A DNA stretch of 64,000 bases from Geomonas sp. RF6 (GTDB taxonomy: Bacteria; Desulfobacterota; Desulfuromonadia; Geobacterales; Geobacteraceae), in contig NZ_CP087999.1 in NCBI RefSeq assembly GCF_021044625.1, positions 62,001 to 126,000 on the forward strand, given 5' to 3'. The position numbers were made by a program, and so were the translations under genes. This document shows, piece after piece, positions 1-64,000 of this stretch; position 1 is the stretch's first letter; each line of letters begins with the position of its first letter. The notes under the pieces were generated by a model that was not told where the DNA came from, searched no databases, and saw only the letters and a list, made by a program, of their open reading frames with translations.

Positions 1-998
1 TAATCCTTCTTGAAGCCGCCGCTCATCTTCTTGCACACCGCCGCGCACGGCTCGCCGCAGGTCGCCTGCTGTTTGGGGGTTATCGTCTCCTCGTTGAACT
101 GCTTCAGGTAGTGGTCGACCACAAACTTCTTGTGCAGCGCCTGGCGCTGTTCTTCCGTCCAGTACATGGTGCGGTAGTTGAACCCGATGATCTTTCCTCC
201 CACCGTCGCGTAGTTCGCCCCGAAGGTGCCGCCCGTGTGCAGCTTCTCGTCGTAGCGGTACTTCGTGGTCGCCTCCAGGTCCTTCTGCATGAGGCGCATG
301 TTGTACTTGTTCTGGAACCATTCGTCCGCGACCTTGCGGTCCCGGAAGTCCTCTTCGATGGTGGTCCCTCCGTAGATGATCGCCACAATGCCGTGGTTTT
401 GCACCATGGCGCTCCCCAGCCCCCCGCGCCCCGCCCAGGTATCCACGAAGCTGATCTTACCGTTCGTGATGGGGACGGACATTATCCCCCCCATGTCGGT
501 GTGCAGTGCCGCAGGACCCGCCACGAGAATCCGGGGGTCGGTCTCGTAGCGGCTGCCGAACATCTGGTACACACGGTCGGTGAGGGAGTACACCCCGGTG
601 CGCCCCGTCTTCCAGATCTCCTCCGCATCGACCGGGACGACGTCGACCTCGATCTCCTCGCCGTGGTTTCGATTCAGGCACAGCACCGAGAGGACCGGCG
701 CCTTCCCCACGAGACTCAGCATGTTGAGCCCCAGGTTGTTGAAGACGAGGCCGGCACCTCCCATGGAGCTTATGTAGTACCCCTGCCAGCAGGGGGAGAA
801 CCCGGTAAGGACCAGTCGGTTCGAGCCGGGAAAGATGGAGCCCGCAAAAACACCGACACCGAAATTCAGGCTGCGGTACTCCTCCACCAGGTGTACCCCC
901 AGGTCCACCGGGCCGAAGTACCGGTCGAAGGTGTACTTCCGCGTCTTGTAGAAACCGCTCCCGGCATCAACCAGGAGCACCCGCTGAAACATGTTCAT
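1..998 (-). CDS. aldehyde:ferredoxin oxidoreductase family protein (partial, C-terminus outside window)
   Basis: The reading frame stays open to the first base of the window, so about 332 N-terminal residues are visible. It translates as an AOR-family tungsten/molybdopterin enzyme: a DAGSG-type N-terminus, an internal MGGAG segment, a WAGRGGLG segment and the start of the [4Fe-4S] ligand set (CGEPCAAVC) near the cut end. The family oxidises aldehydes to acids with ferredoxin as acceptor in the cytoplasm. It is the last visible gene of a glgX-pfk-pyk series, 37 bases after pyk. ATG at 998 has a GAGGTG four bases upstream; a second ATG at 992 gives a more usual spacing, so the start could be either. 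Substrate cannot be read from sequence: aliphatic aldehyde, glyceraldehyde-3-phosphate or aromatic aldehyde are all possible within the family. Confidence 0.85.
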   Translation of the reverse strand, partial: MNMFQRVLLVDAGSGFYKTRKYTFDRYFGPVDLGVHLVEEYRSLNFGVGVFAGSIFPGSNRLVLTGFSPCWQGYYISSMGGAGLVFNNLGLNMLSLVGKAPVLSVLCLNRNHGEEIEVDVVPVDAEEIWKTGRTGVYSLTDRVYQMFGSRYETDPRILVAGPAALHTDMGGIMSVPITNGKISFVDTWAGRGGLGSAMVQNHGIVAIIYGGTTIEEDFRDRKVADEWFQNKYNMRLMQKDLEATTKYRYDEKLHTGGTFGANYATVGGKIIGFNYRTMYWTEEQRQALHKKFVVDHYLKQFNEETITPKQQATCGEPCAAVCKKMSGGFKKD

Positions 999-1035
999 CT
1001 CGCACCTCTATGGTCGGCGACTCGCGCCTGCGCCG

Positions 1036-2475
1036 TCACCCCTCCCGGTTCCCCCTGAGATCGATGATCTCCATCCTGTTGTGGGCTTCGGGGTGCCTGC
1101 GGGAAGGGCCTTCCGTGACGATGGCCAATTCCTCCTTCATCTCGTGGCTTTCCATCCACTTCGTGACGTAGCGCTCCCAGTCCTCCGGGTGCTCGCTCTC
1201 GTACACCGGATAGACGCCGTAGGAAAAAGAGAGGTTTCGGCAGGTAAGCTCGCTGGAGCTGACCGCGGTGATCCACACCGGCATCCTGAAAAGGGAGAGG
1301 CTCCTCGCCGTCGCGCCGCTGCGGGTGGGGACGAAGACGGCGGCCGACGAGGCGTAACGGTAGCTTGCCTCCACCGCCACCGCTATCAGGTGCGCGGGCT
1401 TCAGCGCCCCCTTCAGCTCCACCCCCTTGAAGAGCTCCCGGACTTTCACCGGGTTCCTGCGCGGCTCCACGGCGGCCGCAATGGAGGCGAGCATCGCCAC
1501 CGCGTCGACGGGGTAGCGCCCCATGGCGGACTCGGCGGAGAGCATGACGCAGTCGGTGCCGTCGAGGATGGCGTTTGCCACGTCGGTTGCCTCGGCACGG
1601 GTCGGGCGCCTGTTCTCCGTCATCGACTCGAGCATCTGCGTCGCCGTTATCACCGGCTTCGCGCGCCGGTTCGCCAGCCGCATGAGATCCTTCTGGATGA
1701 CCGCGATCTGCTCTATCGGCACCTCCACCCCGAGGTCCCCGCGGGCGATCATGATCCCGTCCGAGGCGTCGAGGATGTCCTCCATATTCTCCAGCGCGTT
1801 GCTGCGCTCTATCTTTGCGATGATGAAGGGATGATAGTTCAGCGCCTCCGCCGCCTTGCGCACCGCACGGATGTCGTCGCCGCTCTCCACAAAGGACTGG
1901 CTCACCGCGTCTATCCCCTGCTCGGCTGCGAAGCGCAGGCACTCGTGGTCGCGTTCCGTAAAGGCGCTGATCCCCAGGTCTATTCCCGGGAGGTTCAGCC
2001 CCTTTCGGGAGCGGAGCTCGCCGCCGACGACGACCGTGCAGGAGACCTCCTCACCCTGCACCGAGTCCACCTCAACCTGGATGGTGCCGTCGTTCAGATA
2101 GAGGGCATCCCCCGGCTTCACTGCCTGGGGAAGACGTTTGAAGGAGACGGAGACCCTCCCCTGGTCGCCGACGATCTCGGCGGTGGTGAGGACGAAGGGG
2201 TCGCCGGGGTGCAGCTCGATAGGCTCCTCCTGGAAGGAGCCGATGCGCATCTTCGGGCCGGAAAGATCCCCCATGATGGCGAGGCGCCTTCCTGTGTCGC
2301 GCGAGGCGGCCCGCAGGTTCTCGATGACCCCCTTGTGCGCCGACAGGTCGCCGTGGGAAAAGTTGAGCCGCGCCACGTTCATGCCGGCAAGGAGCATCTG
2401 CTCCATCGTGCCGCGCGATGTCGAGGCGGGTCCGATCGTGCAAACTATTTTCGTCTTGTGGTCGGGGAGTTTCAC
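1036..2475 (-). CDS. pyk: pyruvate kinase
   Basis: 479 residues, the normal length for bacterial pyruvate kinase, which converts phosphoenolpyruvate and ADP to pyruvate and ATP. Visible landmarks are CTIGPAS near residue 12, the catalytic lysine in IAKIE (about 221), the metal/substrate loop ARGDLGVEV (244-252) and TATQMLESM (278-286). The start is a GTG with AGGAGG seven bases upstream. It lies 63 bases after the phosphofructokinase gene and 37 before the AOR gene, so the four genes read as one glycolytic operon. Nothing in the catalytic barrel looks damaged. Confidence 0.97.
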   Translation of the reverse strand: MKLPDHKTKIVCTIGPASTSRGTMEQMLLAGMNVARLNFSHGDLSAHKGVIENLRAASRDTGRRLAIMGDLSGPKMRIGSFQEEPIELHPGDPFVLTTAEIVGDQGRVSVSFKRLPQAVKPGDALYLNDGTIQVEVDSVQGEEVSCTVVVGGELRSRKGLNLPGIDLGISAFTERDHECLRFAAEQGIDAVSQSFVESGDDIRAVRKAAEALNYHPFIIAKIERSNALENMEDILDASDGIMIARGDLGVEVPIEQIAVIQKDLMRLANRRAKPVITATQMLESMTENRRPTRAEATDVANAILDGTDCVMLSAESAMGRYPVDAVAMLASIAAAVEPRRNPVKVRELFKGVELKGALKPAHLIAVAVEASYRYASSAAVFVPTRSGATARSLSLFRMPVWITAVSSSELTCRNLSFSYGVYPVYESEHPEDWERYVTKWMESHEMKEELAIVTEGPSRRHPEAHNRMEIIDLRGNREG

Positions 2476-2538
2476 ACTGTACCTCCTGCTCTTGTTCCGA
2501 AGGGTGCGCCTGACGCCCCCTTCCTGCCCCCCCCTCTT

Positions 2539-3825
2539 TCAGAACATCTCGGCGGGCTGCCCGGTGCACGCAAGCACGCTGCACCAGAGCCACCCGTCCT
2601 GGTCGATCTTCTTCCTCTTTTCCGTCGCCAGGGCAATCGGGACATGGGTTATCTGGTGGTTCCACACCCCCACCACCATCCCGGTGCGCCCCGCCATCCC
2701 CGCGTGCACCGCGCTGTGCCCCAGCAGCAGGCAGAGAGCCGAGTCGTGCGCATTGGCGGGCTGGCTGCGAATGATGTAGCTCGGGTCGATATACTTCAGA
2801 TTTATCTCGCTGCCGCTCTCGGCAAAGTGCTTCTTTATGGCGTCCCGGAGAAATATCCCGATGTCGCCGAGCTTCACGTTTCCGGAAGCGTCGCGCCCCC
2901 CCTGCTGCACCAGTTCCTGCCCCGCCCCTTCAGCCACGACGACCACCGCGTGTCCGCGCCGTTTCAGGCGCTGCTCGAGGGCACTCAGAAACCCCGGCAG
3001 GGTAAAAGGGACCTCCGGCACCAGGCAGAAGTTCGCCGCGCTCTCCACCAGTGTCGCATACGCCGCGATGAATCCGGAATCCCGCCCCATAAGCTTCACG
3101 AGCCCGATCCCGTTTCGGGCGCCGAGCGCCTCTGTGTGGGCCGCGTAGATCGCCCGCTGCGCCTCGGCGACCGCCGTCTCGAAGCCGAAGCTGTTCTGGA
3201 CGCAGGAGATATCGTTGTCGATCGTTTTCGGTATCCCTATGACGCTTATCGCTTTCCCCTGGCGCCGCGCTTCCCTGGAGATCGCCCCCGCTCCCTTCAG
3301 CGTGCCGTCTCCGCCGATGGCAAAGAGTATCCCTATCTCCAGTTCCGCCAGCATTTCCACCATCTCGACCGGGTCCTGCGGTCCCCGTGAGGATCCGAGA
3401 ATCGTCCCTCCCAGGTCCCCTATATCTGCCACCGATTCCGGGGTGAGCTGAAGGGGAGCGATGCCGTTGCGCTTCACCACCCCCTCGTAGCCGTAACGAA
3501 AACCGTAGATCTTCCTGACTCCGTAGTGGTGGTTCAGGCTCAAAACGACCGCACGTATCACGTCGTTGATCCCCGGGCACAGACCTCCGCAGGTGACGAT
3601 GCCGCAGGCAATGGAGGAGGGATCGAAGAAGATTTTTTCCCGCGGCCCCGCCAGCTCCAGGGTAGGGGGGGGAAGGCCCCTGTCGCGATACCCCTCAATA
3701 TCCTCCGCCCTGCAGTGGTACAGTATCCGTTCGCTGTCGCCGGTAAAGCGCCCCACCGGCATAGGGGAAGGGAAGCGGCACTCGCCGAGCCTCTCAATGG
3801 TAAAGTCGAAAGATTCACCAGTCAT
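2539..3825 (-). CDS. pfkA: 6-phosphofructokinase (ATP type by motif, long clade)
   Basis: 428 residues. Phosphorylates fructose-6-phosphate to the 1,6-bisphosphate. The phosphate-donor loop reads GGDGT (171-175); a glycine after GGD marks ATP use, whereas PPi enzymes carry GGDDT. However the catalytic loop reads PKTIDND (199-205), with the lysine typical of PPi and long-clade enzymes instead of the glycine of E. coli PfkA. MGRDSGF follows at 246-252. About 65 residues precede the nucleotide-binding core, which is longer than in E. coli PfkA. ATG at 3825 is preceded by GAGGAGG. Lies 50 bases after glgX and 63 before pyk. ATP as donor is the likelier reading; it has not been shown. Confidence 0.93.
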   Translation of the reverse strand: MTGESFDFTIERLGECRFPSPMPVGRFTGDSERILYHCRAEDIEGYRDRGLPPPTLELAGPREKIFFDPSSIACGIVTCGGLCPGINDVIRAVVLSLNHHYGVRKIYGFRYGYEGVVKRNGIAPLQLTPESVADIGDLGGTILGSSRGPQDPVEMVEMLAELEIGILFAIGGDGTLKGAGAISREARRQGKAISVIGIPKTIDNDISCVQNSFGFETAVAEAQRAIYAAHTEALGARNGIGLVKLMGRDSGFIAAYATLVESAANFCLVPEVPFTLPGFLSALEQRLKRRGHAVVVVAEGAGQELVQQGGRDASGNVKLGDIGIFLRDAIKKHFAESGSEINLKYIDPSYIIRSQPANAHDSALCLLLGHSAVHAGMAGRTGMVVGVWNHQITHVPIALATEKRKKIDQDGWLWCSVLACTGQPAEMF

Positions 3826-3875
3826 TGATCCTCCTCGGGTCGTGCCGGCCAGGCCGCTTCACGCCACGCCCCCTC

Positions 3876-5972
3876 CTATGCGGTGCACACCACTATTGCC
3901 AGGGACCTCGGGGGGAGCTCGTAGCTCGTGCCCATGACCTCCCGTGCATCTTCCATCGAAGCGATGTCGTCGGGAGACGGAAGTGAGGTATCCACGAAAC
4001 GCCGCCACCTTCTATCGGTACGGGGCACGGGGGGAAGCTCGAAGCGCAGGGAGTTCCACCAGGCATTGACCATGATGTGAAAGACATTTTTCCCCGTCAT
4101 GCTCCAGGCAGTCAGGGCGATACTGTGCGAGTCGTCGCCGAAGTCGGGTCGGCCGAGCTCTACCCCGTGCCATTCGAGCCTCGCGTTCCTTAAGAGCTCG
4201 TCCAGGGGGAGGTCGGGGTCCTGGACGGCGATCTCCCTCTGCAGGCGCGCGGCGATGAGGAGACGCACGAAGCGGTGCACGTCCGGGTGCTCCTGCACCC
4301 CTCTCCAGTCAAACCACCCCGTCTCGTTGTCCTGGCAGTATGCGTTGTTGTTCCCCTTTTGGGTGCGGCGGACCTCGTCCCCCATGCACAGCATCGGGGT
4401 CCCGAGGGCGAGGAGGGTGATGGCCAGGAAGTTCTTCACCTGCCTGTTGCGCAGCGCCTCCACCTCCGGGTCGTCGCAGGGGCCCTCCACGCCGCAGTTC
4501 CAGCTCCGGTTGTCATCGCAGCCGTCCCTGTTCTCTTCGCCGTTCCCCTCGTTGTGCTTCTCGTTGTAGGAGACGAGGTCGTTCAGGGTGAAGCCGTCAT
4601 GGCAGGTCACGAAGTTCACGCTCTGTTCCGCCTCGCGCCTTTCGTGCCCGTAAATGTCCGGGCTCCCCAGGAGGCGGGAGACGAAGCGGGAGACGGTGCC
4701 GCGATCCCCCTTCCAGAAGCCCCGCACATCGTCCCGGAACCGGCCGTTCCACTCTTTCCAGCTGTCGCCGATGAAGGAGCCGACCTGGTACAGCCCCGCC
4801 GCGTCCCACGCCTCGGCAATGAGCTTTATCCCCGCAAGCGCCGGGTCGGTCTCGATGTCCCACAGTATCGGCGGGTTCTCCAGCGGGCGCCCCTTCTCGT
4901 CGCGGGCGAGGATGGAGGCAAGGTCGAAGCGGAAGCCGTCCACATGCATCTCGCTCACCCAGTGGTGCAGGCTGTCGAGGATAAGGCGCCGGACGATCGG
5001 GTTGTTGGCGTTCAGAGTGTTGCCGCAGCCGGTGTAGTTGCAGTACCGCTCGCACTCCGGCTCCAGGATGTAGTAGAAGTTGTTCGCCACCCCGCGGTAG
5101 CAGAAGGTCGGTCCCCGGTGGTCCCCTTCCGCCGTGTGGTTGAAGACGACGTCGAGGATTACCTCTATCCCCGCCCTGTGCAGCGCCTTCACCATGTCGC
5201 GAAATTCGTCCAGGGGGCCGAGCGCCCCGGGACGGGAGCTGTACTGGGCGTGGGGGGCGAAAAAGGAGACGGGGCTGTACCCCCAGTAATTCACCCGGCC
5301 GGAGGGGGCGTCCCACGGATCGAACTGGAAGACGGGCAGCAGCTCCACGGCGGTAATCCCCAGCTCCTGCAGGTACGGGATCTTCTCCACGACTCCGGCA
5401 TAGGTGCCGCGCCTCTCCTCGGGAAGGGCCGAGGAGGGGTGGCGGGTGAATCCACCGACATGCAGCTCGTAGATCACCGTCCGCGAAAAGGGGCGCTTCA
5501 GGGGGGCGTCCCCTTCCCAGTCGTAGGCGCGCGGATCCGCGACGACGCTCTTCATGGCGACGGCCGCATTGTCCCCCGCCCCGGAGGCCGCGCCGCGGCT
5601 ATAACCGGCAGGAAAGGCGACCGCGCGTCCATACGGGTCGATTAGGAGCTTGTCCCGGTCAAAGCGCAGCCCGAGCCGCGGCTCGTTCGGCCCGGTGACT
5701 CGGTAGCCGTAAAACTGCCCGGGCTCCGCTCCGGGAACGAAGGTATGCCAGTAGTGGTAGCTACGATTCCCCCTGGGGATGAGGGTCACGGTGCGGGAGG
5801 GGGTGCCGTCGTCCGCCCTGTCGAAGATGAGGAGCTCGACGCCGGTGCAGTCCCTCGAGAAGAGGCTGAAATTGACCCCGCCGGGAAGGACGGTCGCCCC
5901 CAGAGGCCAGCTGCTGCCCCTCCCCCCCCTGGCACCCTCCACTGCATCCCCCCCCTCTCGATTCCCTCTCAT
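3876..5972 (-). CDS. glgX: glycogen debranching enzyme GlgX (GH13 isoamylase type)
   Basis: 698 residues, normal GlgX/TreX size. Hydrolyses alpha-1,6 branches of glycogen in the cytoplasm. An N-terminal CBM48-like beta domain (about 20-120) precedes the GH13 barrel. Conserved regions are visible: DVVFNHT (274-280), DGFRFDLAS (345-353, nucleophile Asp350), IAEAWD (385-390, general acid Glu387) and NFVTCHDG further on. First gene of the glgX-pfkA-pyk-aor series on the minus strand, which links glycogen breakdown to lower glycolysis; glycogen phosphorylase is encoded separately near 20.3 kb on the other strand. The start at 5972 has only a weak GGAG close to the ATG. Confidence 0.96.
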   Translation of the reverse strand: MRGNREGGDAVEGARGGRGSSWPLGATVLPGGVNFSLFSRDCTGVELLIFDRADDGTPSRTVTLIPRGNRSYHYWHTFVPGAEPGQFYGYRVTGPNEPRLGLRFDRDKLLIDPYGRAVAFPAGYSRGAASGAGDNAAVAMKSVVADPRAYDWEGDAPLKRPFSRTVIYELHVGGFTRHPSSALPEERRGTYAGVVEKIPYLQELGITAVELLPVFQFDPWDAPSGRVNYWGYSPVSFFAPHAQYSSRPGALGPLDEFRDMVKALHRAGIEVILDVVFNHTAEGDHRGPTFCYRGVANNFYYILEPECERYCNYTGCGNTLNANNPIVRRLILDSLHHWVSEMHVDGFRFDLASILARDEKGRPLENPPILWDIETDPALAGIKLIAEAWDAAGLYQVGSFIGDSWKEWNGRFRDDVRGFWKGDRGTVSRFVSRLLGSPDIYGHERREAEQSVNFVTCHDGFTLNDLVSYNEKHNEGNGEENRDGCDDNRSWNCGVEGPCDDPEVEALRNRQVKNFLAITLLALGTPMLCMGDEVRRTQKGNNNAYCQDNETGWFDWRGVQEHPDVHRFVRLLIAARLQREIAVQDPDLPLDELLRNARLEWHGVELGRPDFGDDSHSIALTAWSMTGKNVFHIMVNAWWNSLRFELPPVPRTDRRWRRFVDTSLPSPDDIASMEDAREVMGTSYELPPRSLAIVVCTA

Positions 5973-6045
5973 GGCTCCGCCCCCGTGCCCCTTTGCAGGA
6001 CAAATTCAAGAAATACCCATTCGTGTGATCTGAATCATTTTCCAC

Positions 6046-6074
6046 TTGCACCTTACTAAAAATATTATATTTTT
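6046..6074 (+). promoter_or_regulatory. possible sigma-70 type promoter of the DUF3313 lipoprotein gene
   Basis: In the only AT-rich stretch of this part of the window, TTGCAC (6046-6051) is followed after about 16 bases by TATTTT. It sits about 120 bases before the lipoprotein ATG in the 221-base divergent gap with glgX. Fit to consensus is moderate and the position was chosen by eye. Confidence 0.3.
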
Positions 6075-6193
6075 TTAATCGTAATGCAATTGCACACTGT
6101 AGCTGAAGCCTTTGTATCTGCCTACTTCCCGCTCCTCACACGCACTGGCAACGACACCGCAAAGCAAAAAAAAACACATCAAAGGAGAACGTC

Positions 6194-6895
6194 ATGAAGA
6201 GAGCATTTTCAGTGGGAATGCTGTTACTGGTCGCGGCATCTGCTCTTCAACTGGCCGGCTGCGGAGGGAGCTACCAGGCTCGCAAGGTCGACGTGGAGCG
6301 CGCCACCCTCGTCAACCCGAGCATGCTGCAAAAGGGGGAGAAGGATCAGGCTCTGTTCCGCTACGTAAACCCGAAGGCGGACCCGAAGAAGTACACGAAG
6401 ATAATGATCGATCCGGTCATCGTCACAAAGGATGGGGAACTGGACGCGAAGGAGATGCAGAACTACCAGACACTCGCCAACAACGCCTACGTCTACCTGA
6501 GGGAGGAGCTCGGGCAGGATTTCCAGATCGTTACCCAGCCTGAGCCCGGGACGATGCGGGTCCAGATGGCGATAAGCGACGCAGACAGCTCGAAGCCGGT
6601 GCGCAACACCCTCTCCACCGTCATGCCGATCGGCATGGGCCTCTCGGCGGTGAAGTACGCAGCCACCGGGAAGCAGTCAGGGGTCGGCGAGATTACCTCG
6701 GAGATGAAGATTACCGACGCCACCACCGGCGAGCTGCTCGGCGCGGCGCTTGACCGCAGGGTCGGCGGAAAGACCCTCACCAAGCTGTGGAGCAGCTGGT
6801 ACAACGCGGACGAAGCGCTGAAGTACTGGGCAAAACGCCTGCGCTTTGTCATGTGCGACATGCGCGGCACCGGCAACTGTACGCCGGTCGATTAG
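6194..6895 (+). CDS. DUF3313-type outer-membrane lipoprotein
   Basis: 233 residues with a lipoprotein signal peptide: charged MKR start, hydrophobic stretch and lipobox LAGC at about 20-23. The rest resembles the DUF3313 family, small Gram-negative lipoproteins of unknown function. RBS AAAGGAGAA precedes the ATG at 6194. The gene stands alone between divergent glgX and the Mla-type operon 90 bases downstream, so it could share function with that lipid transport set, but nothing in the sequence proves this. Confidence 0.75.
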   Translation: MKRAFSVGMLLLVAASALQLAGCGGSYQARKVDVERATLVNPSMLQKGEKDQALFRYVNPKADPKKYTKIMIDPVIVTKDGELDAKEMQNYQTLANNAYVYLREELGQDFQIVTQPEPGTMRVQMAISDADSSKPVRNTLSTVMPIGMGLSAVKYAATGKQSGVGEITSEMKITDATTGELLGAALDRRVGGKTLTKLWSSWYNADEALKYWAKRLRFVMCDMRGTGNCTPVD

Positions 6896-6985
6896 CATCG
6901 AGCTTTGCTGCTGCCGACTCCCCCTTCCTCTTTTTCAAGAGCCGGCAGCAGCGCGAAAGCGGGGAAGATTCAGGGGGGCGGCGTG

Positions 6986-8116
6986 ATGCATCCGACCGAG
7001 CTCACCATTGAAAAGGCAGACGACGGCACCCTCCTTCTTACCATAGCCGGCGACTGGCAGCTCACCGCCATGCACCCGTCGGCAGATGCCGTACTCTCCG
7101 AACTGGCTCCCGGCGCCCCCACAAAACACGTCACCTTCGCTACCGCCGGCCTCCAGAGATGGGGGAGCGGCCTCCTCGTCTTCCTCGCCAGAATCTTTGA
7201 AGCCTGCCGCAAGAACAGCATCGCCGTTGACCAGTCAGGACTCCCCTCCGGTGTCCGGAAGCTCCTTGCCCTCGCCGCCCCCGACAACCAGCGCTCCGGC
7301 GTCACCCACGGCAGTGCCCGCCCCCCCTTCCTGGAGCGCGTGGCGGATCTTGCCCTGAACCAGGTAAAGGGGGGAAAGCTCCTCCTCGCCTTCCTCGGCG
7401 AGGTCACCCTCGCCTTCTTGAAGATGCTGCGGGGGAAGGGGGATTTCCGGCGCCTCGACCTCCTCGTCACCGTGCAGGAGACGGGCGCCCAGGCGCTCCC
7501 CATCGTTACCCTGATAAGCCTGCTGGTGGGGATGATCCTCGCGTTTGTCGCCGCCATCCAGCTGAAGCTCTTCGGCGCGCAGATCTATGTGGCGGACGTG
7601 GTGGGGATCGGCGTGGTCCGGGTCATGGGAGCGGTCATGACCGGAGTCATCATGTCCGGACGGACCGGAGCAGCCTTCGCCGCGCAGCTTGGCACCATGC
7701 AGGTGAACGAGGAGATAGACGCACTGGAAACGCTCGGGTTCTCCTCGGTGGAATTCCTCGTGCTGCCGCGCCTTCTGGCTCTCATGCTGATGATGCCCCT
7801 TCTTTGCGTCTATTCCGACCTCATGGGGGTGATCGGGGGGATGATCGTGGGGGTGGGGATGCTCGACCTCGGCGTCATGGAGTACATTAACGAGTCGCAG
7901 CGCGCCCTCAACCTGACCCACTTCCTCGTCGGCCTCTTCCACAGCTTCGTCTTCGGGATACTGGTGGCGGTATCCGGGTGCCTGCGGGGGATCCAGTGCG
8001 AGCGGAGCGCCTCCGCCGTCGGCTACGCCGCCACCTCGGCAGTCGTCACCAGCATCGTCTGCATCGTCATCGCAACGGCGGTGATAACCCTTTCCTGCCA
8101 GGTGCTGGGGCTATGA
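6986..8116 (+). CDS. mlaE: MlaE-family lipid ABC transporter permease with N-terminal STAS-like region
   Basis: 376 residues from the ATG at 6986, chosen over an in-frame ATG at 6905 because a G-rich RBS lies just upstream and similarity starts there. Residues 1-120 look like a STAS domain fused to the permease; about 125-376 is the MlaE permease with five or so hydrophobic helices and the conserved Q-E-T-G-A-style start of the permease domain. In the Mla system the permease and ATPase move phospholipids between inner membrane and MCE protein. Its stop overlaps the mlaF start (ATGA), showing translational coupling. In E. coli the STAS protein MlaB is a separate subunit, so the fusion replaces it. 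Confidence 0.9.
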   Translation: MHPTELTIEKADDGTLLLTIAGDWQLTAMHPSADAVLSELAPGAPTKHVTFATAGLQRWGSGLLVFLARIFEACRKNSIAVDQSGLPSGVRKLLALAAPDNQRSGVTHGSARPPFLERVADLALNQVKGGKLLLAFLGEVTLAFLKMLRGKGDFRRLDLLVTVQETGAQALPIVTLISLLVGMILAFVAAIQLKLFGAQIYVADVVGIGVVRVMGAVMTGVIMSGRTGAAFAAQLGTMQVNEEIDALETLGFSSVEFLVLPRLLALMLMMPLLCVYSDLMGVIGGMIVGVGMLDLGVMEYINESQRALNLTHFLVGLFHSFVFGILVAVSGCLRGIQCERSASAVGYAATSAVVTSIVCIVIATAVITLSCQVLGL

Positions 8117-8901
8117 ACGGAGCGGCTCAGGAAAAATCAGCGAAGGATGCGGCCATCGTGGTGAACGGCCTCGAGATGTCGTACGGAAGCTTCGTCCTCA
8201 TGCGCAATCTCACCTTCACCATCAACCGGGGGGACATCTTCATCATCATGGGGGGGAGCGGCTGCGGCAAGAGCACCCTCCTGAAGCACCTCGTGGGGCT
8301 CAAGCGGCCGGCGAAGGGGGAGATCCTATACGACGGCCTGAGCTACTGGACCGCGGAGCCGGAGGTGCAGGATTCCCTGAAGCGCCGCTTCGGAATCCTC
8401 TTCCAGAGCGGGGCGCTCTGGAGCTCCATGACCCTTGGCGAGAACGTGGCGATGCCGCTGGAGCAGTACACGACGCTGCCACCGGCCCAGATACGGGAAG
8501 TGGTGTCCCTGAAGCTTGCCCTCGTCGGGCTCGGCGGCTTCGAGGACTTCTACCCATCGGAGATAAGCGGCGGCATGAAGAAGAGGGCGGGGCTTGCCCG
8601 CGCCATGGCGCTCGACCCCGACCTCCTCTTCTTCGACGAGCCCTCCGCCGGGCTCGACCCCATAAGCGCGCGCCTCCTGGACGACCTGATCATAGAGCTC
8701 AGCGAAAGCCTGGGGACCACGGTCGTGGTGGTAACCCACGAGCTTGCCAGCATCTTCGCCATCGGCACCAACTCCGTCTTTCTCGATCCGGAGGTGAAGA
8801 CGATGACCGCCGCGGGAGATCCGAAGCTGCTCCTGAAGGAGTCGCCGGACCCGAAGGTGGTGAGTTTCCTGACACGGGGGGAAGGGGCTCCGGCGCGGTA
8901 G
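8113..8901 (+). CDS. mlaF: MlaF-type ABC transporter ATP-binding protein
   Basis: 262 residues from the ATG that overlaps the mlaE stop by four bases. Walker A GGSGCGKST, signature ISGGMKKR, Walker B LLFFDEPSAGLD and a switch histidine in VVVTHE are all present. It powers the MlaE-type permease in retrograde or anterograde phospholipid transport at the inner membrane. A longer in-frame upstream extension exists but would lie inside mlaE and lacks an RBS. Confidence 0.94.
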   Translation: MNGAAQEKSAKDAAIVVNGLEMSYGSFVLMRNLTFTINRGDIFIIMGGSGCGKSTLLKHLVGLKRPAKGEILYDGLSYWTAEPEVQDSLKRRFGILFQSGALWSSMTLGENVAMPLEQYTTLPPAQIREVVSLKLALVGLGGFEDFYPSEISGGMKKRAGLARAMALDPDLLFFDEPSAGLDPISARLLDDLIIELSESLGTTVVVVTHELASIFAIGTNSVFLDPEVKTMTAAGDPKLLLKESPDPKVVSFLTRGEGAPAR

Positions 8902-8926
8902 GGGGACAGCGGAAAAGGGGGTTCCA

Positions 8927-9931
8927 ATGGGCACTAAGGTCAGCAAGGTATCGATCGGCGCATTCGTCCTCGGGGCCGTCGTCCTCCTTGTCGCTGCGGT
9001 ACTGGTCTTCGGAGCCGGCAAGTTCTTCACGAAGCAAAACACCTATCTCACCTATTTCGAGGGGTCGGTAAAGGGGCTGAACGTCGGCTCCCCCGTCACC
9101 TTCCGCGGCGTGAAGGTCGGCTCCGTCTCCGATATCAGCATCATCATGGACGAGTCGACTAAGGCCCTGAAGATTCCGGTCGTCTTCGTCATCGACCCCG
9201 CCAAGTTCAAGGGTACGCGCGCCGAGTTCCAGCGCGGGGACCCCAGCAGCATCAAGAGGGCCGTGACGACCTACGGCCTCAGGACGCAGCTCCAGTCCAT
9301 GAGCTTTGTGACGGGGCAGCTCATGGTCGCCCTCGACTTCTTCCCCTCCAAGCCCGCCAGGTTCGTCGGTCTCATCAAGACGTACCCGGAGATCCCGAGT
9401 GTCCCTACCCCGCTCGAGGAGCTGCAAAAGACGGTGCAGGACCTTCCCCTGAGGGAGATCGTGGAGAACCTGAACCGTGCCATCGCCGGGGTGGACCGGG
9501 TCATCTCCTCCGTCAACGTGGAGAAGACCACGAAGAACATCGACGTGGCCCTGCAGGACATCCAGGGGCTGGTGCGCAACCTGAACGGCAGGGTAGGTCC
9601 CCTCACCGAGAGTCTCGCGAAGACCTCCGAAGAGGCGCAGGCGACCCTGAAGGAAACGCAGGAGACGGCGGTCGTCGTGCGCGGAGGGATAAAGGAGCTG
9701 GCCGCCTCCACCCAGAAGACCCTGGAGGCGGCGCAGACTGCCCTGAAACAGTCGGAACACACGCTGCGCTCTTACTCGGACGACTCGGAGATGATGGCCC
9801 AGATGGACAGGACGATGCGCGACCTCTCGGCGATGACCCGGTCGTTCCGGCAGCTCTCCGATTACCTGGAACGCCACCCGGAGGCCCTGATCCGCGGCAA
9901 GGGGAGCGAAGGAGGTCGTGATGGCAGGTAG
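8927..9931 (+). CDS. mlaD: MlaD-type MCE domain protein
   Basis: 334 residues: one N-terminal membrane anchor (about 10-32), an MCE/MlaD domain (about 40-120, with VTFRGVKVGSV) and a long C-terminal region predicted to form coiled coil helices (Glu/Lys/Gln-rich, 170-300), as in long-form MCE proteins that bridge the periplasm. It would carry lipids from the permease. Starts 25 bases after mlaF with GGGGG upstream; its 3' end overlaps the next gene by 11 bases. Confidence 0.92.
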   Translation: MGTKVSKVSIGAFVLGAVVLLVAAVLVFGAGKFFTKQNTYLTYFEGSVKGLNVGSPVTFRGVKVGSVSDISIIMDESTKALKIPVVFVIDPAKFKGTRAEFQRGDPSSIKRAVTTYGLRTQLQSMSFVTGQLMVALDFFPSKPARFVGLIKTYPEIPSVPTPLEELQKTVQDLPLREIVENLNRAIAGVDRVISSVNVEKTTKNIDVALQDIQGLVRNLNGRVGPLTESLAKTSEEAQATLKETQETAVVVRGGIKELAASTQKTLEAAQTALKQSEHTLRSYSDDSEMMAQMDRTMRDLSAMTRSFRQLSDYLERHPEALIRGKGSEGGRDGR

Positions 9932-10556
9932 ATTCCCGCTGCTGGCCGGAAGCATTGCCGGTGCCCTTACCCTCTGCCTCGCCGGCTGCGCAAGCTCCCC
10001 CCACACCCGCTTCTACACCCTCCATCCGGTCGGGGAGCGGCAGGTCGAACGGACTGCCACGCCGGCCGCCCCGGTGTCGGTCTTCGTCAGGCCGGTCGAC
10101 ATCCCCGATTACCTCGACCGCCCCCAGATCGTGACGAGGAGCGGTCACAACGAGCTGGTGCTCGCGGAATTCGACAGATGGGCCGGCTCGCTGGCCGACG
10201 ACATCACGGCGGTCGTGGCGGAGGACCTTTCCCGGCTCCTCGGGACGGAGAGGGTCTACAGCAATCGTAGTGTGCAGGGGGAGAAGGCGGACTACACCGT
10301 CGCGCTGCGCATTCTCCGCCTCGACTGCACCCCCGGCGAATCGGTCTTCATGAGAGCCCAGTGGCTGGTCCGCTGCCCAGGTGAGGGGAAGAGCGTCTCC
10401 GTGCAGGGGGGCACCTTTACCGCCCCGGTAAAGGATCGCCAGTACCAGACGGTCGTCGCCGCGGTGAGCAAGGTGCTGGAGCAGGTAAGTATCGCCATTG
10501 CGCGGGATATAGCCCCGGCGGAGAGAGCGGCCGATAAGACTGGAGCCCCCAGATGA
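9921..10556 (+). CDS. ABC-type transport auxiliary lipoprotein (PqiC-like)
   Basis: 211 residues. Lipoprotein signal ending in lipobox LAGC near residue 22, then a PqiC/DUF330-type domain (FYTLHPV start of the mature protein). Such lipoproteins form the outer-membrane end of MCE transporters. ATG at 9921 has GGAGG five bases upstream, better than the GTG one codon earlier. It overlaps mlaD by 11 bases at the front and the AI-2E gene by four at the back, so it belongs to the same transcript. Confidence 0.87.
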   Translation: MAGRFPLLAGSIAGALTLCLAGCASSPHTRFYTLHPVGERQVERTATPAAPVSVFVRPVDIPDYLDRPQIVTRSGHNELVLAEFDRWAGSLADDITAVVAEDLSRLLGTERVYSNRSVQGEKADYTVALRILRLDCTPGESVFMRAQWLVRCPGEGKSVSVQGGTFTAPVKDRQYQTVVAAVSKVLEQVSIAIARDIAPAERAADKTGAPR

Positions 10557-11695
10557 CAGCAACGACAGAAAACCAGGACGTGGTACGCATCACGCTCGCG
10601 GTCCTCTTCATCGTCGTCCTCATCAGCGCCTGCTTCTCCATACTGCGCCCCTTCCTCACCGCCCTCGTGTGGGCGACGATGATAGTTGTGACGACGTGGT
10701 CGCTGATGCTGCGGGTACAGGGTCGCCTCGGCGGGAAGCGCTGGCTCGCCGTCACCGTCATGACCCTCGGGCTCCTCCTCGTCTTCATCATCCCCTTCGC
10801 GCTGGCTATCGTCGCGATCGTCGGACGCGCCGACGACGTCGTCGCCCTCAGCAAGTCGCTCGCCGCCCGCCCCCTTCCCCCCCCGCCGGAATGGGTAGAG
10901 AGGCTCCCGATCGTCGGGGGAAAAGTGGCGGCGCGCTGGCACACCTTTGCGGCGGCGAACCAGGCGGAACTGTCGGAGCGCTTCGCCCCCTATGTGAAGA
11001 GGGTGGTAGGCTGGCTCATCACACAGCTCGGCGGCCTTCTCATGATGGTCGTGCAGTTCCTTCTGACCACGATCATCAGTGCAGTGCTCTACGCGGGGGG
11101 GGAGCAGGCCGCGAAGGGGGTCTGTCTCTTTGCCCGGAAGGTGGGGGGGAAAGACGGTGAAGCAGCGGCAGTTCTCGCCGCGAAAGCGGTCCGCGGTATC
11201 GCCCTCGGGGTGGTGGTCACCGCGATCATTCAGGCGATTCTCGGAGCGATCGGGCTGACGGTGGCGGGGGTCCCCGCGGTGGGGATACTCACCGCCGTCA
11301 TGTTCGTCCTCTGCGTCGCCCAGATCGGCCCCGGCCTCGTCCTCTTCCCGTCGGCGGGGTGGCTTTACTGGAAAGACGAGCCTCTCTGGGGGACGATCCT
11401 CCTCGTGTGGGCCTTCCTGGTGGGCATCGTGGACAACTTCATCCGCCCCTTCCTCATCAAGAAGGGAGCCGATCTCCCCCTCGTCCTGATCTTCGCCGGC
11501 GTCATCGGCGGGCTGATCACCTTCGGCGTCATCGGGCTCTTCATCGGTCCGGTCATGCTGGCGGTGACCTTCACCCTCCTGAAGGCGTGGGTCCTGGAAG
11601 GGACGGACGGAGGAATGGAAGAAGCGGTGCAGGAGGCTGACGAGCCCGCGGTGGAAGCCGCGCCTGTGGTGGAACGGGGGCGACACCCCCTGTAG
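10553..11695 (+). CDS. AI-2E family transporter (PF01594-type membrane protein)
   Basis: 380 residues with about eight hydrophobic segments in the pattern of the AI-2E/PerM family: paired helices near the N-terminus, a soluble stretch (about 105-150), then the conserved membrane block and a C-terminal acidic tail. The family includes exporters and Na+/H+ antiporters, and the quorum-signal name is historical, so substrate is open. The start overlaps the lipoprotein stop (ATGA), so it is translationally coupled to the lipid transport operon. That coupling suggests an envelope role. Confidence 0.88.
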   Translation: MTATTENQDVVRITLAVLFIVVLISACFSILRPFLTALVWATMIVVTTWSLMLRVQGRLGGKRWLAVTVMTLGLLLVFIIPFALAIVAIVGRADDVVALSKSLAARPLPPPPEWVERLPIVGGKVAARWHTFAAANQAELSERFAPYVKRVVGWLITQLGGLLMMVVQFLLTTIISAVLYAGGEQAAKGVCLFARKVGGKDGEAAAVLAAKAVRGIALGVVVTAIIQAILGAIGLTVAGVPAVGILTAVMFVLCVAQIGPGLVLFPSAGWLYWKDEPLWGTILLVWAFLVGIVDNFIRPFLIKKGADLPLVLIFAGVIGGLITFGVIGLFIGPVMLAVTFTLLKAWVLEGTDGGMEEAVQEADEPAVEAAPVVERGRHPL

Positions 11696-11888
11696 AGGGA
11701 GCCGGGGGCGAGGCCGATCGAGTGGCTCGCCGCGTCCCCGGACGGAGCGGGTTCTCCATCGATGACGAAGTAAAGCTCGAAAGCGTGATGACGCCGACGC
11801 AAACGATCGCGAAAGAGGAGAGCTGTAGACGATCGAATGCGAGGGTAAAAAGGAGAGGAAGCTTCTCCGGGAAGCTCAAGGGGGTCGT

Positions 11889-13109
11889 ATGAAGAGTATC
11901 CGAGGTCTCCAGTTTGCGCAGTGGCCGCCTTCCGTCGTTGCAGCCACGGCCCTTGGTGTTGCGGCGCTGGCGCTGTGCGGATGCCACCAGAAGGAGAAGG
12001 CCGCCGCGCCCCCCCCTCCGAGCGTCGTCGCCACCACCGTCGTCGCCAGGGACACCCCGGTCGTCTTTGAATACGTGGGGCAGACGCAGAGCTCGCGCCA
12101 GGTGAACATCCAGGCGCGGGTGAGCGGCTTCCTGGACAGGCGGGTGTACACCGAGGGGGCGATCGTGAAGGAAGGGGACGTCCTTTTCCTCATGGACAAG
12201 AAGCCGTTCGTGGCCCAGTTGAACGCGGCGAAGGCGGCGCTGGCGCGCCAGAAGGCTGCGATGGAGACCGCCCGGCTCAATCTGGAGCGCACGAAGCCTC
12301 TGGCGGAGAAAAAGGCCCTCTCCCAGAAGGACCTCGACGATGCCACCGGCACCTTCGAATCGTCCGCGGCCGCGGTGGAGATGGCGAAGGCGCAGCTGGA
12401 GACGGAGAAGCTGAATCTCTCCTACTGCACCATCGTCTCTCCCGTGACGGGAATCACCGGAGCGGCCATGCAGCAGGACGGCGGCTACGTGAACGCCATG
12501 AACAGCCAGCTCACCACTGTGGCGGCCCTCTCTCCGATGTGGGTGAACTTCAGCCTCTCGGAAAACGAGCTGAAGAAGTACCGTGACCAGATCGCCAGCG
12601 GCGCCATGAGGCCTCCGCCGAACGACAGCTACGAGATCGAGGTGGTTCTCGTCGACGGTTCGATCTATCCCCATGCGGGGCGTATCACCTTCGCCGCCCC
12701 CTCGTACAACGCCCAGACCGGTACCTTCCTGCTGCGTGCCTCCGTGGACAATCCGAAGGGGCTGCTGCGCCCGAACCAGTACGTCCGGGCCCGGGTGAAG
12801 GGGGCGACCCGGGTAAACGCCATCAGCGTCCCGCAGCGCGCGGTGCAGCAGGGAGCGAAGGGGCACTTCGTATGGGTGGTGACCCCGGACAAGAAGGCGG
12901 AGTCGCGCCCGGTGCAGGTAGGGGACTTAAACGGTGACGAGTGGTTCATCTCCCAGGGGTTGCGCGCCGGCGAGATCGTCGTGGTGGACGGCGGCATGGC
13001 CCTGCGGCCGGGGATCCCGGTGACCGTGCGACAGGCAGGGGCAGAGCCGGCGGCAGGTGCCCCGAAGGCCGCATCGGCAGGCACCGTCCCGGCAACGAAG
13101 ACGAATTGA
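11889..13109 (+). CDS. RND efflux periplasmic adaptor (AcrA/MexA type)
   Basis: 406 residues; membrane fusion protein linking inner-membrane pump to outer-membrane channel. N-terminal signal with lipobox-like ALCGC (about 25-33), then the biotinyl-lipoyl-like halves flanking a helical hairpin (about 100-175), beta-barrel domain, and a disordered Ala/Pro tail. First gene of adaptor - pump - outer membrane factor, 12 bases before the pump gene. RBS AAGGGGG upstream. No regulator gene of the TetR or MarR kind is adjacent. The 193-base gap before it holds no recognised promoter. Confidence 0.94.
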   Translation: MKSIRGLQFAQWPPSVVAATALGVAALALCGCHQKEKAAAPPPPSVVATTVVARDTPVVFEYVGQTQSSRQVNIQARVSGFLDRRVYTEGAIVKEGDVLFLMDKKPFVAQLNAAKAALARQKAAMETARLNLERTKPLAEKKALSQKDLDDATGTFESSAAAVEMAKAQLETEKLNLSYCTIVSPVTGITGAAMQQDGGYVNAMNSQLTTVAALSPMWVNFSLSENELKKYRDQIASGAMRPPPNDSYEIEVVLVDGSIYPHAGRITFAAPSYNAQTGTFLLRASVDNPKGLLRPNQYVRARVKGATRVNAISVPQRAVQQGAKGHFVWVVTPDKKAESRPVQVGDLNGDEWFISQGLRAGEIVVVDGGMALRPGIPVTVRQAGAEPAAGAPKAASAGTVPATKTN

Positions 13110-13121
13110 GAGGAGGGGCCC

Positions 13122-16100
13122 ATGTTCTCCAGGTTCTTTATCGAGCGGCCGATCTTCGCCACCGTCGTCTCCCTCATCATCGTCATCGCCGGGCTGGTGG
13201 CCATGAAGATGCTCCCGGTGGCCCAGTACCCCAACATCACCCCCGTGCAGATCCAGGTCACCACCACCTACCCCGGCGCCGATTCAAAGACGGTCGGGGA
13301 CTCGGTGGCGGCCCCCATCGAGGCGCAGATAAACGGCGCCGACAACATGATCTACATGACCTCCACGAGCTCCAACACGGGGCAGATGACGATCACCGTC
13401 TTCTTCACCCTGGATACCGACCCGAGCCTCGCCCAGGTCGACGTGCAAAACAGGGTGAACCTGGCGATGCCGCAGCTGCCGGAGGCGGTGAAGCAGTACG
13501 GCGTCTCCGTGCAGAAGAAGTCCTCCAGCCCCCTCATGATCATCACCCTCTACAACAAGGACGGGCGCTACACGCCGGAGTACGTGAGAAACTACACGAA
13601 CGTCTATGTGCTCGACGCCATAAAGAGGGTAAACGGAGCCGGGCAGGCGCAGATATTCGGGGTGCCGGACCAGGCGATGCGCATCTGGATGAACCCCGAC
13701 CGCATGGCCTCCCTCGGCATCACCACCTCCGACGTCCAGACCGCGGTCTCCAACCAGAACGCCCTCTTCGGCGCGGGGCAGCTCGGGTCGCAGCCGAACG
13801 ACGGGAAGGTGGAGATGACCTTCCCGGTGGTGACCCAGTCTCCCTTCGTGCAGCCCTCCGAGTACGAGAACATCATCCTGCGCGCCAACCCTGACGGGAG
13901 CGCCATCGTGCGGGTGAAGGACGTGGCCCGGGCCGAGACCGGCAGGCGCCTGTACATCGACGACAACCGCCTGAACGGCGCCCCCGCCACCCCGATCATC
14001 GTGTACCAGCAGGCGGGAGCCAACGGTCTCGAGGTCTCCAAGGGTGTGCGCAAGGTCATGGAGGACCTGAAGAAGACCCTCCCCGCCGGGATCGAGTACA
14101 CCATAGCGCTGGACACGACGGAGTTTGTGCGCCTCTCCATCGAGGAGGTCATCCACACCCTCTTCGAGGCTATCGTGCTGGTCGTCCTCGTGGTCTACCT
14201 CTTCCTGCAGAGCTTCCGCTCCACCATCATCTGCACGGTGGCGATCTTCGTCTCCCTCATCGGGACCTTCGCCGGGATGCTGGCGCTCGGCTTCTCCATC
14301 AACCTCCTCACCCTCTTCGGGATAGTCCTCGCCATCGGGATGGTGGTGGACGACGCCATCGTCGTCGTGGAGAACGTGGAGAGCAACATGATGAAGAAGC
14401 ACCTGGCGCCGAAGGAGGCGACGATCCTCGCCATGGAGCAGATCGGCACCTCCCTCGTCGCGGTCGTGCTCGTCATGGCCTCCGTCTTCATTCCGGCGGC
14501 CTTCCTCCCGGGGACCACAGGGCAGCTGTACAAGCAGTTCGCCATCACCATCGTCGTCTCCGTCGCCCTCTCCGGGTTCGTCGCCCTCACCCTGACCCCG
14601 GCCATGTGCGGCTTCATGCTGAAGCACAAGCCCCCCCCGCAGAAGGGGCCTTTCGCCTGGTTCAACCGGGCCTTCGACAAGTTCACCCTCAAGTTCGGCG
14701 ACGCCGTCGTTCTGATGATAAAGAGGATGTCGGTCGCCTTCATCCTCCTGGCGGTGATGATATTTGCCCTGGTGCACCTCTTCCGCACCATACCGACAAG
14801 CTTCGTTCCGAACGAGGACCAGGGGTACCTCTTCACCCAGGTGCTCCTCCCTGACGCGGCGAGCCTGAACCGCACGGTGAAGATGACGGAAAAGGTCGAC
14901 GCCCTCTTCGCGCAGAACCCCGCGGTGCTGAACCGCACCATCATCAACGGCTACAGCCTCATCGACAGCCAGTACAAGCCGAACACCGCCACCTTCTTCG
15001 TGACGCTGAAGGACTTCAAGGACAGGTACGCCTCCAGCGACCGGGCAAGGAAGGAGAACGCCCAAGCGGTCCTGAAGTCCATCGCCGCCGGTGCGCGCGG
15101 CATACCGGAGGGGACCACCATTCCTATCCCGCCACCCGCCATCCCCGGGATCGGCACCACCGGCGGCTTCGAGTTCTGGATCCAGGACAAGGGGAGCGGA
15201 GACCCCGCGCGGCTGAACGAGCTCACTCAGCAGTTCCTGGCAAAGGCGCGCCAGCGACCCCAGCTCACAGGCTTGAACAGCACCTTCCGCGCCTCTTCCC
15301 AGCAGCTGCGCGCGGAGGTCGACCGCGCCAAGGCGGTCCTTCTCGGGGTGCCGATCTCCGACGTCTACTCCGCGCTGCAGGCGCAGTTCGGTTCCATACA
15401 GGTCAGCCAGTACAACGAGTACAGCCGGGTGTGGAACGTGATCCTGCAGTCCGACGCCTCATACCGGCGCACCCCCGCCGACATCACCCGGGTGTACACC
15501 CGTTCCACCAACGGGAAGATGGTGCCGCTCTCGGCGCTCGTTACCACCTCCTACGTCACAAACCCCGATCTCATCCCGCACTTCAACGGCTTTCCCGCGG
15601 CTCAGGTAACCGGGAACGCGGCGCCGGGATTCAGCTCCGGCGAGGCGATCAAGGTGATGGAGGAGGTGGCACAGGAGGTGCTCCCGGCCGGCTACGGCTT
15701 CGACTGGTCCGGCATGGCCTACGAGGAGAAGAAGTCGGGGGGTACCTCCGCTGCCGCCTTCGCCTTCGGCCTCATCATCGTCTTTCTCCTCCTGGCAGCC
15801 CAGTTCGAGTCGTGGACGATGCCGGGATCGGTCATGACCGCGGTTCCCTTCGGTATCCTCGGCGCCCTCCTCTTCAACTGGGCGCGCGGGTTGAGCAACG
15901 ACGTGTACTTCCAGATCGGGCTCCTCGTCCTCATCGGTCTCGGTGCCAAGAACGCGGTGCTGAGGGTGACCTTCGCGGTCGAGCTGCGCGAGCAGGGACT
16001 TTCCATCATGGATGCGACGGTCCGCTCCGGGGAGGAGCGCTTCCGCCCCATCATCATGACCTCGCTTGCCTTCATCTTCGGCGTGCTACCCCTCGCGCTC

Positions 16101-16301
16101 GCCACCGGCGCCGGGGCGAACGCGCGCCACTCCATCGGCACCGGGATCATGGGGGGGATGATCGGCGAAGCGACCCTCGCGATGCTGTACGTTCCGCTCT
16201 TTTTCTACCTCTTTGACACGCTCGCCGAGCGCAAGAAGGAGAAGAAGGTATCCGAGCCGCACCCGGAGGGTCCGCATCCCGCAGCTGAAGGAGGTGAGTG
16301 A
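13122..16301 (+). CDS. RND multidrug efflux pump, HAE1 family (AcrB-like)
   Basis: 1059 residues, full length for AcrB/MexB. Starts FSRFFIERPIFATV, the standard HAE1 N-terminus, with a first transmembrane helix, two large periplasmic loops and eleven further helices. The proton-relay Asp pair is visible in GMVVDDAIVVVEN. Uses proton motive force to export hydrophobic compounds through the tripartite complex. RBS AGGAGGGG before the ATG at 13122. Ends one base before the outer-membrane factor start codon (TGA C ATG). Substrates cannot be predicted. Confidence 0.97.
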   Translation: MFSRFFIERPIFATVVSLIIVIAGLVAMKMLPVAQYPNITPVQIQVTTTYPGADSKTVGDSVAAPIEAQINGADNMIYMTSTSSNTGQMTITVFFTLDTDPSLAQVDVQNRVNLAMPQLPEAVKQYGVSVQKKSSSPLMIITLYNKDGRYTPEYVRNYTNVYVLDAIKRVNGAGQAQIFGVPDQAMRIWMNPDRMASLGITTSDVQTAVSNQNALFGAGQLGSQPNDGKVEMTFPVVTQSPFVQPSEYENIILRANPDGSAIVRVKDVARAETGRRLYIDDNRLNGAPATPIIVYQQAGANGLEVSKGVRKVMEDLKKTLPAGIEYTIALDTTEFVRLSIEEVIHTLFEAIVLVVLVVYLFLQSFRSTIICTVAIFVSLIGTFAGMLALGFSINLLTLFGIVLAIGMVVDDAIVVVENVESNMMKKHLAPKEATILAMEQIGTSLVAVVLVMASVFIPAAFLPGTTGQLYKQFAITIVVSVALSGFVALTLTPAMCGFMLKHKPPPQKGPFAWFNRAFDKFTLKFGDAVVLMIKRMSVAFILLAVMIFALVHLFRTIPTSFVPNEDQGYLFTQVLLPDAASLNRTVKMTEKVDALFAQNPAVLNRTIINGYSLIDSQYKPNTATFFVTLKDFKDRYASSDRARKENAQAVLKSIAAGARGIPEGTTIPIPPPAIPGIGTTGGFEFWIQDKGSGDPARLNELTQQFLAKARQRPQLTGLNSTFRASSQQLRAEVDRAKAVLLGVPISDVYSALQAQFGSIQVSQYNEYSRVWNVILQSDASYRRTPADITRVYTRSTNGKMVPLSALVTTSYVTNPDLIPHFNGFPAAQVTGNAAPGFSSGEAIKVMEEVAQEVLPAGYGFDWSGMAYEEKKSGGTSAAAFAFGLIIVFLLLAAQFESWTMPGSVMTAVPFGILGALLFNWARGLSNDVYFQIGLLVLIGLGAKNAVLRVTFAVELREQGLSIMDATVRSGEERFRPIIMTSLAFIFGVLPLALATGAGANARHSIGTGIMGGMIGEATLAMLYVPLFFYLFDTLAERKKEKKVSEPHPEGPHPAAEGGE

Positions 16302-16302
16302 C

Positions 16303-17862
16303 ATGCGTCGACTCTGGGTATGGATAATCGCCGCCTCCCTGTGCGGCTGCATGGTGGGGCCGGACTACCGGCGCCCGCCGGTCGATGCGCCGCAATCGTT
16401 CCACTTCGAGGAGAAGGATGCGCGCGATACAGCGGACACGGAATGGTGGAAGGCGTTCGGCGACCCGGTCCTTGACGGGCTGATCGCCGAGGCGCTGGCG
16501 CACAACAAGAACCTGAAGATCGCCGCAGCCAATGTGGAACAGGCCGCAGCGATCCTCACCCAGACCCGCTCTCCGCTCTTTCCTCAGGTCGGGTACGACG
16601 CCCTGGCTGCGCGGCAGCGGGGGAGCGAATCGAGTGGGGTCCCCCTCCCCTCCGGGCTGACCAACCCGTACAACTCGGTGCAGGTCCTCGCCGGGGCAAG
16701 CTGGGAGCTCGACCTCTGGGGGCGGATCAGGAGACTCTCCGAATCGGCCCGGGCGCAGCTCTTTGCCTCGGAGGAGGCCCGGCGCGGCGTCGTCCTCTCC
16801 CTCGTCGCCTCTGTGGCGGGCGGCTATCTGCAGCTGCGCGGCCTGGACGAGCAGCTTCTCGTCGCCAACCGCAACCTCGCCTCTTACGCGGAGGGGGTGC
16901 GGCTCTTCGAGCTGCAGTTCCACTACGGCCAGATCTCCCAGATGGAGGTGGAGCAGGCCCGCACCCAGTACGAAACAGCGGCGGCGACCATCCCCCAGCT
17001 GGAGAACCAGATCGCCCAGACCGAGCACGCCATCTCCATCCTCCTGGGGCGCAACCCGGGGGGGATCCCGCGGGGGAAGATGCTCTCCGAGCTCGGATGC
17101 CCCGCCGTTCCGGCAGGGCTCCCCTCCCAGCTGCTGGAGCGCCGTCCCGATCTGCGCCAGGCTGAGCAGAACCTCATCGCGGCAAACGCCCTCATAGGGG
17201 CCGCCAAGGCGCTGTACTTCCCCACCATTGCCCTCACCGGCAGCTACGGCTACGAGAGCTCGCGCCTCTCCGGGCTCTTCGAGGGCCCCGCACGCATCTG
17301 GAGCTATGCCGGATCGATCACCGGCCCCCTCTTCACGGCCGGCGCGATCTCCGGGCAGGTCCGGCAGACCGAGGCGGCACGGGAGGCTGCGATCGTAGGA
17401 TACCAGGCCGCGATCCAGAGCGCCTTCGCCGACGTGGAAAACGCCCTCGTGGCGCGCCAGAAGCTGGCGGGGCAGATCGAGGCGCAGCAGAGGCTGGTAA
17501 TAGCCGGGCGCGAATACGAACGGCTGGCGAAGCTCCAGTACGAGGGGGGGTACGTGCCGTACCTTACCGTGCTGAGCGCCCAGCAGCAGCTCTTTCCCGC
17601 GGAGCTCACACTGGTCCAGGTGAAGGCCGCCCTCTACACAGCCTACGTCAACCTGTACAAGGCGATGGGCGGAGGGTGGGTCACTGCCGCCGACAGGGCA
17701 ACCGTGCCCCCCCCTTCGGAAACGGGTGCGACCGTCCCGGTGCAGGCGCCTCCTGCCGCCCCCGCCGCGGCGCCGGCACCACCCGCCGCCGCACCGCCAC
17801 CCTCGACTCCGGCGCCAGCGGTCACACCGGCCGGCGAGCAGGGAAAGGGACCCCTTCCATGA
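16303..17862 (+). CDS. efflux outer-membrane factor, NodT/OprM type lipoprotein
   Basis: 519 residues from the ATG at 16303, which has GGAGGTG upstream; an in-frame ATG at 16213 would start inside the pump gene. Signal ends with lipobox SLCGC followed by MVGPDYRRP, the hallmark of NodT-family lipoproteins. Two outer-membrane efflux domains follow. The last 50 or so residues are an Ala/Pro-rich tail not usual in the family. Stop overlaps the next gene (ATGA), tying a channel gene to the efflux operon. Confidence 0.95.
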   Translation: MRRLWVWIIAASLCGCMVGPDYRRPPVDAPQSFHFEEKDARDTADTEWWKAFGDPVLDGLIAEALAHNKNLKIAAANVEQAAAILTQTRSPLFPQVGYDALAARQRGSESSGVPLPSGLTNPYNSVQVLAGASWELDLWGRIRRLSESARAQLFASEEARRGVVLSLVASVAGGYLQLRGLDEQLLVANRNLASYAEGVRLFELQFHYGQISQMEVEQARTQYETAAATIPQLENQIAQTEHAISILLGRNPGGIPRGKMLSELGCPAVPAGLPSQLLERRPDLRQAEQNLIAANALIGAAKALYFPTIALTGSYGYESSRLSGLFEGPARIWSYAGSITGPLFTAGAISGQVRQTEAAREAAIVGYQAAIQSAFADVENALVARQKLAGQIEAQQRLVIAGREYERLAKLQYEGGYVPYLTVLSAQQQLFPAELTLVQVKAALYTAYVNLYKAMGGGWVTAADRATVPPPSETGATVPVQAPPAAPAAAPAPPAAAPPPSTPAPAVTPAGEQGKGPLP

Positions 17863-18596
17863 AAGGAGCCGTGAAGGGAATCTGCAGCTCCTTTTGGGGA
17901 CGATTCCTCGGAGAGGAAGGGCTCTCCATCTTCCTGCTCTTCCTTTTCTTATCCCTGCTGCTCGGGCCCTTTCTGGACCGGCTCCCCTCACGGCCGATTA
18001 ACAGCCTCGTCTTCACACTGGTTATGGTGGCCGGGGTGGCGAAAATCTCTCGCTGCGTCGAGTTGAGGTTTCTGGCTGGGGGAGCTGCCCTCGTCGCCAT
18101 CATGCTGCGCTGGCTGACCCATCTCATCCCCTCCCCCGCGCTGGAGCGCTGGAGCAGCTGGGCCTCTCTCATCTTTATGGCAGTGCTGACGTGCGTGGTC
18201 CTCATGCAGGTCTTTATGGAGGAAAGGCAGGTGACCGCGCACCTCATACGCGGGGCGATAGCGGCCTATCTCCTCTTTGGCATCACCTGGTCGATCCTGT
18301 ACACCCTCCTGGACCAGACGATTCCGGGAGCCTTCACCATGAACGTCCCGGCGGGAGCGGAACGCCAGGAGCGCTTCGTCTACTTCAGCTTCGTCACCCT
18401 CACTACCGTGGGATACGGCGACATTACCCCGAGCCACGACATTTCCCGCATGTTTGCCGTCGCCGAGGCTCTCGTGGGTCAGCTCTACCCCGCCACTCTT
18501 CTCGCACGGCTTGTCTCGCTGGAGGCTTCGCACGAGGAGAGAGGGGGGAGCCGGGTCCCCTGGGATGGGGACGGGAAGGGAGGTGAGGGATGCTGA
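17859..18596 (+). CDS. potassium channel-like membrane protein (Ion_trans_2)
   Basis: 245 residues from the ATG overlapping the outer-membrane factor stop. Several hydrophobic helices (about 20-45, 48-66, 70-90, 100-120, 128-150) precede a pore helix and selectivity filter TTVGYGD near residue 187, then a last helix and a short basic/acidic tail. No RCK or nucleotide-binding domain. A TVGYGD filter predicts K+ selectivity. Its translational coupling to an RND pump is unusual; it overlaps the following unknown gene by seven bases as well. Confidence 0.85.
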   Translation: MKGAVKGICSSFWGRFLGEEGLSIFLLFLFLSLLLGPFLDRLPSRPINSLVFTLVMVAGVAKISRCVELRFLAGGAALVAIMLRWLTHLIPSPALERWSSWASLIFMAVLTCVVLMQVFMEERQVTAHLIRGAIAAYLLFGITWSILYTLLDQTIPGAFTMNVPAGAERQERFVYFSFVTLTTVGYGDITPSHDISRMFAVAEALVGQLYPATLLARLVSLEASHEERGGSRVPWDGDGKGGEGC

Positions 18597-19552
18597 AACT
18601 GCTGCAGGCACTCTTTGGAAGCGACGAGGAAACGGGGATCAGCGAGGCAATCGTGAAGCAGGCGATCGAGCGCGCGGTCGACGGGACCGATCCGTGGCTG
18701 CGAGGGGTGTCCGGGTACCGGAGAAAGCTTGCCCCCGCAGTGCACCATGCCCTTGAGCATGTGCGGGGCCTGGTGACCGCCCTCTCCCCCCCTCTCCCCG
18801 TCACCGCGGCAAGCTATGACGACCCCGCTCTGAAGCCGTTTTTCATCTCGTCCGAGGAGTTGAGAGGGGTCTTTGCCAATGACCGCAGCCTGAAGGAGTT
18901 CAGGCGCGCAGGGGGGGCCGCCACGACATACGCGCTACTTGCCATGGAGAAGCGTGAAACGACTTCCTTCGGGGCCGAGCTTTCCGGCTCGATCGTGCTG
19001 CGCGACGTCCCCCAGGTCGCGGTCACCTTCGAGAACCACCGTCTCCTCGACCCCTCAGGTGACGAGGGGATGACGCGCCGCTTACTCATGCGGCGCGCCT
19101 ACGACCATCTCCTGAGCCTCGCCCTGAGGAGGCTGACGCACCTCAAGGGGGAGCTGACCGGCCTTGAGAAGAGACGCACGCTCCTCCAGGCGAAGCTGAA
19201 CCTGCTGCAGGAGGGGGAGTTCGGCTTTGCCCGGGGGTCGGTAGAGGAGCAGCTCGCGGTGGCGGATGTGGAGGAGCGTCTGCGGGAGATCGAGGCGCAG
19301 CTTGGGGAACTCGGGGGGGACGATAGGGTGCTCGAAAGCTACCTCGGCACGGTCACCAGAGTACTCGGGCAGGCAGAGGAGCATCTGTGGGCCACCAGCG
19401 AGACCCTCTTCATCGACCGCATGGGGATAAAGCGCGGCCCCGGCGCCGTGCCGGAACTCACCCTCGCGGAGCTGCGCAACACCGAGGGGCGCACGCTCGT
19501 GGTGCTCCTGGTTTCCCTCAAGGGGGAGGAGTTCTGCACGATCCACAGCTAG
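18590..19552 (+). CDS. conserved hypothetical cytoplasmic protein
   Basis: 320 residues, no signal peptide or membrane helix. I do not recognise a family. Residues about 170-240 are rich in Leu, Glu, Lys and Arg in a heptad-like pattern (LTHLKGELTGLEKRR and following) and probably form a coiled coil; the C-terminus is a short beta-rich segment ending in CTIHS. Begins inside the channel gene (7-base overlap), with GGGAGGTGAGGG as RBS, so it is co-translated with it. Possibly an accessory or cytoplasmic partner of the channel. Confidence 0.7.
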   Translation: MLKLLQALFGSDEETGISEAIVKQAIERAVDGTDPWLRGVSGYRRKLAPAVHHALEHVRGLVTALSPPLPVTAASYDDPALKPFFISSEELRGVFANDRSLKEFRRAGGAATTYALLAMEKRETTSFGAELSGSIVLRDVPQVAVTFENHRLLDPSGDEGMTRRLLMRRAYDHLLSLALRRLTHLKGELTGLEKRRTLLQAKLNLLQEGEFGFARGSVEEQLAVADVEERLREIEAQLGELGGDDRVLESYLGTVTRVLGQAEEHLWATSETLFIDRMGIKRGPGAVPELTLAELRNTEGRTLVVLLVSLKGEEFCTIHS

Positions 19553-19628
19553 CCCCGTCATTGCGGGGCGCCCCGCACGGCGCCCGCGCACGGGAAGAAG
19601 GAGCCTCGCCGGCGCAAAGGAGGAAATC

Positions 19629-20327
19629 ATGCCAGACACAGTGTTTACGCCGTCATTGGAGCAGAGACTGAGGGCCTACCACGATCTGAGCGCCCGGGCG
19701 AGGTCACTCGTACCTGGTGCAGCCCCGAAGCCGGTCATCACCCTGTCACGCGAGTTCGGATGCGAGGCGTACCCGGTCGCGGAAGAGCTGGTGTCGATCG
19801 CGGAGAGGAAGAGTGACGAGCGCTGGCTCCTTGCGGACATATCGCTTCTCGACGCGGTGGCAAAGGAGCACAACATCTCCGAGGACCAGATGCTCTCCCT
19901 CGGGCACAAGAGCCGCTGGCTCGACGACCTCTTCGCCACCTTCTCCGCCCACTGGAAAACTGACTCCGAGTACTACCGCCTCCTGTGCGAGCAGGTGGTC
20001 ACCCTCGCACGGCTCGGAAACGTCGTCTTCGTGGGGCTCGGGGCTGCCATCATCACCCGCTCCATGCACAACTGCTTCCACTTCCGGCTGATAGCCGACC
20101 ACGACTTCAAGGTCCGCTCCATCGCCCGCCGCATGGAGGTGCCGAAACAGGACGCGGAGACGATCGTCGCCGAACAGCAGAAGGAGCGGGACCGCATGAT
20201 CCGCAACCTCCTGGATGCCGACGAGCACCAGCCGCTGTACTACCACATGATCTTCAACAACGGCTCGATCCCCCATAAGGAGATCGCCAGGATCATCGCG
20301 GGATACGTCTTCAAGAACGAGGGGTGA
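19629..20327 (+). CDS. cytidylate kinase-like family protein
   Basis: 232 residues of the cytidylate-kinase-2 type (PF13189-like). The segment after TLSREFGC corresponds to the P-loop, but the usual G-S-G-G-x-x-I/V run is replaced by CEAYPVAEE, so the Walker A motif looks degenerate. Arginine-rich lid segments (SIARRMEVP, QQKERDRMI) are kept. It may be a nucleotide-binding regulator and not a working CMP kinase. RBS AAAGGAGGA. It ends five bases before glycogen phosphorylase and is probably co-transcribed with it. Confidence 0.75.
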   Translation: MPDTVFTPSLEQRLRAYHDLSARARSLVPGAAPKPVITLSREFGCEAYPVAEELVSIAERKSDERWLLADISLLDAVAKEHNISEDQMLSLGHKSRWLDDLFATFSAHWKTDSEYYRLLCEQVVTLARLGNVVFVGLGAAIITRSMHNCFHFRLIADHDFKVRSIARRMEVPKQDAETIVAEQQKERDRMIRNLLDADEHQPLYYHMIFNNGSIPHKEIARIIAGYVFKNEG

Positions 20328-20331
20328 ATGT

Positions 20332-22827
20332 ATGGCAGAAAAACAGATCGCCAGCGAACGGGCAGAGTACTTCGAATCGGAGAGGGATTCCCGCAGGGGG
20401 ACAAGCGCCGCGGAGCTGAAGGAAGGGATCCGCGATCACCTCTACTTCACCCAGGGGCGCACCGTCGCGCTTGCCAGCAGCCACGACTGGTACATGGCTG
20501 TGGCATATGCGGTGCGGGACCGCATGCTCGACGAGTGGATAAAGACAATGGATCAGCTGGGGGATCGGACCCAGAAGATCGTCTCCTATCTCTCCGCGGA
20601 ATTCCTGATGGGACCGCACCTCGGCAACAACCTGGTGAACCTGGGGATCATGGAGCCGGTGCGCGAGGCGGTGGCGCAGCTTGGCCAGGATCTGGACCTG
20701 CTTCTCCTCGAGGAAGAGGAACCGGGGCTTGGCAATGGCGGGCTCGGGAGGCTCGCCGCCTGCTATCTCGACTCCCTTGCCACCCTGAGGATTGCCGCCA
20801 TCGGCTACGGCATCCGCTACGAGTTCGGCATATTCGACCAGGAGATCAGGGACGGGTGGCAGGTGGAGAAGAGCGATCTCTGGCTGCGGATGGGGAACCC
20901 GTGGGAGATCTGCCGCCCGGAGATCTCCTACACGGTGCACATGGGGGGACACACCGAGCGGGTCACCGACGGGAAGGGGCGCGTCACGGTGCGCTGGGTG
21001 CCGCACCAGGGATTCAGGGGTATCGCCTACGACACCCCCGTTGCCGGCTATCGCTCCGGGATGACCGACCTCTTGCGCCTCTGGAAATCGGAGGCGCTGG
21101 AGGCCTTCGACCTCGGTGCCTTCAACGTGGGGGACTACTACCGCGCGGTCGACGAGAAGGTCCGTTCGGAGACGGTGACGAAGGTCCTCTACCCGAACGA
21201 CGGCGTGGAGGCGGGAAAGAAGCTGCGCCTCGTGCAGCAGTATTTCTTCGTCTCCTGCTCCTTGCAGGACATGATCAGGATACACCTGCTGCGGGGGAGG
21301 AGCCTCGACACCTTTGCCGAAAGCTTCGCCATCCAGATGAACGACACCCACCCCTCCATCGCGGTTGCAGAGCTCATGCGACTTCTGGTGGACGAGCACG
21401 GCTGTGAATGGGAGGCGGCGTGGGAGATAACCCGGAAGGCGGTGGCCTACACAAACCACACGCTCCTCCCCGAGGCGCTGGAAAAATGGCCCCTGGAGAC
21501 CTTCGCCGCTCTCCTCCCCCGGCACCTGGAGATCATCTACGAGATCAACCAGCGCTTCCTCGACGAGGTGCGCAGCACCCGGCAGTGGGACGACGGGCGG
21601 ATCGCCCGCGTCTCCATCATCGACGAGAGTGGCGGGCGCTACGTGCGCATGGCGCATCTGGCGTGCGTGGGGAGCCACACCATAAACGGCGTGGCGGCGC
21701 TGCACAGCGAACTCCTGAAGGAGACGGTGCTCAAGGATTTCCACGAGCTCTTCCCGGAACGATTCTGCAACGTTACCAACGGCGTCACCCCCCGCCGCTG
21801 GATGGTCCTTGCCAACCCGGGGCTTGCAGAGCTCATCACCGAGAAGATCGGCGAGGGGTGGGTAAGCCACCCCGACGCCCTGCGGGGGCTGGAAAAGTAC
21901 TCGAAGGACCCCCTCTTCCAGCAGCGCTGGCAACAGGTAAAGACCGCGAACAAGGCCCGCCTTGCCGCTCTCATCCGGGATCGCACCGGTATAGAGGTGG
22001 ATCCGGGGAGCCTCTTCGACGTCCTCGTGAAGAGGATCCACGAGTACAAGCGCCAGCACCTGAAGGTGCTCCACATCGTCACGCTCTACAACAGGATCAA
22101 GCGCGATCCCGGCGTGCACATCACCCCGCGCACCTTCATCTTCGGCGGCAAGGCCGCGCCCGGCTACTACATGGCGAAGCTCATCGTGAAGCTCATCAAC
22201 TCCGTCGGCGCGATGGTGAACAGCGACAGCGACGTCGCCGGTCGGCTCAAGGTGGTCTTCTTCCCTGATTTCAACGTCACCCACGGCCAACTCGTCTACC
22301 CCGCCGCCGACCTCTCCGAGCAGATCTCCACGGCGGGGAAGGAGGCGTCCGGAACCGGGAACATGAAATTCTCCCTGAACGGCGCCCTCACCATCGGGAC
22401 CCTCGACGGCGCGAATATCGAGATAAGGGAGGAGGTGGGCGCGGAGAACTTCTTCCTCTTTGGCCTCGACGCGCCCCAGGTGCTCTCCCTGAAGTCGGGA
22501 GGATACCGGCCATACCCGCTGTACGAGGGGAACGCCCCCCTCAGGGAAGCGATTGACAGCATCGCCTCCGGAGTCTTCTCCGGCGGCGACAGGAGCCTCT
22601 TCCGCCCCTTGGTGGACCACCTGATGGGGAGCGACGACTATCTCCTGCTGGCGGACTACCAGGACTACATCGACTGCCAGGACAGGGTAGATGCCGCGTT
22701 TGCAGACCGCGGGAGATGGAGGGAGATGTCCATACTGAACGTGGCCCGCATGGGAAAATTCTCCTCCGACCGGGCAATAGCGGAGTACTGCTCGCAGATC
22801 TGGCACGCCTCCCCCGTGCCGCAGTAG
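20332..22827 (+). CDS. glgP: glycogen/alpha-glucan phosphorylase
   Basis: 831 residues, normal for GT35 phosphorylase. Releases glucose-1-phosphate from alpha-1,4-glucan using phosphate and PLP. The PLP lysine lies in KEASGTGNMKF (about residue 673), the LGNGGLGRLAACYLDS block is at about 137-152, and NVTNGVTPRRW near 480 is intact. It complements GlgX (3.9-6.0 kb) and the MGH1-like glycosidase (25-28 kb). Short spacing to the cytidylate-kinase-like gene upstream suggests one transcript. Confidence 0.97.
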   Translation: MAEKQIASERAEYFESERDSRRGTSAAELKEGIRDHLYFTQGRTVALASSHDWYMAVAYAVRDRMLDEWIKTMDQLGDRTQKIVSYLSAEFLMGPHLGNNLVNLGIMEPVREAVAQLGQDLDLLLLEEEEPGLGNGGLGRLAACYLDSLATLRIAAIGYGIRYEFGIFDQEIRDGWQVEKSDLWLRMGNPWEICRPEISYTVHMGGHTERVTDGKGRVTVRWVPHQGFRGIAYDTPVAGYRSGMTDLLRLWKSEALEAFDLGAFNVGDYYRAVDEKVRSETVTKVLYPNDGVEAGKKLRLVQQYFFVSCSLQDMIRIHLLRGRSLDTFAESFAIQMNDTHPSIAVAELMRLLVDEHGCEWEAAWEITRKAVAYTNHTLLPEALEKWPLETFAALLPRHLEIIYEINQRFLDEVRSTRQWDDGRIARVSIIDESGGRYVRMAHLACVGSHTINGVAALHSELLKETVLKDFHELFPERFCNVTNGVTPRRWMVLANPGLAELITEKIGEGWVSHPDALRGLEKYSKDPLFQQRWQQVKTANKARLAALIRDRTGIEVDPGSLFDVLVKRIHEYKRQHLKVLHIVTLYNRIKRDPGVHITPRTFIFGGKAAPGYYMAKLIVKLINSVGAMVNSDSDVAGRLKVVFFPDFNVTHGQLVYPAADLSEQISTAGKEASGTGNMKFSLNGALTIGTLDGANIEIREEVGAENFFLFGLDAPQVLSLKSGGYRPYPLYEGNAPLREAIDSIASGVFSGGDRSLFRPLVDHLMGSDDYLLLADYQDYIDCQDRVDAAFADRGRWREMSILNVARMGKFSSDRAIAEYCSQIWHASPVPQ

Positions 22828-22865
22828 GGCCTCCCGTGACGGGAGGATCGTGAGGAGCCCAGCGG

Positions 22866-24080
22866 ATGATCATCGCCTCCGCCTTTTTCATAATCGTCTT
22901 CTTCTACAGCCTCATCTCCGAGCGCTTGCGCAAAACTGTCATCACCCCGCCGATGCTCTTTACCGCGGGCGGGGTGGCACTCGTCCTCGCACTGCCGGGG
23001 GTGCGCGAGATCGACGTTGAGCGGCAGAGCATGCTGAAGCTCGCCGAGCTCGGCCTTGTGATGCTCCTCTTCACCGACGCCAGCCGCATTAACCTCAAGA
23101 GCATCCGCAGCCCCGAACGGGTCCAACTCCGCCTTCTCACCGTCGGCATGCTCCTGACGATCCTCCTCGGCGCCCTCGCCGCCCGCGTCATCTTCCCAAC
23201 CCTTTCGCTGTGGGAAGCAGGGATACTTGGAGCCATTCTCGCTCCCACCGATGCCGGGCTCGGGGAGGTGATCGTGCAGAGCCCGCGGGTGCCAAAGCCG
23301 ATACGGCAGGCGCTCAATGTGGAGGCGGGGCTGAACGACGGTCTTTCGGTACCCTTCCTCATGTTCTTCATCGCGGAGGCGAAGGCGGTGACCGAGGGTG
23401 GCGGCGCGGCCCTTTTGCGCTATCTGTTCGAGCAGCTGGTGATGGGGGGGGTCGCAGGGGGTGGTGCAGGGCTCATCGGCGGTGTCCTGCTCGGGCTTGC
23501 CTGCCGCAGGGGGTGGATGGCCGAACCGGTGCAGCAGCTGGGTTTTGCCATGGTCCCTATTCTCGCCATGATCGCCTGCATACCGGTCGGGGGAAGTGTC
23601 TTCATAGCCGCCTTTTGCGCCGGCCTGACGGTTCAGGTGGGATTCAGGGATGCCGGTCCCCTCAGCATAGAGTTCACCGAGGGGTGGGGGCAGCTCTTTG
23701 GCTACTTTGTCTTCTTTTTTCTCGGCCTCGTCGGGGTCTTTTCCTTCAGCCACTTCAACATGAGCCACCTCGTGTACGCGGTGGCAAGCCTGACCGCGGT
23801 GCGGATGCTGCCGGTGGCCCTCTCGCTGGCAGGTACAGGGCTGAGCGCCGCCACAGTCCTCTTCATCGGATGGTTCGGGCCACGGGGGCTCGCCTCCATC
23901 GTCCTTGGCCTCGTCTTCCTGGAACAGGAGGCACACCTGCCGGGGGAGGAAACGATCAGGCTGGCGGTCATAGTGACGGTTCTTCTGAGCATCTTCCTGC
24001 ACGGTGCGAGCGCGACTCCGGGGATCGAGCTGTATGCCGGAAAGGAGGCGAAAAGCGCCGCCGTCGCCGAGAAGGAGTAG
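22866..24080 (+). CDS. cation:proton antiporter (CPA, Na+/H+ exchanger family)
   Basis: 404 residues with eleven to twelve hydrophobic helices in the PF00999 pattern. Conserved features include LLFTDASRINL (about 72-82), AILAPTDAGLGE (about 126-137) and the NVEAGLNDGLSVP segment (about 152-164) carrying the ion-binding Asp. Cytoplasmic tail is short. It exchanges Na+ or K+ for H+ across the inner membrane. Starts 38 bases after glgP; GTGAGGAGCCC upstream is the RBS. Confidence 0.93.
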   Translation: MIIASAFFIIVFFYSLISERLRKTVITPPMLFTAGGVALVLALPGVREIDVERQSMLKLAELGLVMLLFTDASRINLKSIRSPERVQLRLLTVGMLLTILLGALAARVIFPTLSLWEAGILGAILAPTDAGLGEVIVQSPRVPKPIRQALNVEAGLNDGLSVPFLMFFIAEAKAVTEGGGAALLRYLFEQLVMGGVAGGGAGLIGGVLLGLACRRGWMAEPVQQLGFAMVPILAMIACIPVGGSVFIAAFCAGLTVQVGFRDAGPLSIEFTEGWGQLFGYFVFFFLGLVGVFSFSHFNMSHLVYAVASLTAVRMLPVALSLAGTGLSAATVLFIGWFGPRGLASIVLGLVFLEQEAHLPGEETIRLAVIVTVLLSIFLHGASATPGIELYAGKEAKSAAVAEKE

Positions 24081-24182
24081 CCCCCGGGAGGGGGTCAACT
24101 GATACCGGGCATGGAGCCCCGGCCCCCTGCAGGAATGGGGGGTGCGAGCCCGGTGCCCGCAATGCCAAGAAAGGAGAGACGC

Positions 24183-24689
24183 ATGAACAAAAAGAGGAGC
24201 AATAGGCACATGTTGCTGCCGGCGTTACGGCTGCTGGTGGTCCCTGCCGTCGCGGCGGCCGTCCTGGCCGGATCGGTGGCCGAGGCAGCGGAGCCGTACG
24301 TCTACCCGAAGCAGGGGCAGAGCAAGGACCAGATGGAAAAAGACAAGTACTCCTGCTACCAGTGGGCCAAGGGGGAATCGGGCTTTGATCCGATGAAGGC
24401 GCCGACCGCCACTGCGGCCGCCCCGACGAAGAAAGGGGGAGCGGTACGGGGGGCCGCCGGCGGTGCCGCACTTGGCGCCGCGGTCGGTGCGATAGCGGGC
24501 GATGCAGGCAAGGGGGCCGCCATCGGCGCGGCGTCGGGCGGTATTGTCGGGGGCGTCCGCAAGCGGCGCAGCGAATCGGAACAGGAGGCGTACCAGCAAC
24601 AGCAGTCGGCCTCCTATGACAAAGGCAGAGGCGAATACGACAGGGCCTGGAGCGCGTGCCTCGAAGGGAAAGGGTACACCGTCAAGTAG
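24183..24689 (+). CDS. secreted glycine-zipper protein
   Basis: 168 residues from ATG 24183 (RBS AAGGAGAGACGC); an in-frame ATG at 24111 lacks an RBS. N-terminal signal peptide ending near AVAEA-AEP. The mature part starts with YVYPKQGQSKDQMEKDKYSC, a Cys-containing repeat-like segment common in exported glycine-zipper proteins, followed by a Gly/Ala-rich zipper (about 80-125) able to insert in membrane, then a Gln/Tyr-rich tail and a second Cys. Outer-membrane or periplasmic location is likely; function unknown. Confidence 0.78.
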   Translation: MNKKRSNRHMLLPALRLLVVPAVAAAVLAGSVAEAAEPYVYPKQGQSKDQMEKDKYSCYQWAKGESGFDPMKAPTATAAAPTKKGGAVRGAAGGAALGAAVGAIAGDAGKGAAIGAASGGIVGGVRKRRSESEQEAYQQQQSASYDKGRGEYDRAWSACLEGKGYTVK

Positions 24690-24719
24690 GGAAACCCGCG
24701 GCAGCGAAAGGAGGAAGAC

Positions 24720-25112
24720 GTGACAAAGCTATCGACATGGCTGATCGCAGCCACAGTTTTACTCGCGACCGCGCAGGCGGGGGGGGCGGATACCGGGTGG
24801 ACCTGCGCACTGACCAGGGGGATACAGTGCGACCCCGACGAGGGGTGCGTGGATCTCTCCCCGCAGGAGATGAACCTCCCGCGCTTCGTGCGCATAGACT
24901 CCGCGGCGAAGACCATGACCTCTCTCGACAAGCAGGTGCCGCGCAAGACAAAGATCGCCTCCGTCGAGCGGGTAAGTGAGATGACCGTGATGCACGGGAC
25001 GGAGCTGCGCGGATGGACGCTGGCACTGGCGGAGGATTCCGGAGACGTGACACTGAGCGCTGCGGGAGACGGCGAGGGTTTCATCGTGTTCGGGACGTGC
25101 ATCCAGCAGTAG
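24720..25112 (+). CDS. small exported hypothetical protein
   Basis: 130 residues; start is a GTG with GGAGG five bases upstream, 30 bases after the glycine-zipper gene. Signal peptide with cleavage near AQAGGADT. The mature protein contains CALTRGIQCDPDEGC, with three close cysteines and an acidic loop, and ends with a further Cys near the C-terminus. I recognise no family. Last gene before the terminator at 25155-25191. Confidence 0.7.
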   Translation: MTKLSTWLIAATVLLATAQAGGADTGWTCALTRGIQCDPDEGCVDLSPQEMNLPRFVRIDSAAKTMTSLDKQVPRKTKIASVERVSEMTVMHGTELRGWTLALAEDSGDVTLSAAGDGEGFIVFGTCIQQ

Positions 25113-25154
25113 CAGACGCCGGTGGCAGATACGCGTCGTGCATGATCCGAAATG

Positions 25155-25191
25155 GGAAGGGCGGCAACTTGATGTGCCGCCCTTCTTTTTT
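25155..25191 (+). terminator. rho-independent terminator
   Basis: GAAGGGCGGCA, an eight-base loop, TGCCGCCCTTC, then six T residues. It closes the plus-strand gene series ending at 25112; the minus-strand reading has no T tract, so it is unidirectional. Confidence 0.9.
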
Positions 25192-25255
25192 GCTCCCTGC
25201 CCGGCAGCGCCCGCCGGGGGAAGGTATCTTCCCCCCGCAGAGCAGAAGACGCCTG

Positions 25256-28078
<2,823 letters not shown>

Positions 28079-28441
28079 GCTGTGAGCCCTCCTCTTTTGA
28101 GCTTTTAATCCCACCGCCGTTTACCTCAACAGGTGTAACGAAAAAGCATCTACAGCAAAAAAGAGCAGCACCGCGGCAAGAACCACCAGCCGCATCATTA
28201 ATTGCCGCCAATGTCTGCACCGAGAAAAAGAATATCGCTCAGGTCGCGTCTATGCCAGCAGCAGAGTGGGACAAAGCCTGCTTTTGTGAGCGCCGGCGGG
28301 AGATGCGAGCGGTGCACGTGACGGAGGAACGGTGGAAGGAATGTTCGGAAACGTGTGGGACGTGGGAGGCGTTTGCGGAGCGGCTTGAAAGCCCGCCCCG
28401 CGACAGAAGAGGATGTGCGAAGCTGCAGGCGCTGCTGGTGA
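28079..28441. other. 363-base gap without a recognised gene
   Basis: Lies between the racemase stop and the glycosidase start, both minus strand. It must hold the glycosidase promoter, but I see no convincing -35/-10 or -24/-12 pair. A plus-strand 84-codon frame at 28252 looks like chance. Confidence 0.6.
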
Positions 28442-29134
28442 CTAGAGAAGCGCCAGGTCTGCAGCCTTTCGCGCATGGATCGCTGCAGTATCGAAGAGAG
28501 GAGTAGACGAATCCGCAGGGGGAAGCAGGAGTGCGATCTCCGTGCAGCCGAGGATCACCCCTTCCGCCCCGCGCTCCACGAGGCCCGCGACAATCGTGCG
28601 GAACGCGTCGCGGGACGCCGCGTCTATCTTCCCGAGGCAGAGCTCCTCGAAGATGACCCGGTGCACGAGGTCGCGGTCCTCCTGATCCGGGACGAGGACC
28701 TCGAATCCGTGATCCACCCGAAGGCGCTCCCGATAGAACGCCTCCTCCATGGTGAAGCGGGTACCGAGGAGGCCGACCGTGGAGATGCCTTTTTCTTTGA
28801 TCGCCTGCGCCGCTGCATCGGCTATATGGAAAAGAGGAATATCGACAGCCGCCTCGATCGCTCCATAGACCTTGTGCATCGTGTTGGTGCACAGCACCAG
28901 GAAGTCGGCCCCTGCGGCCTTCAGCGCACGTGCCGCATCGGCAAGGACCTCCCCTGCCGCAACCCACTCCCCCGAGCTTTGCAGCTGCTCTATCTCGTGA
29001 AAATCCACGCTGTACAGGACCAGCTTCGCGGAATGAAACCCGCCGAGCGACTCCTTGATCTTCTCATTGATGACCTGGTAGTACGAAACCGTCGACTCCC
29101 AGCTCATCCCCCCTATCAGCCCGATGGTTTTCAT
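28442..29134 (-). CDS. aspartate/glutamate racemase family protein
   Basis: 230 residues from ATG 29134 (AGAGGT upstream); the longer in-frame ATG at 29344 would read through a repeat element. The two catalytic cysteines of the family are visible in LCTNTMHK (about 82) and LGCTEI (about 193). GLIGGMSWESTV at the N-terminus is typical of YgeA/RacX-like amino-acid racemases, which interconvert D and L amino acids such as aspartate without PLP. Substrate not determinable. Downstream of threonine aldolase and separated from it by repeat type A. Confidence 0.88.
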   Translation of the reverse strand: MKTIGLIGGMSWESTVSYYQVINEKIKESLGGFHSAKLVLYSVDFHEIEQLQSSGEWVAAGEVLADAARALKAAGADFLVLCTNTMHKVYGAIEAAVDIPLFHIADAAAQAIKEKGISTVGLLGTRFTMEEAFYRERLRVDHGFEVLVPDQEDRDLVHRVIFEELCLGKIDAASRDAFRTIVAGLVERGAEGVILGCTEIALLLPPADSSTPLFDTAAIHARKAADLALL

Positions 29135-29183
29135 TTCTGGACCTCTTTCTGTGGCATTGGAATCCGGAAAAGCTCTGCATACG

Positions 29184-29293
29184 TTCCCCCTCCCTGGACG
29201 GGAGGGGGACAGGGGGTGGGTGAAGCTGCCATCTGCTGGAATGGTGGCACCTTCCCCCCCACCCTGTCCCTCCCCCGCAAGGGGGGAGGGGAC
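29184..29293. repeat. intergenic repeat type A, copy 1
   Basis: About 110 bases: C-rich and G-rich arms (CCCTCC...GGAGGGGGAC and CCCTGTCCCTCCCCC...GGGGGAGGGGAC) around a core GGTGGGTGAAGCTGCC...GGTGGCACCTTCC. Near-identical copies occur at 33629, 36457 and 50821. The arms can form two strong hairpins. Confidence 0.85.
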
Positions 29294-29330
29294 CCGTTCA
29301 ACCTCCGGCGCGATTTCCATAGACCCTGTT

Positions 29331-30344
29331 TTAGTGGCTGGCAAAGAAACTGCGGAAAGAGTCGATCGTTCTGTCTACATCCGCGGCGGTGACGTCGAGG
29401 TGGGTGACGAGGCGGATGCTGTCACCGCGCCCGAGAAGGATCCCTTCCGCCGCCATCGCCTCGCGCAGCCGGTCAGCGCTTCCTGCAGGGGGTGTCACGA
29501 AGAGCATGTTGGTCTGAGCCTGAGAGACGGCGAGTTCCTCTATGCCGGCCAGCCCCTCGGCAAGGCGCTGCGCGTTTTCGTGGTCCTCGGCGAGCCTGTC
29601 CACATTGTTCTGCAGAGCGTGGATCCCTGCGGCGGCGAGGATACCTGCCTGGCGCATGCCGCCACCCGCCACTTTGCGCCACCTGCGCGCCTTGGAGATG
29701 AGCTCTGACCCGGCACAGAGCACGGAACCGACCGGCGCCCCGAGCCCCTTGGAAAGGCAGACCGAGACGGAATCGAACCTGGAGGCGATGACGGAGACCG
29801 GCACATCGAGCTCGACCGCCGCGTTAAAGACACGGGCGCCGTCGAGATGGAGCGCGAGGCCGTGGCTCAGCGAGCACTCTTTTGCCGCGTCGAGGTACTC
29901 AAGCGGCAGGACGCGTCCCCCTTGGGTGTTCTCGAGGCAAAGAAGCTTTGTAACTGCGTGGTGGTAGTCGCGCGGCTTCACCATGGAGGAGACCTTCGCG
30001 AGATCGAGGGTGCCGTCCTCCTCGAACTCGATCGGCTGCGGCTGAACCCCTCCAAAGATCGCGGCGCCCCCACCCTCCCAGCGATAGAGGTGTGCGTGCT
30101 GTCCGCAGATGTATTCGTCTCCCCGCGCGCAGTGCGACAGGAGGGCGAGGAGGTTACTCATCGTACCGCTGGGGACAAAGAGAGCATCCTCCATCCCGAG
30201 CATCTCCGCGGCGAGCCGCTCCAGACGGTTCACCGTCGGGTCTTCACCGTAGACGTCGTCCCCCACCTCCGCCTCCAGCATAGCAGCACGCATTGCGGCA
30301 GACGGACGGGTCACCGTATCGCTTCTAAGATCAACAGTCTTCAT
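29331..30344 (-). CDS. ltaE: low-specificity L-threonine aldolase
   Basis: 337 residues from ATG 30344 (GAGGAG upstream). PLP enzyme splitting L-threonine or allo-threonine into glycine and acetaldehyde. MKTVDLRSDTVTRP at the start, HAHLYRWEGGG, LHLDGARVFNAA and the PLP lysine in CLSKGLGAPVGS (about 195-206) are diagnostic. The gene is next to the acetoin region, whose cleavage product is also acetaldehyde, but no promoter or spacing links the two. Confidence 0.94.
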   Translation of the reverse strand: MKTVDLRSDTVTRPSAAMRAAMLEAEVGDDVYGEDPTVNRLERLAAEMLGMEDALFVPSGTMSNLLALLSHCARGDEYICGQHAHLYRWEGGGAAIFGGVQPQPIEFEEDGTLDLAKVSSMVKPRDYHHAVTKLLCLENTQGGRVLPLEYLDAAKECSLSHGLALHLDGARVFNAAVELDVPVSVIASRFDSVSVCLSKGLGAPVGSVLCAGSELISKARRWRKVAGGGMRQAGILAAAGIHALQNNVDRLAEDHENAQRLAEGLAGIEELAVSQAQTNMLFVTPPAGSADRLREAMAAEGILLGRGDSIRLVTHLDVTAADVDRTIDSFRSFFASH

Positions 30345-30400
30345 ACTCTCCTCTGAAGTGTCACTTGATTTATAACTGGGTCGGGTATGTCGTAGCCAAG

Positions 30401-30625
30401 GCAAATCCCCCCTGTCCCCCTTGGGGGGGACGCGAGGCCTCCTCCAGCGCTACGTGGAAAATTGGCCTCGACCTCTCGTTCCCAGGCTCCTGCTTGGGGA
30501 CGCAGCTGCCCGCGAGGCTCCGCCTCGCCAATGCCGCTTCTTGCTTTCCCGCTGGCGCGGATGCAAAGCTGGAGCTTTGCCCCCAAGTGCGTTCCCAAGA
30601 TGACCTTGGGAACGAGCAGGCGTAG
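30401..30625. repeat. repeat type C copy followed by a single inverted-repeat element (type D)
   Basis: 30405-30440 carries the type C core (AAATCCCCCCTGTCCCCC and G-run partner). 30476-30620 is a distinct palindromic unit beginning TTCCCAGGCTCCTGCTTGGG and ending CCAAGATGACCTTGGGAACG, seen once here. Together they occupy most of the 413-base gap 30345-30757. Confidence 0.6.
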
Positions 30626-30645
30626 TGCGAGTTCCCAGCTACGCA

Positions 30646-30708
30646 AAAAAAAGCCCCTGACCTCGCAGCCACTTTAATAAAAGTTTCAGGCAAAGCCAAG
30701 GGCTTTAT
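30646..30708 (-). terminator. terminator-like hairpin downstream of the Met-rich protein gene
   Basis: On the minus strand AAAGCCCTTGGC can pair with GGTCAGGGGCTTT (two G-T pairs) across a loop of about 37 bases, and a run of eight T follows. The loop is long for an intrinsic terminator. Confidence 0.5.
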
Positions 30709-30757
30709 GGCCGCACAACCTTGTTGCCGCGGCTCGAACCGCCGACCGGTGACGCGG

Positions 30758-31279
30758 TTACTTCCCCTTTTCCATATTCATCTTCATCATCTCGCACCCT
30801 TTAACTACTTCGTCCGCCTCCGCGATCACCTTCTTCGGATCCGGCGTCTGCGCCTTCACTTCCTTTTCGAGCAGGTCCAGATGCTGCCGAAGGGATGAAA
30901 GGCGCCCCTCCATTGTCTTGATATGCTCGTCCATCTGCTGCCGCACATCTGCAGGTATCCCCCTTTTGTGCTCGTCATGGTGCTTCTTCATGAGCCCGAA
31001 GCTGCGCCTCATCTCCTCAACAGCAGTCTCCGCAAACTCCTTATCTACCTTCCCCGTCCTGCGCACCTCCGACTTCAGGGTCTGGGCAAAGATCTCCATG
31101 CTCTGCCTGTAAGCCATCCCGAGCTTGTGGTGTGTATCCTCCATCATCCTGTGCATGCCTCCGCCGCTCATCCCGCCCGGCTCAAGGCCATGGGCCTGGT
31201 GCGGCGGCTGCGCTGCAGCATTTCCGGCGCAGAGGCATCCGGTGAGTAGTATTACGTTCAGGATCATTTTCCTCTTCAT
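30758..31279 (-). CDS. exported Met/His-rich helical protein, unknown function
   Basis: 173 residues from ATG 31279 (GGGAG upstream). Signal peptide with a Cys near residue 15 and cleavage around NAAAQ. The mature protein starts with a His/Gly/Met-rich stretch (HQAHGLEPGGMSGGGMHRMM) and continues as charged amphipathic helix with heptad features to the end (CEMMKMNMEKGK). This resembles small periplasmic metal or stress sensors of the Spy/CpxP kind in composition only; I do not assign a family. The Met and His content hints at copper binding. Confidence 0.65.
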   Translation of the reverse strand: MKRKMILNVILLTGCLCAGNAAAQPPHQAHGLEPGGMSGGGMHRMMEDTHHKLGMAYRQSMEIFAQTLKSEVRRTGKVDKEFAETAVEEMRRSFGLMKKHHDEHKRGIPADVRQQMDEHIKTMEGRLSSLRQHLDLLEKEVKAQTPDPKKVIAEADEVVKGCEMMKMNMEKGK

Positions 31280-31382
31280 GGCACGCTCCCTTTGATCCAC
31301 TTTGTTCATGCTGAGTTAGGCCTCCAGCTAAAGCCTATCCCCGGGTCGAAGTGGATGCAAACGGCTGTGCTGCAAAGGAAAA

Positions 31383-32648
31383 TCAAGTTCTCACGAAGTC
31401 GGGACTTGAGAAGCTGTAGGGGAAGTTCATGTGGTCGGTGTAGGTGCCGGCGAGGATGGCTGCCACATCCTCCGTAAAGACCAGTTCCTCGTCGGTGGGT
31501 ATCACGTAGACCCTCACCGGAGACCAGTCGGCGCTTATCAAGGTCTCCCGGCTCCGGCTCATGGCGGAGTTGTTGCGCGCCTCATCCAGCACGATCCCGA
31601 TATGCTCCAGCCCGCGTAGTGCAAGCGCCCGGATTTGGGCCCCCATCTCCCCGACCCCGGCGGTAAAGACGACGGCGTCGAGGCTGCCGATTACCGCCAG
31701 GTACGAGCCTATGTACTTGCGCAGCCGGTACGCCTCCATCTCGAGCGCAAGCCGGCAGCGCTCGTCCCCCTCCTCTGCGTGGCTAACGACGTCGCGCCGG
31801 TCCACGAAGCGCCCGGTGATGCCGAGAATGCCGCTTTCCTTGTTGAGAAGTGCATCCATCGCCTCGGCGCTCACACCTTCTCTCTGCATGATGAAAAGGG
31901 GGATGGAAGGATCGATGTCGCCGCAGCGGGTCCCCATCAGCGCCCCTTCGAGGGGGGTGAGCCCCATGCTGGTATCGATGGAGACGCCGTTTTTGATGGC
32001 GCAGTGCGACACGCCGTTGCCGATGTGCAAGGTGATGACGTTGCACTGGGACGCTTCTTTTCCGAGGAGGGCGGCGGCGCGCTTGGAGACGTAGAGATGG
32101 GAGGTGCCGTGAAACCCGTAGCGGCGCACCCCGTGCCTCTCGTACCACCCGTAGGGGAGCGGATAAAGGTAGGCGTGCTGCGGCATCGTCTGATGGAACG
32201 CGGTGTCGAATATAGCCACCTGCGGGACGCCGGGGAGCACCTCCATCGCCGCGCGGATGCCGACGATATTGGGCGGGTTGTGCAGCGGGGCGAGGTGCTG
32301 TACGGCTTCAACCTCTTTGAGCACCTCGTCGTCGATGAGGACAGACCTGGTGAAGCGCTCTCCGCCATGGACGACCCGGTGCCCGACCGCGGAGATGTCG
32401 GAGATCCTCCGCAGGGGGCCGTGGCCGTGTGCGGTGAGGGTACGCAGGACGAGGTCGACAGCTGCACGATGATCCGGGCACTCCGACTCCTCTCGGTGCT
32501 TTTCCCGTCCCGGCACCTCGTGCACGATGTAGGAGCCGCCGACGACGACCCGCTCGACGGCCCCTTTGGCGACGACTTCTCTTTTTTCCCAGTCGTAGAG
32601 TTGGTACTTCAGCGACGAGCTTCCGCAATTCAAGGAAAGAATCTGCAT
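31383..32648 (-). CDS. ackA: acetate kinase
   Basis: 421 residues from ATG 32648. Interconverts acetyl phosphate + ADP and acetate + ATP. NCGSSSLKY (7-15), GHRVVHGG, FDTAFHQTMP, HIGNGVS and GVGEMG motifs are intact. In an acetoin-degrading cell it could conserve as ATP the acetyl group made by acetoin dehydrogenase, but that needs phosphotransacetylase, which is not in this window. Lies 268 bases downstream of lipB, beyond a type B repeat, so co-transcription with the aco operon is possible but unproven. Confidence 0.96.
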   Translation of the reverse strand: MQILSLNCGSSSLKYQLYDWEKREVVAKGAVERVVVGGSYIVHEVPGREKHREESECPDHRAAVDLVLRTLTAHGHGPLRRISDISAVGHRVVHGGERFTRSVLIDDEVLKEVEAVQHLAPLHNPPNIVGIRAAMEVLPGVPQVAIFDTAFHQTMPQHAYLYPLPYGWYERHGVRRYGFHGTSHLYVSKRAAALLGKEASQCNVITLHIGNGVSHCAIKNGVSIDTSMGLTPLEGALMGTRCGDIDPSIPLFIMQREGVSAEAMDALLNKESGILGITGRFVDRRDVVSHAEEGDERCRLALEMEAYRLRKYIGSYLAVIGSLDAVVFTAGVGEMGAQIRALALRGLEHIGIVLDEARNNSAMSRSRETLISADWSPVRVYVIPTDEELVFTEDVAAILAGTYTDHMNFPYSFSSPDFVRT

Positions 32649-32690
32649 GGGGGGAGCCTCCTTCATCTGGGTGTTTGATTGGCAATGCAG

Positions 32691-32793
32691 TCCATGTAGG
32701 CCGGGATAAGCCGCAGGCGTTCCCGGCATCTCCCACGGCAGCGGCGCAGCTACCTGCCGGCAACGCTGCGCTTATGCCGGCCTACATGGAAAA
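32691..32793. repeat. REP-like repeat type B, copy 1
   Basis: TGTAGGCCGGGATAAGCCGC at one end and its near inverse GCTTATGCCGGCCTACA at the other form an imperfect hairpin of about 100 bases between ackA and lipB. Confidence 0.85.
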
Positions 32794-32916
32794 CGATAGA
32801 CCCGGATTACCGCCCTATCCCTCCCCTTGAAAGGGAGGGGGCGCCTGGGATCCTGTTCTACCAAAGGGTGACGGGTCGAGCTCGGCAAATTCGCGAGAAA
32901 ACCCAAGGCGGGCGGA

Positions 32917-33579
32917 CTAGCGGGAGACTGCTAAAAGAGGGACTTCCTGTTCAATCTCCTGCTGTTCGGGCAACCACCCTCCCAGCAGGTTGCGAAACTG
33001 CGCGATGACGTGGGACTTAACTTCGGCAACGGTCACGGGGCGCCCGCACACCTCCGCCACGGATGCAACCGGACACGCGGGGATGCCGCAGGGGTTGATA
33101 CTCCGAAACGCGCTGAGGTCGTTGTTCACGTTGATGGCAAAGCCGTGCATCGATACCCAATGCCGCACCCCTACCCCGATGGAGGCGACCTTCCCCCCTG
33201 CCGACCACACTCCCGTCTTTCCGGGAACCCGGAACGCTTCCCCGCCGAGATTTGTGACGGTGCGGATAAGGACCTCTTCGAGAAACCGGAGGTAGTGCCG
33301 GAGGTCCTTGCCGCGGCGCCCCAGCCTGATGATGGGGTATCCCACCAGTTGCCCCGGTCCGTGATAGGTGACATCGCCGCCGCGATTGATGCGGACCGCT
33401 GCCACGGAGGGATCAAGAATGTTTCCGGCATCGCCGCCGCGCCCGATGGTGTACACCGGGTGGTGCTCGAGAAGGAGGAACGTTTCCCCCCTCCGCTCGG
33501 CGTGGACTTCCGCCGCCAGCTGCTCCTGCAGGGTTAAAGCGTCGCCGTAGCTGATGATCCCCAAGTCACGGATTTCCAT
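32917..33579 (-). CDS. lipB: lipoyl(octanoyl) transferase
   Basis: 220 residues. Transfers octanoate from acyl carrier protein to lipoyl domains, first step of lipoate assembly. YHGPGQLVGYPI (about 74-85), the acid/base lysine in GGKVASIG and the acyl-carrying cysteine in CGIPACPVAS are present. Last clear member of acoXABC-lipA-acoL-lipB. Its substrates in this locus would be the two lipoyl domains of AcoC. The gap to acoL contains repeats of types A and B. Confidence 0.95.
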   Translation of the reverse strand: MEIRDLGIISYGDALTLQEQLAAEVHAERRGETFLLLEHHPVYTIGRGGDAGNILDPSVAAVRINRGGDVTYHGPGQLVGYPIIRLGRRGKDLRHYLRFLEEVLIRTVTNLGGEAFRVPGKTGVWSAGGKVASIGVGVRHWVSMHGFAINVNNDLSAFRSINPCGIPACPVASVAEVCGRPVTVAEVKSHVIAQFRNLLGGWLPEQQEIEQEVPLLAVSR

Positions 33580-33628
33580 GGTCGTGCCTTTCGAAGGTCC
33601 GTCCCCGCTTCACCGATTCCGGCTGAAG

Positions 33629-33741
33629 GTCCCCCCTCCTTTGACGGGAGGGGGACAGGGGGTGGGTGAAGCTGCCAGATGCTGAAACGGTGGCACCTTC
33701 CCCCCCACCCTGCCCCTCCCCCGCAAGGGGGGAGGGGACGT
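33629..33741. repeat. intergenic repeat type A, copy 2
   Basis: Same 110-base element as at 29184, here between acoL and lipB inside the aco operon. Confidence 0.85.
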
Positions 33742-33779
33742 TCTTACCAACCTCTCCCGGAATGAAGCGACGAGGACGA

Positions 33780-33866
33780 TGTGGTGCAGGCCGGCATAAA
33801 CCGCAGGCGTTTCCGGCCGTATCGTGTCGAGTCTGCCGGAACCGCGGCGCTTATGCCGGCCCGCTT
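33780..33866. repeat. REP-like repeat type B, degenerate copy 2
   Basis: GCAGGCCGGCATAAACCGCAG paired with CGGCGCTTATGCCGGCCCGC; directly abuts the acoL stop codon. Confidence 0.7.
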
Positions 33867-33869
33867 TCG

Positions 33870-35282
33870 TTACGCGTGGATTACCGACTTGTGCACATCG
33901 AGGGCGGCTTCCTTCACCGCTTCGGCCAGAGTCGGATGCGCATGGAACATGGTCGCCAGCTCCTTCGAGCTTCCGCCGAGCGCCATAAAGGAGACCCCCT
34001 GGGCTATCATGTCAGAGGCGCGCGGCCCGACGATGTGGATGCCGAGAACCTTGTCCGTCTCCTTGTGGGCGAGGATCTTCACGAAGCCGTCCGTCTCGTC
34101 CATGCAGCGGGCGCGACCGTTGGCGATAAAGCTGAACTTGCCGCAGGCGTACGGAATCCCCTCTTCCTGCAGCGATTGCTCGGTCCTCCCCACCGAGGCA
34201 GCTTCCGGCCAGGTGTAGGCGATGCCGGGGATCGTCGAGTAGTGCACCTTCGCCTGCAGCCCGGCAAGCTTTTCGGCAAAAGCGAACCCTTCCTCCGATG
34301 CCTTGTGCGCGAGTAGCGGTCCGGGGATGAGGTCGCCGATGGCATAGATTCCGGGAGCGGAGGTCTGGTAGTTTTCATCCACCTCGATCCTGCCGTTGGC
34401 CGTCTTCACACCCGCTTCCTCAAGGCCTAGCCCCGTCAGCACAGGCTTTCTCCCCACCGCCACGAGAACCTTGTCCGCTACCAGCTCCTCTTTCTTTTCT
34501 CCCGCCTCGAGAGAAAGAACCGCTTTCCCGTTCTGCACGGTGCACCCGGTGACCTTCGTCCCCATGCGGAAGTCGAGCCCCTGTTTCTTCAGGACCCGCA
34601 TCAAGGCTTCGGTAACCTCACCGTCCGTAAAGGGCAGCATCTTCGGGAGCATCTCCACGACAGTCACCTTCGCTCCGAGGCGGCGCCACACCGAGCCGAG
34701 CTCCAGCCCGATGTAGCCGGCGCCGACCACCACGAGGTGCTGTGGTACCGCGCTCAGTTCCAGTGCTTCCTTGGAGCTGATGAGCGTCGTTCCGTCAAAG
34801 GGGAGTGAAGGCACTTCCACCGGCATGCTGCCGGTAGCGAGCAGCACCCTCTTCGCCGTCACGGTCTGCGTCCCCGCCTCTACCTTCACCTCGACCCTCT
34901 GCACCCCGTCCCCCGCAGGCTTCAGGATCTTCCCGCAGCCGTTCAGCACCTCGACCTTGTTCTTCTTGAAAAGGTAGGCGATCCCGTCGGTCAGCTTCTT
35001 CACCACGTCGTTCTTGCGGGCGAGCATCTTCGCGAGGTTCAGTACCGGCGGTGTGACCTCCACGCCGTGACTTGCGAACTTGTCGCGGGCCATGAGGAAG
35101 TGCTCGCTGGAGTCGAGAAGCGCCTTGCTGGGGATGCACCCCTCATTGAGGCAGACGCCTCCCATCGTCTTTCTTTTTTCCACCACTAGGACCTTCTGCC
35201 CCAGTTGCGCTGCGCGAATTGCTGCCACATATCCACCCGGCCCGGCGCCGAGAATTACCAGATCGTAACTTTGCTCACTCAT
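33870..35282 (-). CDS. acoL: dihydrolipoyl dehydrogenase, acetoin complex E3
   Basis: 470 residues from ATG 35282, chosen because GGAG lies upstream and MSEQSYDLVILGAGPGGYVA is the usual E3 start; the frame extends 73 codons further without similarity. FAD-binding GAGPGGY, redox-active disulfide GGVCLNEGC (about 40-48), NAD-binding GAGYIGLELG and the C-terminal active-site His-Glu in HAHPTLAEAV are present. It reoxidises the dihydrolipoyl arms of AcoC with NAD+. Placed between lipA and lipB in the aco operon. Confidence 0.95.
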   Translation of the reverse strand: MSEQSYDLVILGAGPGGYVAAIRAAQLGQKVLVVEKRKTMGGVCLNEGCIPSKALLDSSEHFLMARDKFASHGVEVTPPVLNLAKMLARKNDVVKKLTDGIAYLFKKNKVEVLNGCGKILKPAGDGVQRVEVKVEAGTQTVTAKRVLLATGSMPVEVPSLPFDGTTLISSKEALELSAVPQHLVVVGAGYIGLELGSVWRRLGAKVTVVEMLPKMLPFTDGEVTEALMRVLKKQGLDFRMGTKVTGCTVQNGKAVLSLEAGEKKEELVADKVLVAVGRKPVLTGLGLEEAGVKTANGRIEVDENYQTSAPGIYAIGDLIPGPLLAHKASEEGFAFAEKLAGLQAKVHYSTIPGIAYTWPEAASVGRTEQSLQEEGIPYACGKFSFIANGRARCMDETDGFVKILAHKETDKVLGIHIVGPRASDMIAQGVSFMALGGSSKELATMFHAHPTLAEAVKEAALDVHKSVIHA

Positions 35283-35466
35283 ACCGTGCTCCTCTCTTCG
35301 TAGTTTTTTCGCCGCCCTGGGCGGCACTTTCTCATTTATCCCCTGAGACACTGAGAACACAGAGGAACCGCAATAGATCCCAACAGGAGGGGAGTTATCA
35401 ATGAATCGGCCACTTCCTGATTCCTCTATGTTCTCCGTGCCTCCGGGACTTCCGACGCACCCTTTT

Positions 35467-36390
35467 CTACACCAGGAGCTCTTTCGCCTGCCCCTCGGCA
35501 TGGTACGACGAGCGCACCAGCGGGCCGGCCTCCACGTGGGAAAATCCGAGCTCCCCCCCCAGATGCTCCAGCCAGGAGAACTCCCCCGGGGTGACGTACT
35601 TCACCACGGGGAGGTGGTGCAGGCTCGGGCGCAGGTACTGCCCGATGGTCAGCATGCGGCAGCCGTGCTCGCGGAGATCCCTCATGACCTCTGCCACCTC
35701 GTCCAGCGACTCCCCGAGCCCCACCATGAGCCCCGACTTCGTCGGAATATCCGGGAAGCGCTCTGCGAAGGCGCGCAGGAGGTTCAGCGACCAGCGGTAC
35801 TCCGCGCCTGGGCGCACCGTGGGGTAGAGCCGCGGCACCGTCTCCAGGTTGTGATTGAAGACGTCCGGGAGGTTCGGGGCGAGGCTCTCGAAGGCGAGAT
35901 CGAGTTTTCCGCGAAAGTCGGGCACCAGGATCTCCACCTGCACCGAAGGGGTCGTCTGTCGCACTTCCTTTATGCAGCTGGCGAAGTGGCCGGCGCCGCC
36001 GTCGGGGAGGTCGTCGCGGGTCACCGAGGTCACCACCGCGTACTTCAGCCCCATGACCTGCACCGCGCCGGCGAGCTTTTGCGGTTCATCAGCGTCGAGC
36101 GGGGCGGGCCGGCCGTGGGCGACGTCGCAAAACGGGCACCTGCGGGTGCAGACAGCCCCCATGATCATGAAGGTCGCGGTGCCGAGCCGGAAGCACTCAC
36201 CCATGTTCGGACAGTTCGCCTCCTCGCACACCGTGTTCAGGCTGCTCTTGCGCAGTATCCCGGTGATCCGCTCCACCTCGCTGCCGCAGGGGGATTTCAC
36301 CTTCAGCCACTTCGGCTTCGGGAGCGCGGGCGCGTGGCTCGCACCCTGTTTCTGCCGGCTTTTTTGACCTATTTCCTCAATCATCTTCAT
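35467..36390 (-). CDS. lipA: lipoyl synthase
   Basis: 307 residues. Radical SAM enzyme that inserts two sulfurs into octanoyl groups on lipoyl domains. The auxiliary cluster cysteines [12 protein letters not shown] (55, 60, 66) and the radical SAM motif CTRRCPFC (81, 85, 88) are complete; the C-terminal Ser ligand region RSSYHAEG is present. Encoded within the acetoin dehydrogenase operon, so cofactor synthesis follows induction of the enzyme that needs it. Confidence 0.97.
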
Positions 36391-36456
36391 AGCTCCGCTT
36401 CAGTTTATGCCTCTTCGCAAGGCTCTTCCGGTAATCCGGGAGTCAGCATCAGGAAG

Positions 36457-36570
36457 ATCCCCCCTCCCTTGACGGGAGGGGGACAGGGGGTGGGTGAAGC
36501 TGCTGTATGGCTGAAATGGTGGCACCTTCCCCCCCACCCTGTCCCTCCCCCGCAAGGGGGGAGGGGACGT
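36457..36570. repeat. intergenic repeat type A, copy 3
   Basis: Same element as at 29184, in the 314-base gap between acoC and lipA. A shorter fragment of the G-rich arm recurs at about 36610-36625. Confidence 0.85.
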
Positions 36571-36704
36571 CCGACCGGCGGTCCCTGGTTTTACCGGATG
36601 CCACTTTCGCAAGGGGGGAAGGGACGCTGTGCCCTGCTGCAGCCTCGTTGGTCGCTCCGTGATTTTTGCCGGCGGAGCACAGCGTCTTTCCCGACCGTCG
36701 GCGC

Positions 36705-38096
36705 CTACGACAGGAGCGCGTCCGGCGCCTCCATGATCGACTTCAGTTCCGCCAGGTACTTCGCGGCATAGGCGCCGTCGTGCACCCTGTGGTCGGCGGA
36801 GATGGTAACCCTCATGGTGCGGGCGATGCCGACCTCACCATTCTTGGCAACGACCTCATCCTTCACCTTCCCGACCGCGAGGATCGCCGAGAGCCCCGGG
36901 GGGACGATGGCGATGAAGTCCTCCACCCCCAGCATCCCCATGTTGGAGATGGCGAAGGTGCCGCCGGAGAGCTCTTCCTTGCCGAGCTTACCTTCCTTGG
37001 CGAGCCCCACCAGCTCGCGGCTTTTCACCCCGATCTCCGTTGCCGGGAGTTCCTGGCACTTCCTGATCACCGGCATGATGACCCCGTCGTCCAGCCCGAC
37101 CGCGACCGCCATGTTGACGTCCGCGTGCAGCGCGATGTTCTTCTCTGCGTAGGAGGCGTTCAGCAGGGGGAACTTCTGCAGCGCGACGGCGCACCCCTTG
37201 ATGAGGATGTCGTTGATGGAGACCTTCGTCCCCTTTTCTTTCAAGGCTCGGCAAGCCGACTCGGCAGCCCCCATGTCGATCGCCACGGTGACCATGTAGT
37301 GCGGAATGGTGGTCCACGAGTTCGTCACCGTCTTCGCGATGGCGGCGCGCATCCCCTGGAGCGGCTGCAGCGTCTCAGCTGGCGTTGCCACGGCGGCTGC
37401 CGCCGGTGCCTCCTGGGAGCCGGAAGCACTCTGCTCGGCCGGAGCCTGGGCCCCGCCTGCGAGGAAGGCCTCGATCTGCGCGTCGGTGACTTCTACCTCC
37501 GCTACCACCGCGAGGTCCGCCCCGACCGGGAGCACATCGCCGTCGGTGGCAATCTTCTTGCGCAGCACGCCGGCGCAGGGGGACTCCATCACGTTCACGA
37601 TCTTGTCCGTCTCCACCTCGGCGACCGCCATCCCCGGCACGATCGGCGCCCCTTCCTCGACCAGCCACTGCACGAGGGTCCCTTCCTCCATGGTAAGCCC
37701 CCATTTCGGCATGGTGAGGGTCTGGATACCTGCAGGCGCGGCGGCACCTGCTGCGGGGGGGGCAGACGCTTCCTGCGCGGAGTCGGCCGCGGAGGCGTCC
37801 CCCCCGCCAAAGCTCGCCACGAAGCTGTCCACGTCCCCATCGGAGACGCTCGCCTTTGCGATAACTCCCAGAAGCGCCCCCACCGGGAGGGTCTCATTTT
37901 CCCCGGCAACCTTCCGCACCAGGATTCCGGTCTGGGTCGCCTCGAGGACGTTCACTATCTTGTCCGTCTCCACCTCGGCTATCGCCATGCCGAGCTCGAT
38001 CTCCGTACCTTCCTCAATAAGCCATTGCACGAGGGTCCCTTCTTCCATGGTGAGACCCCACTTCGGCATCGTCAGTTCAGCCAGATTTGCGCTCAT
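36705..38096 (-). CDS. acoC: acetoin dehydrogenase E2, dihydrolipoamide acetyltransferase
   Basis: 463 residues. Two tandem lipoyl domains (about 3-80 and 127-203) each show the lipoylation site ETDKIVN (Lys46, Lys165). They are joined by Ala/Pro linkers to the catalytic acyltransferase domain (about 246-463), which keeps the active-site SADHRVHDG. The peripheral subunit-binding domain normally found between lipoyl and catalytic domains is not visible: the linker after residue 205 is only Ala/Pro/Gln/Ser-rich and runs into the catalytic core. Transfers acetyl from acetoin cleavage to CoA. Upstream gap to acoB is 313 bases and holds strong hairpins. Confidence 0.94.
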   Translation of the reverse strand: MSANLAELTMPKWGLTMEEGTLVQWLIEEGTEIELGMAIAEVETDKIVNVLEATQTGILVRKVAGENETLPVGALLGVIAKASVSDGDVDSFVASFGGGDASAADSAQEASAPPAAGAAAPAGIQTLTMPKWGLTMEEGTLVQWLVEEGAPIVPGMAVAEVETDKIVNVMESPCAGVLRKKIATDGDVLPVGADLAVVAEVEVTDAQIEAFLAGGAQAPAEQSASGSQEAPAAAAVATPAETLQPLQGMRAAIAKTVTNSWTTIPHYMVTVAIDMGAAESACRALKEKGTKVSINDILIKGCAVALQKFPLLNASYAEKNIALHADVNMAVAVGLDDGVIMPVIRKCQELPATEIGVKSRELVGLAKEGKLGKEELSGGTFAISNMGMLGVEDFIAIVPPGLSAILAVGKVKDEVVAKNGEVGIARTMRVTISADHRVHDGAYAAKYLAELKSIMEAPDALLS

Positions 38097-38159
38097 TTCA
38101 CACCTCTTTTCTCGTTCGGATTGCTCCGGTCATAGGGCATTGTAGAATCGGCCGCTGGC

Positions 38160-38351
38160 GGTGAACCCCATCCCCACCCTGACCCTCCCCTTGAAAGGGA
38201 GGGGACGACAGGCGGCATCAGGTATTCTCCCTCCCCTTCAGGCGGAGGAGCGGGGTCAGGACGGGATTCCAGATCTCTCGCCAGAGAGAGTCCCCTTGCG
38301 GGCGGGGGAGGCGGCGGGGGGGAGACCCGTTGGTCCCCCCCGCCCGCAAGG
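38160..38351. repeat. hairpin-rich spacer between acoB and acoC
   Basis: 38294-38351 contains CTTGCGGGCGGGGG and CCCCCCGCCCGCAAG, an almost perfect 14-15 bp stem. 38170-38275 holds two further C-rich/G-rich inverted units. No reading frame here. In the aco mRNA these could act as stability or processing elements. Confidence 0.7.
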
Positions 38352-38409
38352 AGATTGACAGCCGCCGAAAATCCCGGCGGCTCAGCCGCAAAAATGCCTG
38401 GCTTCTTGG

Positions 38410-39429
38410 TTATGCAGCTTCCTGGGCCTTCACCACGGAGAGCGCTGCGTTGAGAACTTTCTCCGCATTGGGGATGTACAGGTCCTCCAGCGCCCCGGAG
38501 AAGGGAACCGGAGAGTGCGGCGCGGTCACCAGCTTGATCGGAGCAGCCAGCGCCTCGAAGGCGCCCTGGGCGACAACCGCCGCGATGTCCGCCGCCATCC
38601 CGGCTCTCTGATGCCCCTCGTCCACCACCACGAGCTTCCCGGTCTTCTCGACACTGTTCAGGATCGTTGCCTCGTCGAGAGGCGAGATGGTGCGCGGGTC
38701 GATGACCTCTGCGGTGATGCCGTCCTTGGCGAGCGCGTCGGCCGCCTGCAGCGCCATGTGCACCATGCGTCCGATTGCGACTATGGTGAGATCCTTCCCT
38801 TCGCGCACGATGTTAGCCTTGCCGAACGGAATGGTGTACGGCTCCGGAGCGACCTCACCCTTCATGGCGTAGAGGGCCTTGTGCTCCATGAAGATGACCG
38901 GGTTGTTGTCGCGGATCGACTCGATGAGGAGCCCCTTCGCCTCCGCCGGGGTGGAGGGGACGACGACCTTCAGCCCCGGGATGTGGGCGAAGATGTTGTA
39001 CAGGCACTGGGAGTGCTGTGCCGCGGCCCGGAAGCCGGCGCCGTACATCATGCGGATAACCACAGGGGTCTGTGCCTTGCCGCCGAACATGTAGCGGAAT
39101 TTTGCTGCCTGGTTCATGACCTGGTCGAAGCAGACCCCGAGGAAGTCGGAGAACATGAGCTCCACAACCGGCCTCATGCCGCAGGAGGCTGCGCCGATCG
39201 CCGCGCCGATGTAGGAGGACTCGGAGATCGGGGTGTCCATGACGCGGTCGCCGAACTTCGCGTACAGCCCCTTGGTTACCCCCAAAACCCCGCCCCAGGC
39301 GTCCATGACCCCCTGGGTGCCGCGCCCGCCGGCGTTGTCCAGGCCGAGCACGATGACTTTCTCGTCCCGCTCCATTTCCTGAGCCAGCGCTTCGTTTATC
39401 GCGTCTTTGTAGCTGATTTTTCTAGACAT
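38410..39429 (-). CDS. acoB: acetoin dehydrogenase E1 component, beta subunit
   Basis: 339 residues; transketolase-type pyrimidine-binding and C-terminal domains. MSRKISYKDAINEALAQEME start, GGRGTQGVMDAWGGV, MRPVVELMFSDF and VIDPRTISPLDEATI segments are typical of E1-beta. With AcoA it forms the TPP enzyme that cleaves acetoin to acetaldehyde and an acetyl group passed to lipoate. Starts 19 bases after acoA. The match is best to acetoin-type E1, but pyruvate dehydrogenase E1 is very similar; assignment rests on acoX and the butanediol genes. Confidence 0.94.
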   Translation of the reverse strand: MSRKISYKDAINEALAQEMERDEKVIVLGLDNAGGRGTQGVMDAWGGVLGVTKGLYAKFGDRVMDTPISESSYIGAAIGAASCGMRPVVELMFSDFLGVCFDQVMNQAAKFRYMFGGKAQTPVVIRMMYGAGFRAAAQHSQCLYNIFAHIPGLKVVVPSTPAEAKGLLIESIRDNNPVIFMEHKALYAMKGEVAPEPYTIPFGKANIVREGKDLTIVAIGRMVHMALQAADALAKDGITAEVIDPRTISPLDEATILNSVEKTGKLVVVDEGHQRAGMAADIAAVVAQGAFEALAAPIKLVTAPHSPVPFSGALEDLYIPNAEKVLNAALSVVKAQEAA

Positions 39430-39448
39430 TGTTGGCTCCTTTCTGTGC

Positions 39449-40423
39449 TCAGTACGAGGTGTAGACGTCGGTGAGAAGGTCCGCGGCGGTGGGGTGCGGC
39501 GCAGCGATCGCCTTGGCGACGGACTGGTCGATGAGGGCGAGAACTTCCTTGTCGATCGCCTCCAGCTCCGCGGCGGTGACGAGACCTGCCGAGGTGACCT
39601 TCTGGGCGAAGATCTTCAGGCAGTCCTTCTCCTCGCGCTGTTTCTGCACCTCCCCCGGCTGGCGATAGGTCATGGCGTCACCCTCGAAGTGGCCGTAGAA
39701 GCGCTGGGTCTTGCACTCGAGGAGGGTGGGGCCGTGCCCCTCGCGGGCGCGGCGGATCGCCTCGCCGGCTGCCTCGTACACTGCAAAGAAGTCGTTGCCG
39801 TCCACGGTCACGCCGGGCATCCCGAAGCCGGCTGCGCGGTCCGAGATATTCGGGGTGGGGACGTTGTAGGCGACGCCGGTCGATTCGGCATAGCCGTTGT
39901 TTTCGTTTATGAAGACGACCGGGAGCTTCCAGATGCTGGAGAGGTTGAGGCTCTCCAGAACGGTCCCCTGGTTGGAGGCGCCGTCGCCGAAGAAGGCGAT
40001 GCCGACGGCCTTGTTGTTCTTGAACTTGGCCGCAAGCCCTGCGCCGCAGATCAGCGGAGGACCGGCACCGACGATGCCGTTGGCGCCCATCATCCCCTTC
40101 TCGAGGTCGGCGATGTGCATGGAGCCACCCTTGCCGCCGCAGGTGCCGGTCTTCTTGCCGTAGATCTCCGCCATCATGCCAGGGATCTCCACACCCTTGG
40201 CGATGCAGTGACCGTGGCCGCGGTGGGTACTGGAGATGCGGTCCTCGTCGTTCAGGTGCATGCAGACCGCGGTGGCGACCGCCTCCTCGCCGGAGTAGAG
40301 GTGCACGAAGCCGGGGATTTTCCCGGTCGCGAACTCCACGTGGAGACGCTCTTCGAATTCGCGTATCTCTTTCATTGTGCGATACGCCTTGAGCAGTTCT
40401 TCCTTCTTGAGTTTCGTAAGCAT
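39449..40423 (-). CDS. acoA: acetoin dehydrogenase E1 component, alpha subunit (TPP-dependent)
   Basis: 324 residues. TPP-binding motif begins GDGASN (146-151) and ends with ENNGYAES (174-181). HRGHGHCIAKG and GGKGGSMHIAD blocks match the acetoin/pyruvate E1-alpha family. AGGAGGA lies just before the ATG. Needs thiamine diphosphate, whose precursors are made by the thiCSG genes 4-7 kb upstream. Follows acoX by 119 bases. Identity as acetoin rather than pyruvate dehydrogenase comes from context. Confidence 0.95.
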   Translation of the reverse strand: MLTKLKKEELLKAYRTMKEIREFEERLHVEFATGKIPGFVHLYSGEEAVATAVCMHLNDEDRISSTHRGHGHCIAKGVEIPGMMAEIYGKKTGTCGGKGGSMHIADLEKGMMGANGIVGAGPPLICGAGLAAKFKNNKAVGIAFFGDGASNQGTVLESLNLSSIWKLPVVFINENNGYAESTGVAYNVPTPNISDRAAGFGMPGVTVDGNDFFAVYEAAGEAIRRAREGHGPTLLECKTQRFYGHFEGDAMTYRQPGEVQKQREEKDCLKIFAQKVTSAGLVTAAELEAIDKEVLALIDQSVAKAIAAPHPTAADLLTDVYTSY

Positions 40424-40542
40424 AGTTCCTCCTTCACTTTTTTTGCCTGCCGTAAGGTGAATACAGAAGTTCCGGCCTCACTTGCCCTCATGTTTTCATT
40501 GGCACCCCCTCGTCTTTCAATATGTGTGGGACCCGGTAGTTC

Positions 40543-41580
40543 CTAGCGTGCGCAGAAGAGGTGATCTTCCGCCGCCTTTGCCATCACCCGGTCAATGTCT
40601 ATCGTTATGGGTCCTTCGAGATCCAACCAGACCCTTGGCCGGTCACGTCCGTTGAATTCCAGATCCCGCTCGCCATCGAAGGCAATCGTGCCGCTGCACG
40701 TCCTGAAAGCGCATATCTCCTTGGGGCGCAGCTCCGCCAGGTGCGACACCCCCACATCCTTCATGAGCCCCGGCGCGATCGGCACCGACACGGTGAACAT
40801 CCCCTCCCCCGGCGGCACTAGGTTCATGCGCAGCCCGTACGGGGCCCAGCGCTTCACCGGGTGCAGGTACCCCGCGATCGCTGAAAGCCCGATCGCGCTC
40901 GGCGAGGCGAAGGTGACAAAGAGCTCCCGCAGGTGGTCCGGTTCCCAGAGGGCGCGGGTGCCGACCCAGCAGTCGGTACAGACACAGAGGTCGACGAGGG
41001 CGATCTCGTGGCCGTTGCCGTTCAGGTCCACGTGGAGGACCTTGTTCTGGCAAGCGACCTCCGCGGCGGAGACCTTGTCCATCGCCACCAGCCCGGCCGC
41101 CAGCCCGGCGACCGTCGCCTCCCTGATCTCGGGGAAGGTGTTGTTGGTGCCGGTGGAGACGGCGACGATCGGGGTATCGCCGCACACCTTGGAGACGACA
41201 CGGTGGGTGCCGTCCCCTCCCATGACGATGATGACTGCCACCCCGAGAGCGACCATGCGCTCGACGGCGCGGATGGTGTCGATGGCGGCGTACTCGATCG
41301 GCATCTCCAGGAAGCGCACCGTCGGCCAGCCGTGCTCCTGGTGGAGCTTTCCTGTTTCGAGAGTGTGGCGGATCCGGCTGGTGATCCCGCCGGTGTCCGG
41401 CATCATCACCACCTCACGGATCCCGACGCTCCCGAGGGCGGAGAGGATGCGCTGCACCATGTTGCTCTTCTCCACAGAGGGAAAGACCGATGCCTGTGAA
41501 ACGAGCCGCCGAACGTCACGCCCCGACTGGGGGTTTGCCACGATGCCTACGAGCGGGTGATTTATCCTGGTCCGGCGCAT
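40543..41580 (-). CDS. acoX: AcoX, NAD-kinase-like acetoin catabolism protein
   Basis: 345 residues from ATG 41580, which has GGAGAG upstream; the open frame runs 51 codons further but through the promoter. Contains the diacylglycerol/NAD kinase signature VMGGDGTHR (about 121-129) and VGIVANPQSGRD near the start. AcoX heads aco operons in Ralstonia, Pelobacter and Clostridium, and its exact role is still unclear. Its presence here is the strongest marker that the downstream E1/E2/E3 genes serve acetoin. A -24/-12 promoter lies 46 bases upstream. Confidence 0.9.
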   Translation of the reverse strand: MRRTRINHPLVGIVANPQSGRDVRRLVSQASVFPSVEKSNMVQRILSALGSVGIREVVMMPDTGGITSRIRHTLETGKLHQEHGWPTVRFLEMPIEYAAIDTIRAVERMVALGVAVIIVMGGDGTHRVVSKVCGDTPIVAVSTGTNNTFPEIREATVAGLAAGLVAMDKVSAAEVACQNKVLHVDLNGNGHEIALVDLCVCTDCWVGTRALWEPDHLRELFVTFASPSAIGLSAIAGYLHPVKRWAPYGLRMNLVPPGEGMFTVSVPIAPGLMKDVGVSHLAELRPKEICAFRTCSGTIAFDGERDLEFNGRDRPRVWLDLEGPITIDIDRVMAKAAEDHLFCAR

Positions 41581-41625
41581 ACTCTCTCCGTCGGAAGTCC
41601 TGAGCGGTGCGTTTATCCCTATAGA

Positions 41626-41640
41626 GCAGGAGATATGCCA
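41626..41640 (-). promoter_or_regulatory. sigma-54 promoter of the aco operon
   Basis: Minus strand reads TGGCATATCTCCTGC: TGGCA at -24 and TGC at -12 with correct spacing. Predicted transcript start is about 34 bases before the acoX ATG. Confidence 0.65.
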
Positions 41641-41836
41641 GTAGTTGCTTGACTTTCTTGGATGGCGGGAAAGGGTGACTGAACTAATCGGAAGGGAGAG
41701 ATGTAAAGGTCTAGTTTTAAAGTTATTTATCATCGCAAGTTTCTGAAGAAGGAATGTGGTAGTGGGGCTGGAAGTGATATAGGGAGGGCGCTGTAACTAC
41801 TTCTGAAGCCTCTGGAGGGCGACTGTGCCAGAAGGA

Positions 41837-41875
41837 TGCGACAAGTGTAACAAGGGGAAATGAGACACCTGTTGC
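41837..41875. promoter_or_regulatory. candidate activator (AcoR) binding region of the aco operon
   Basis: TGCGACAAGTGTAACA (41837-41852) and CACCTGTTGC (about 41866-41875) lie about 200 bases upstream of the -24 element, a normal enhancer distance. CACCTGTTGC is also found before thiC. Confidence 0.45.
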
Positions 41876-41914
41876 GGGTGCCGATGTGGTGCTGGAGAAC
41901 GTACCGCTGGCTGC

Positions 41915-42385
41915 GCTAAGGGGAGTGTTTCCGGCAGCTCCTGGCAGCATCGATCGGCTGGCGCCGACGCCGGGAACGCCGCAGGCTTATCCCGGCCTAC
42001 ACGGCCCATTCAGCCCTGCGGTGTACTGTAGGCCGGAATAAGCGAAGCGTTTCCGGCAGATCCTGGCAGCATCGATCGGCTGACGCCGACGCCGGGAACG
42101 CCTGCGGCTTATCCCGGCCTACAACTACAACGTCCCTTTCACCCATGAAGGGTGCACTGTAGGCCAAAATAAGCAAAGCGTTTCCGGCAGCTCTCGGCAG
42201 CATCGATCGGCTGACGCCGACGCCGGGAACGCCTGCGGCTTATCCCGGCCTACAACTACAACGTCCCTTTCCCCCATGAAGGGTGCACTGTAGGCCGGAA
42301 TAAGCAAAGCGTTTCCGGCAACTCTTGGCAGCATCGATCGGCTGGCGCCGACGCCAGGAACGCCGCAGGCTTATCCCGTCCTACG
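41915..42385. repeat. tandem REP-like array, type B, 131-base period
   Basis: TGTAGGCC starts at 42027, 42158 and 42289, period 131. Units contain GCATCGATCGGCTG and a terminal inverse GCTTATCCCGGCCTAC, so each forms a long hairpin. A truncated first unit begins near 41915. Two units also carry CAACGTCCCTTTC(A/C)CCCATGAA. It fills the space between the aco promoter region and the alpha/beta hydrolase gene. Confidence 0.88.
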
Positions 42386-43145
42386 ACTGCAGAAAGGAAA
42401 TAACTGTGTTAAGGAAAAACTCGGGATTATCGGCATGGACCCAATGCCCGGAATCGGGAACGGTCACCAGGCGGGCGGCGGGGAAAGGACGGGAAATGAT
42501 GGGGAGATCGGCTTCGTCAATGTAGTCGGAGCTCGCCCCTTTTAGAAACAAAGCGGGAGAGGTAAGGACACCCTCCGGAGGTACGGCGTGAATGATCTTA
42601 CGGTAACCGCGCGCTATGGCGCCGAGGTTGATGCGCCAGGAGAAGCCCCCCGCCTCCCGGAGCACGAGATTCTTCAGGAGAAAAAGCCGCGTCGCACAAT
42701 CCGGGATGCAGGTGGAAAGGGCGTGATCGATTTCCTTCCGCTCCCGGTAGAGCTCCGGTCGCAGCGCGGTGAGAGCGTGAAGGATCTCCCGGTGCCGGGG
42801 CGCGTACTGCTTCGGAGAAATGTCCACGACCACGAGCTTGCCAACCGTCTCGGGGGAGGTGACGGCCAGATGCATCGCCACCTTTCCCCCCATGGAATGC
42901 CCGAGCAGGAAGACTCTCCGCAGGGAGCGCTCCGCAATGAACCTCCTCACATCGCTCGCCATGAGAGCGCAGTCGTGATCGTCGCTGTGCGGCGACCTGC
43001 CGTGGTTGCGCAGGTCCAAGGAAAAAACCTGAAAATCGCGGGCGAGTGCTCTGGCGACGCCGCGCCAGTTTTCCAGAGAGCCAAAGAGCCCGTGCAGGAT
43101 GACCAGAGGCTCCCCCTCGCCGTATGTCTCGAAATGTAGCCGCAT
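42381..43145 (-). CDS. alpha/beta hydrolase (YbfF-type esterase)
   Basis: 254 residues. Oxyanion segment LHGLFGS (about 18-24), nucleophile elbow GHSMGG (about 87-92), and the catalytic His in DSGHWVHADNP near the C-terminus. The family hydrolyses short acyl esters or thioesters. Last gene of the thiC-thiS-thiG-rSAM-Lin0512 series, 26 bases after Lin0512. Substrate unknown; an acyl-CoA or ester by-product of acetoin metabolism is one possibility. Confidence 0.88.
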   Translation of the reverse strand: MRLHFETYGEGEPLVILHGLFGSLENWRGVARALARDFQVFSLDLRNHGRSPHSDDHDCALMASDVRRFIAERSLRRVFLLGHSMGGKVAMHLAVTSPETVGKLVVVDISPKQYAPRHREILHALTALRPELYRERKEIDHALSTCIPDCATRLFLLKNLVLREAGGFSWRINLGAIARGYRKIIHAVPPEGVLTSPALFLKGASSDYIDEADLPIISRPFPAARLVTVPDSGHWVHADNPEFFLNTVISFLQS

Positions 43146-43171
43146 CTCTACCGCTTCTTTCCTCTTCGCGT

Positions 43172-43534
43172 TTACTCCACGTCGACAGAGACGGTAAGTG
43201 CGGCCACCGCGACGCAGATCTGGTCTCCTGCCCCGAGTTGAGGGAGCTCAAGGCCGCGCACGGAGAGACCGCCGGCAACGATTTCTATCTCCCGCGAACC
43301 GAACGGCAGCACCTCCAGGACCTTCGCCGCATCGACCTGGTCCGGCTTCGGACAGCCGATCTTTACCGCCACGTGCATCTTGTGGGGGTCGTCGATCCCG
43401 ATGATGTCGATGAGCCCGCACAGGCAGTTGCGCGACACGGCATCTCTCACCGCCCGCTGCGCCGCTTTTGTCACGTCGCCGCCATGGAGATCGGCGCCGT
43501 ACCCCAGCTCCACTATGAAACGTTTCTTTGCCAT
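43172..43534 (-). CDS. Lin0512 family protein
   Basis: 120 residues; small basic/acidic balanced protein starting MAKKRFIVELGYGADLHGGD, which matches the conserved Lin0512/TIGR02058 family of unknown function, usually 110-120 residues with a conserved His-Gly-Gly and a GIDDPHKM-type loop. AAGGAGTGAG before the ATG. Sits between the radical SAM gene and the hydrolase with 26-base gaps, so it is part of the thiamine operon. Confidence 0.82.
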   Translation of the reverse strand: MAKKRFIVELGYGADLHGGDVTKAAQRAVRDAVSRNCLCGLIDIIGIDDPHKMHVAVKIGCPKPDQVDAAKVLEVLPFGSREIEIVAGGLSVRGLELPQLGAGDQICVAVAALTVSVDVE

Positions 43535-43560
43535 GGCTCACTCCTTCCTACAGAAGCCTC

Positions 43561-44520
43561 TCACAGATTGCTTACCCGCAGGGTCGCACTGTCGAATCTG
43601 CACCCCTGCCAGGTGCCGCGCCTCTTCAGCTCGTTCACGATCGCGTACCACATGCTGTTGTTCTTGAGCCCCCATGCCGGCGCGACGAGGAGGTCGAGGG
43701 GGGCCGATCCGTACAGCCTCTGAATGGATAGATGCTCGGGTATAAGTTCCAGGAAGTCGCAGATCCCGCCGATGTACTCAGCGACGGTGAGGAGCGGCAC
43801 CTGCCCGGCACGATAGAGCTGCTCGAGCCTCGTCCCCCGCACAACGTGCAGTTGGTGCACCTTCACCGAGTTCACCGGGAGCGTCCCGAGCAGTTCCGCA
43901 GTCTTTCGCAATGTTGCCGGGGTGTCGCCGGGGGAGCCGTAGATGAGGTGGGTGCAGACATCGAGATCCGCCGCCGCGAGCCTCTCCACCGTCTTCAGGT
44001 AATCGGAGAAGGAGTGGCCGCGGTTCATCCACTTGAGCGTCGCCTCCTCTATCGACTGCAGGCCGATTTCGACGCAGACATAATGGGTGCGGGCAATCTC
44101 CTTCAGCAGGAGAAGTGCGTCGTCCGAGAGAGCATCCGGCCTCGTCCCCACCGAGATACCGAGAACGTCCGGTCGTGCCAGCGCGCGGTAGTAGACGTCG
44201 CGGAGCTTGTCGATGGAGGCGTAGGTGTTGGTGAATTTCTGGAAGTAGACGATGAACTTTTCGCTGCCGAGTCGCCGCCGGTGGTAGGAGATCCCCTCCT
44301 CGATCTGGCGCTCCAGGGAAACCACTGACTGCGTTGCTGCGGGAGAAAAGGAAGCATTGTCGCAATAGATGCATCCACCGCTCCCCTTGCTGCCGTCGCG
44401 GTTTGGACAGGTAAAGCCCGCATCCACATTGACCTTGCTGACACGGCACCCGAAGCGGCGGCGCAGGTAGGAACCGTAGGAATTGATGCGCAGATCGTGG
44501 TGAACCAGTTCGTGCGTCAT
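43561..44520 (-). CDS. YhcC-like radical SAM protein (TIGR01212 family)
   Basis: 319 residues. Radical SAM cluster cysteines lie in CPNRDGSKGSGGCIYC (first Cys about 34), the spacing used by the YhcC/TIGR01212 group, with FQKFTNTYA and VGTRPDAL segments also diagnostic. It resembles the N-terminal catalytic part of Elp3. No function is firmly established for the group. Follows thiG by 35 bases. Confidence 0.88.
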   Translation of the reverse strand: MTHELVHHDLRINSYGSYLRRRFGCRVSKVNVDAGFTCPNRDGSKGSGGCIYCDNASFSPAATQSVVSLERQIEEGISYHRRRLGSEKFIVYFQKFTNTYASIDKLRDVYYRALARPDVLGISVGTRPDALSDDALLLLKEIARTHYVCVEIGLQSIEEATLKWMNRGHSFSDYLKTVERLAAADLDVCTHLIYGSPGDTPATLRKTAELLGTLPVNSVKVHQLHVVRGTRLEQLYRAGQVPLLTVAEYIGGICDFLELIPEHLSIQRLYGSAPLDLLVAPAWGLKNNSMWYAIVNELKRRGTWQGCRFDSATLRVSNL

Positions 44521-44555
44521 TGTTGCTCCGGAAGCTGAATGATTTCACGCGGAAG

Positions 44556-45335
44556 TTATTCTATCACTCCGTCGACAGGACTGGAGGCTGCGGCATAGAG
44601 CTTCTTCGGAATGCGCCCTGCGCGGTACGCCAGCCGCCCCCCCTGCACCGCGAGTTTCATGGCCTCAGCCATGGCGACCGGATCCTTCGCCCCGGCGATT
44701 GCGGTATTCATCAAGACGCCGTCGCAGCCGAGCTCCATGGCAATCGCCGCATCGGAGGCGGTCCCGACGCCAGCATCGACAATCACCGGCACCTTCACCG
44801 TCTCGAGGATGATCCTGATGTTGTACGGGTTCCTTATGCCAAGACCGCTGCCGATCGGGGCGCCGAGGGGCATGACGGCGGCACATCCGATCTCCTCCAG
44901 CCGCTTGCACACGATGGGGTCGTCGGAGGTGTAGGGAAGGACGGTGAATCCTTCCTTCACGAGGACCGCCGCCGCTTTGAGCAGCTCGTCGTTGTTCGGG
45001 AAGAGCGTCTTTTCGTCCCCCAGGACCTCCAGCTTCACGAAATCGGAGAGGCCCGCCTCGCGCGCGAGACGGCAGGTGCGCACGGCATCGTCAGCCGTGT
45101 AGCACCCTGCGGTGTTCGGAAGCAGGGTGTATTTCTTCAGATCGAGGTGGTCGAGAAGCGACTCCTTTGAGCGATCGGAGACGTTCACGCGCCGCACCGC
45201 CACGGTCACCACCTCGGCCCCCGACTTCTCGATCGACGTTGCCATCTGGGCATAACTGTCGTACTTGCCGGTGCCGACCATCAGGCGGGAGGAGAACTCC
45301 CTGCCACCAATGACGAGTTTGTCTTCAGATATCAT
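44556..45335 (-). CDS. thiG: thiazole synthase
   Basis: 259 residues from ATG 45335 with GGGAGG upstream; the longer frame starts inside thiS. Forms the thiazole phosphate of thiamine from deoxyxylulose phosphate, dehydroglycine and ThiS-bound sulfur. VGTGKY near residue 20, AVRRVN (about 48), [10 protein letters not shown] and the phosphate site [11 protein letters not shown] are present. Its first 11 bases overlap the thiS 3' end, so the two are coupled. ThiH/ThiO, ThiF and ThiE are not in the window. Confidence 0.96.
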
Positions 45336-45549
45336 CGCTCCCTCCTCCCCTTTGCCCTCCGCCCACGAACCAGACAATCTCCATCTGGTCCCCCTCCTTG
45401 AGGATCGTGCTGGCGTACGCTTTCTTCGGCACAATGTCCCTGTTTAGCTCCACAGCGAGAGCCTTCTCGTCGAAGGCCAGCGTCCGCAGGTATTCCTCCA
45501 CGGACATGGCGGTAATCTCTATTTCTTCACCGTTCACAGTCAATTTCAT
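45325..45549 (-). CDS. thiS: ThiS sulfur carrier with extended C-terminus
   Basis: 74 residues with a ThiS/MoaD beta-grasp fold (MKLTVNGEE start, [16 protein letters not shown]). Active ThiS ends in Gly-Gly, which becomes the thiocarboxylate. Here the GG of IVWFVGGG (about 59-64) is followed by ten more residues, QRGGGSDDI-type, because the frame runs over the RBS and start of thiG before a stop. Either the tail is removed by a protease, or the third glycine is not the real end, or a base is wrong in the sequence. Confidence 0.85.
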
Positions 45550-45571
45550 ACATCCTCCGCTCCCGCTTCTA

Positions 45572-47386
<1,815 letters not shown>

Positions 47387-47414
47387 TCAAGTTACTGAAC
47401 GTGATGTCAATATA

Positions 47415-47429
47415 GCAAGAAGGGCACCA
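47415..47429 (-). promoter_or_regulatory. sigma-54 promoter of the thiC operon
   Basis: Minus strand reads TGGTGCCCTTCTTGC: GG at -24, TTGC at -12, correct spacing. The predicted start site is about 53 bases before the thiC ATG. The -24 half deviates from TGGCAC by two bases. Confidence 0.6.
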
Positions 47430-47546
47430 ACTGAGACATTGGCATAGGGAGCTATCGTCGAATTAGCTGTAAAATAAAGTCATTGCAGCTACACAGAACA
47501 CTCCTGTTTTGCCTGCACATTGCAGTTTCAGGATGAACACAATCAA

Positions 47547-47595
47547 TGTGCGACATCTGTTTCATACTAGCTGAGTCACCTGTTGCAGTGTAACA
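47547..47595. promoter_or_regulatory. candidate activator (AcoR) sites before thiC
   Basis: TGTGCGACA (47547-47555) and the palindrome TGTTGCAGTGTAACA (47581-47595; arms TGTTnCA and TGTAACA). They lie 118-166 bases above the -24 element. CACCTGTTGC overlaps the palindrome and also occurs upstream of acoX. Confidence 0.5.
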
Positions 47596-47780
47596 GGCTG
47601 TCGGTCAGGCGGGCGCCTTCAGCAGTGACATAGCGCGGATTCAGCTGTGACAGTCGCAGCATGTCAGGCGTGAAAAAGATCATTATGAGAGTTGCCGTAG
47701 CAGGAGGAGGAGAACAGGTGGGTGAAGCTGTCTTCAACTACGCGAGCGAATACGATTTCTCCACGAAGCTCTGCACGAGC

Positions 47781-48165
47781 CCTCGCGTCCCCCCCTTTGC
47801 GAAGGGGGGACAGGGGGGATTTTGCTCTTCATTGACACCGAGATATCTCTTCCAGAGCGTCATTGTAAAGCTGAAGGTGCTGCGATCTAAATCTCGCTGT
47901 GCTGCGGCAGCATAGAAATCAGCAGATGGGGCCAACTGATTTGGCCGTTGAAGTGGAGGTCAAGACGTTGCCCAGCGCGAAGATGAGACCACAGCAGTTG
48001 CTCAGCATCCTTAGTCTGCTCGCGCAGTTTGCAGTTTGCTTTGTGGCCGTCTTCTAGTGGTCATAGGTAACGAGGCCAAGGCAAATCCCCCCTGCCCCCT
48101 TCGCAAAGGGGGGAACGTTAGGTCTCCTGCAGTGCTTCGTGGCAATGTACCCAAAGGGGGGAACA
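47781..48165. repeat. type C repeats between thiC promoter region and acoR
   Basis: Core CCCCCCTTTGCGAAGGGGGGACAGGGGGGATTT at 47790-47822 (one orientation, shown here in summary form as arms CCCCCCTTTGC and GCGAAGGGGGG) and the opposite orientation at 48083-48118 with a partner unit containing TGCTTCGTGGCAATG at 48131-48146. The rest of this 871-base gap holds only the promoter and activator sites of thiC; an 84-codon plus-strand frame is rejected. Confidence 0.75.
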
Positions 48166-48221
48166 TATGGCCTCTCCTGTCCTTGGGGCCGGCCTCCTGC
48201 TTCTTGCGAGGCCCGCTCCCC

Positions 48222-50210
48222 CTACAAAAACTCGTTCGGCGGGATGATCGAGTGCTTGCGCATCTTCCGGTACAGCGTCGATCGGCTCATCTGCAGCTCT
48301 TTCGAGGCGTCGGTGATGTTCCACTTGTGCCGCCTCAAGGCGCTGTGAACGGCTTGGTACTCGGGATGCTTCGTATCGCTCTCCGTTAGCACTACGAGCT
48401 CAGGGGGGCTGATGATCACCGGCTTCGCCACCGGAGGAGCAGCGGTACGCACCACTTCCGGCGGCAGGTCCGCCACTCCGATGGTTCCCCCTTCGCTCAC
48501 GGCGATGCTGTAGCGCATGACGTTGCGCAGCTGCCGTATGTTACCCGGCCACGTGTAGTCGAGCAGGCACCCGAACGCTTCCGGATCGATCCTCATACTG
48601 TCGCTTCCGGCTTCTGCAGCAAGAACATTCTCGATCACCAGCGCCCTGTCCTGCCGCTCCCGGAGCGGCGGGAGGGTGATGGTGAAGCCGTTCAGCCGGT
48701 AGTAAAGATCCTCGCGGAACTGTCCGGCACGCACCATCTCCTCCAGGTTCCTGAGTGTGGCACAGATAACGTGCAGATCCACCCGTTGTGGCGTCTCGCT
48801 GCCGAGGGCGAGGATCTCCTTCTCCGCAAGGACGCGCAGCAGCCTCGTCTGCAGATTGAGCGGCATGTCGCCGATCTCGTCGAGGAATAGGGTCCCGCCG
48901 TCCGACTGCAGGATCTTCCCGCGCATCCCCTTGCTGTTGGCGCCGGTGAACGCTCCCTGCTTGTACCCGAAGAGCTCGCTCTCGATGAGGGACTCGGGGA
49001 TGGAGGCGCAGTTCAGCGCCACGAAGGGGCGACCAGCCCTGTCACTCGCCTCATGCACGGCGCGGGCAAAGACCTCTTTCCCCGTCCCGGTCTCCCCGAT
49101 GAGAAGGAGCGATATGTCCTTGTTCACCACCCGCTTGGCGAGGCCGGCGTTGCGCATCATCTGCGGATCGGTGCCGGCCAGGTAGTCGAGGGTAAGGGAG
49201 GTGTTTCCCTTCTTCGGGGCGGACTTGCCGATAACGAGGGTCTTTTCTCCTCGCGCCGAGGTGCTCATTTCCGGCGCCCGGAAGGTGGCGTAATACTGAA
49301 GCCCGGCGCTGAGAGCCCGGACAGGGAGGATGGTGGTGGTCTTGTGCAGGGCGTGGTTCATCAACTGGTCGAACTTCAGATCGAACACCTCGCCGACATG
49401 CCGATTGATCGGAGAAGCCCCGTGCGGCCCTGTCAGTTCCCGCAGCGCGCGGTCGTTGGCTGCGACCACGAAGCCCTCGCCGTCGACCGCGACGATGTTT
49501 TCGGTGATGACCTCCACGAACGCCTGCATGTGGTTGAAGCGGATGATCCAGTTGTCCTTGTACATGCGCAGGAAGTACGCGTTCTCGATCATCCGCGCGT
49601 AGTAGTTGACCAGTTGCAGGGCGAGGCGCTGGGAATTCTTGTCATCGGGAGGGCGAAGCAGCGAGACGTCGAGGGTACCGAGAAGCGCGCCGTCCGGCAT
49701 AAAAAGGGGGGTCGTGGAGCAGCTGAGGCCGATGTGCCGGGACCGGAAATGCTCGTCGCGGTGAATGGTGATGGCGCGCCGCTCCTCGATGCAGGTACCC
49801 ATCCCGCACGTCCCCTCTATCGACTCGGACCACACCGACCCGAGGTAGAGCCCCGCCTCGCGATTTTCCTTTTCATCCTTCGGGTCGCCGAGAAAGTCGA
49901 TCGTCACCCCGTTTTGGTCCCCGAGCAGAATGACGTAACCGGCAGGAGCGACCTTTTCAAAAAGGCTCTTCATGCCGGTCTTCGCTATCAGAAGGAATTC
50001 TTCCAGCGGTTCCTGGTATTCGCGCAGTGCTCTTCCTGAGAGGATACGGGGTTTGTTTCTGGCGGAGGGATCAATATTGTATCTGTTGACGCAACGCTCC
50101 CAAGAGCCTGCTATCTCACAGTCGGTGGCGCTAGTGGAGAGTGCGGTACTGCCGGAGTGTACGGAGCTGAATACCCTGTCAGCGTGTTTGCTCATGCCTT
50201 TGTCCCACAT
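48222..50210 (-). CDS. acoR: sigma-54-dependent activator, AcoR type
   Basis: 662 residues from ATG 50210, which has GGGAGG seven bases upstream. Domain order: GAF sensor (about 75-185, with GTCGMGTC), PAS-like (about 225-305), AAA+ domain (about 340-560; Walker A GETGTGKE at 372, sigma-54 contact loop GAFTGA at 419-424, LFLDEIGDMP), and a C-terminal Fis-type HTH (about 615-660, SRSTLYRKM). In other bacteria AcoR senses acetoin through the N-terminal region and activates aco operons from upstream sites. Own promoter looks like sigma-70. It lies centrally among the genes it should control. Confidence 0.92.
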   Translation of the reverse strand: MWDKGMSKHADRVFSSVHSGSTALSTSATDCEIAGSWERCVNRYNIDPSARNKPRILSGRALREYQEPLEEFLLIAKTGMKSLFEKVAPAGYVILLGDQNGVTIDFLGDPKDEKENREAGLYLGSVWSESIEGTCGMGTCIEERRAITIHRDEHFRSRHIGLSCSTTPLFMPDGALLGTLDVSLLRPPDDKNSQRLALQLVNYYARMIENAYFLRMYKDNWIIRFNHMQAFVEVITENIVAVDGEGFVVAANDRALRELTGPHGASPINRHVGEVFDLKFDQLMNHALHKTTTILPVRALSAGLQYYATFRAPEMSTSARGEKTLVIGKSAPKKGNTSLTLDYLAGTDPQMMRNAGLAKRVVNKDISLLLIGETGTGKEVFARAVHEASDRAGRPFVALNCASIPESLIESELFGYKQGAFTGANSKGMRGKILQSDGGTLFLDEIGDMPLNLQTRLLRVLAEKEILALGSETPQRVDLHVICATLRNLEEMVRAGQFREDLYYRLNGFTITLPPLRERQDRALVIENVLAAEAGSDSMRIDPEAFGCLLDYTWPGNIRQLRNVMRYSIAVSEGGTIGVADLPPEVVRTAAPPVAKPVIISPPELVVLTESDTKHPEYQAVHSALRRHKWNITDASKELQMSRSTLYRKMRKHSIIPPNEFL

Positions 50211-50254
50211 CGCAAATCCTCCCCGCCACACGTTTTTGGTATAGAGCCGGGAGA

Positions 50255-50283
50255 ATTATACATAAAAGAAGCTATGGTGTATA
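50255..50283 (-). promoter_or_regulatory. sigma-70 type promoter of acoR
   Basis: Minus strand: TATACA, 17 bases, TATAAT preceded by TATG (extended -10). Predicted leader is about 38 bases. An acoR promoter independent of sigma-54 would supply activator before induction. Confidence 0.6.
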
Positions 50284-50467
50284 CCTAATTAATATAAGCA
50301 CATAATATTACAGAAGCCCCGGCATTCCGTTGGAAGCAAAACATCGTTCACCTTCCCTCGCTTCTGCCACTGCACGTATCTGCTGTGAGGAAATATTCCC
50401 TCAGCTGTGACTGACGATGCCGATGGGGCTCCAGGCAACCCCGCTCAACAGAAGGGAGCCGCTGACA

Positions 50468-50782
50468 TCACCCCGCCTGTGCGAAGACGTCGTCGCCGCT
50501 TTTGAACTCCAGCCCCGGGTGGCAGTCGAAGCGCACAGCGCCGACCGCCGCCTTGTTCCCGACGGCCCGCTTTACCGCCGCGGTTCCCTCGGTGCCAAAG
50601 CCTCCGCAAAGCTCTATCGCCACCACCCCTTGCTCTACCAGCTTCCGCGCTGCCTCGGCAGCTGTCTCGTAGTCGGCTACCCCGACCACGGAGAGTTCGA
50701 CCACCGGTGTCTTGATCACGGTTGAGTGCTTCGTCGGGTCCGCCTCCGGTGCCACAAATAGAAACGCTGCTTTCAGTCCCAT
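50468..50782 (-). CDS. DUF6506 family protein
   Basis: 104 residues from ATG 50782 (GGAGG upstream). Short alpha/beta protein: AAFLFVAPEADP start, VGVADYETAAEAA, VAIELCGGFGTEG and RFDCHPGLE. This matches the DUF6506 pattern as I remember it; function unknown. The invariant-looking Cys-Gly-Gly and CHPGLE parts suggest a small-molecule binding or enzymatic role. Downstream of the VOC gene with a type A repeat between, upstream of acoR. Confidence 0.7.
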   Translation of the reverse strand: MGLKAAFLFVAPEADPTKHSTVIKTPVVELSVVGVADYETAAEAARKLVEQGVVAIELCGGFGTEGTAAVKRAVGNKAAVGAVRFDCHPGLEFKSGDDVFAQAG

Positions 50783-50820
50783 CTCGAGCCTCCTGAAATA
50801 GATTTTGCTGTCTCTGCCCA

Positions 50821-50935
50821 ACGTTCCCCCTCCCTTGAGGGGAGGGGGTCAGGGGGTGGGTGAAGCTGCCAGCTGCTGGAACGGTGGCACCTTCCCCCCC
50901 ACCCTGCCCCTCCCCCGCCAAGGGGGAGGGGACGT
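50821..50935. repeat. intergenic repeat type A, copy 4
   Basis: Same element as at 29184, 33629 and 36457, between the VOC and DUF6506 genes. Confidence 0.85.
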
Positions 50936-50953
50936 TATTACCTCGGTGGAACT

Positions 50954-51448
50954 TTACTTCTCCGGGTAGACCGCCTGCGGCTTCGGCCACTGGAAGTCAG
51001 GAACGAGGTTGTAGATCTCGGCGATTGTCCCGAGATCCTTGCAGGAGTCGAGGTAGGTGTAGGTGAGCCCTTCCCACGTCCCACCCTGCAGGATGGGGCG
51101 CCCTTTGTCGCTGAAAAATTGCACCGCCTTCTGGTAGTCGTCGGTGCCGAATGCGACGTGATGGACCCCTTCTCCCTTCTCCTTCAGGAAGGAGGCGTAA
51201 ATGCTGCGCTCGTCCTTCGGCTCGATCAGCTCCCACTGCACGCCCCCTATGTCGCAGAGCGCCAGGCGCATGGCGTAATCCTGCTTTTTCCCCTCGACGA
51301 TCATGTCGCTCACGGTGTCCGGATTGAACTCGTAGATCGACCACGGCCCGATGCCGTACTCGTCGGCGTACTTCTTCACGGAAGCATCACAGTCCTTTAC
51401 CACCACGCCTATCTGCAAGACTTTGCTGAACATCGGTTTGTCAGCCAT
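50954..51448 (-). CDS. VOC superfamily protein (glyoxalase/epimerase-like)
   Basis: 164 residues from ATG 51448 (AGGAGG upstream). Two beta-alpha-beta-beta-beta modules; HHVAFG (about 97-102) and IAEIYN (about 147-152) would supply metal ligands His and Glu as in methylmalonyl-CoA epimerase and lactoylglutathione lyase; the N-terminal module starts VLQIGVVVKD. Metal-dependent isomerase, lyase or dioxygenase chemistry is possible. 22 bases after the membrane protein gene, in the bdh operon, so a substrate among acetoin-like dicarbonyls is plausible. Confidence 0.82.
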   Translation of the reverse strand: MADKPMFSKVLQIGVVVKDCDASVKKYADEYGIGPWSIYEFNPDTVSDMIVEGKKQDYAMRLALCDIGGVQWELIEPKDERSIYASFLKEKGEGVHHVAFGTDDYQKAVQFFSDKGRPILQGGTWEGLTYTYLDSCKDLGTIAEIYNLVPDFQWPKPQAVYPEK

Positions 51449-51470
51449 GACTTCCTCCTGGAGTGTGGGG

Positions 51471-52613
51471 TCAGCTACTTTTCTTAACCAGCCCGTACGA
51501 GCCGAAGTACACGACAAAGATCAAGAGGACCAGGTTCAGGAGGTCGACCCAGGTGAGGGGGTCGCCGCCGAAGCCGGGGACGATCTCCGCCTCGTGAAGG
51601 ACCGATACCGCGAACCACTTCATGTACACCACGAAGGCTGCGATCCCCACCCCCCATGTGATGACGAAGCGCGCCGCCCGGTTCGCCGCGGGTCCGAGCG
51701 TAGTCGGTGTGTTGCCGCAGCAAAGCGCCCAGAAAAGGAGGACGTTGACGATCCACACGCCGAGCTGCGCGGGCCACAGGTTGATGGCAGGACCTATCTT
51801 TGCCACCGCGTCCGCCGGGATGAGCACGTTTTTCAGGAGCGCGAGCAGGATGAAATAGAGGCCGGTGCCGAGAATGATGTTGCCGAAGAAGGCGGCCATC
51901 GCCCTCCCTGCGCGGGTGCGAAACATGCTGTACGGCCACAGGTCGAGGATCAGCACCGTGGTGAGCCAGACGGTGATGACGGAATAGAACCAGCCGATGG
52001 CTGTGGGCAGCGACATCATCACGCGGTCCGGGGCGGTCCAGCTTGCCATGTTGGGGTAGATGAGGACGATGTAGCCGATGAAGGTCAGGAAGAATCCGGT
52101 GAAGAGCTGGGCGATTCCCGACATCGGCTGCTTCAGTCCGGCATCGGTCCAGGGCCAGCCGTCCATGCTGTTGGCGACCACCCCGAAGCCGTAGAAGCCG
52201 ATCAGTACGATGAGGCCGGCGGCGCCGTGGCCGGCATACCCTTTCGCGGAAAAGGCGGGATCGAGAGCACCGTACCCAAAGATGAGCAGCATGGGGACGG
52301 CGAAGCCTATCACCAGCGTCGCAACAGTCGCGACAATCCCCCCGATCGGCTGGCTCAGGCTGCTGAACCCGTACATGCCGCAGTTGAACCCGATGAAGAC
52401 GATCGCCAGGATGGCCCAGAAGAGGTATGCCCCGAACGGCTGCGGGTAGAACTTGAACATCCCGACCTGGGGATCGACGAAAATGCGCCACACCACGAAG
52501 CTGCCAAACTGGATCACGGCCAGGTTGGCGATGGCGTAGCCGACCGCACCGAGCTGGAGACCGAAAGGCTTGGCGGCGCTGACTACGTTTGTTGCCTCAG
52601 CTGAATTTGACAT
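51471..52613 (-). CDS. polytopic membrane protein of unknown function in the butanediol operon
   Basis: 380 residues from ATG 52613 (AGGAG upstream). About ten hydrophobic helices and few charged loops; several conserved-looking aromatic/Pro/Gly motifs in loops (MDGWPWTDAGLK, CCGNTPTTLG, NLWPAQLGVW). I do not recognise a transporter family. It lies between bdh and the VOC gene under the same presumed sigma-54 promoter, so uptake of 2,3-butanediol or acetoin or export of a product is a reasonable guess. It could also be a membrane oxidoreductase subunit, but no heme or iron motif is evident. Confidence 0.75.
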   Translation of the reverse strand: MSNSAEATNVVSAAKPFGLQLGAVGYAIANLAVIQFGSFVVWRIFVDPQVGMFKFYPQPFGAYLFWAILAIVFIGFNCGMYGFSSLSQPIGGIVATVATLVIGFAVPMLLIFGYGALDPAFSAKGYAGHGAAGLIVLIGFYGFGVVANSMDGWPWTDAGLKQPMSGIAQLFTGFFLTFIGYIVLIYPNMASWTAPDRVMMSLPTAIGWFYSVITVWLTTVLILDLWPYSMFRTRAGRAMAAFFGNIILGTGLYFILLALLKNVLIPADAVAKIGPAINLWPAQLGVWIVNVLLFWALCCGNTPTTLGPAANRAARFVITWGVGIAAFVVYMKWFAVSVLHEAEIVPGFGGDPLTWVDLLNLVLLIFVVYFGSYGLVKKSS

Positions 52614-52787
52614 AAGCGCTCCTGTTCTGTCTCGACATCGTCGGCGCCACTGGTCTCCCCGGGGGACCTTGCCGCATCGGCAGTGCCCCCTCCCCTGTTG
52701 CGCAGGAGCCGTGCAAGACATGATGGAAGTGTACCTATCGCACCTCCCCCCTCCCGGCACGGGAAGGGGGAGAATCAGTGGAGAAAG

Positions 52788-53870
52788 CTACACCCGAGCT
52801 GCGGAAGCCTGGGCGGTCGGGGAAACGATGATCTTGATATTGGCGTCCTTGTTGTTCACCAGTTCGTCGAAGCCCTTGGCGACGATGTCGTCCATGTTGA
52901 TCCTGCCGGTGATGAGCGGCTCGGCCTTCAGGGCGCCGCTGGCCAGAAGCTTCGCCACCCCCGCGAAGTCTTCGATGGTGTATGCGAGGGTGCCGAGCAC
53001 AACCTTGTCGGTGGCGCTCAGGCTGAAGAAGTTGAAGGAGCTCGGCTCCTCGAAGATCCCCACGATGACGGCGCGGCCACAGTTGCGGATCACCTCCACC
53101 GCGAGCGGGGCGGTCGCCTTGTTCCCGATGCACTCGAAGGAGACGTCGGCGCCGGAGCCGCCGGTCATCTTCTTGATTTCTTCCACCACGTTGCATTCCT
53201 TCGGGTCGAGGACGACGTCGGCGCCGCATTCATGGGCGAGCTTCTTTCTCGCGGCGGACATCTCCACCACGATGACCTTCCCTGCGCCGGCAGCTTTTGC
53301 CGCCATGAGGGTGCCGAGGCCGATCGTCCCGGCGCCGAGAACGACTGCGGTTTCGCCGAGGATGGTGCCGGCCTTGCGCACAGCCTTGAAGCCGGTCGCC
53401 AAAGGCTCGATGAGGGCGCCAGCCTCGGGGTTGAACCCTTTCGGAAGGACGTAGCAGAGCTTGGCGGGAACATTCACGTACTCGGCAAATGCGCCGTCGG
53501 CCATCAGGCCGGTAAAGGCCAGCTTTTCACAGACGTTGTAGTTGCCGCTGCGGCACGGTCCGCACTCCCCGCAGTGCTGGCAGGCATCCGGGGCGACGAG
53601 GTCGCCGACCTTCACGCTCGTGACACCGGGGCCGACTTCGACGACGGTTCCGGTGAACTCGTGCCCCAGGATGAGGGGAGCGGTCGAGCCAGTCAGCGGG
53701 TGGGGCTGGGTGGGGATGAATATCGGGCCTGCCACGTACTCGTGCAGGTCGGAGCCGCAGATGCCGCACCAGGCGACCTTTACCTTTACTTCGCCGGCTT
53801 TCGGGGCGGGGGGCTCGGGAACCGTTTCAACCCTGATGTCCTTCTTTCCGTACCACTTGGCAGCTTTCAT
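52788..53870 (-). CDS. 2,3-butanediol dehydrogenase, zinc MDR type
   Basis: 360 residues. Zn-dependent medium-chain dehydrogenase oxidising 2,3-butanediol to acetoin with NAD+. Catalytic zinc residues in CGICGSDLHE (about 37-46) and GHEFTG; structural zinc cysteines CQHCGECGPCRSGNYNVC (about 97-114); Rossmann motif GAGTIGLG (about 178-185). The N-terminus MKAAKWYGKKDIRVE is typical of (R,R)-butanediol dehydrogenases. AAGGAGAACG precedes the ATG. A -24/-12 promoter lies about 150 bases upstream. Related sorbitol and threonine dehydrogenases are the alternative, less likely in this setting. Confidence 0.9.
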   Translation of the reverse strand: MKAAKWYGKKDIRVETVPEPPAPKAGEVKVKVAWCGICGSDLHEYVAGPIFIPTQPHPLTGSTAPLILGHEFTGTVVEVGPGVTSVKVGDLVAPDACQHCGECGPCRSGNYNVCEKLAFTGLMADGAFAEYVNVPAKLCYVLPKGFNPEAGALIEPLATGFKAVRKAGTILGETAVVLGAGTIGLGTLMAAKAAGAGKVIVVEMSAARKKLAHECGADVVLDPKECNVVEEIKKMTGGSGADVSFECIGNKATAPLAVEVIRNCGRAVIVGIFEEPSSFNFFSLSATDKVVLGTLAYTIEDFAGVAKLLASGALKAEPLITGRINMDDIVAKGFDELVNNKDANIKIIVSPTAQASAARV

Positions 53871-54022
53871 TTCGTTCTCCTTTTTTGGTGGAATGACAGC
53901 ATGAATGGTTCATTGCACTGCTATTTTCTCTTTCTCACCTTCACAAGATTCAATCTCTGCACTCTCAGCAATTGATGCGGGTAAGACTCCGTTTTTCTAA
54001 AACATCTTTTGTCATGTAATGA

Positions 54023-54037
54023 GCAACTGTTGTACCA
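54023..54037 (-). promoter_or_regulatory. sigma-54 promoter of the bdh operon
   Basis: Minus strand reads TGGTACAACAGTTGC: TGGTAC at -24 and TTGC at -12, correct spacing. The leader to the bdh ATG would be about 140 bases. Confidence 0.7.
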
Positions 54038-54166
54038 ACTGTGACAGAGCGGGAAAATGATAAGACTGCAACACGTAAAAACGGAGAGTTACAAGGAAAG
54101 ACGTATACGCAACACTTCACCAGAGTAAGCTGGCTTAATGTCTCACATCTCAGGCATTAGACCATG

Positions 54167-54248
54167 TGTATCGCGACACATGTCGCATCAAAGGGGGAAG
54201 ATGACACAGTGATCGAGCAGCCCGGCAGCGAGATGCTCTATCGCGACA
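54167..54248. promoter_or_regulatory. candidate activator (AcoR) sites before bdh
   Basis: TGTATCGCGACA (54167-54178) overlaps the perfect inverted repeat GCGACACATGTCGC (54173-54186). TATCGCGACA recurs at 54239-54248. They start 130 bases above the -24 element. Confidence 0.55.
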
Positions 54249-54344
54249 GGTGGGGCGGCGAATGAAGTGCTCCGTTTTTGCGTAGGCTCATCGAGGATCC
54301 TTAAGAAGCAAGGAAAGTGTGTGCTATCAAAGTAGACGAGGCTA

Positions 54345-54800
54345 TTACGTCCCCCCCTTTGCGAAGGGGGGACAGGGGGGATTTGACTTGGCCAGGACCC
54401 TCCTGCAAGTGCGCAACTGCTGTGATCTCAAGCGATTTTGGTAAAAACTGGTGGGGCGTATGTCGTTGATCCGCAGCACTGCAGTTCGATGTCCGAGAGG
54501 TACTGTTAAAGGGGCTGCGGTTCTGGAGGAGACTTGAAAATCAAATCCCCCCTGCCCCCCCTTCGCAAAGGGGGGAACATTAGGCCTTCTGCAGTGCTTC
54601 GTGGCAATGGACCCACGCTTCTCCGGAATTCCCGGATGAACCTTCGCAAAGGGGGGTACGTTGAGCCTTCTGCAATGCTTCGTGGCAATGTACCCACGCT
54701 CCCCCGGAATTCCCAAAGAACGTTTTTGCGAAGGTGGGAACGCCTTGGTGTCCTGCAGCGCTTCGTGGAAACAGTGCCGTTCTCCGAGTTCCGGATGAAC
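54345..54800. repeat. type C repeats, single and tandem (period about 81)
   Basis: A copy at 54348-54385 and, in opposite orientation, a run from 54541 in which CTTCGCAAAGGGGGG recurs at 54561 and 54642 with TGCTTCGTGGCAATG and GGAATTCCC in each unit; a decayed third unit lies near 54725. They fill most of the 1133-base gap 53871-55003, together with the bdh promoter. I see no gene there. Confidence 0.8.
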
Positions 54801-54939
54801 CTTTGCCCAAAGGGGCAGGGGATTTGCTCCTCGCCGCGGTCGCCTGGACCTCCGGAGCGTACGGAAGATCACTGTCTTTGCGGCTACGTCTGTAGTGCGA
54901 CAGTCGTTCCACTGCTTCGGCGGCTCTTTTATTCACAAA

Positions 54940-54978
54940 TGACAACGGCAGCCGAGTTGCCCCGAGCTGCCGTTGTCA
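54940..54978 (-). terminator. hairpin terminator after the lipoprotein gene
   Basis: TGACAACGGCAGC and GCTGCCGTTGTCA form a 13-bp perfect stem about 25 bases beyond the lipoprotein stop; the T tract after it on the minus strand is weak (TTTGTG). Confidence 0.65.
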
Positions 54979-55003
54979 CACTTACCTTGCTGCAATAACG
55001 CCC

Positions 55004-55387
55004 TTACTCCGGGCTGTAGACCAGACAGGCGGCATTATCCTTTATGGCGACAGCACCTTCCTTTATCTGCCCCTCGACAACCTGCCCTTTGAAGTAGTGG
55101 TCCCCTGCGAACTCCAGGACCTTTATTTTCCCGACCTCGTGACGCTTTGTGACACCCGAGGTGAAGGCCTCGGTGTACACGGGGATCGTCTCTCCCACAC
55201 AGATGCTCTTTTTCACGTCTTCGGTGCCGCTATGGAAAAGCAGCACCTGGTCGCCGATGTTGAGAACCTTGCTCTTCTTCACTTCCACTTCGCTCTTGAT
55301 CGGCTTCTCGTACACAGAACATCCGGTGAAAACGGCGCTCATGGCGGCGATAGAGAGCAAAACGGTCATCCACAATATCTTTTTCAT
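55004..55387 (-). CDS. small lipoprotein of the outer-membrane protein operon
   Basis: 127 residues from ATG 55387 (AAGGAG upstream). Lipobox FTGC at about 20-23. The mature protein begins SVYEKPIKSEVEVKK and is beta-rich with a second Cys near CVGE and a third near the C-terminus. No family recognised. 61 bases downstream of the outer-membrane protein and presumably co-transcribed from the sigma-54 promoter at 56498. Confidence 0.75.
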   Translation of the reverse strand: MKKILWMTVLLSIAAMSAVFTGCSVYEKPIKSEVEVKKSKVLNIGDQVLLFHSGTEDVKKSICVGETIPVYTEAFTSGVTKRHEVGKIKVLEFAGDHYFKGQVVEGQIKEGAVAIKDNAACLVYSPE

Positions 55388-55448
55388 TGGTGGCTCCTTT
55401 GTCAATATCTCGGGAATAGTCATACGCTGCAACGTACGGTGCCGCCGC

Positions 55449-56315
55449 CTAGAAGATGTAGGCGAACTTCAGGTACACCGCATCGGTCTTTGTGTTGTTT
55501 CTGCCATCGACACCTCTCAGGTACCAGACGTCGGCCGCCAGTTTCTGCGTCAGGCTGAAATGATTTCCGATACCAATGGCGGTTTCATCCGAGCTGGCGA
55601 CGGTGGCACCGCTGCCGAGATCCTTTCCTTTTCCGGCGGAGACCCAGTCCAACTTCACAAACGGCTCGACATTGGGGATGAATTTGTAGGCGAGGGAGAG
55701 ATTGCCGAAAAGAAGGTCCCCCCTCTCCTGCTTCACCCCATTGTAGTGGCTGTCGCCACGAAGCTTGATCCCGAAATCGCCGTCGAAGGTGAGGCCCCCG
55801 AGGGTGTAGTTGGTGAGAAATGCCACGCTGTTGTCGATGGCGTGGTTGGAGATTTCATTGTCGCCAAACGGCACGTAGAGCCAGTACTCCAGCGCGGTCG
55901 TCCAGTTGGGGAGCGGTCTGATCCAGGAGACGATGCCGACCTGCGGGTCGATCATGCCGCTCACGCTGTCGTCGTTTTTCAATCTCACCGAGGCTCCCCC
56001 CAGCACCAGTTCCCACAGGAAACCGACGTTCGGCAGCGCATCGACCTTGAAGAAGTGGGCGAACTTGTTGATGGTCAGGAGCGAGTCCTGGCCGCCGGAG
56101 GGGCCGCCCCATGCGTTTCTGTCATCATTATAGATGTTGTAGGAAAGGATGACGTTGAAGGGGTCGTACTTCACCGGCAGGTCAAACTCGTGGACGCCGA
56201 TGACACTGTACGGAATGACCGACGCCTCAGCCTTGCTGAAGGTGCCGGTCGTGCAAATTCCTGCCATGGCTGTGACAATCAGAGCACAAAGTAAATTTCG
56301 AATCGTAAACCTCAT
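55449..56315 (-). CDS. outer-membrane beta-barrel, MetA-pathway of phenol degradation transporter family
   Basis: 288 residues with signal peptide cleaved near KAEA-SVIP. The body alternates hydrophobic and polar residues and ends in a C-terminal aromatic (YIF), as outer-membrane barrels do. Segments such as VILSYNIYNDD, GIVSWIRPLPNW and LAYKFIPNVEPFVKLDW fit the PF13557-type 'transporter' family linked to uptake of aromatic and other small organic molecules. AGGAGGGTACC is upstream. In this regulon it may be the outer-membrane entry route for butanediol or acetoin. Confidence 0.82.
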   Translation of the reverse strand: MRFTIRNLLCALIVTAMAGICTTGTFSKAEASVIPYSVIGVHEFDLPVKYDPFNVILSYNIYNDDRNAWGGPSGGQDSLLTINKFAHFFKVDALPNVGFLWELVLGGASVRLKNDDSVSGMIDPQVGIVSWIRPLPNWTTALEYWLYVPFGDNEISNHAIDNSVAFLTNYTLGGLTFDGDFGIKLRGDSHYNGVKQERGDLLFGNLSLAYKFIPNVEPFVKLDWVSAGKGKDLGSGATVASSDETAIGIGNHFSLTQKLAADVWYLRGVDGRNNTKTDAVYLKFAYIF

Positions 56316-56497
56316 GGTACCCTCCTTTTGCTGGCATGTGATGGTTTCTATTTCCGATCTTTCCTTTTAAAGCTGGTCTTCTCCCTCCTTTCCAAGCAAC
56401 GGCTCGAGAGTGGTTTTATTCGCACAGGAGAAATCTGATAAATCGGTGTTACTTTTCCGGATACTGCACCATTAGAGTCGTATACTCACCACTAAGA

Positions 56498-56512
56498 GCA
56501 ATCGGTATACCA
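56498..56512 (-). promoter_or_regulatory. sigma-54 promoter of the outer-membrane protein operon
   Basis: Minus strand reads TGGTATACCGATTGC, GG and GC at the right spacing. Leader to the ATG would be about 170 bases. The rest of the 522-base gap 56316-56837 contains only the activator site and terminator listed separately. Confidence 0.6.
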
Positions 56513-56638
56513 ACTTAAGAAGAGAAAGGAATGTTTCAGGATTGAGAAAAAAAAGGAAGGGATATGGTGATAACATACCGTTCTAGGGTCTATAACGTGT
56601 AGCGGAGACTTCCAGCAAGGGAACGGGATGTTTTATCT

Positions 56639-56679
56639 GTTGCAAAGCTTGAAACAAATGTGTCGGATGTCGCGAGACA
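56639..56679. promoter_or_regulatory. candidate activator (AcoR) site before the outer-membrane protein gene
   Basis: TGTCGCGAGACA (56668-56679) is the inverse of TGTATCGCGACA before bdh with one mismatch. TGTTGCAAAGCTTGAAACA (56639-56657) is a second, TGTTnCA/TGnAACA-type dyad. Both lie 127-156 bases above the -24 element. Confidence 0.5.
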
Positions 56680-56743
56680 GATGTTGCGTCCGCCCGTTGA
56701 TCATAATGCCTCAGGCTATTGAGAATCCCCCCGCTAAAACGAA

Positions 56744-56769
56744 GAATGCCGGCACGAATGCCGGCATTC
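56744..56769 (-). terminator. terminator after the SDR gene
   Basis: GAATGCCGGCA and TGCCGGCATTC, 11-bp perfect stem with a CGAA loop; on the minus strand it is followed by TTCGTTTT. Lies 70 bases after the SDR stop. Confidence 0.75.
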
Positions 56770-56837
56770 ATTCACCAACAACTGAGTTTTAGGAAAGGCA
56801 GAGCCTGCGGTTTATGCCGCGGGAGCCCCTTTTCGCG

Positions 56838-57641
56838 CTAGTTCATTACGATCCCGCCGTCGATCATTACCGACTGTCCGGTCATGTAGTCCGCGTCGCT
56901 GGAGGCCAGGTAGGAGACGAAGCAGGCCACCTCTTCCGGAACACCGACGGTCCCGGCAGTGATGAGCTTCGTGTACTCCTTGAGGACTTCGCCTTTCCCC
57001 ATGCCGAGGTACGGCCCCATCTTCTCGTCGATGAGCCCCCACATGTCGGTCCCCACGATCCCGGGGCAGTAGGCGTTGACGGTGATCTTGTGCGGGCCGA
57101 GTTCCTTGGCGAGCGCCTGGGTGAAGCCCCTCACGGCAAACTTGGAGGCGCTGTAGGCGGCAAGGATGCTGAAACCGGAGTGAGCCGCGATGCTGGCGCA
57201 GTTGATGATCCTGCCGCCGGAGCCCATGGTCCCCTTGTGCCCCTGTTTGATCATCTGCCGGGCGGCGACCGTGTCGCAGATGAAGACGCCCCTGCAGTTC
57301 ACCGCAAAGATCTTGTCCCACTCGTCCGCCGTCATCTCGATACTCATCTTGATGTTGGCGATCCCTGCGTTGGCAACCATGATATCCAGCTTGCCGAACT
57401 CCGCCACGGTGGTATCCACCAGTTTCTGGACGTCCGCTTCCTTGGTGACATCCGTTACCATCGCCAGCGTCCTGGCGCCGAGAGCTTTGATCTCTTCAGC
57501 GACCTTCTTCACGTTATCCGCATTGATGTCGGCCACCACCACGGTCGCTCCGTCCTGCGCCAATCTGAGGGCAATGCCTCTGCCGATGCCGCGCCCGGAT
57601 CCTGTAACGATCGCCACCTTGTCCTGGAGTTTCTTGCTCAT
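56838..57641 (-). CDS. acetoin reductase / 2,3-butanediol dehydrogenase, SDR type
   Basis: 267 residues from ATG 57641 (AGGAGGGG upstream). Short-chain dehydrogenase: TGSGRGIGRG near residue 14, NAGIANI, catalytic Ser in NCASIAAHSG and YSASK (about 165). Residue pattern is that of BudC-like meso-butanediol dehydrogenase/diacetyl reductase. It interconverts 2,3-butanediol or diacetyl and acetoin with NAD(H). The frame extends 50 codons upstream through the promoter. Context favours the butanediol assignment over generic SDR. Confidence 0.87.
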   Translation of the reverse strand: MSKKLQDKVAIVTGSGRGIGRGIALRLAQDGATVVVADINADNVKKVAEEIKALGARTLAMVTDVTKEADVQKLVDTTVAEFGKLDIMVANAGIANIKMSIEMTADEWDKIFAVNCRGVFICDTVAARQMIKQGHKGTMGSGGRIINCASIAAHSGFSILAAYSASKFAVRGFTQALAKELGPHKITVNAYCPGIVGTDMWGLIDEKMGPYLGMGKGEVLKEYTKLITAGTVGVPEEVACFVSYLASSDADYMTGQSVMIDGGIVMN

Positions 57642-57705
57642 GGCCCCTCCTCCTTTAGTTTTGCCATCATCAGCGATGGTCAATAGTGTGCTCAAGCCGG
57701 TTTCA

Positions 57706-57720
57706 GCAACTTTAGTGCCA
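57706..57720 (-). promoter_or_regulatory. sigma-54 promoter of the SDR gene
   Basis: Minus strand reads TGGCACTAAAGTTGC, a perfect TGGCAC-N5-TTGC. The predicted start is about 53 bases before the SDR ATG. Confidence 0.85.
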
Positions 57721-57835
57721 GCTAACGATGAATCCAGGCTGCCACGCAAGATGCTGAAATTGATGGGAGAGAAGAAGAGGGTGGAGTCCATCAGGAGAAG
57801 GAAGAGAACGCTATAAGTGCGGCACTCACTCCATT

Positions 57836-57857
57836 CGTATCGCTACAACTGTGTCAG
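57836..57857. promoter_or_regulatory. candidate activator (AcoR) site before the SDR gene
   Basis: CGTATCGCTACA (57836-57847), close to TGTATCGCGACA before bdh, followed by CTGTGTCAG. It starts 116 bases above the -24 element. Confidence 0.5.
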
Positions 57858-57989
57858 CCGCCCCGGCTGCGCTACACGCGGCTGGGAGGGAATGGAAGAG
57901 GCTGCCGTGACTGCTGTAAGAGATTCCTCCAGTAGAGCAGTAGCCCATGCGTCCCCTCCCTTTCAAGGGGACAGGGTACGGATGGTTGT

Positions 57990-58445
57990 TGCAGTCAATG
58001 TAGGCCGGGATAAGCCGTCAGGCGTTCCCGGCGGTCCACCACAGACGCAGCGAGCGCCAGTGAATGCCGGAAACGCTACCGCTTATTCCGGCCTACAAGT
58101 GCGAGCGCGCCTCACACGACGCCTCCTTGGCGTCCCGTTCAAGGGGACTTGGATGCGGATGGGGTTTTTGCAGTCAATGTAGGCCGGGATAAGCCGTCAG
58201 GCGTTCCCGGCGGTCCACCACAGACGCAGCCGAGCGCCAGTGAATGCCGGAAACGCTACCGCTTATTCCGGCCTACAAGTGCCAGCGCTCACAAGACGCC
58301 TCATTGGCGTCCCGTTCGAGGGGACAGGGTTCGGGATGTTTTTTTGCAGTCCATGTAGGCCGGGATAAGCCGCGAGGCGTTCCCGGCGGTCCGCCACAGA
58401 CGCAGCCGAGCGCCAGTGAATGCCGGAAACGCTACCGCTTAAAGA
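57990..58445. repeat. tandem REP-like array, type B, period 176-179
   Basis: TGTAGGCCGGGATAAGCCG begins at 57999, 58178 and 58354. Each full unit ends GCTTATTCCGGCCTAC and is followed by a GGCGTCCCGTTC(A/G)AGGGGAC tail. The third unit is cut off at GCTACCGCTTA. It occupies most of the 1034-base gap 57642-58675. Confidence 0.88.
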
Positions 58446-58491
58446 AGAAAAAAATTGGGCCACTGAAGGCGGGAGAAGAAGACAGTGGCCC
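58446..58491 (-). terminator. terminator after the patatin gene
   Basis: GGGCCACTG and CAGTGGCCC stem with a 17-base loop, followed on the minus strand by seven T residues. It is 185 bases beyond the patatin stop. Confidence 0.75.
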
Positions 58492-58675
58492 GAGTACATG
58501 GGGAAAAGCCGAGCTGTATCGTCACCAAAGCAGAAGCTTCGGCCGACAATATGCGTGTGAGAAATCCTTCAGCAACTCCAGTGCCAATGCAGACGAAAAA
58601 GTGGACAGGCAAGGGGATACCGTGTCCTCTTTTTCGGCATCAAGCGTTCGGGGACATAGGTGACACTTTTGTCCT

Positions 58676-61336
58676 TCAGTTTCTCCAGAGCGTACCCCGC
58701 GACGGAAGGGGTGGGACCTTGCCTTGCCGCAGGAACCACTTGTCGAAAATGAGGAGATGCAAAGAGGCGAGTAGCCACCCGACGCTCAGCATCGCGACCG
58801 CCACGCCGATTTCCTGCAGCGATTTGCGGTACCTCACAAGTCTCATGAACCACGCCCCGAAAAGACGGTTCAGAACCAGGGTCACCCCGGAAATGACCAG
58901 AGCAGAAACGGTCACCTTCAAGATGACGAAGGTCCAGAATTGCGAGGAGAGGAACGAAACGGCCACAATCGCCAACAGGAGGAGTACGAGCGCGGCCAGT
59001 TTCAGGTTCGGCACGAGGCTCCACACCTTCAACGCCATCTTCGCCCCGACCTGAAGTTGCCGCAGGACCAGCTTGTCAGGTGTCGTCCCCGACAGCGCCC
59101 CGTCGACTGCCAGGAAGTCCCACTCGCCCCTCATGTCGGTACCGGAGCAGAGATCGGTGGTGCACCCCTGCAGATACCGCTCCGTCATCCGGTACCCGCT
59201 CAGCATGAGACAGTAGGCTTCCGTGTCGGAAAAGGAATCGAGGTCGGTGCGGATGTTGGCAAGGGCCTGCTGGCACTTCTTGTTCACGCCGTAGGAGGTA
59301 ACTGCCGCTGGTTTCTCCGTTTCCAGGTGGTCTTCGCAGCCGATCCATTCCACCGGAACGACATCGAGCTCCTTTTTCAGGTGGATAAAGAGGAGTCCCT
59401 TTAAAAGGGATGAACGCTTCCGCGCATCGAGGTCATCATACTGCGCGCTCCTCACCCTGGACTGCAGGATGCTGTTCGCACGCAGCGGAACGGCGAGAAA
59501 ACCGGTGCCGGGATGGTCGTCCGCCCCCATCTGCCCGCTCGCGTCGCTGACCAAAAGCACCGAGCACCCCTGTTCCAGCAACCCCGCCGCCCCCTGGTTG
59601 TCGTGCACTCCGCCATCGACCAGCCGGACCACTTTTTCAGGGTAAAGATGCGGCAGGGAGATAGGCTCAAAGAGTCCGGGAACGCACGACGAAGCGGCCA
59701 CCGCCTCCCCCAGACGGATCTTCTTCATCTCTGGAGGCGCATCCCTGTAATACATCCTGCGCAGGCGGTAGTTTGAGTCGATCTCGCTGTCGATCCCCGC
59801 CGGCGGCTTCCCCATCCAGGTGGCTGTGAATTGCCAGTTGTGGCCGGTGTTGAGCGTGGTGGCGTTGAGGATCAGTATCGGCACCTTGTTCACCCTGCGC
59901 CAGTTCTGCTCCTTTGGGGAGAAGCCTCGCCGTTCCCCCTTCGGCGCCACCATCATGTCTCCCAGATACCTCTCCTTGTCACCCTTGCCGTCCGGCACGC
60001 GGGAATAAATCTTTTTCTCGTACAGTTCCCCCACCCGCAGCGTGCGCGAGTAGTGAGGGCTGGCGAGCATTCTGAAGTTGATCCAGAGATTTGCTGCGAC
60101 GCGGGTGCGGATGTTTGTCTGGACTCCCGCGAGAAACTCCTTCTCCAGGCGCTTCACGATCTCGATATAGTCTTCCCGGGTGATGGCGCTGTCTTCCTTC
60201 CTTTCCAAAAGGTGCTGCAACTCGAGATAGTAGCTCGCTCCGATGATGGAGCCACCGGACACGCACGACATTACCTCGACCCGTCTGAGGACATCGAGCT
60301 CGGCGAGCCTCGCCAGGACCCCTATATGGAAAAGGGAGGCCCGGAATCCCCCGCCGGAGAGGGCAAGCCCGACCTTCCCGGTAAAGGCCGACGCGGCAGC
60401 CGCCTCCGCGCCTGCAAACTCTACTATCACCTCCCGCGCCTTCTCGTACGCGTCCGGTTTCTTCCTCTGCACCGTCAGGAGTGCGGCGAGCTGCCGCGTT
60501 GTCGATTCAACCTCCCAAGACGGCGTCCCCGGCAGGGCCTTCGCCTTTTTCAGCCATTGCAGCGCCTTGTCATACTCCCCCAGCCCGAAGTACGCCTCTC
60601 CCACCGTAACCAGAAACCACCAATCCGAAAGCAACCCAGGCTCCACCGCCGGCAGGGGCTCCAGCCCCGCGATGATTGCCTTTCGGATCTGCTGAGCCAA
60701 CTCTATTCGCCCGGCGGCAGCCGACTTCGGTCCGTTCACCGCCTCGGCCTCGGCAATCTCCTGCGATGCCAGAAGATCTTCTATGAATGCCGCATTGATG
60801 GCGGTATATCCGTAGTCCCCGTCATTTTCCGCCAGCCGTCTACCGGCCTCCTTCGGCGTTCGCCCCCACCCCCTTTCGAGAGAGATTTGGTACCCGCGAA
60901 AGTAGTAGGCAAGGGAGCGCTCCAGGTGCTGCTTGTGGTTGTCGTATTCCCACTTGCGCTTGTATATCGCTCCCGCCAGCCCGAGCGTTTCCCGGTTCGT
61001 CGTGGTCTCGAGGGGATCGCCCTGCTCCAGTATCTCCAGTGCATCATCGTTGCGGGTGTCGGTGGGGAGATCCTGATCCTTGTAGGTGCACAAGGCGAGT
61101 GTCTGGTGGAACTTCACCGAGATCGCCGCCGGTATCGGTTGGACGACCCCTTCGGTGATCCCCGGAGCGGGAGAGAGTGCACGCCGCAAAACCCTGCGGC
61201 CGTACCCGAAGGCGCACTCCTTCTTCAGCTTCAGAGCCAGGGCCAGTGCCTTCTCGGGAGGAGTATCGCCGCCGCCCAAAAAAGAGTGGGCCTCTTTTAC
61301 CGCATGGCTATACAGATTATCTTTCTCCTGGCTCAT
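58676..61336 (-). CDS. patatin-like phospholipase with C-terminal membrane helices
   Basis: 886 residues from ATG 61336, which has GGGGGT upstream; an ATG four codons earlier is possible. Residues 1-300 are helical and TPR-like. The patatin domain follows: oxyanion loop LSGGGFRAS, nucleophile elbow SCVSGGS and catalytic Asp in VDGGVHDNQ. Three or four hydrophobic helices near the C-terminus (LAALVLLLLAIVAV, FVILKVTVSALVISG, AMLSVGWLLASL) would anchor it in a membrane. Ser/Asp-dyad lipase acting on phospholipids is expected. A terminator separates it from the two genes upstream, so it has its own promoter. Confidence 0.85.
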   Translation of the reverse strand: MSQEKDNLYSHAVKEAHSFLGGGDTPPEKALALALKLKKECAFGYGRRVLRRALSPAPGITEGVVQPIPAAISVKFHQTLALCTYKDQDLPTDTRNDDALEILEQGDPLETTTNRETLGLAGAIYKRKWEYDNHKQHLERSLAYYFRGYQISLERGWGRTPKEAGRRLAENDGDYGYTAINAAFIEDLLASQEIAEAEAVNGPKSAAAGRIELAQQIRKAIIAGLEPLPAVEPGLLSDWWFLVTVGEAYFGLGEYDKALQWLKKAKALPGTPSWEVESTTRQLAALLTVQRKKPDAYEKAREVIVEFAGAEAAAASAFTGKVGLALSGGGFRASLFHIGVLARLAELDVLRRVEVMSCVSGGSIIGASYYLELQHLLERKEDSAITREDYIEIVKRLEKEFLAGVQTNIRTRVAANLWINFRMLASPHYSRTLRVGELYEKKIYSRVPDGKGDKERYLGDMMVAPKGERRGFSPKEQNWRRVNKVPILILNATTLNTGHNWQFTATWMGKPPAGIDSEIDSNYRLRRMYYRDAPPEMKKIRLGEAVAASSCVPGLFEPISLPHLYPEKVVRLVDGGVHDNQGAAGLLEQGCSVLLVSDASGQMGADDHPGTGFLAVPLRANSILQSRVRSAQYDDLDARKRSSLLKGLLFIHLKKELDVVPVEWIGCEDHLETEKPAAVTSYGVNKKCQQALANIRTDLDSFSDTEAYCLMLSGYRMTERYLQGCTTDLCSGTDMRGEWDFLAVDGALSGTTPDKLVLRQLQVGAKMALKVWSLVPNLKLAALVLLLLAIVAVSFLSSQFWTFVILKVTVSALVISGVTLVLNRLFGAWFMRLVRYRKSLQEIGVAVAMLSVGWLLASLHLLIFDKWFLRQGKVPPLPSRGTLWRN

Positions 61337-61378
61337 GCGCACCCCCATTCACGTGATGCCCGCACAGGGCCGTCCAAC

Positions 61379-61414
61379 AAAAAACCGGGAGCAGCATTAT
61401 ATGGCTGCTCCCGG
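61379..61414 (-). terminator. rho-independent terminator upstream of the patatin gene
   Basis: CCGGGAGCAGC and GCTGCTCCCGG, 11-bp perfect stem, eight-base loop, then TTTTTTG on the minus strand. Ends the M15 peptidase/exported protein transcript. Confidence 0.9.
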
Positions 61415-61434
61415 ACTCGCGGCGCCGAGCGCGC

Positions 61435-62208
61435 CTAGCGAAATGCATACTCTTTCCTGGACAGTTGCAAATCTCCGCTCGATGAGACGGACTCCCTCTC
61501 GCAGGAGAGCCGCCCACCATTGAGCAGACGGGGATTGCGGCAGTGCCTGATCTCCTTCACCTTTACCCCGGCTCCACTGAAGACCACGACGTCGTGCAAC
61601 AGGTGCCTCCCCGCCTCTTCCCTCGCGCACTGGAAGGCGATGTAGCTTCCGAGGGTGGTGGCGTTGGCGGCGTCGATGCAGTTATTCTCAAGAGGTGTGA
61701 GCTTCTGCGACTCTCCCAGCAGCACCCGCTCCCTCCTCCCCTCCAGCGGATCATCGGCCGCGTCCTCGTAGCTGCGCCTGATGATAAGGGCCCTTCCGCC
61801 CGGCAGCGCCTTTGCCGTCGATACCCTGTCCCTGTCCTCCCAGTTCACAGCGCCGGGGGGCACATCCGCTATCGAGGGATCGACGGCCGGAACACGAAAG
61901 GCGAGAAGAGATGCGCGCTTTACCTCGCAGATCTTCAGATAGGCGTCCGGCACGATCTCGCGGGTCTTCCGGAGAGCCGTCTGGGCCGCCTGCGGGGTCG
62001 TCTCCACCGAGGCCGCAATGGCGTAGATCCCTCTCGGGTCGCCGCAGTCCGAGGTCTGCACCACAACTCCCTTTCCGCCAAGGGCCCTGGCTTTGCGGGC
62101 GATTCCGACCGGGGTGGAGTCGCTCCCTTGCACCACCAGCCATACGCGCTCCGCGTGGGCGGAAACGGCGTACCCGAGGAGGAGCAGGACCAGCAGCACT
62201 CCCTTCAC
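61435..62208 (-). CDS. exported protein of unknown function coupled to an M15 peptidase
   Basis: 257 residues starting with a GTG that overlaps the upstream stop codon (GTGA), so it is translationally coupled. Signal peptide GVLLVLLLLGYAVSAHA-E. The mature protein is 238 residues with four or five cysteines (CGDPRG, KICEV, NNCIDA, FQCARE, RHCRN, LSCERE), suggesting disulfides in the periplasm. No family recognised. The longer frame back to 62667 overlaps the peptidase gene and is rejected. Confidence 0.72.
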   Translation of the reverse strand: MKGVLLVLLLLGYAVSAHAERVWLVVQGSDSTPVGIARKARALGGKGVVVQTSDCGDPRGIYAIAASVETTPQAAQTALRKTREIVPDAYLKICEVKRASLLAFRVPAVDPSIADVPPGAVNWEDRDRVSTAKALPGGRALIIRRSYEDAADDPLEGRRERVLLGESQKLTPLENNCIDAANATTLGSYIAFQCAREEAGRHLLHDVVVFSGAGVKVKEIRHCRNPRLLNGGRLSCERESVSSSGDLQLSRKEYAFR

Positions 62209-62873
62209 AGGCCGCTCTCGTGTTTTACCGCAGCGAGCTGACCGTTTGGCACCAGTTGCACATGCGCGACGTCGCGGAACTTCTCCCAGTCCCCTCCCCA
62301 GATGAGTCCCTGCCTCTTCGCCTCCTTCCCCAGCGCCTTCCAGAACCCGACCTGCTCCGCCTGATCGGACCAGCCAAAGCGGCTGTCGACGATGTCTGCA
62401 GCGTACGAATTGGGGGTCCCGTCCGGCTTTTGCGCATTGTGGAAGCTGAACTTGAGTCTGGAGTTCCCCTTCTTGTAGAGCTCCAGCTGGATCGCCACCG
62501 ATCTCCAGCCGTAGAACACCTTCGGCTGGAACCCCTGAGCGTTCAGGGCGTCGAGGAGGTTTTGCACCTTTGGTCGCAAATTGGGGTGGAGGCTCTCGAT
62601 CTTCTTCTCCTGTGGCCACTGTGAGGAGTCTCCGTCCCACCCCCCCGCGCTGCAGAGGCGTTTCCACGTCGTCTTCTCCGGCTCGATGAGGCCGTCCGGC
62701 TCGGAGAGGAAACCCTTCTGGAACAGGAGGATCGCGGCGATCGTCTTGGTGCCGCAGATGCCGTCAACCTCCCCGGCATACAACCCTTTCCCCCTCAGCA
62801 GTTTCTGCACGAGCACCACATCGTCGTTCTGGTTCTTCCCCCCCTGCCCGACCGAAGCCACTATCGCACTCAT
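62205..62873 (-). CDS. peptidoglycan-binding domain / M15-type L,D- or D,D-peptidase
   Basis: 222 residues, no signal peptide. Residues 1-75 are a PG_binding_1 domain beginning SVGQGGKNQNDDVVLVQKLL. Residues about 95-222 match the M15 endopeptidase fold of phage endolysins: YGWRS, SFHN, AADIVDSRFGW, WGGDW and DVAHVQL supply the zinc His, Asp, His ligands. It should cut peptidoglycan peptides. The N-terminal type is often seen on cell-wall hydrolases delivered by phage-like or type VI machines, but no such machine is encoded in this window. Start at 62873 with AAGGAGGAAC upstream. Confidence 0.85.
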   Translation of the reverse strand: MSAIVASVGQGGKNQNDDVVLVQKLLRGKGLYAGEVDGICGTKTIAAILLFQKGFLSEPDGLIEPEKTTWKRLCSAGGWDGDSSQWPQEKKIESLHPNLRPKVQNLLDALNAQGFQPKVFYGWRSVAIQLELYKKGNSRLKFSFHNAQKPDGTPNSYAADIVDSRFGWSDQAEQVGFWKALGKEAKRQGLIWGGDWEKFRDVAHVQLVPNGQLAAVKHESGL

Positions 62874-63017
62874 AGTTCCTCCTTCTGGACACCATTTTGG
62901 AAGCCGACCCTACCTTTATATATAGAATCAGCCGTCCTGCAACAGGTGCCGTGCGGTGTGGCGGCTTGCCGATCGTTTTTATTCATGCTAACGTGCGCAA
63001 AAAAAAGGAGAGATGTT

Positions 63018-63707
63018 GTGGAAAAACCTGAAGCTCTCAACGTATATGGTGATTTTTTTCAGCACACCACCGGAAGCCACGGTGTCGAGATAGCCCATCA
63101 GCGCTTTGACAGTCTGGACCAGGAGGCTCTCGCCTATGCTCTGACGATCTATGATTCAGATGCGGCGGCAGTTGATATTGGCGGGGGATTTGGAATACAG
63201 GGTATCCGCTTTGCACTGACAGGTATGGACACCACGGTCATCGACCTGATGGATCAAAGTGAGAGAATGGAGCAAGTGAAAAAGCTGCTCGGACTGCAGC
63301 AGCTCCGATTCCTGTGCAAGGATGTGCGGCAACTGACAGCGGTTGACTTGCCGGAAAACCTGCAGCTCGTCTACTCTCAGAGGTTTATCCACTATCTCAC
63401 CTTCCCGGAAGCCACGACCCTTATCAGTCTCATCTCAGGGAGAATGAAGCCGGGGGCGCGCCTCTTCCTTTCTGGCTCAGGAATCGACTCGGAGCTCGGG
63501 ACGCACTATGCAGGAAAAGGGGTGCCGGTCGAATCGCGTTTCGCTCTCCTCGACGCAGCCATCGCCGACAAACACGGCATACACGCGCCGGTCTGCCTCT
63601 ACTGCGAAAAGGACCTGCAACGCCTCGTGGAGCCGCACGGCTTCACCGTCGACCACATTTCCAAATCCGCCTTCGGAAACATAAAGGCAGCCTTCACGAA
63701 GCGGTAA
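63018..63707 (+). CDS. class I SAM-dependent methyltransferase
   Basis: 229 residues from a GTG at 63018 with AAGGAG seven bases upstream; a longer frame from 62946 lacks an RBS. SAM-binding motif I VDIGGGFGIQG (about 47-57) with acidic motif II (VIDLMD) and a post-I motif. Rossmann-type methyltransferase; the substrate cannot be told. GC content is lower than that of its neighbours. It is divergent from the M15 peptidase gene. Confidence 0.82.
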   Translation: MEKPEALNVYGDFFQHTTGSHGVEIAHQRFDSLDQEALAYALTIYDSDAAAVDIGGGFGIQGIRFALTGMDTTVIDLMDQSERMEQVKKLLGLQQLRFLCKDVRQLTAVDLPENLQLVYSQRFIHYLTFPEATTLISLISGRMKPGARLFLSGSGIDSELGTHYAGKGVPVESRFALLDAAIADKHGIHAPVCLYCEKDLQRLVEPHGFTVDHISKSAFGNIKAAFTKR

Positions 63708-63750
63708 CGCCTCTGCGGGATGCCCTTCAACTGGTCGTCGCATGGCCAGA

Positions 63751-63795
63751 CGAAGGGAAATCCCCCCTGTCCCCCCTTCGCAAAGGGGGGGACGC
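63751..63795. repeat. repeat type C, copy at the window end
   Basis: AAATCCCCCCTGTCCCCCC, TTCGCAAAGGGGGGG. The rest of 63708-64000 shows no gene to me. Confidence 0.75.
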
Positions 63796-64000
63796 ACTGC
63801 CTCGCCTACTCCTTTGGAGGAACACTCCCGAGATGCCCGACGGTGGGACGGAGACGGGGTCAGGTCTTGAAATATAAGGTAGGGCGAAATTCCCGAAGGG
63901 AAGTTTCCATGAAACTACGAGCGGGGCCACCGGCATCACACGGGTGGCCCCGGCAGTTGGCAGATTTAACTCACCGCATGCGCGGAACTTTCAGCAACCG

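Follow-up and report, generated by a model that had tools for sequence, protein, structure and literature searches.

The closest described system to the locus presented here is the acetoin cluster of Pelobacter carbinolicus, published in 2012 (PMC3543383), which comprises 28 genes that are mostly upregulated on acetoin. In that description Pcar_0329 is proposed as a channel for acetoin and butanediol with a role in uptake, Pcar_1398 and Pcar_2509 as channels for glycerol and 1,3-propanediol, respectively, and the VOC protein Pcar_0333 as an epimerase of the 3-hydroxybutanoyl-CoA coming from a stray aldol addition in acetoin dehydrogenase. The passage of butanediol and acetoin through the inner membrane stands there as a proposal.

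The window (the whole stretch of 64,000 nucleotides of Geomonas sp. RF6 that was analysed) contains a budX-clade dehydrogenase, an AcoR-type activator and acoXABCL, and its identification as a butanediol/acetoin module is supported. Its features are collected in Table 1. The original prediction had described four consecutive minus-strand genes, bdh, a membrane protein (MEM), VOC and DUF6506, as a candidate for an undescribed set of activities placed behind a sigma-54 promoter. The four genes do exist and follow one another downstream of a strong sigma-54 site, and across genomes they co-occur with bdh and acetoin genes. The unit was nevertheless undercounted: OMP, SDR and the activator also belong to it, as do thiC and acoX, which are assigned to it because they share regulatory sites. 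The set cannot be called undescribed either, as the gene order is that of the published P. carbinolicus cluster (PMC3543383).

Table 1. Features of the butanediol/acetoin locus in the window (positions of the window).
Feature	Position	Strand	Characteristics
BDH	52788..53870	-	360 aa, ADH_N/ADH_zinc_N; predicted zinc-dependent 2,3-butanediol dehydrogenase, probable BudX orthologue
MEM	51471..52613	-	380 aa, membrane protein; predicted to let 2,3-butanediol/acetoin through the inner membrane
VOC	50954..51448	-	PF13669, 60 bits; methylmalonyl-CoA-epimerase/glyoxalase-like; probable Pcar_0333 orthologue
DUF6506 protein	50468..50782	-	PF20116, 127 bits against a gathering threshold of 27
AcoR-like activator	48222..50210	-	GAF, weak PAS, sigma-54 interaction, Fis-type HTH
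OMP, outer-membrane protein	55449..56315	-	PF13557 family
SDR, acetoin reductase/meso-butanediol dehydrogenase-like	56838..57641	-	TIGR02415, 290.5 bits, slightly below the cut-off of 304.35
Small lipoprotein-like protein	55004..55387	-	46-47% identity in L003/L005/L048
thiC (presumed)	45572..47350	-	
thiG (presumed)	44556..45434	-	
acoX (NAD-kinase-like)	40543..41733	-	order conserved in G003 (L047)
acoA, E1 alpha	39449..40423	-	
acoB, E1 beta	38410..39429	-	
acoC, E2	36705..38096	-	
acoL, E3	33870..35501	-	
Sigma-54-type site before bdh, TGGTACAACAGTTGCT	54022..54037	-	5' end 54037; full consensus score
Sigma-54-like site before SDR	57705..57720	-	16.5 of 17.5
Sigma-54-like site before OMP	56497..56512	-	16.3 of 17.5
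Sigma-54-like site before thiC	47414..47429	-	15.5 of 17.5
Palindromic candidate activator site (UAS), CGCGACACATGTCGCA	54172..54187	.	1 mismatch to TGCGACAnnTGTCGCA
Two tandem UAS-like sites before thiC	47549..47587 (47549, 47572)	.	2 and 3 mismatches
Two tandem UAS-like sites before acoX	41837..41876 (41837, 41861)	.	2 and 3 mismatches

The cluster found in genome G549 is taken to be the P. carbinolicus acetoin cluster and orthologous to that of the window. It holds relatives of bdh, VOC, DUF6506, OMP, the activator, thiC, thiG, acoX, acoABC and acoL; its BDH copy, which is equated with BudX, is 76-77% identical to that of the window, and its VOC 77%. On the other hand, it carries a membrane protein of another family (ALT) accompanied by DUF190, whereas in the window MEM takes its place and DUF190 is absent from the stretch searched. 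What is new here is that MEM is not Pcar_0329: a protein of another, unnamed family, with no detectable relation to it, fills that place.

MEM was originally described as a membrane protein of about ten helices belonging to no recognised family, and this was confirmed by a simple hydropathy scan, which gave 10-11 hydrophobic segments, and by comparison with Pfam and NCBIfam, where nothing scored above cut-off. No match was found among the sequences of solved structures (PDB) at E values up to 10, and no relative in the viral contigs searched. The AlphaFold model, built from 7 sequences, reached a pLDDT of 36 and was left out of all fold searches; because this model failed, no fold backs MEM as a transporter.

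The main evidence on its function comes from the slot beside bdh. The bdh clade, defined by a chosen cut-off of E <= 1e-130, is present in 17 of the 277 genomes of the class, with members 73-82% identical to the window copy, and the slot is occupied by MEM in eight of these genomes and by ALT in the other nine, never by both and never by neither. An eighteenth genome, G031, has ALT in the slot and was left out of the count since its bdh is cut by the contig end. Within the stretches searched, DUF190 accompanies 9/9 ALT cassettes and 0/8 MEM cassettes, that of the window included, and the window genome (G000) gave no ALT match. The ALT family, whose members are predicted diol channels, has in common with MEM the position in the operon, the many hydrophobic segments and the link to diol enzymes; the sequence relationship is undetectable, as hhalign gave a probability of 0.5% and an E value of 0.11 with shallow profiles (Neff 1.6 and 2.4), which leaves room for a remote common fold. 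Three genera (g11, g267 and g307) each contain both states, and the best bdh tree has six changes, at least three of which are forced by its starred branches. The fact that two unrelated-looking proteins repeatedly swap in one fixed slot indicates that the function of the slot is needed, which is indirect but good evidence. Because of this mutual replacement beside bdh, with at least three changes on the tree, MEM most likely takes the job proposed for ALT, and most likely it would let butanediol and acetoin through the inner membrane. Import, one of the roles first suggested for these genes, is therefore the best reading for the membrane protein, and MEM and ALT constitute a clean pair for complementation. 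Of the other roles suggested, the detoxification of diacetyl or acetylacetoin is no more than possible.

MEM is associated with acoA. Matches to acoA of up to 44% identity were counted as other E1 enzymes, leaving 25 genomes among the matches listed, and in the 24 class genomes other than that of the window the gene is 67-85% identical. Among the matches listed, acoA occurs in 6/8 MEM carriers and in 19/269 of the other genomes (Fisher p 7e-6, kinship ignored). The MEM carriers G026 and G029 have no acoA among those matches; this gap is likely, if not proven, to come from broken assemblies, because the G029 contig stops at acoX and the cassette contig of G026 stops past the activator. It should also be considered that several loci overlap with genomes and are not independent (L005 = G029, L006 = G026, L008 = G551, L009 = G556, L010 = G003). 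In one of six close relatives, L007, no cassette gene was seen on a contig that begins about 2 kb upstream of MEM.

Concerning regulation, the promoter predicted ahead of bdh corresponds to a putative site scoring full consensus, which is the best sigma-54 site of the window on both strands (the consensus used allows C/T and G/A at two positions). The region before acoX gave no strong sigma-54 site. Of nine regions upstream of bdh scanned in relatives, none had its own strong site (the best scored 14.1 of 17.5); since the strong sites of the relatives lie elsewhere, before SDR, OMP or ALT, the separate bdh promoter of the window is not general. Sites similar to TGCGACAnnTGTCGCA with up to two mismatches occur three times in the window against 0.13 expected, and this palindrome is common to the regions upstream of bdh, acoX and thiC, a new observation. 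The genes that we take to be thiC and thiG adjoin each other in the relatives, where thiC is close to the activator. Acetoin dehydrogenase depends on thiamine diphosphate as its cofactor, and the candidate activator site connects thiamine synthesis with this enzyme. A distinct AcoR motif is named in a sigma-54 study of Clostridiales (PMC6615313). Relatives of the activator, 47-73% identical, were found in 13 other bdh cassettes, as well as in G550 and G552.

We consider it reasonably probable that the locus as a whole represents the part of an acetoin-degradation regulon that deals with butanediol, with MEM as its inner-membrane route. In this scheme the AcoR-like activator would sense acetoin and, acting through the palindromes and sigma-54, would switch on bdh-MEM-VOC-DUF6506, acoXABCL and thiamine synthesis. 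OMP would give 2,3-butanediol and acetoin passage across the outer membrane and MEM across the inner one, MEM working without a DUF190 partner, while ALT would work with one in the relatives; BDH and SDR would oxidise the diol stereoisomers to acetoin, to be cleaved by AcoABCL, and an auxiliary reaction, with acetoin or a by-product of acetoin dehydrogenase as substrate, would fall to VOC and DUF6506. Against the need for MEM, small diols may pass through membranes without help.

The VOC protein was said to have intact metal ligands, and the putative ligands Gln12-Glu73-His96/97-Glu144, located by alignment to epimerase structures, are indeed conserved in 16/16 aligned homologues, the first being Gln where the epimerase structures carry His. 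This Q-E-H-E set is presumably of the human glyoxalase I type rather than of the epimerase type. Family and ligand positions are shared with methylmalonyl-CoA epimerase and glyoxalase (VOC superfamily); the differences from the epimerase are the first ligand and a score of 45.2 bits (E 1.2e-11) against TIGR03081, below the curated cut-off of 114.95. Among structures, 'lactoylglutathione lyase and related' (6e-21) comes ahead of the epimerases (about 2e-9). Both epimerase matches agree with the idea that VOC epimerises 3-hydroxybutanoyl-CoA, a CoA by-product of acetoin dehydrogenase, as published for Pcar_0333 (PMC3543383); we hold this as a tentative possibility, since the score and the ligand set speak against it and VOC was not seen in two MEM cassettes, L008 and L009. 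Three plasmid neighbourhoods were opened from the VOC, DUF6506 and ALT searches, those of Rubrobacter, Latilactobacillus and Embleya (the last stretch carries no annotation); around the VOC match of Rubrobacter there is no acetoin-annotated gene.

A wider view of the MEM family is given by its profile, which detects 430-aa membrane proteins of Desulfobacterota (A3; hhalign 97.8%, E 9e-13, 247 columns). These are distant relatives, longer, with 26% identity and other neighbours, and the presence of acyl-CoA synthetase genes near them at 4/13 loci implies that the wider family is not butanediol-specific. A plasmid of Paraburkholderia caribensis carries a frame-shifted homologue (about 54% identical) flanked by genes annotated as acetoin reductase and 2,3-butanediol dehydrogenase, the latter only 38% identical to the window BDH. 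The homologue of Methylibium PM1 (55%) sits amid transposase and cobalamin genes, with no further cassette gene within 31 kb around it. Neighbours such as the acyl-CoA synthetases, the PM1 copy without bdh, and the fact that the function of MEM is read from its position only, its model having no usable fold, would suit a membrane protein that assists the dehydrogenase or energy conservation, or an exporter of a toxic intermediate, e.g. acetaldehyde, the swap with ALT reflecting that role. We find this rather unlikely, because ALT copies accompany varied diol and alcohol enzymes, which fits the passage of substrates better than a bdh-specific accessory. Related to this, 17 of the 21 genomes listed with ALT are strong cases (G047, G590, G607 and G638, with E of about 1e-4 to 1e-3, were dropped), and at the five non-cassette ALT loci scanned, out of seven listed, the neighbours are glycyl-radical diol dehydratase-type genes (L091, L094, L097) or iron alcohol dehydrogenases (L092, L100). 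G549 has three ALT copies, which would fit Pcar_0329, Pcar_1398 and Pcar_2509. The cassette ALT gene of G550 aligns in two out-of-frame pieces and may be broken or misassembled. The only matches of ALT among PDB sequences, to haemoglobins (E 0.028, about 50 residues), were judged to be chance.

The conserved Cys/His motifs attributed to the DUF6506 protein were borne out, as Cys59 and His88 are invariant in 6/6 aligned sequences. Carriers amount to 22 of the 277 class genomes and, among the matches listed, acoA is present in 18 of these 22 against 7 of the 255 others; within the class, DUF6506 is associated with acetoin genes, a new finding that ties it to acetoin use. In G494 and G514 it lies directly before acoX without this bdh, and in G448 and G449, which carry acoA, the 5.3 and 13.9 kb around it, respectively, showed none of the other query genes. 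Only one of 14 control genomes, Bacteroides ihuae, was matched, and no acetoin-annotated gene is near the match on the Latilactobacillus plasmid; the link with acetoin is drawn for this class, since the annotated outside neighbourhoods opened showed no acetoin gene. A literature search on DUF6506 found no paper. In the alignment, row L110 looks like a fusion of DUF6506 with SDR, most likely because the ORF was read past a stop that MAFFT drops; the DUF6506 of L008 ends at a stop. The best Foldseek matches of its model are arylmalonate decarboxylases, at a weak E of 1.9e-3 and TM of about 0.5; in VIA no score rose above background (Z 6.1 for arylmalonate decarboxylase; 6.6 for a mechanosensitive channel, the best row). 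The best PDB sequence match was a designed protein (E 0.025).

Arylmalonate decarboxylases belong to a superfamily that also contains racemases, and VOC enzymes perform metal-aided proton abstraction next to a carbonyl, which is what the racemisation of acetoin requires. It could be thought from this, and from the presence of DUF6506 beside acetoin genes where this bdh is missing (G494, G514), that one of both proteins is an acetoin racemase letting the stereospecific BDH, SDR and AcoAB use (R)- and (S)-acetoin. This is improbable: the structural match of DUF6506 is weak, its VIA score is background, and paired dehydrogenases could interconvert the isomers instead, as suggested in PMC3543383. 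Such a racemase is postulated in one published model and was unconfirmed in the experiments behind another (PMC4709696). Very little weight is given to the idea that MEM founds a transporter family for small diols and hydroxyketones, repeatedly swapping with ALT/DUF190, VOC or DUF6506 being the postulated racemase.

A different vicinal diol, or a secondary alcohol, is improbable as the main substrate of the cassette in place of 2,3-butanediol. In its favour, the curated models that BDH matches best are those of scyllo-inosose and threonine dehydrogenases, both below cut-off, and ALT paralogues are assigned other diols in the published proposal; against it, the cassette is linked to acoXABCL and the AcoR-like activator, the top curated match of SDR is acetoin reductase, and acetoin induces most of the P. 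carbinolicus cluster (PMC3543383).

Finally, the relatives of the small lipoprotein-like protein at L003, L005 and L048 come from a single genome (G029), in whose cassette they adjoin DUF6506.

The four consecutive minus-strand genes of the original prediction are present as claimed, according to gene positions and family scans. They code for a putative zinc-dependent 2,3-butanediol dehydrogenase (BDH), a 380-residue membrane protein (MEM) and two small proteins, VOC and DUF6506. MEM shows 10-11 segments in a hydropathy scan and has no match among the sequences of solved structures. Close to these genes are found an outer-membrane protein of the PF13557 family (OMP), a protein with acetoin reductase as its top curated match (SDR) and an AcoR-like activator (GAF, weak PAS, sigma-54 interaction and HTH domains). 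The genes acoX-acoA-acoB-acoC-acoL also surround the group, together with putative thiC and thiG genes. The product encoded at 55004-55387 is small and lipoprotein-like and belongs to no recognised family; it also occurs, at a different position, in the cassette of G029 (L005/L048).

Positions of the four cassette genes in the window
Gene	Position	Strand	Family match
BDH	52788-53870	minus	
MEM	51471-52613	minus	no Pfam or NCBIfam match over the cut-off
VOC	50954-51448	minus	
DUF6506	50468-50782	minus	

The grouping recurs elsewhere: the same cassette lies around five of the six close MEM relatives on named genome contigs (these five loci are the same records as five genomes of the 277-genome counts). 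The sixth (L007) is located near a contig start and no cassette gene was seen there. Two gene orders were observed: BDH-MEM-VOC-DUF6506 in the window, L005, L006 and L010, and OMP-MEM-BDH-DUF6506-SDR-activator, without VOC, in L008 and L009. In G003 (L047) the region from BDH via activator, thiC, thiG and acoX to acoL is arranged as in the window; its cassette carries a universal stress protein gene between MEM and VOC (L010:9216-9659). Besides, G016 has two tandem AcoR-like activator genes inside the cassette (L043:10115 and 12698). Two copies of acoA with equal scores, around 3.5-3.9 kb apart, occur in L127 (G640:C3:1066000-1083000), G016 and G031, and in L127 acoB is doubled too; tandem acetoin dehydrogenase E1 genes are thus found in three genomes in all.

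A related cassette is found in G549, which we infer to be Pelobacter carbinolicus, with the order ALT-BDH-DUF6506-VOC-DUF190-OMP-activator-thiC-thiG-acoX-acoABC-acoL, where ALT is a different membrane protein. This order agrees with that of the published P. carbinolicus acetoin cluster, and the three ALT copies of G549 would correspond to Pcar_0329, Pcar_1398 and Pcar_2509. The publication proposes Pcar_0329 as an acetoin/butanediol channel, the DUF190 protein as a possible modulator, Pcar_0333 as a CoA epimerase, and Pcar_1398 and Pcar_2509 as channels for glycerol and 1,3-propanediol; it describes upregulation of most of the cluster on acetoin (PMC3543383). The set proposed as undescribed had therefore been described already, although the finding itself was sound and its biological direction right. 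Full-text searches gave this paper as the only one for Pcar_0329 and none for DUF6506, and no description of MEM as a second form of the module was found in a literature covering few subscription papers. Because the cluster is published and the searches returned no MEM form, the butanediol/acetoin module is already known and its second form, with MEM, is the apparently new part. What is new is an alternative membrane protein in the slot predicted to serve uptake, with no sequence relation detected between it and the published protein.

In four genomes of the window's family (G010, G016, G021 and G031) DUF6506 and VOC are retained and MEM is absent; between BDH and VOC these genomes have instead a 329-residue ALT and a DUF190 protein (identified by Pfam in G010). 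Among the 277 genomes of the class, MEM is present in 8, the bdh clade in 17 and strong ALT in 17 (of 21 with listed matches). Beside bdh, the 17 bdh genomes have MEM in eight cases and ALT in nine, with neither both nor none in any of them, and DUF190 was found in 9/9 ALT cassettes versus 0/8 MEM cassettes in the stretches searched. The ALT of G550 consists of two out-of-frame pieces, and the MEM carriers G026 and G556 have an additional ALT copy elsewhere. The membrane protein of the slot has been exchanged several times in evolution. The distribution of MEM and ALT requires six changes on the bdh tree, of which well-supported branches force three; this tree has a very long outgroup branch and little resolution within its Geobacteraceae part. 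Comparison of the profiles, which are shallow, gave no relation between MEM and ALT (probability 0.5%). Given how shallow these profiles are, and as no usable model of MEM was obtained, the two may share a remote fold. MEM is related to a 430-residue Desulfobacterota family (97.8%, E 9e-13). This family (L012-L024) is highly conserved, with acyl-CoA synthetase genes near 4/13 loci and no Pfam match over the cut-off in the two members scanned.

MEM would act as an inner-membrane facilitator of 2,3-butanediol/acetoin. Seven ALT loci lie outside the cassette; at the five whose neighbours were scanned, ALT adjoins glycyl-radical diol dehydratase-type genes (L091, L094, L097) or iron alcohol dehydrogenases (L092, L100). 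A P. caribensis plasmid carries a frame-shifted MEM homologue flanked by an annotated acetoin reductase gene and an annotated 2,3-butanediol dehydrogenase gene (SDR 49% and dehydrogenase 38% identical to those of the window); upstream there is an AcoR-like gene that shows no sigma-54 domain. Both observations were counted as independent support. Against this counts the MEM homologue of the Methylibium petroleiphilum PM1 plasmid (L032:14974-16092), which has no bdh nearby; transposase genes flank it, and cobalamin and mutase-type genes are close by, in the region of tert-butyl alcohol degradation.

DUF6506 occurs in 22/277 genomes: all 17 with bdh, G031 and four without this bdh, all four with acoA. 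Two of the latter (G494, G514) have it directly before acoX; in G448 and G449, none of the other query genes turned up in the 5.3 and 13.9 kb covered around it. Among the matches listed, acoA at 67% identity or more is present in 25/277 genomes, namely in 18/22 DUF6506 carriers versus 7/255 others (Fisher p 4e-19, without correction for kinship). The predicted DUF6506 model is good (pLDDT 86) and bears only a weak resemblance to the Rossmann-like lobe of arylmalonate decarboxylase. In VOC, the metal positions Gln-Glu-His-Glu are kept in 16/16 sequences and its scores are under the epimerase cut-off. For these two proteins, the epimerase role put forward in the paper and acetoin racemisation are the candidate reactions that can be tested.

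With a simple weighted consensus applied to both strands of the window, the best sigma-54 site is the one before bdh. Those before SDR (16.5), OMP (16.3) and thiC (15.5) are also within the top six, the other two being at 58586 and inside a 1059-residue ORF (13122-16301); upstream of acoX no good site was found in the window. With up to two mismatches allowed, the window has three copies of the palindrome TGCGACA-nn-TGTCGCA, one each before bdh, acoX and thiC, versus 0.13 expected under a first-order Markov model. As the motif was derived from these very upstream regions together with the corresponding ones in relatives, its counts do not test it independently. Stretches of 16 other genomes picked for cassette or aco genes, 346 kb in total, contain 18 sites versus 0-5 in eight simulations, with none in G551, G556 and G548. 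By the script's rule, 11/18 are followed within 800 bases by a cassette, thiC or aco gene. Five more precede the aligned portion of acoX or thiC by around 250-390 bases and were missed by this rule because those alignments begin 26-50 residues in, and the last two, both in L042, are not upstream of such genes. A 20-base repeat, CCCCCCTTTGCGAAGGGGGG, has 185 exact copies over the two strands of the genome and 0 when read backwards. Among the first 100 places listed, many form inverted pairs about 200-260 bases apart that resemble the termini of a small MITE-like mobile element; one such pair (54352-54371 and 54556-54575) lies a short way upstream of the bdh promoter region.
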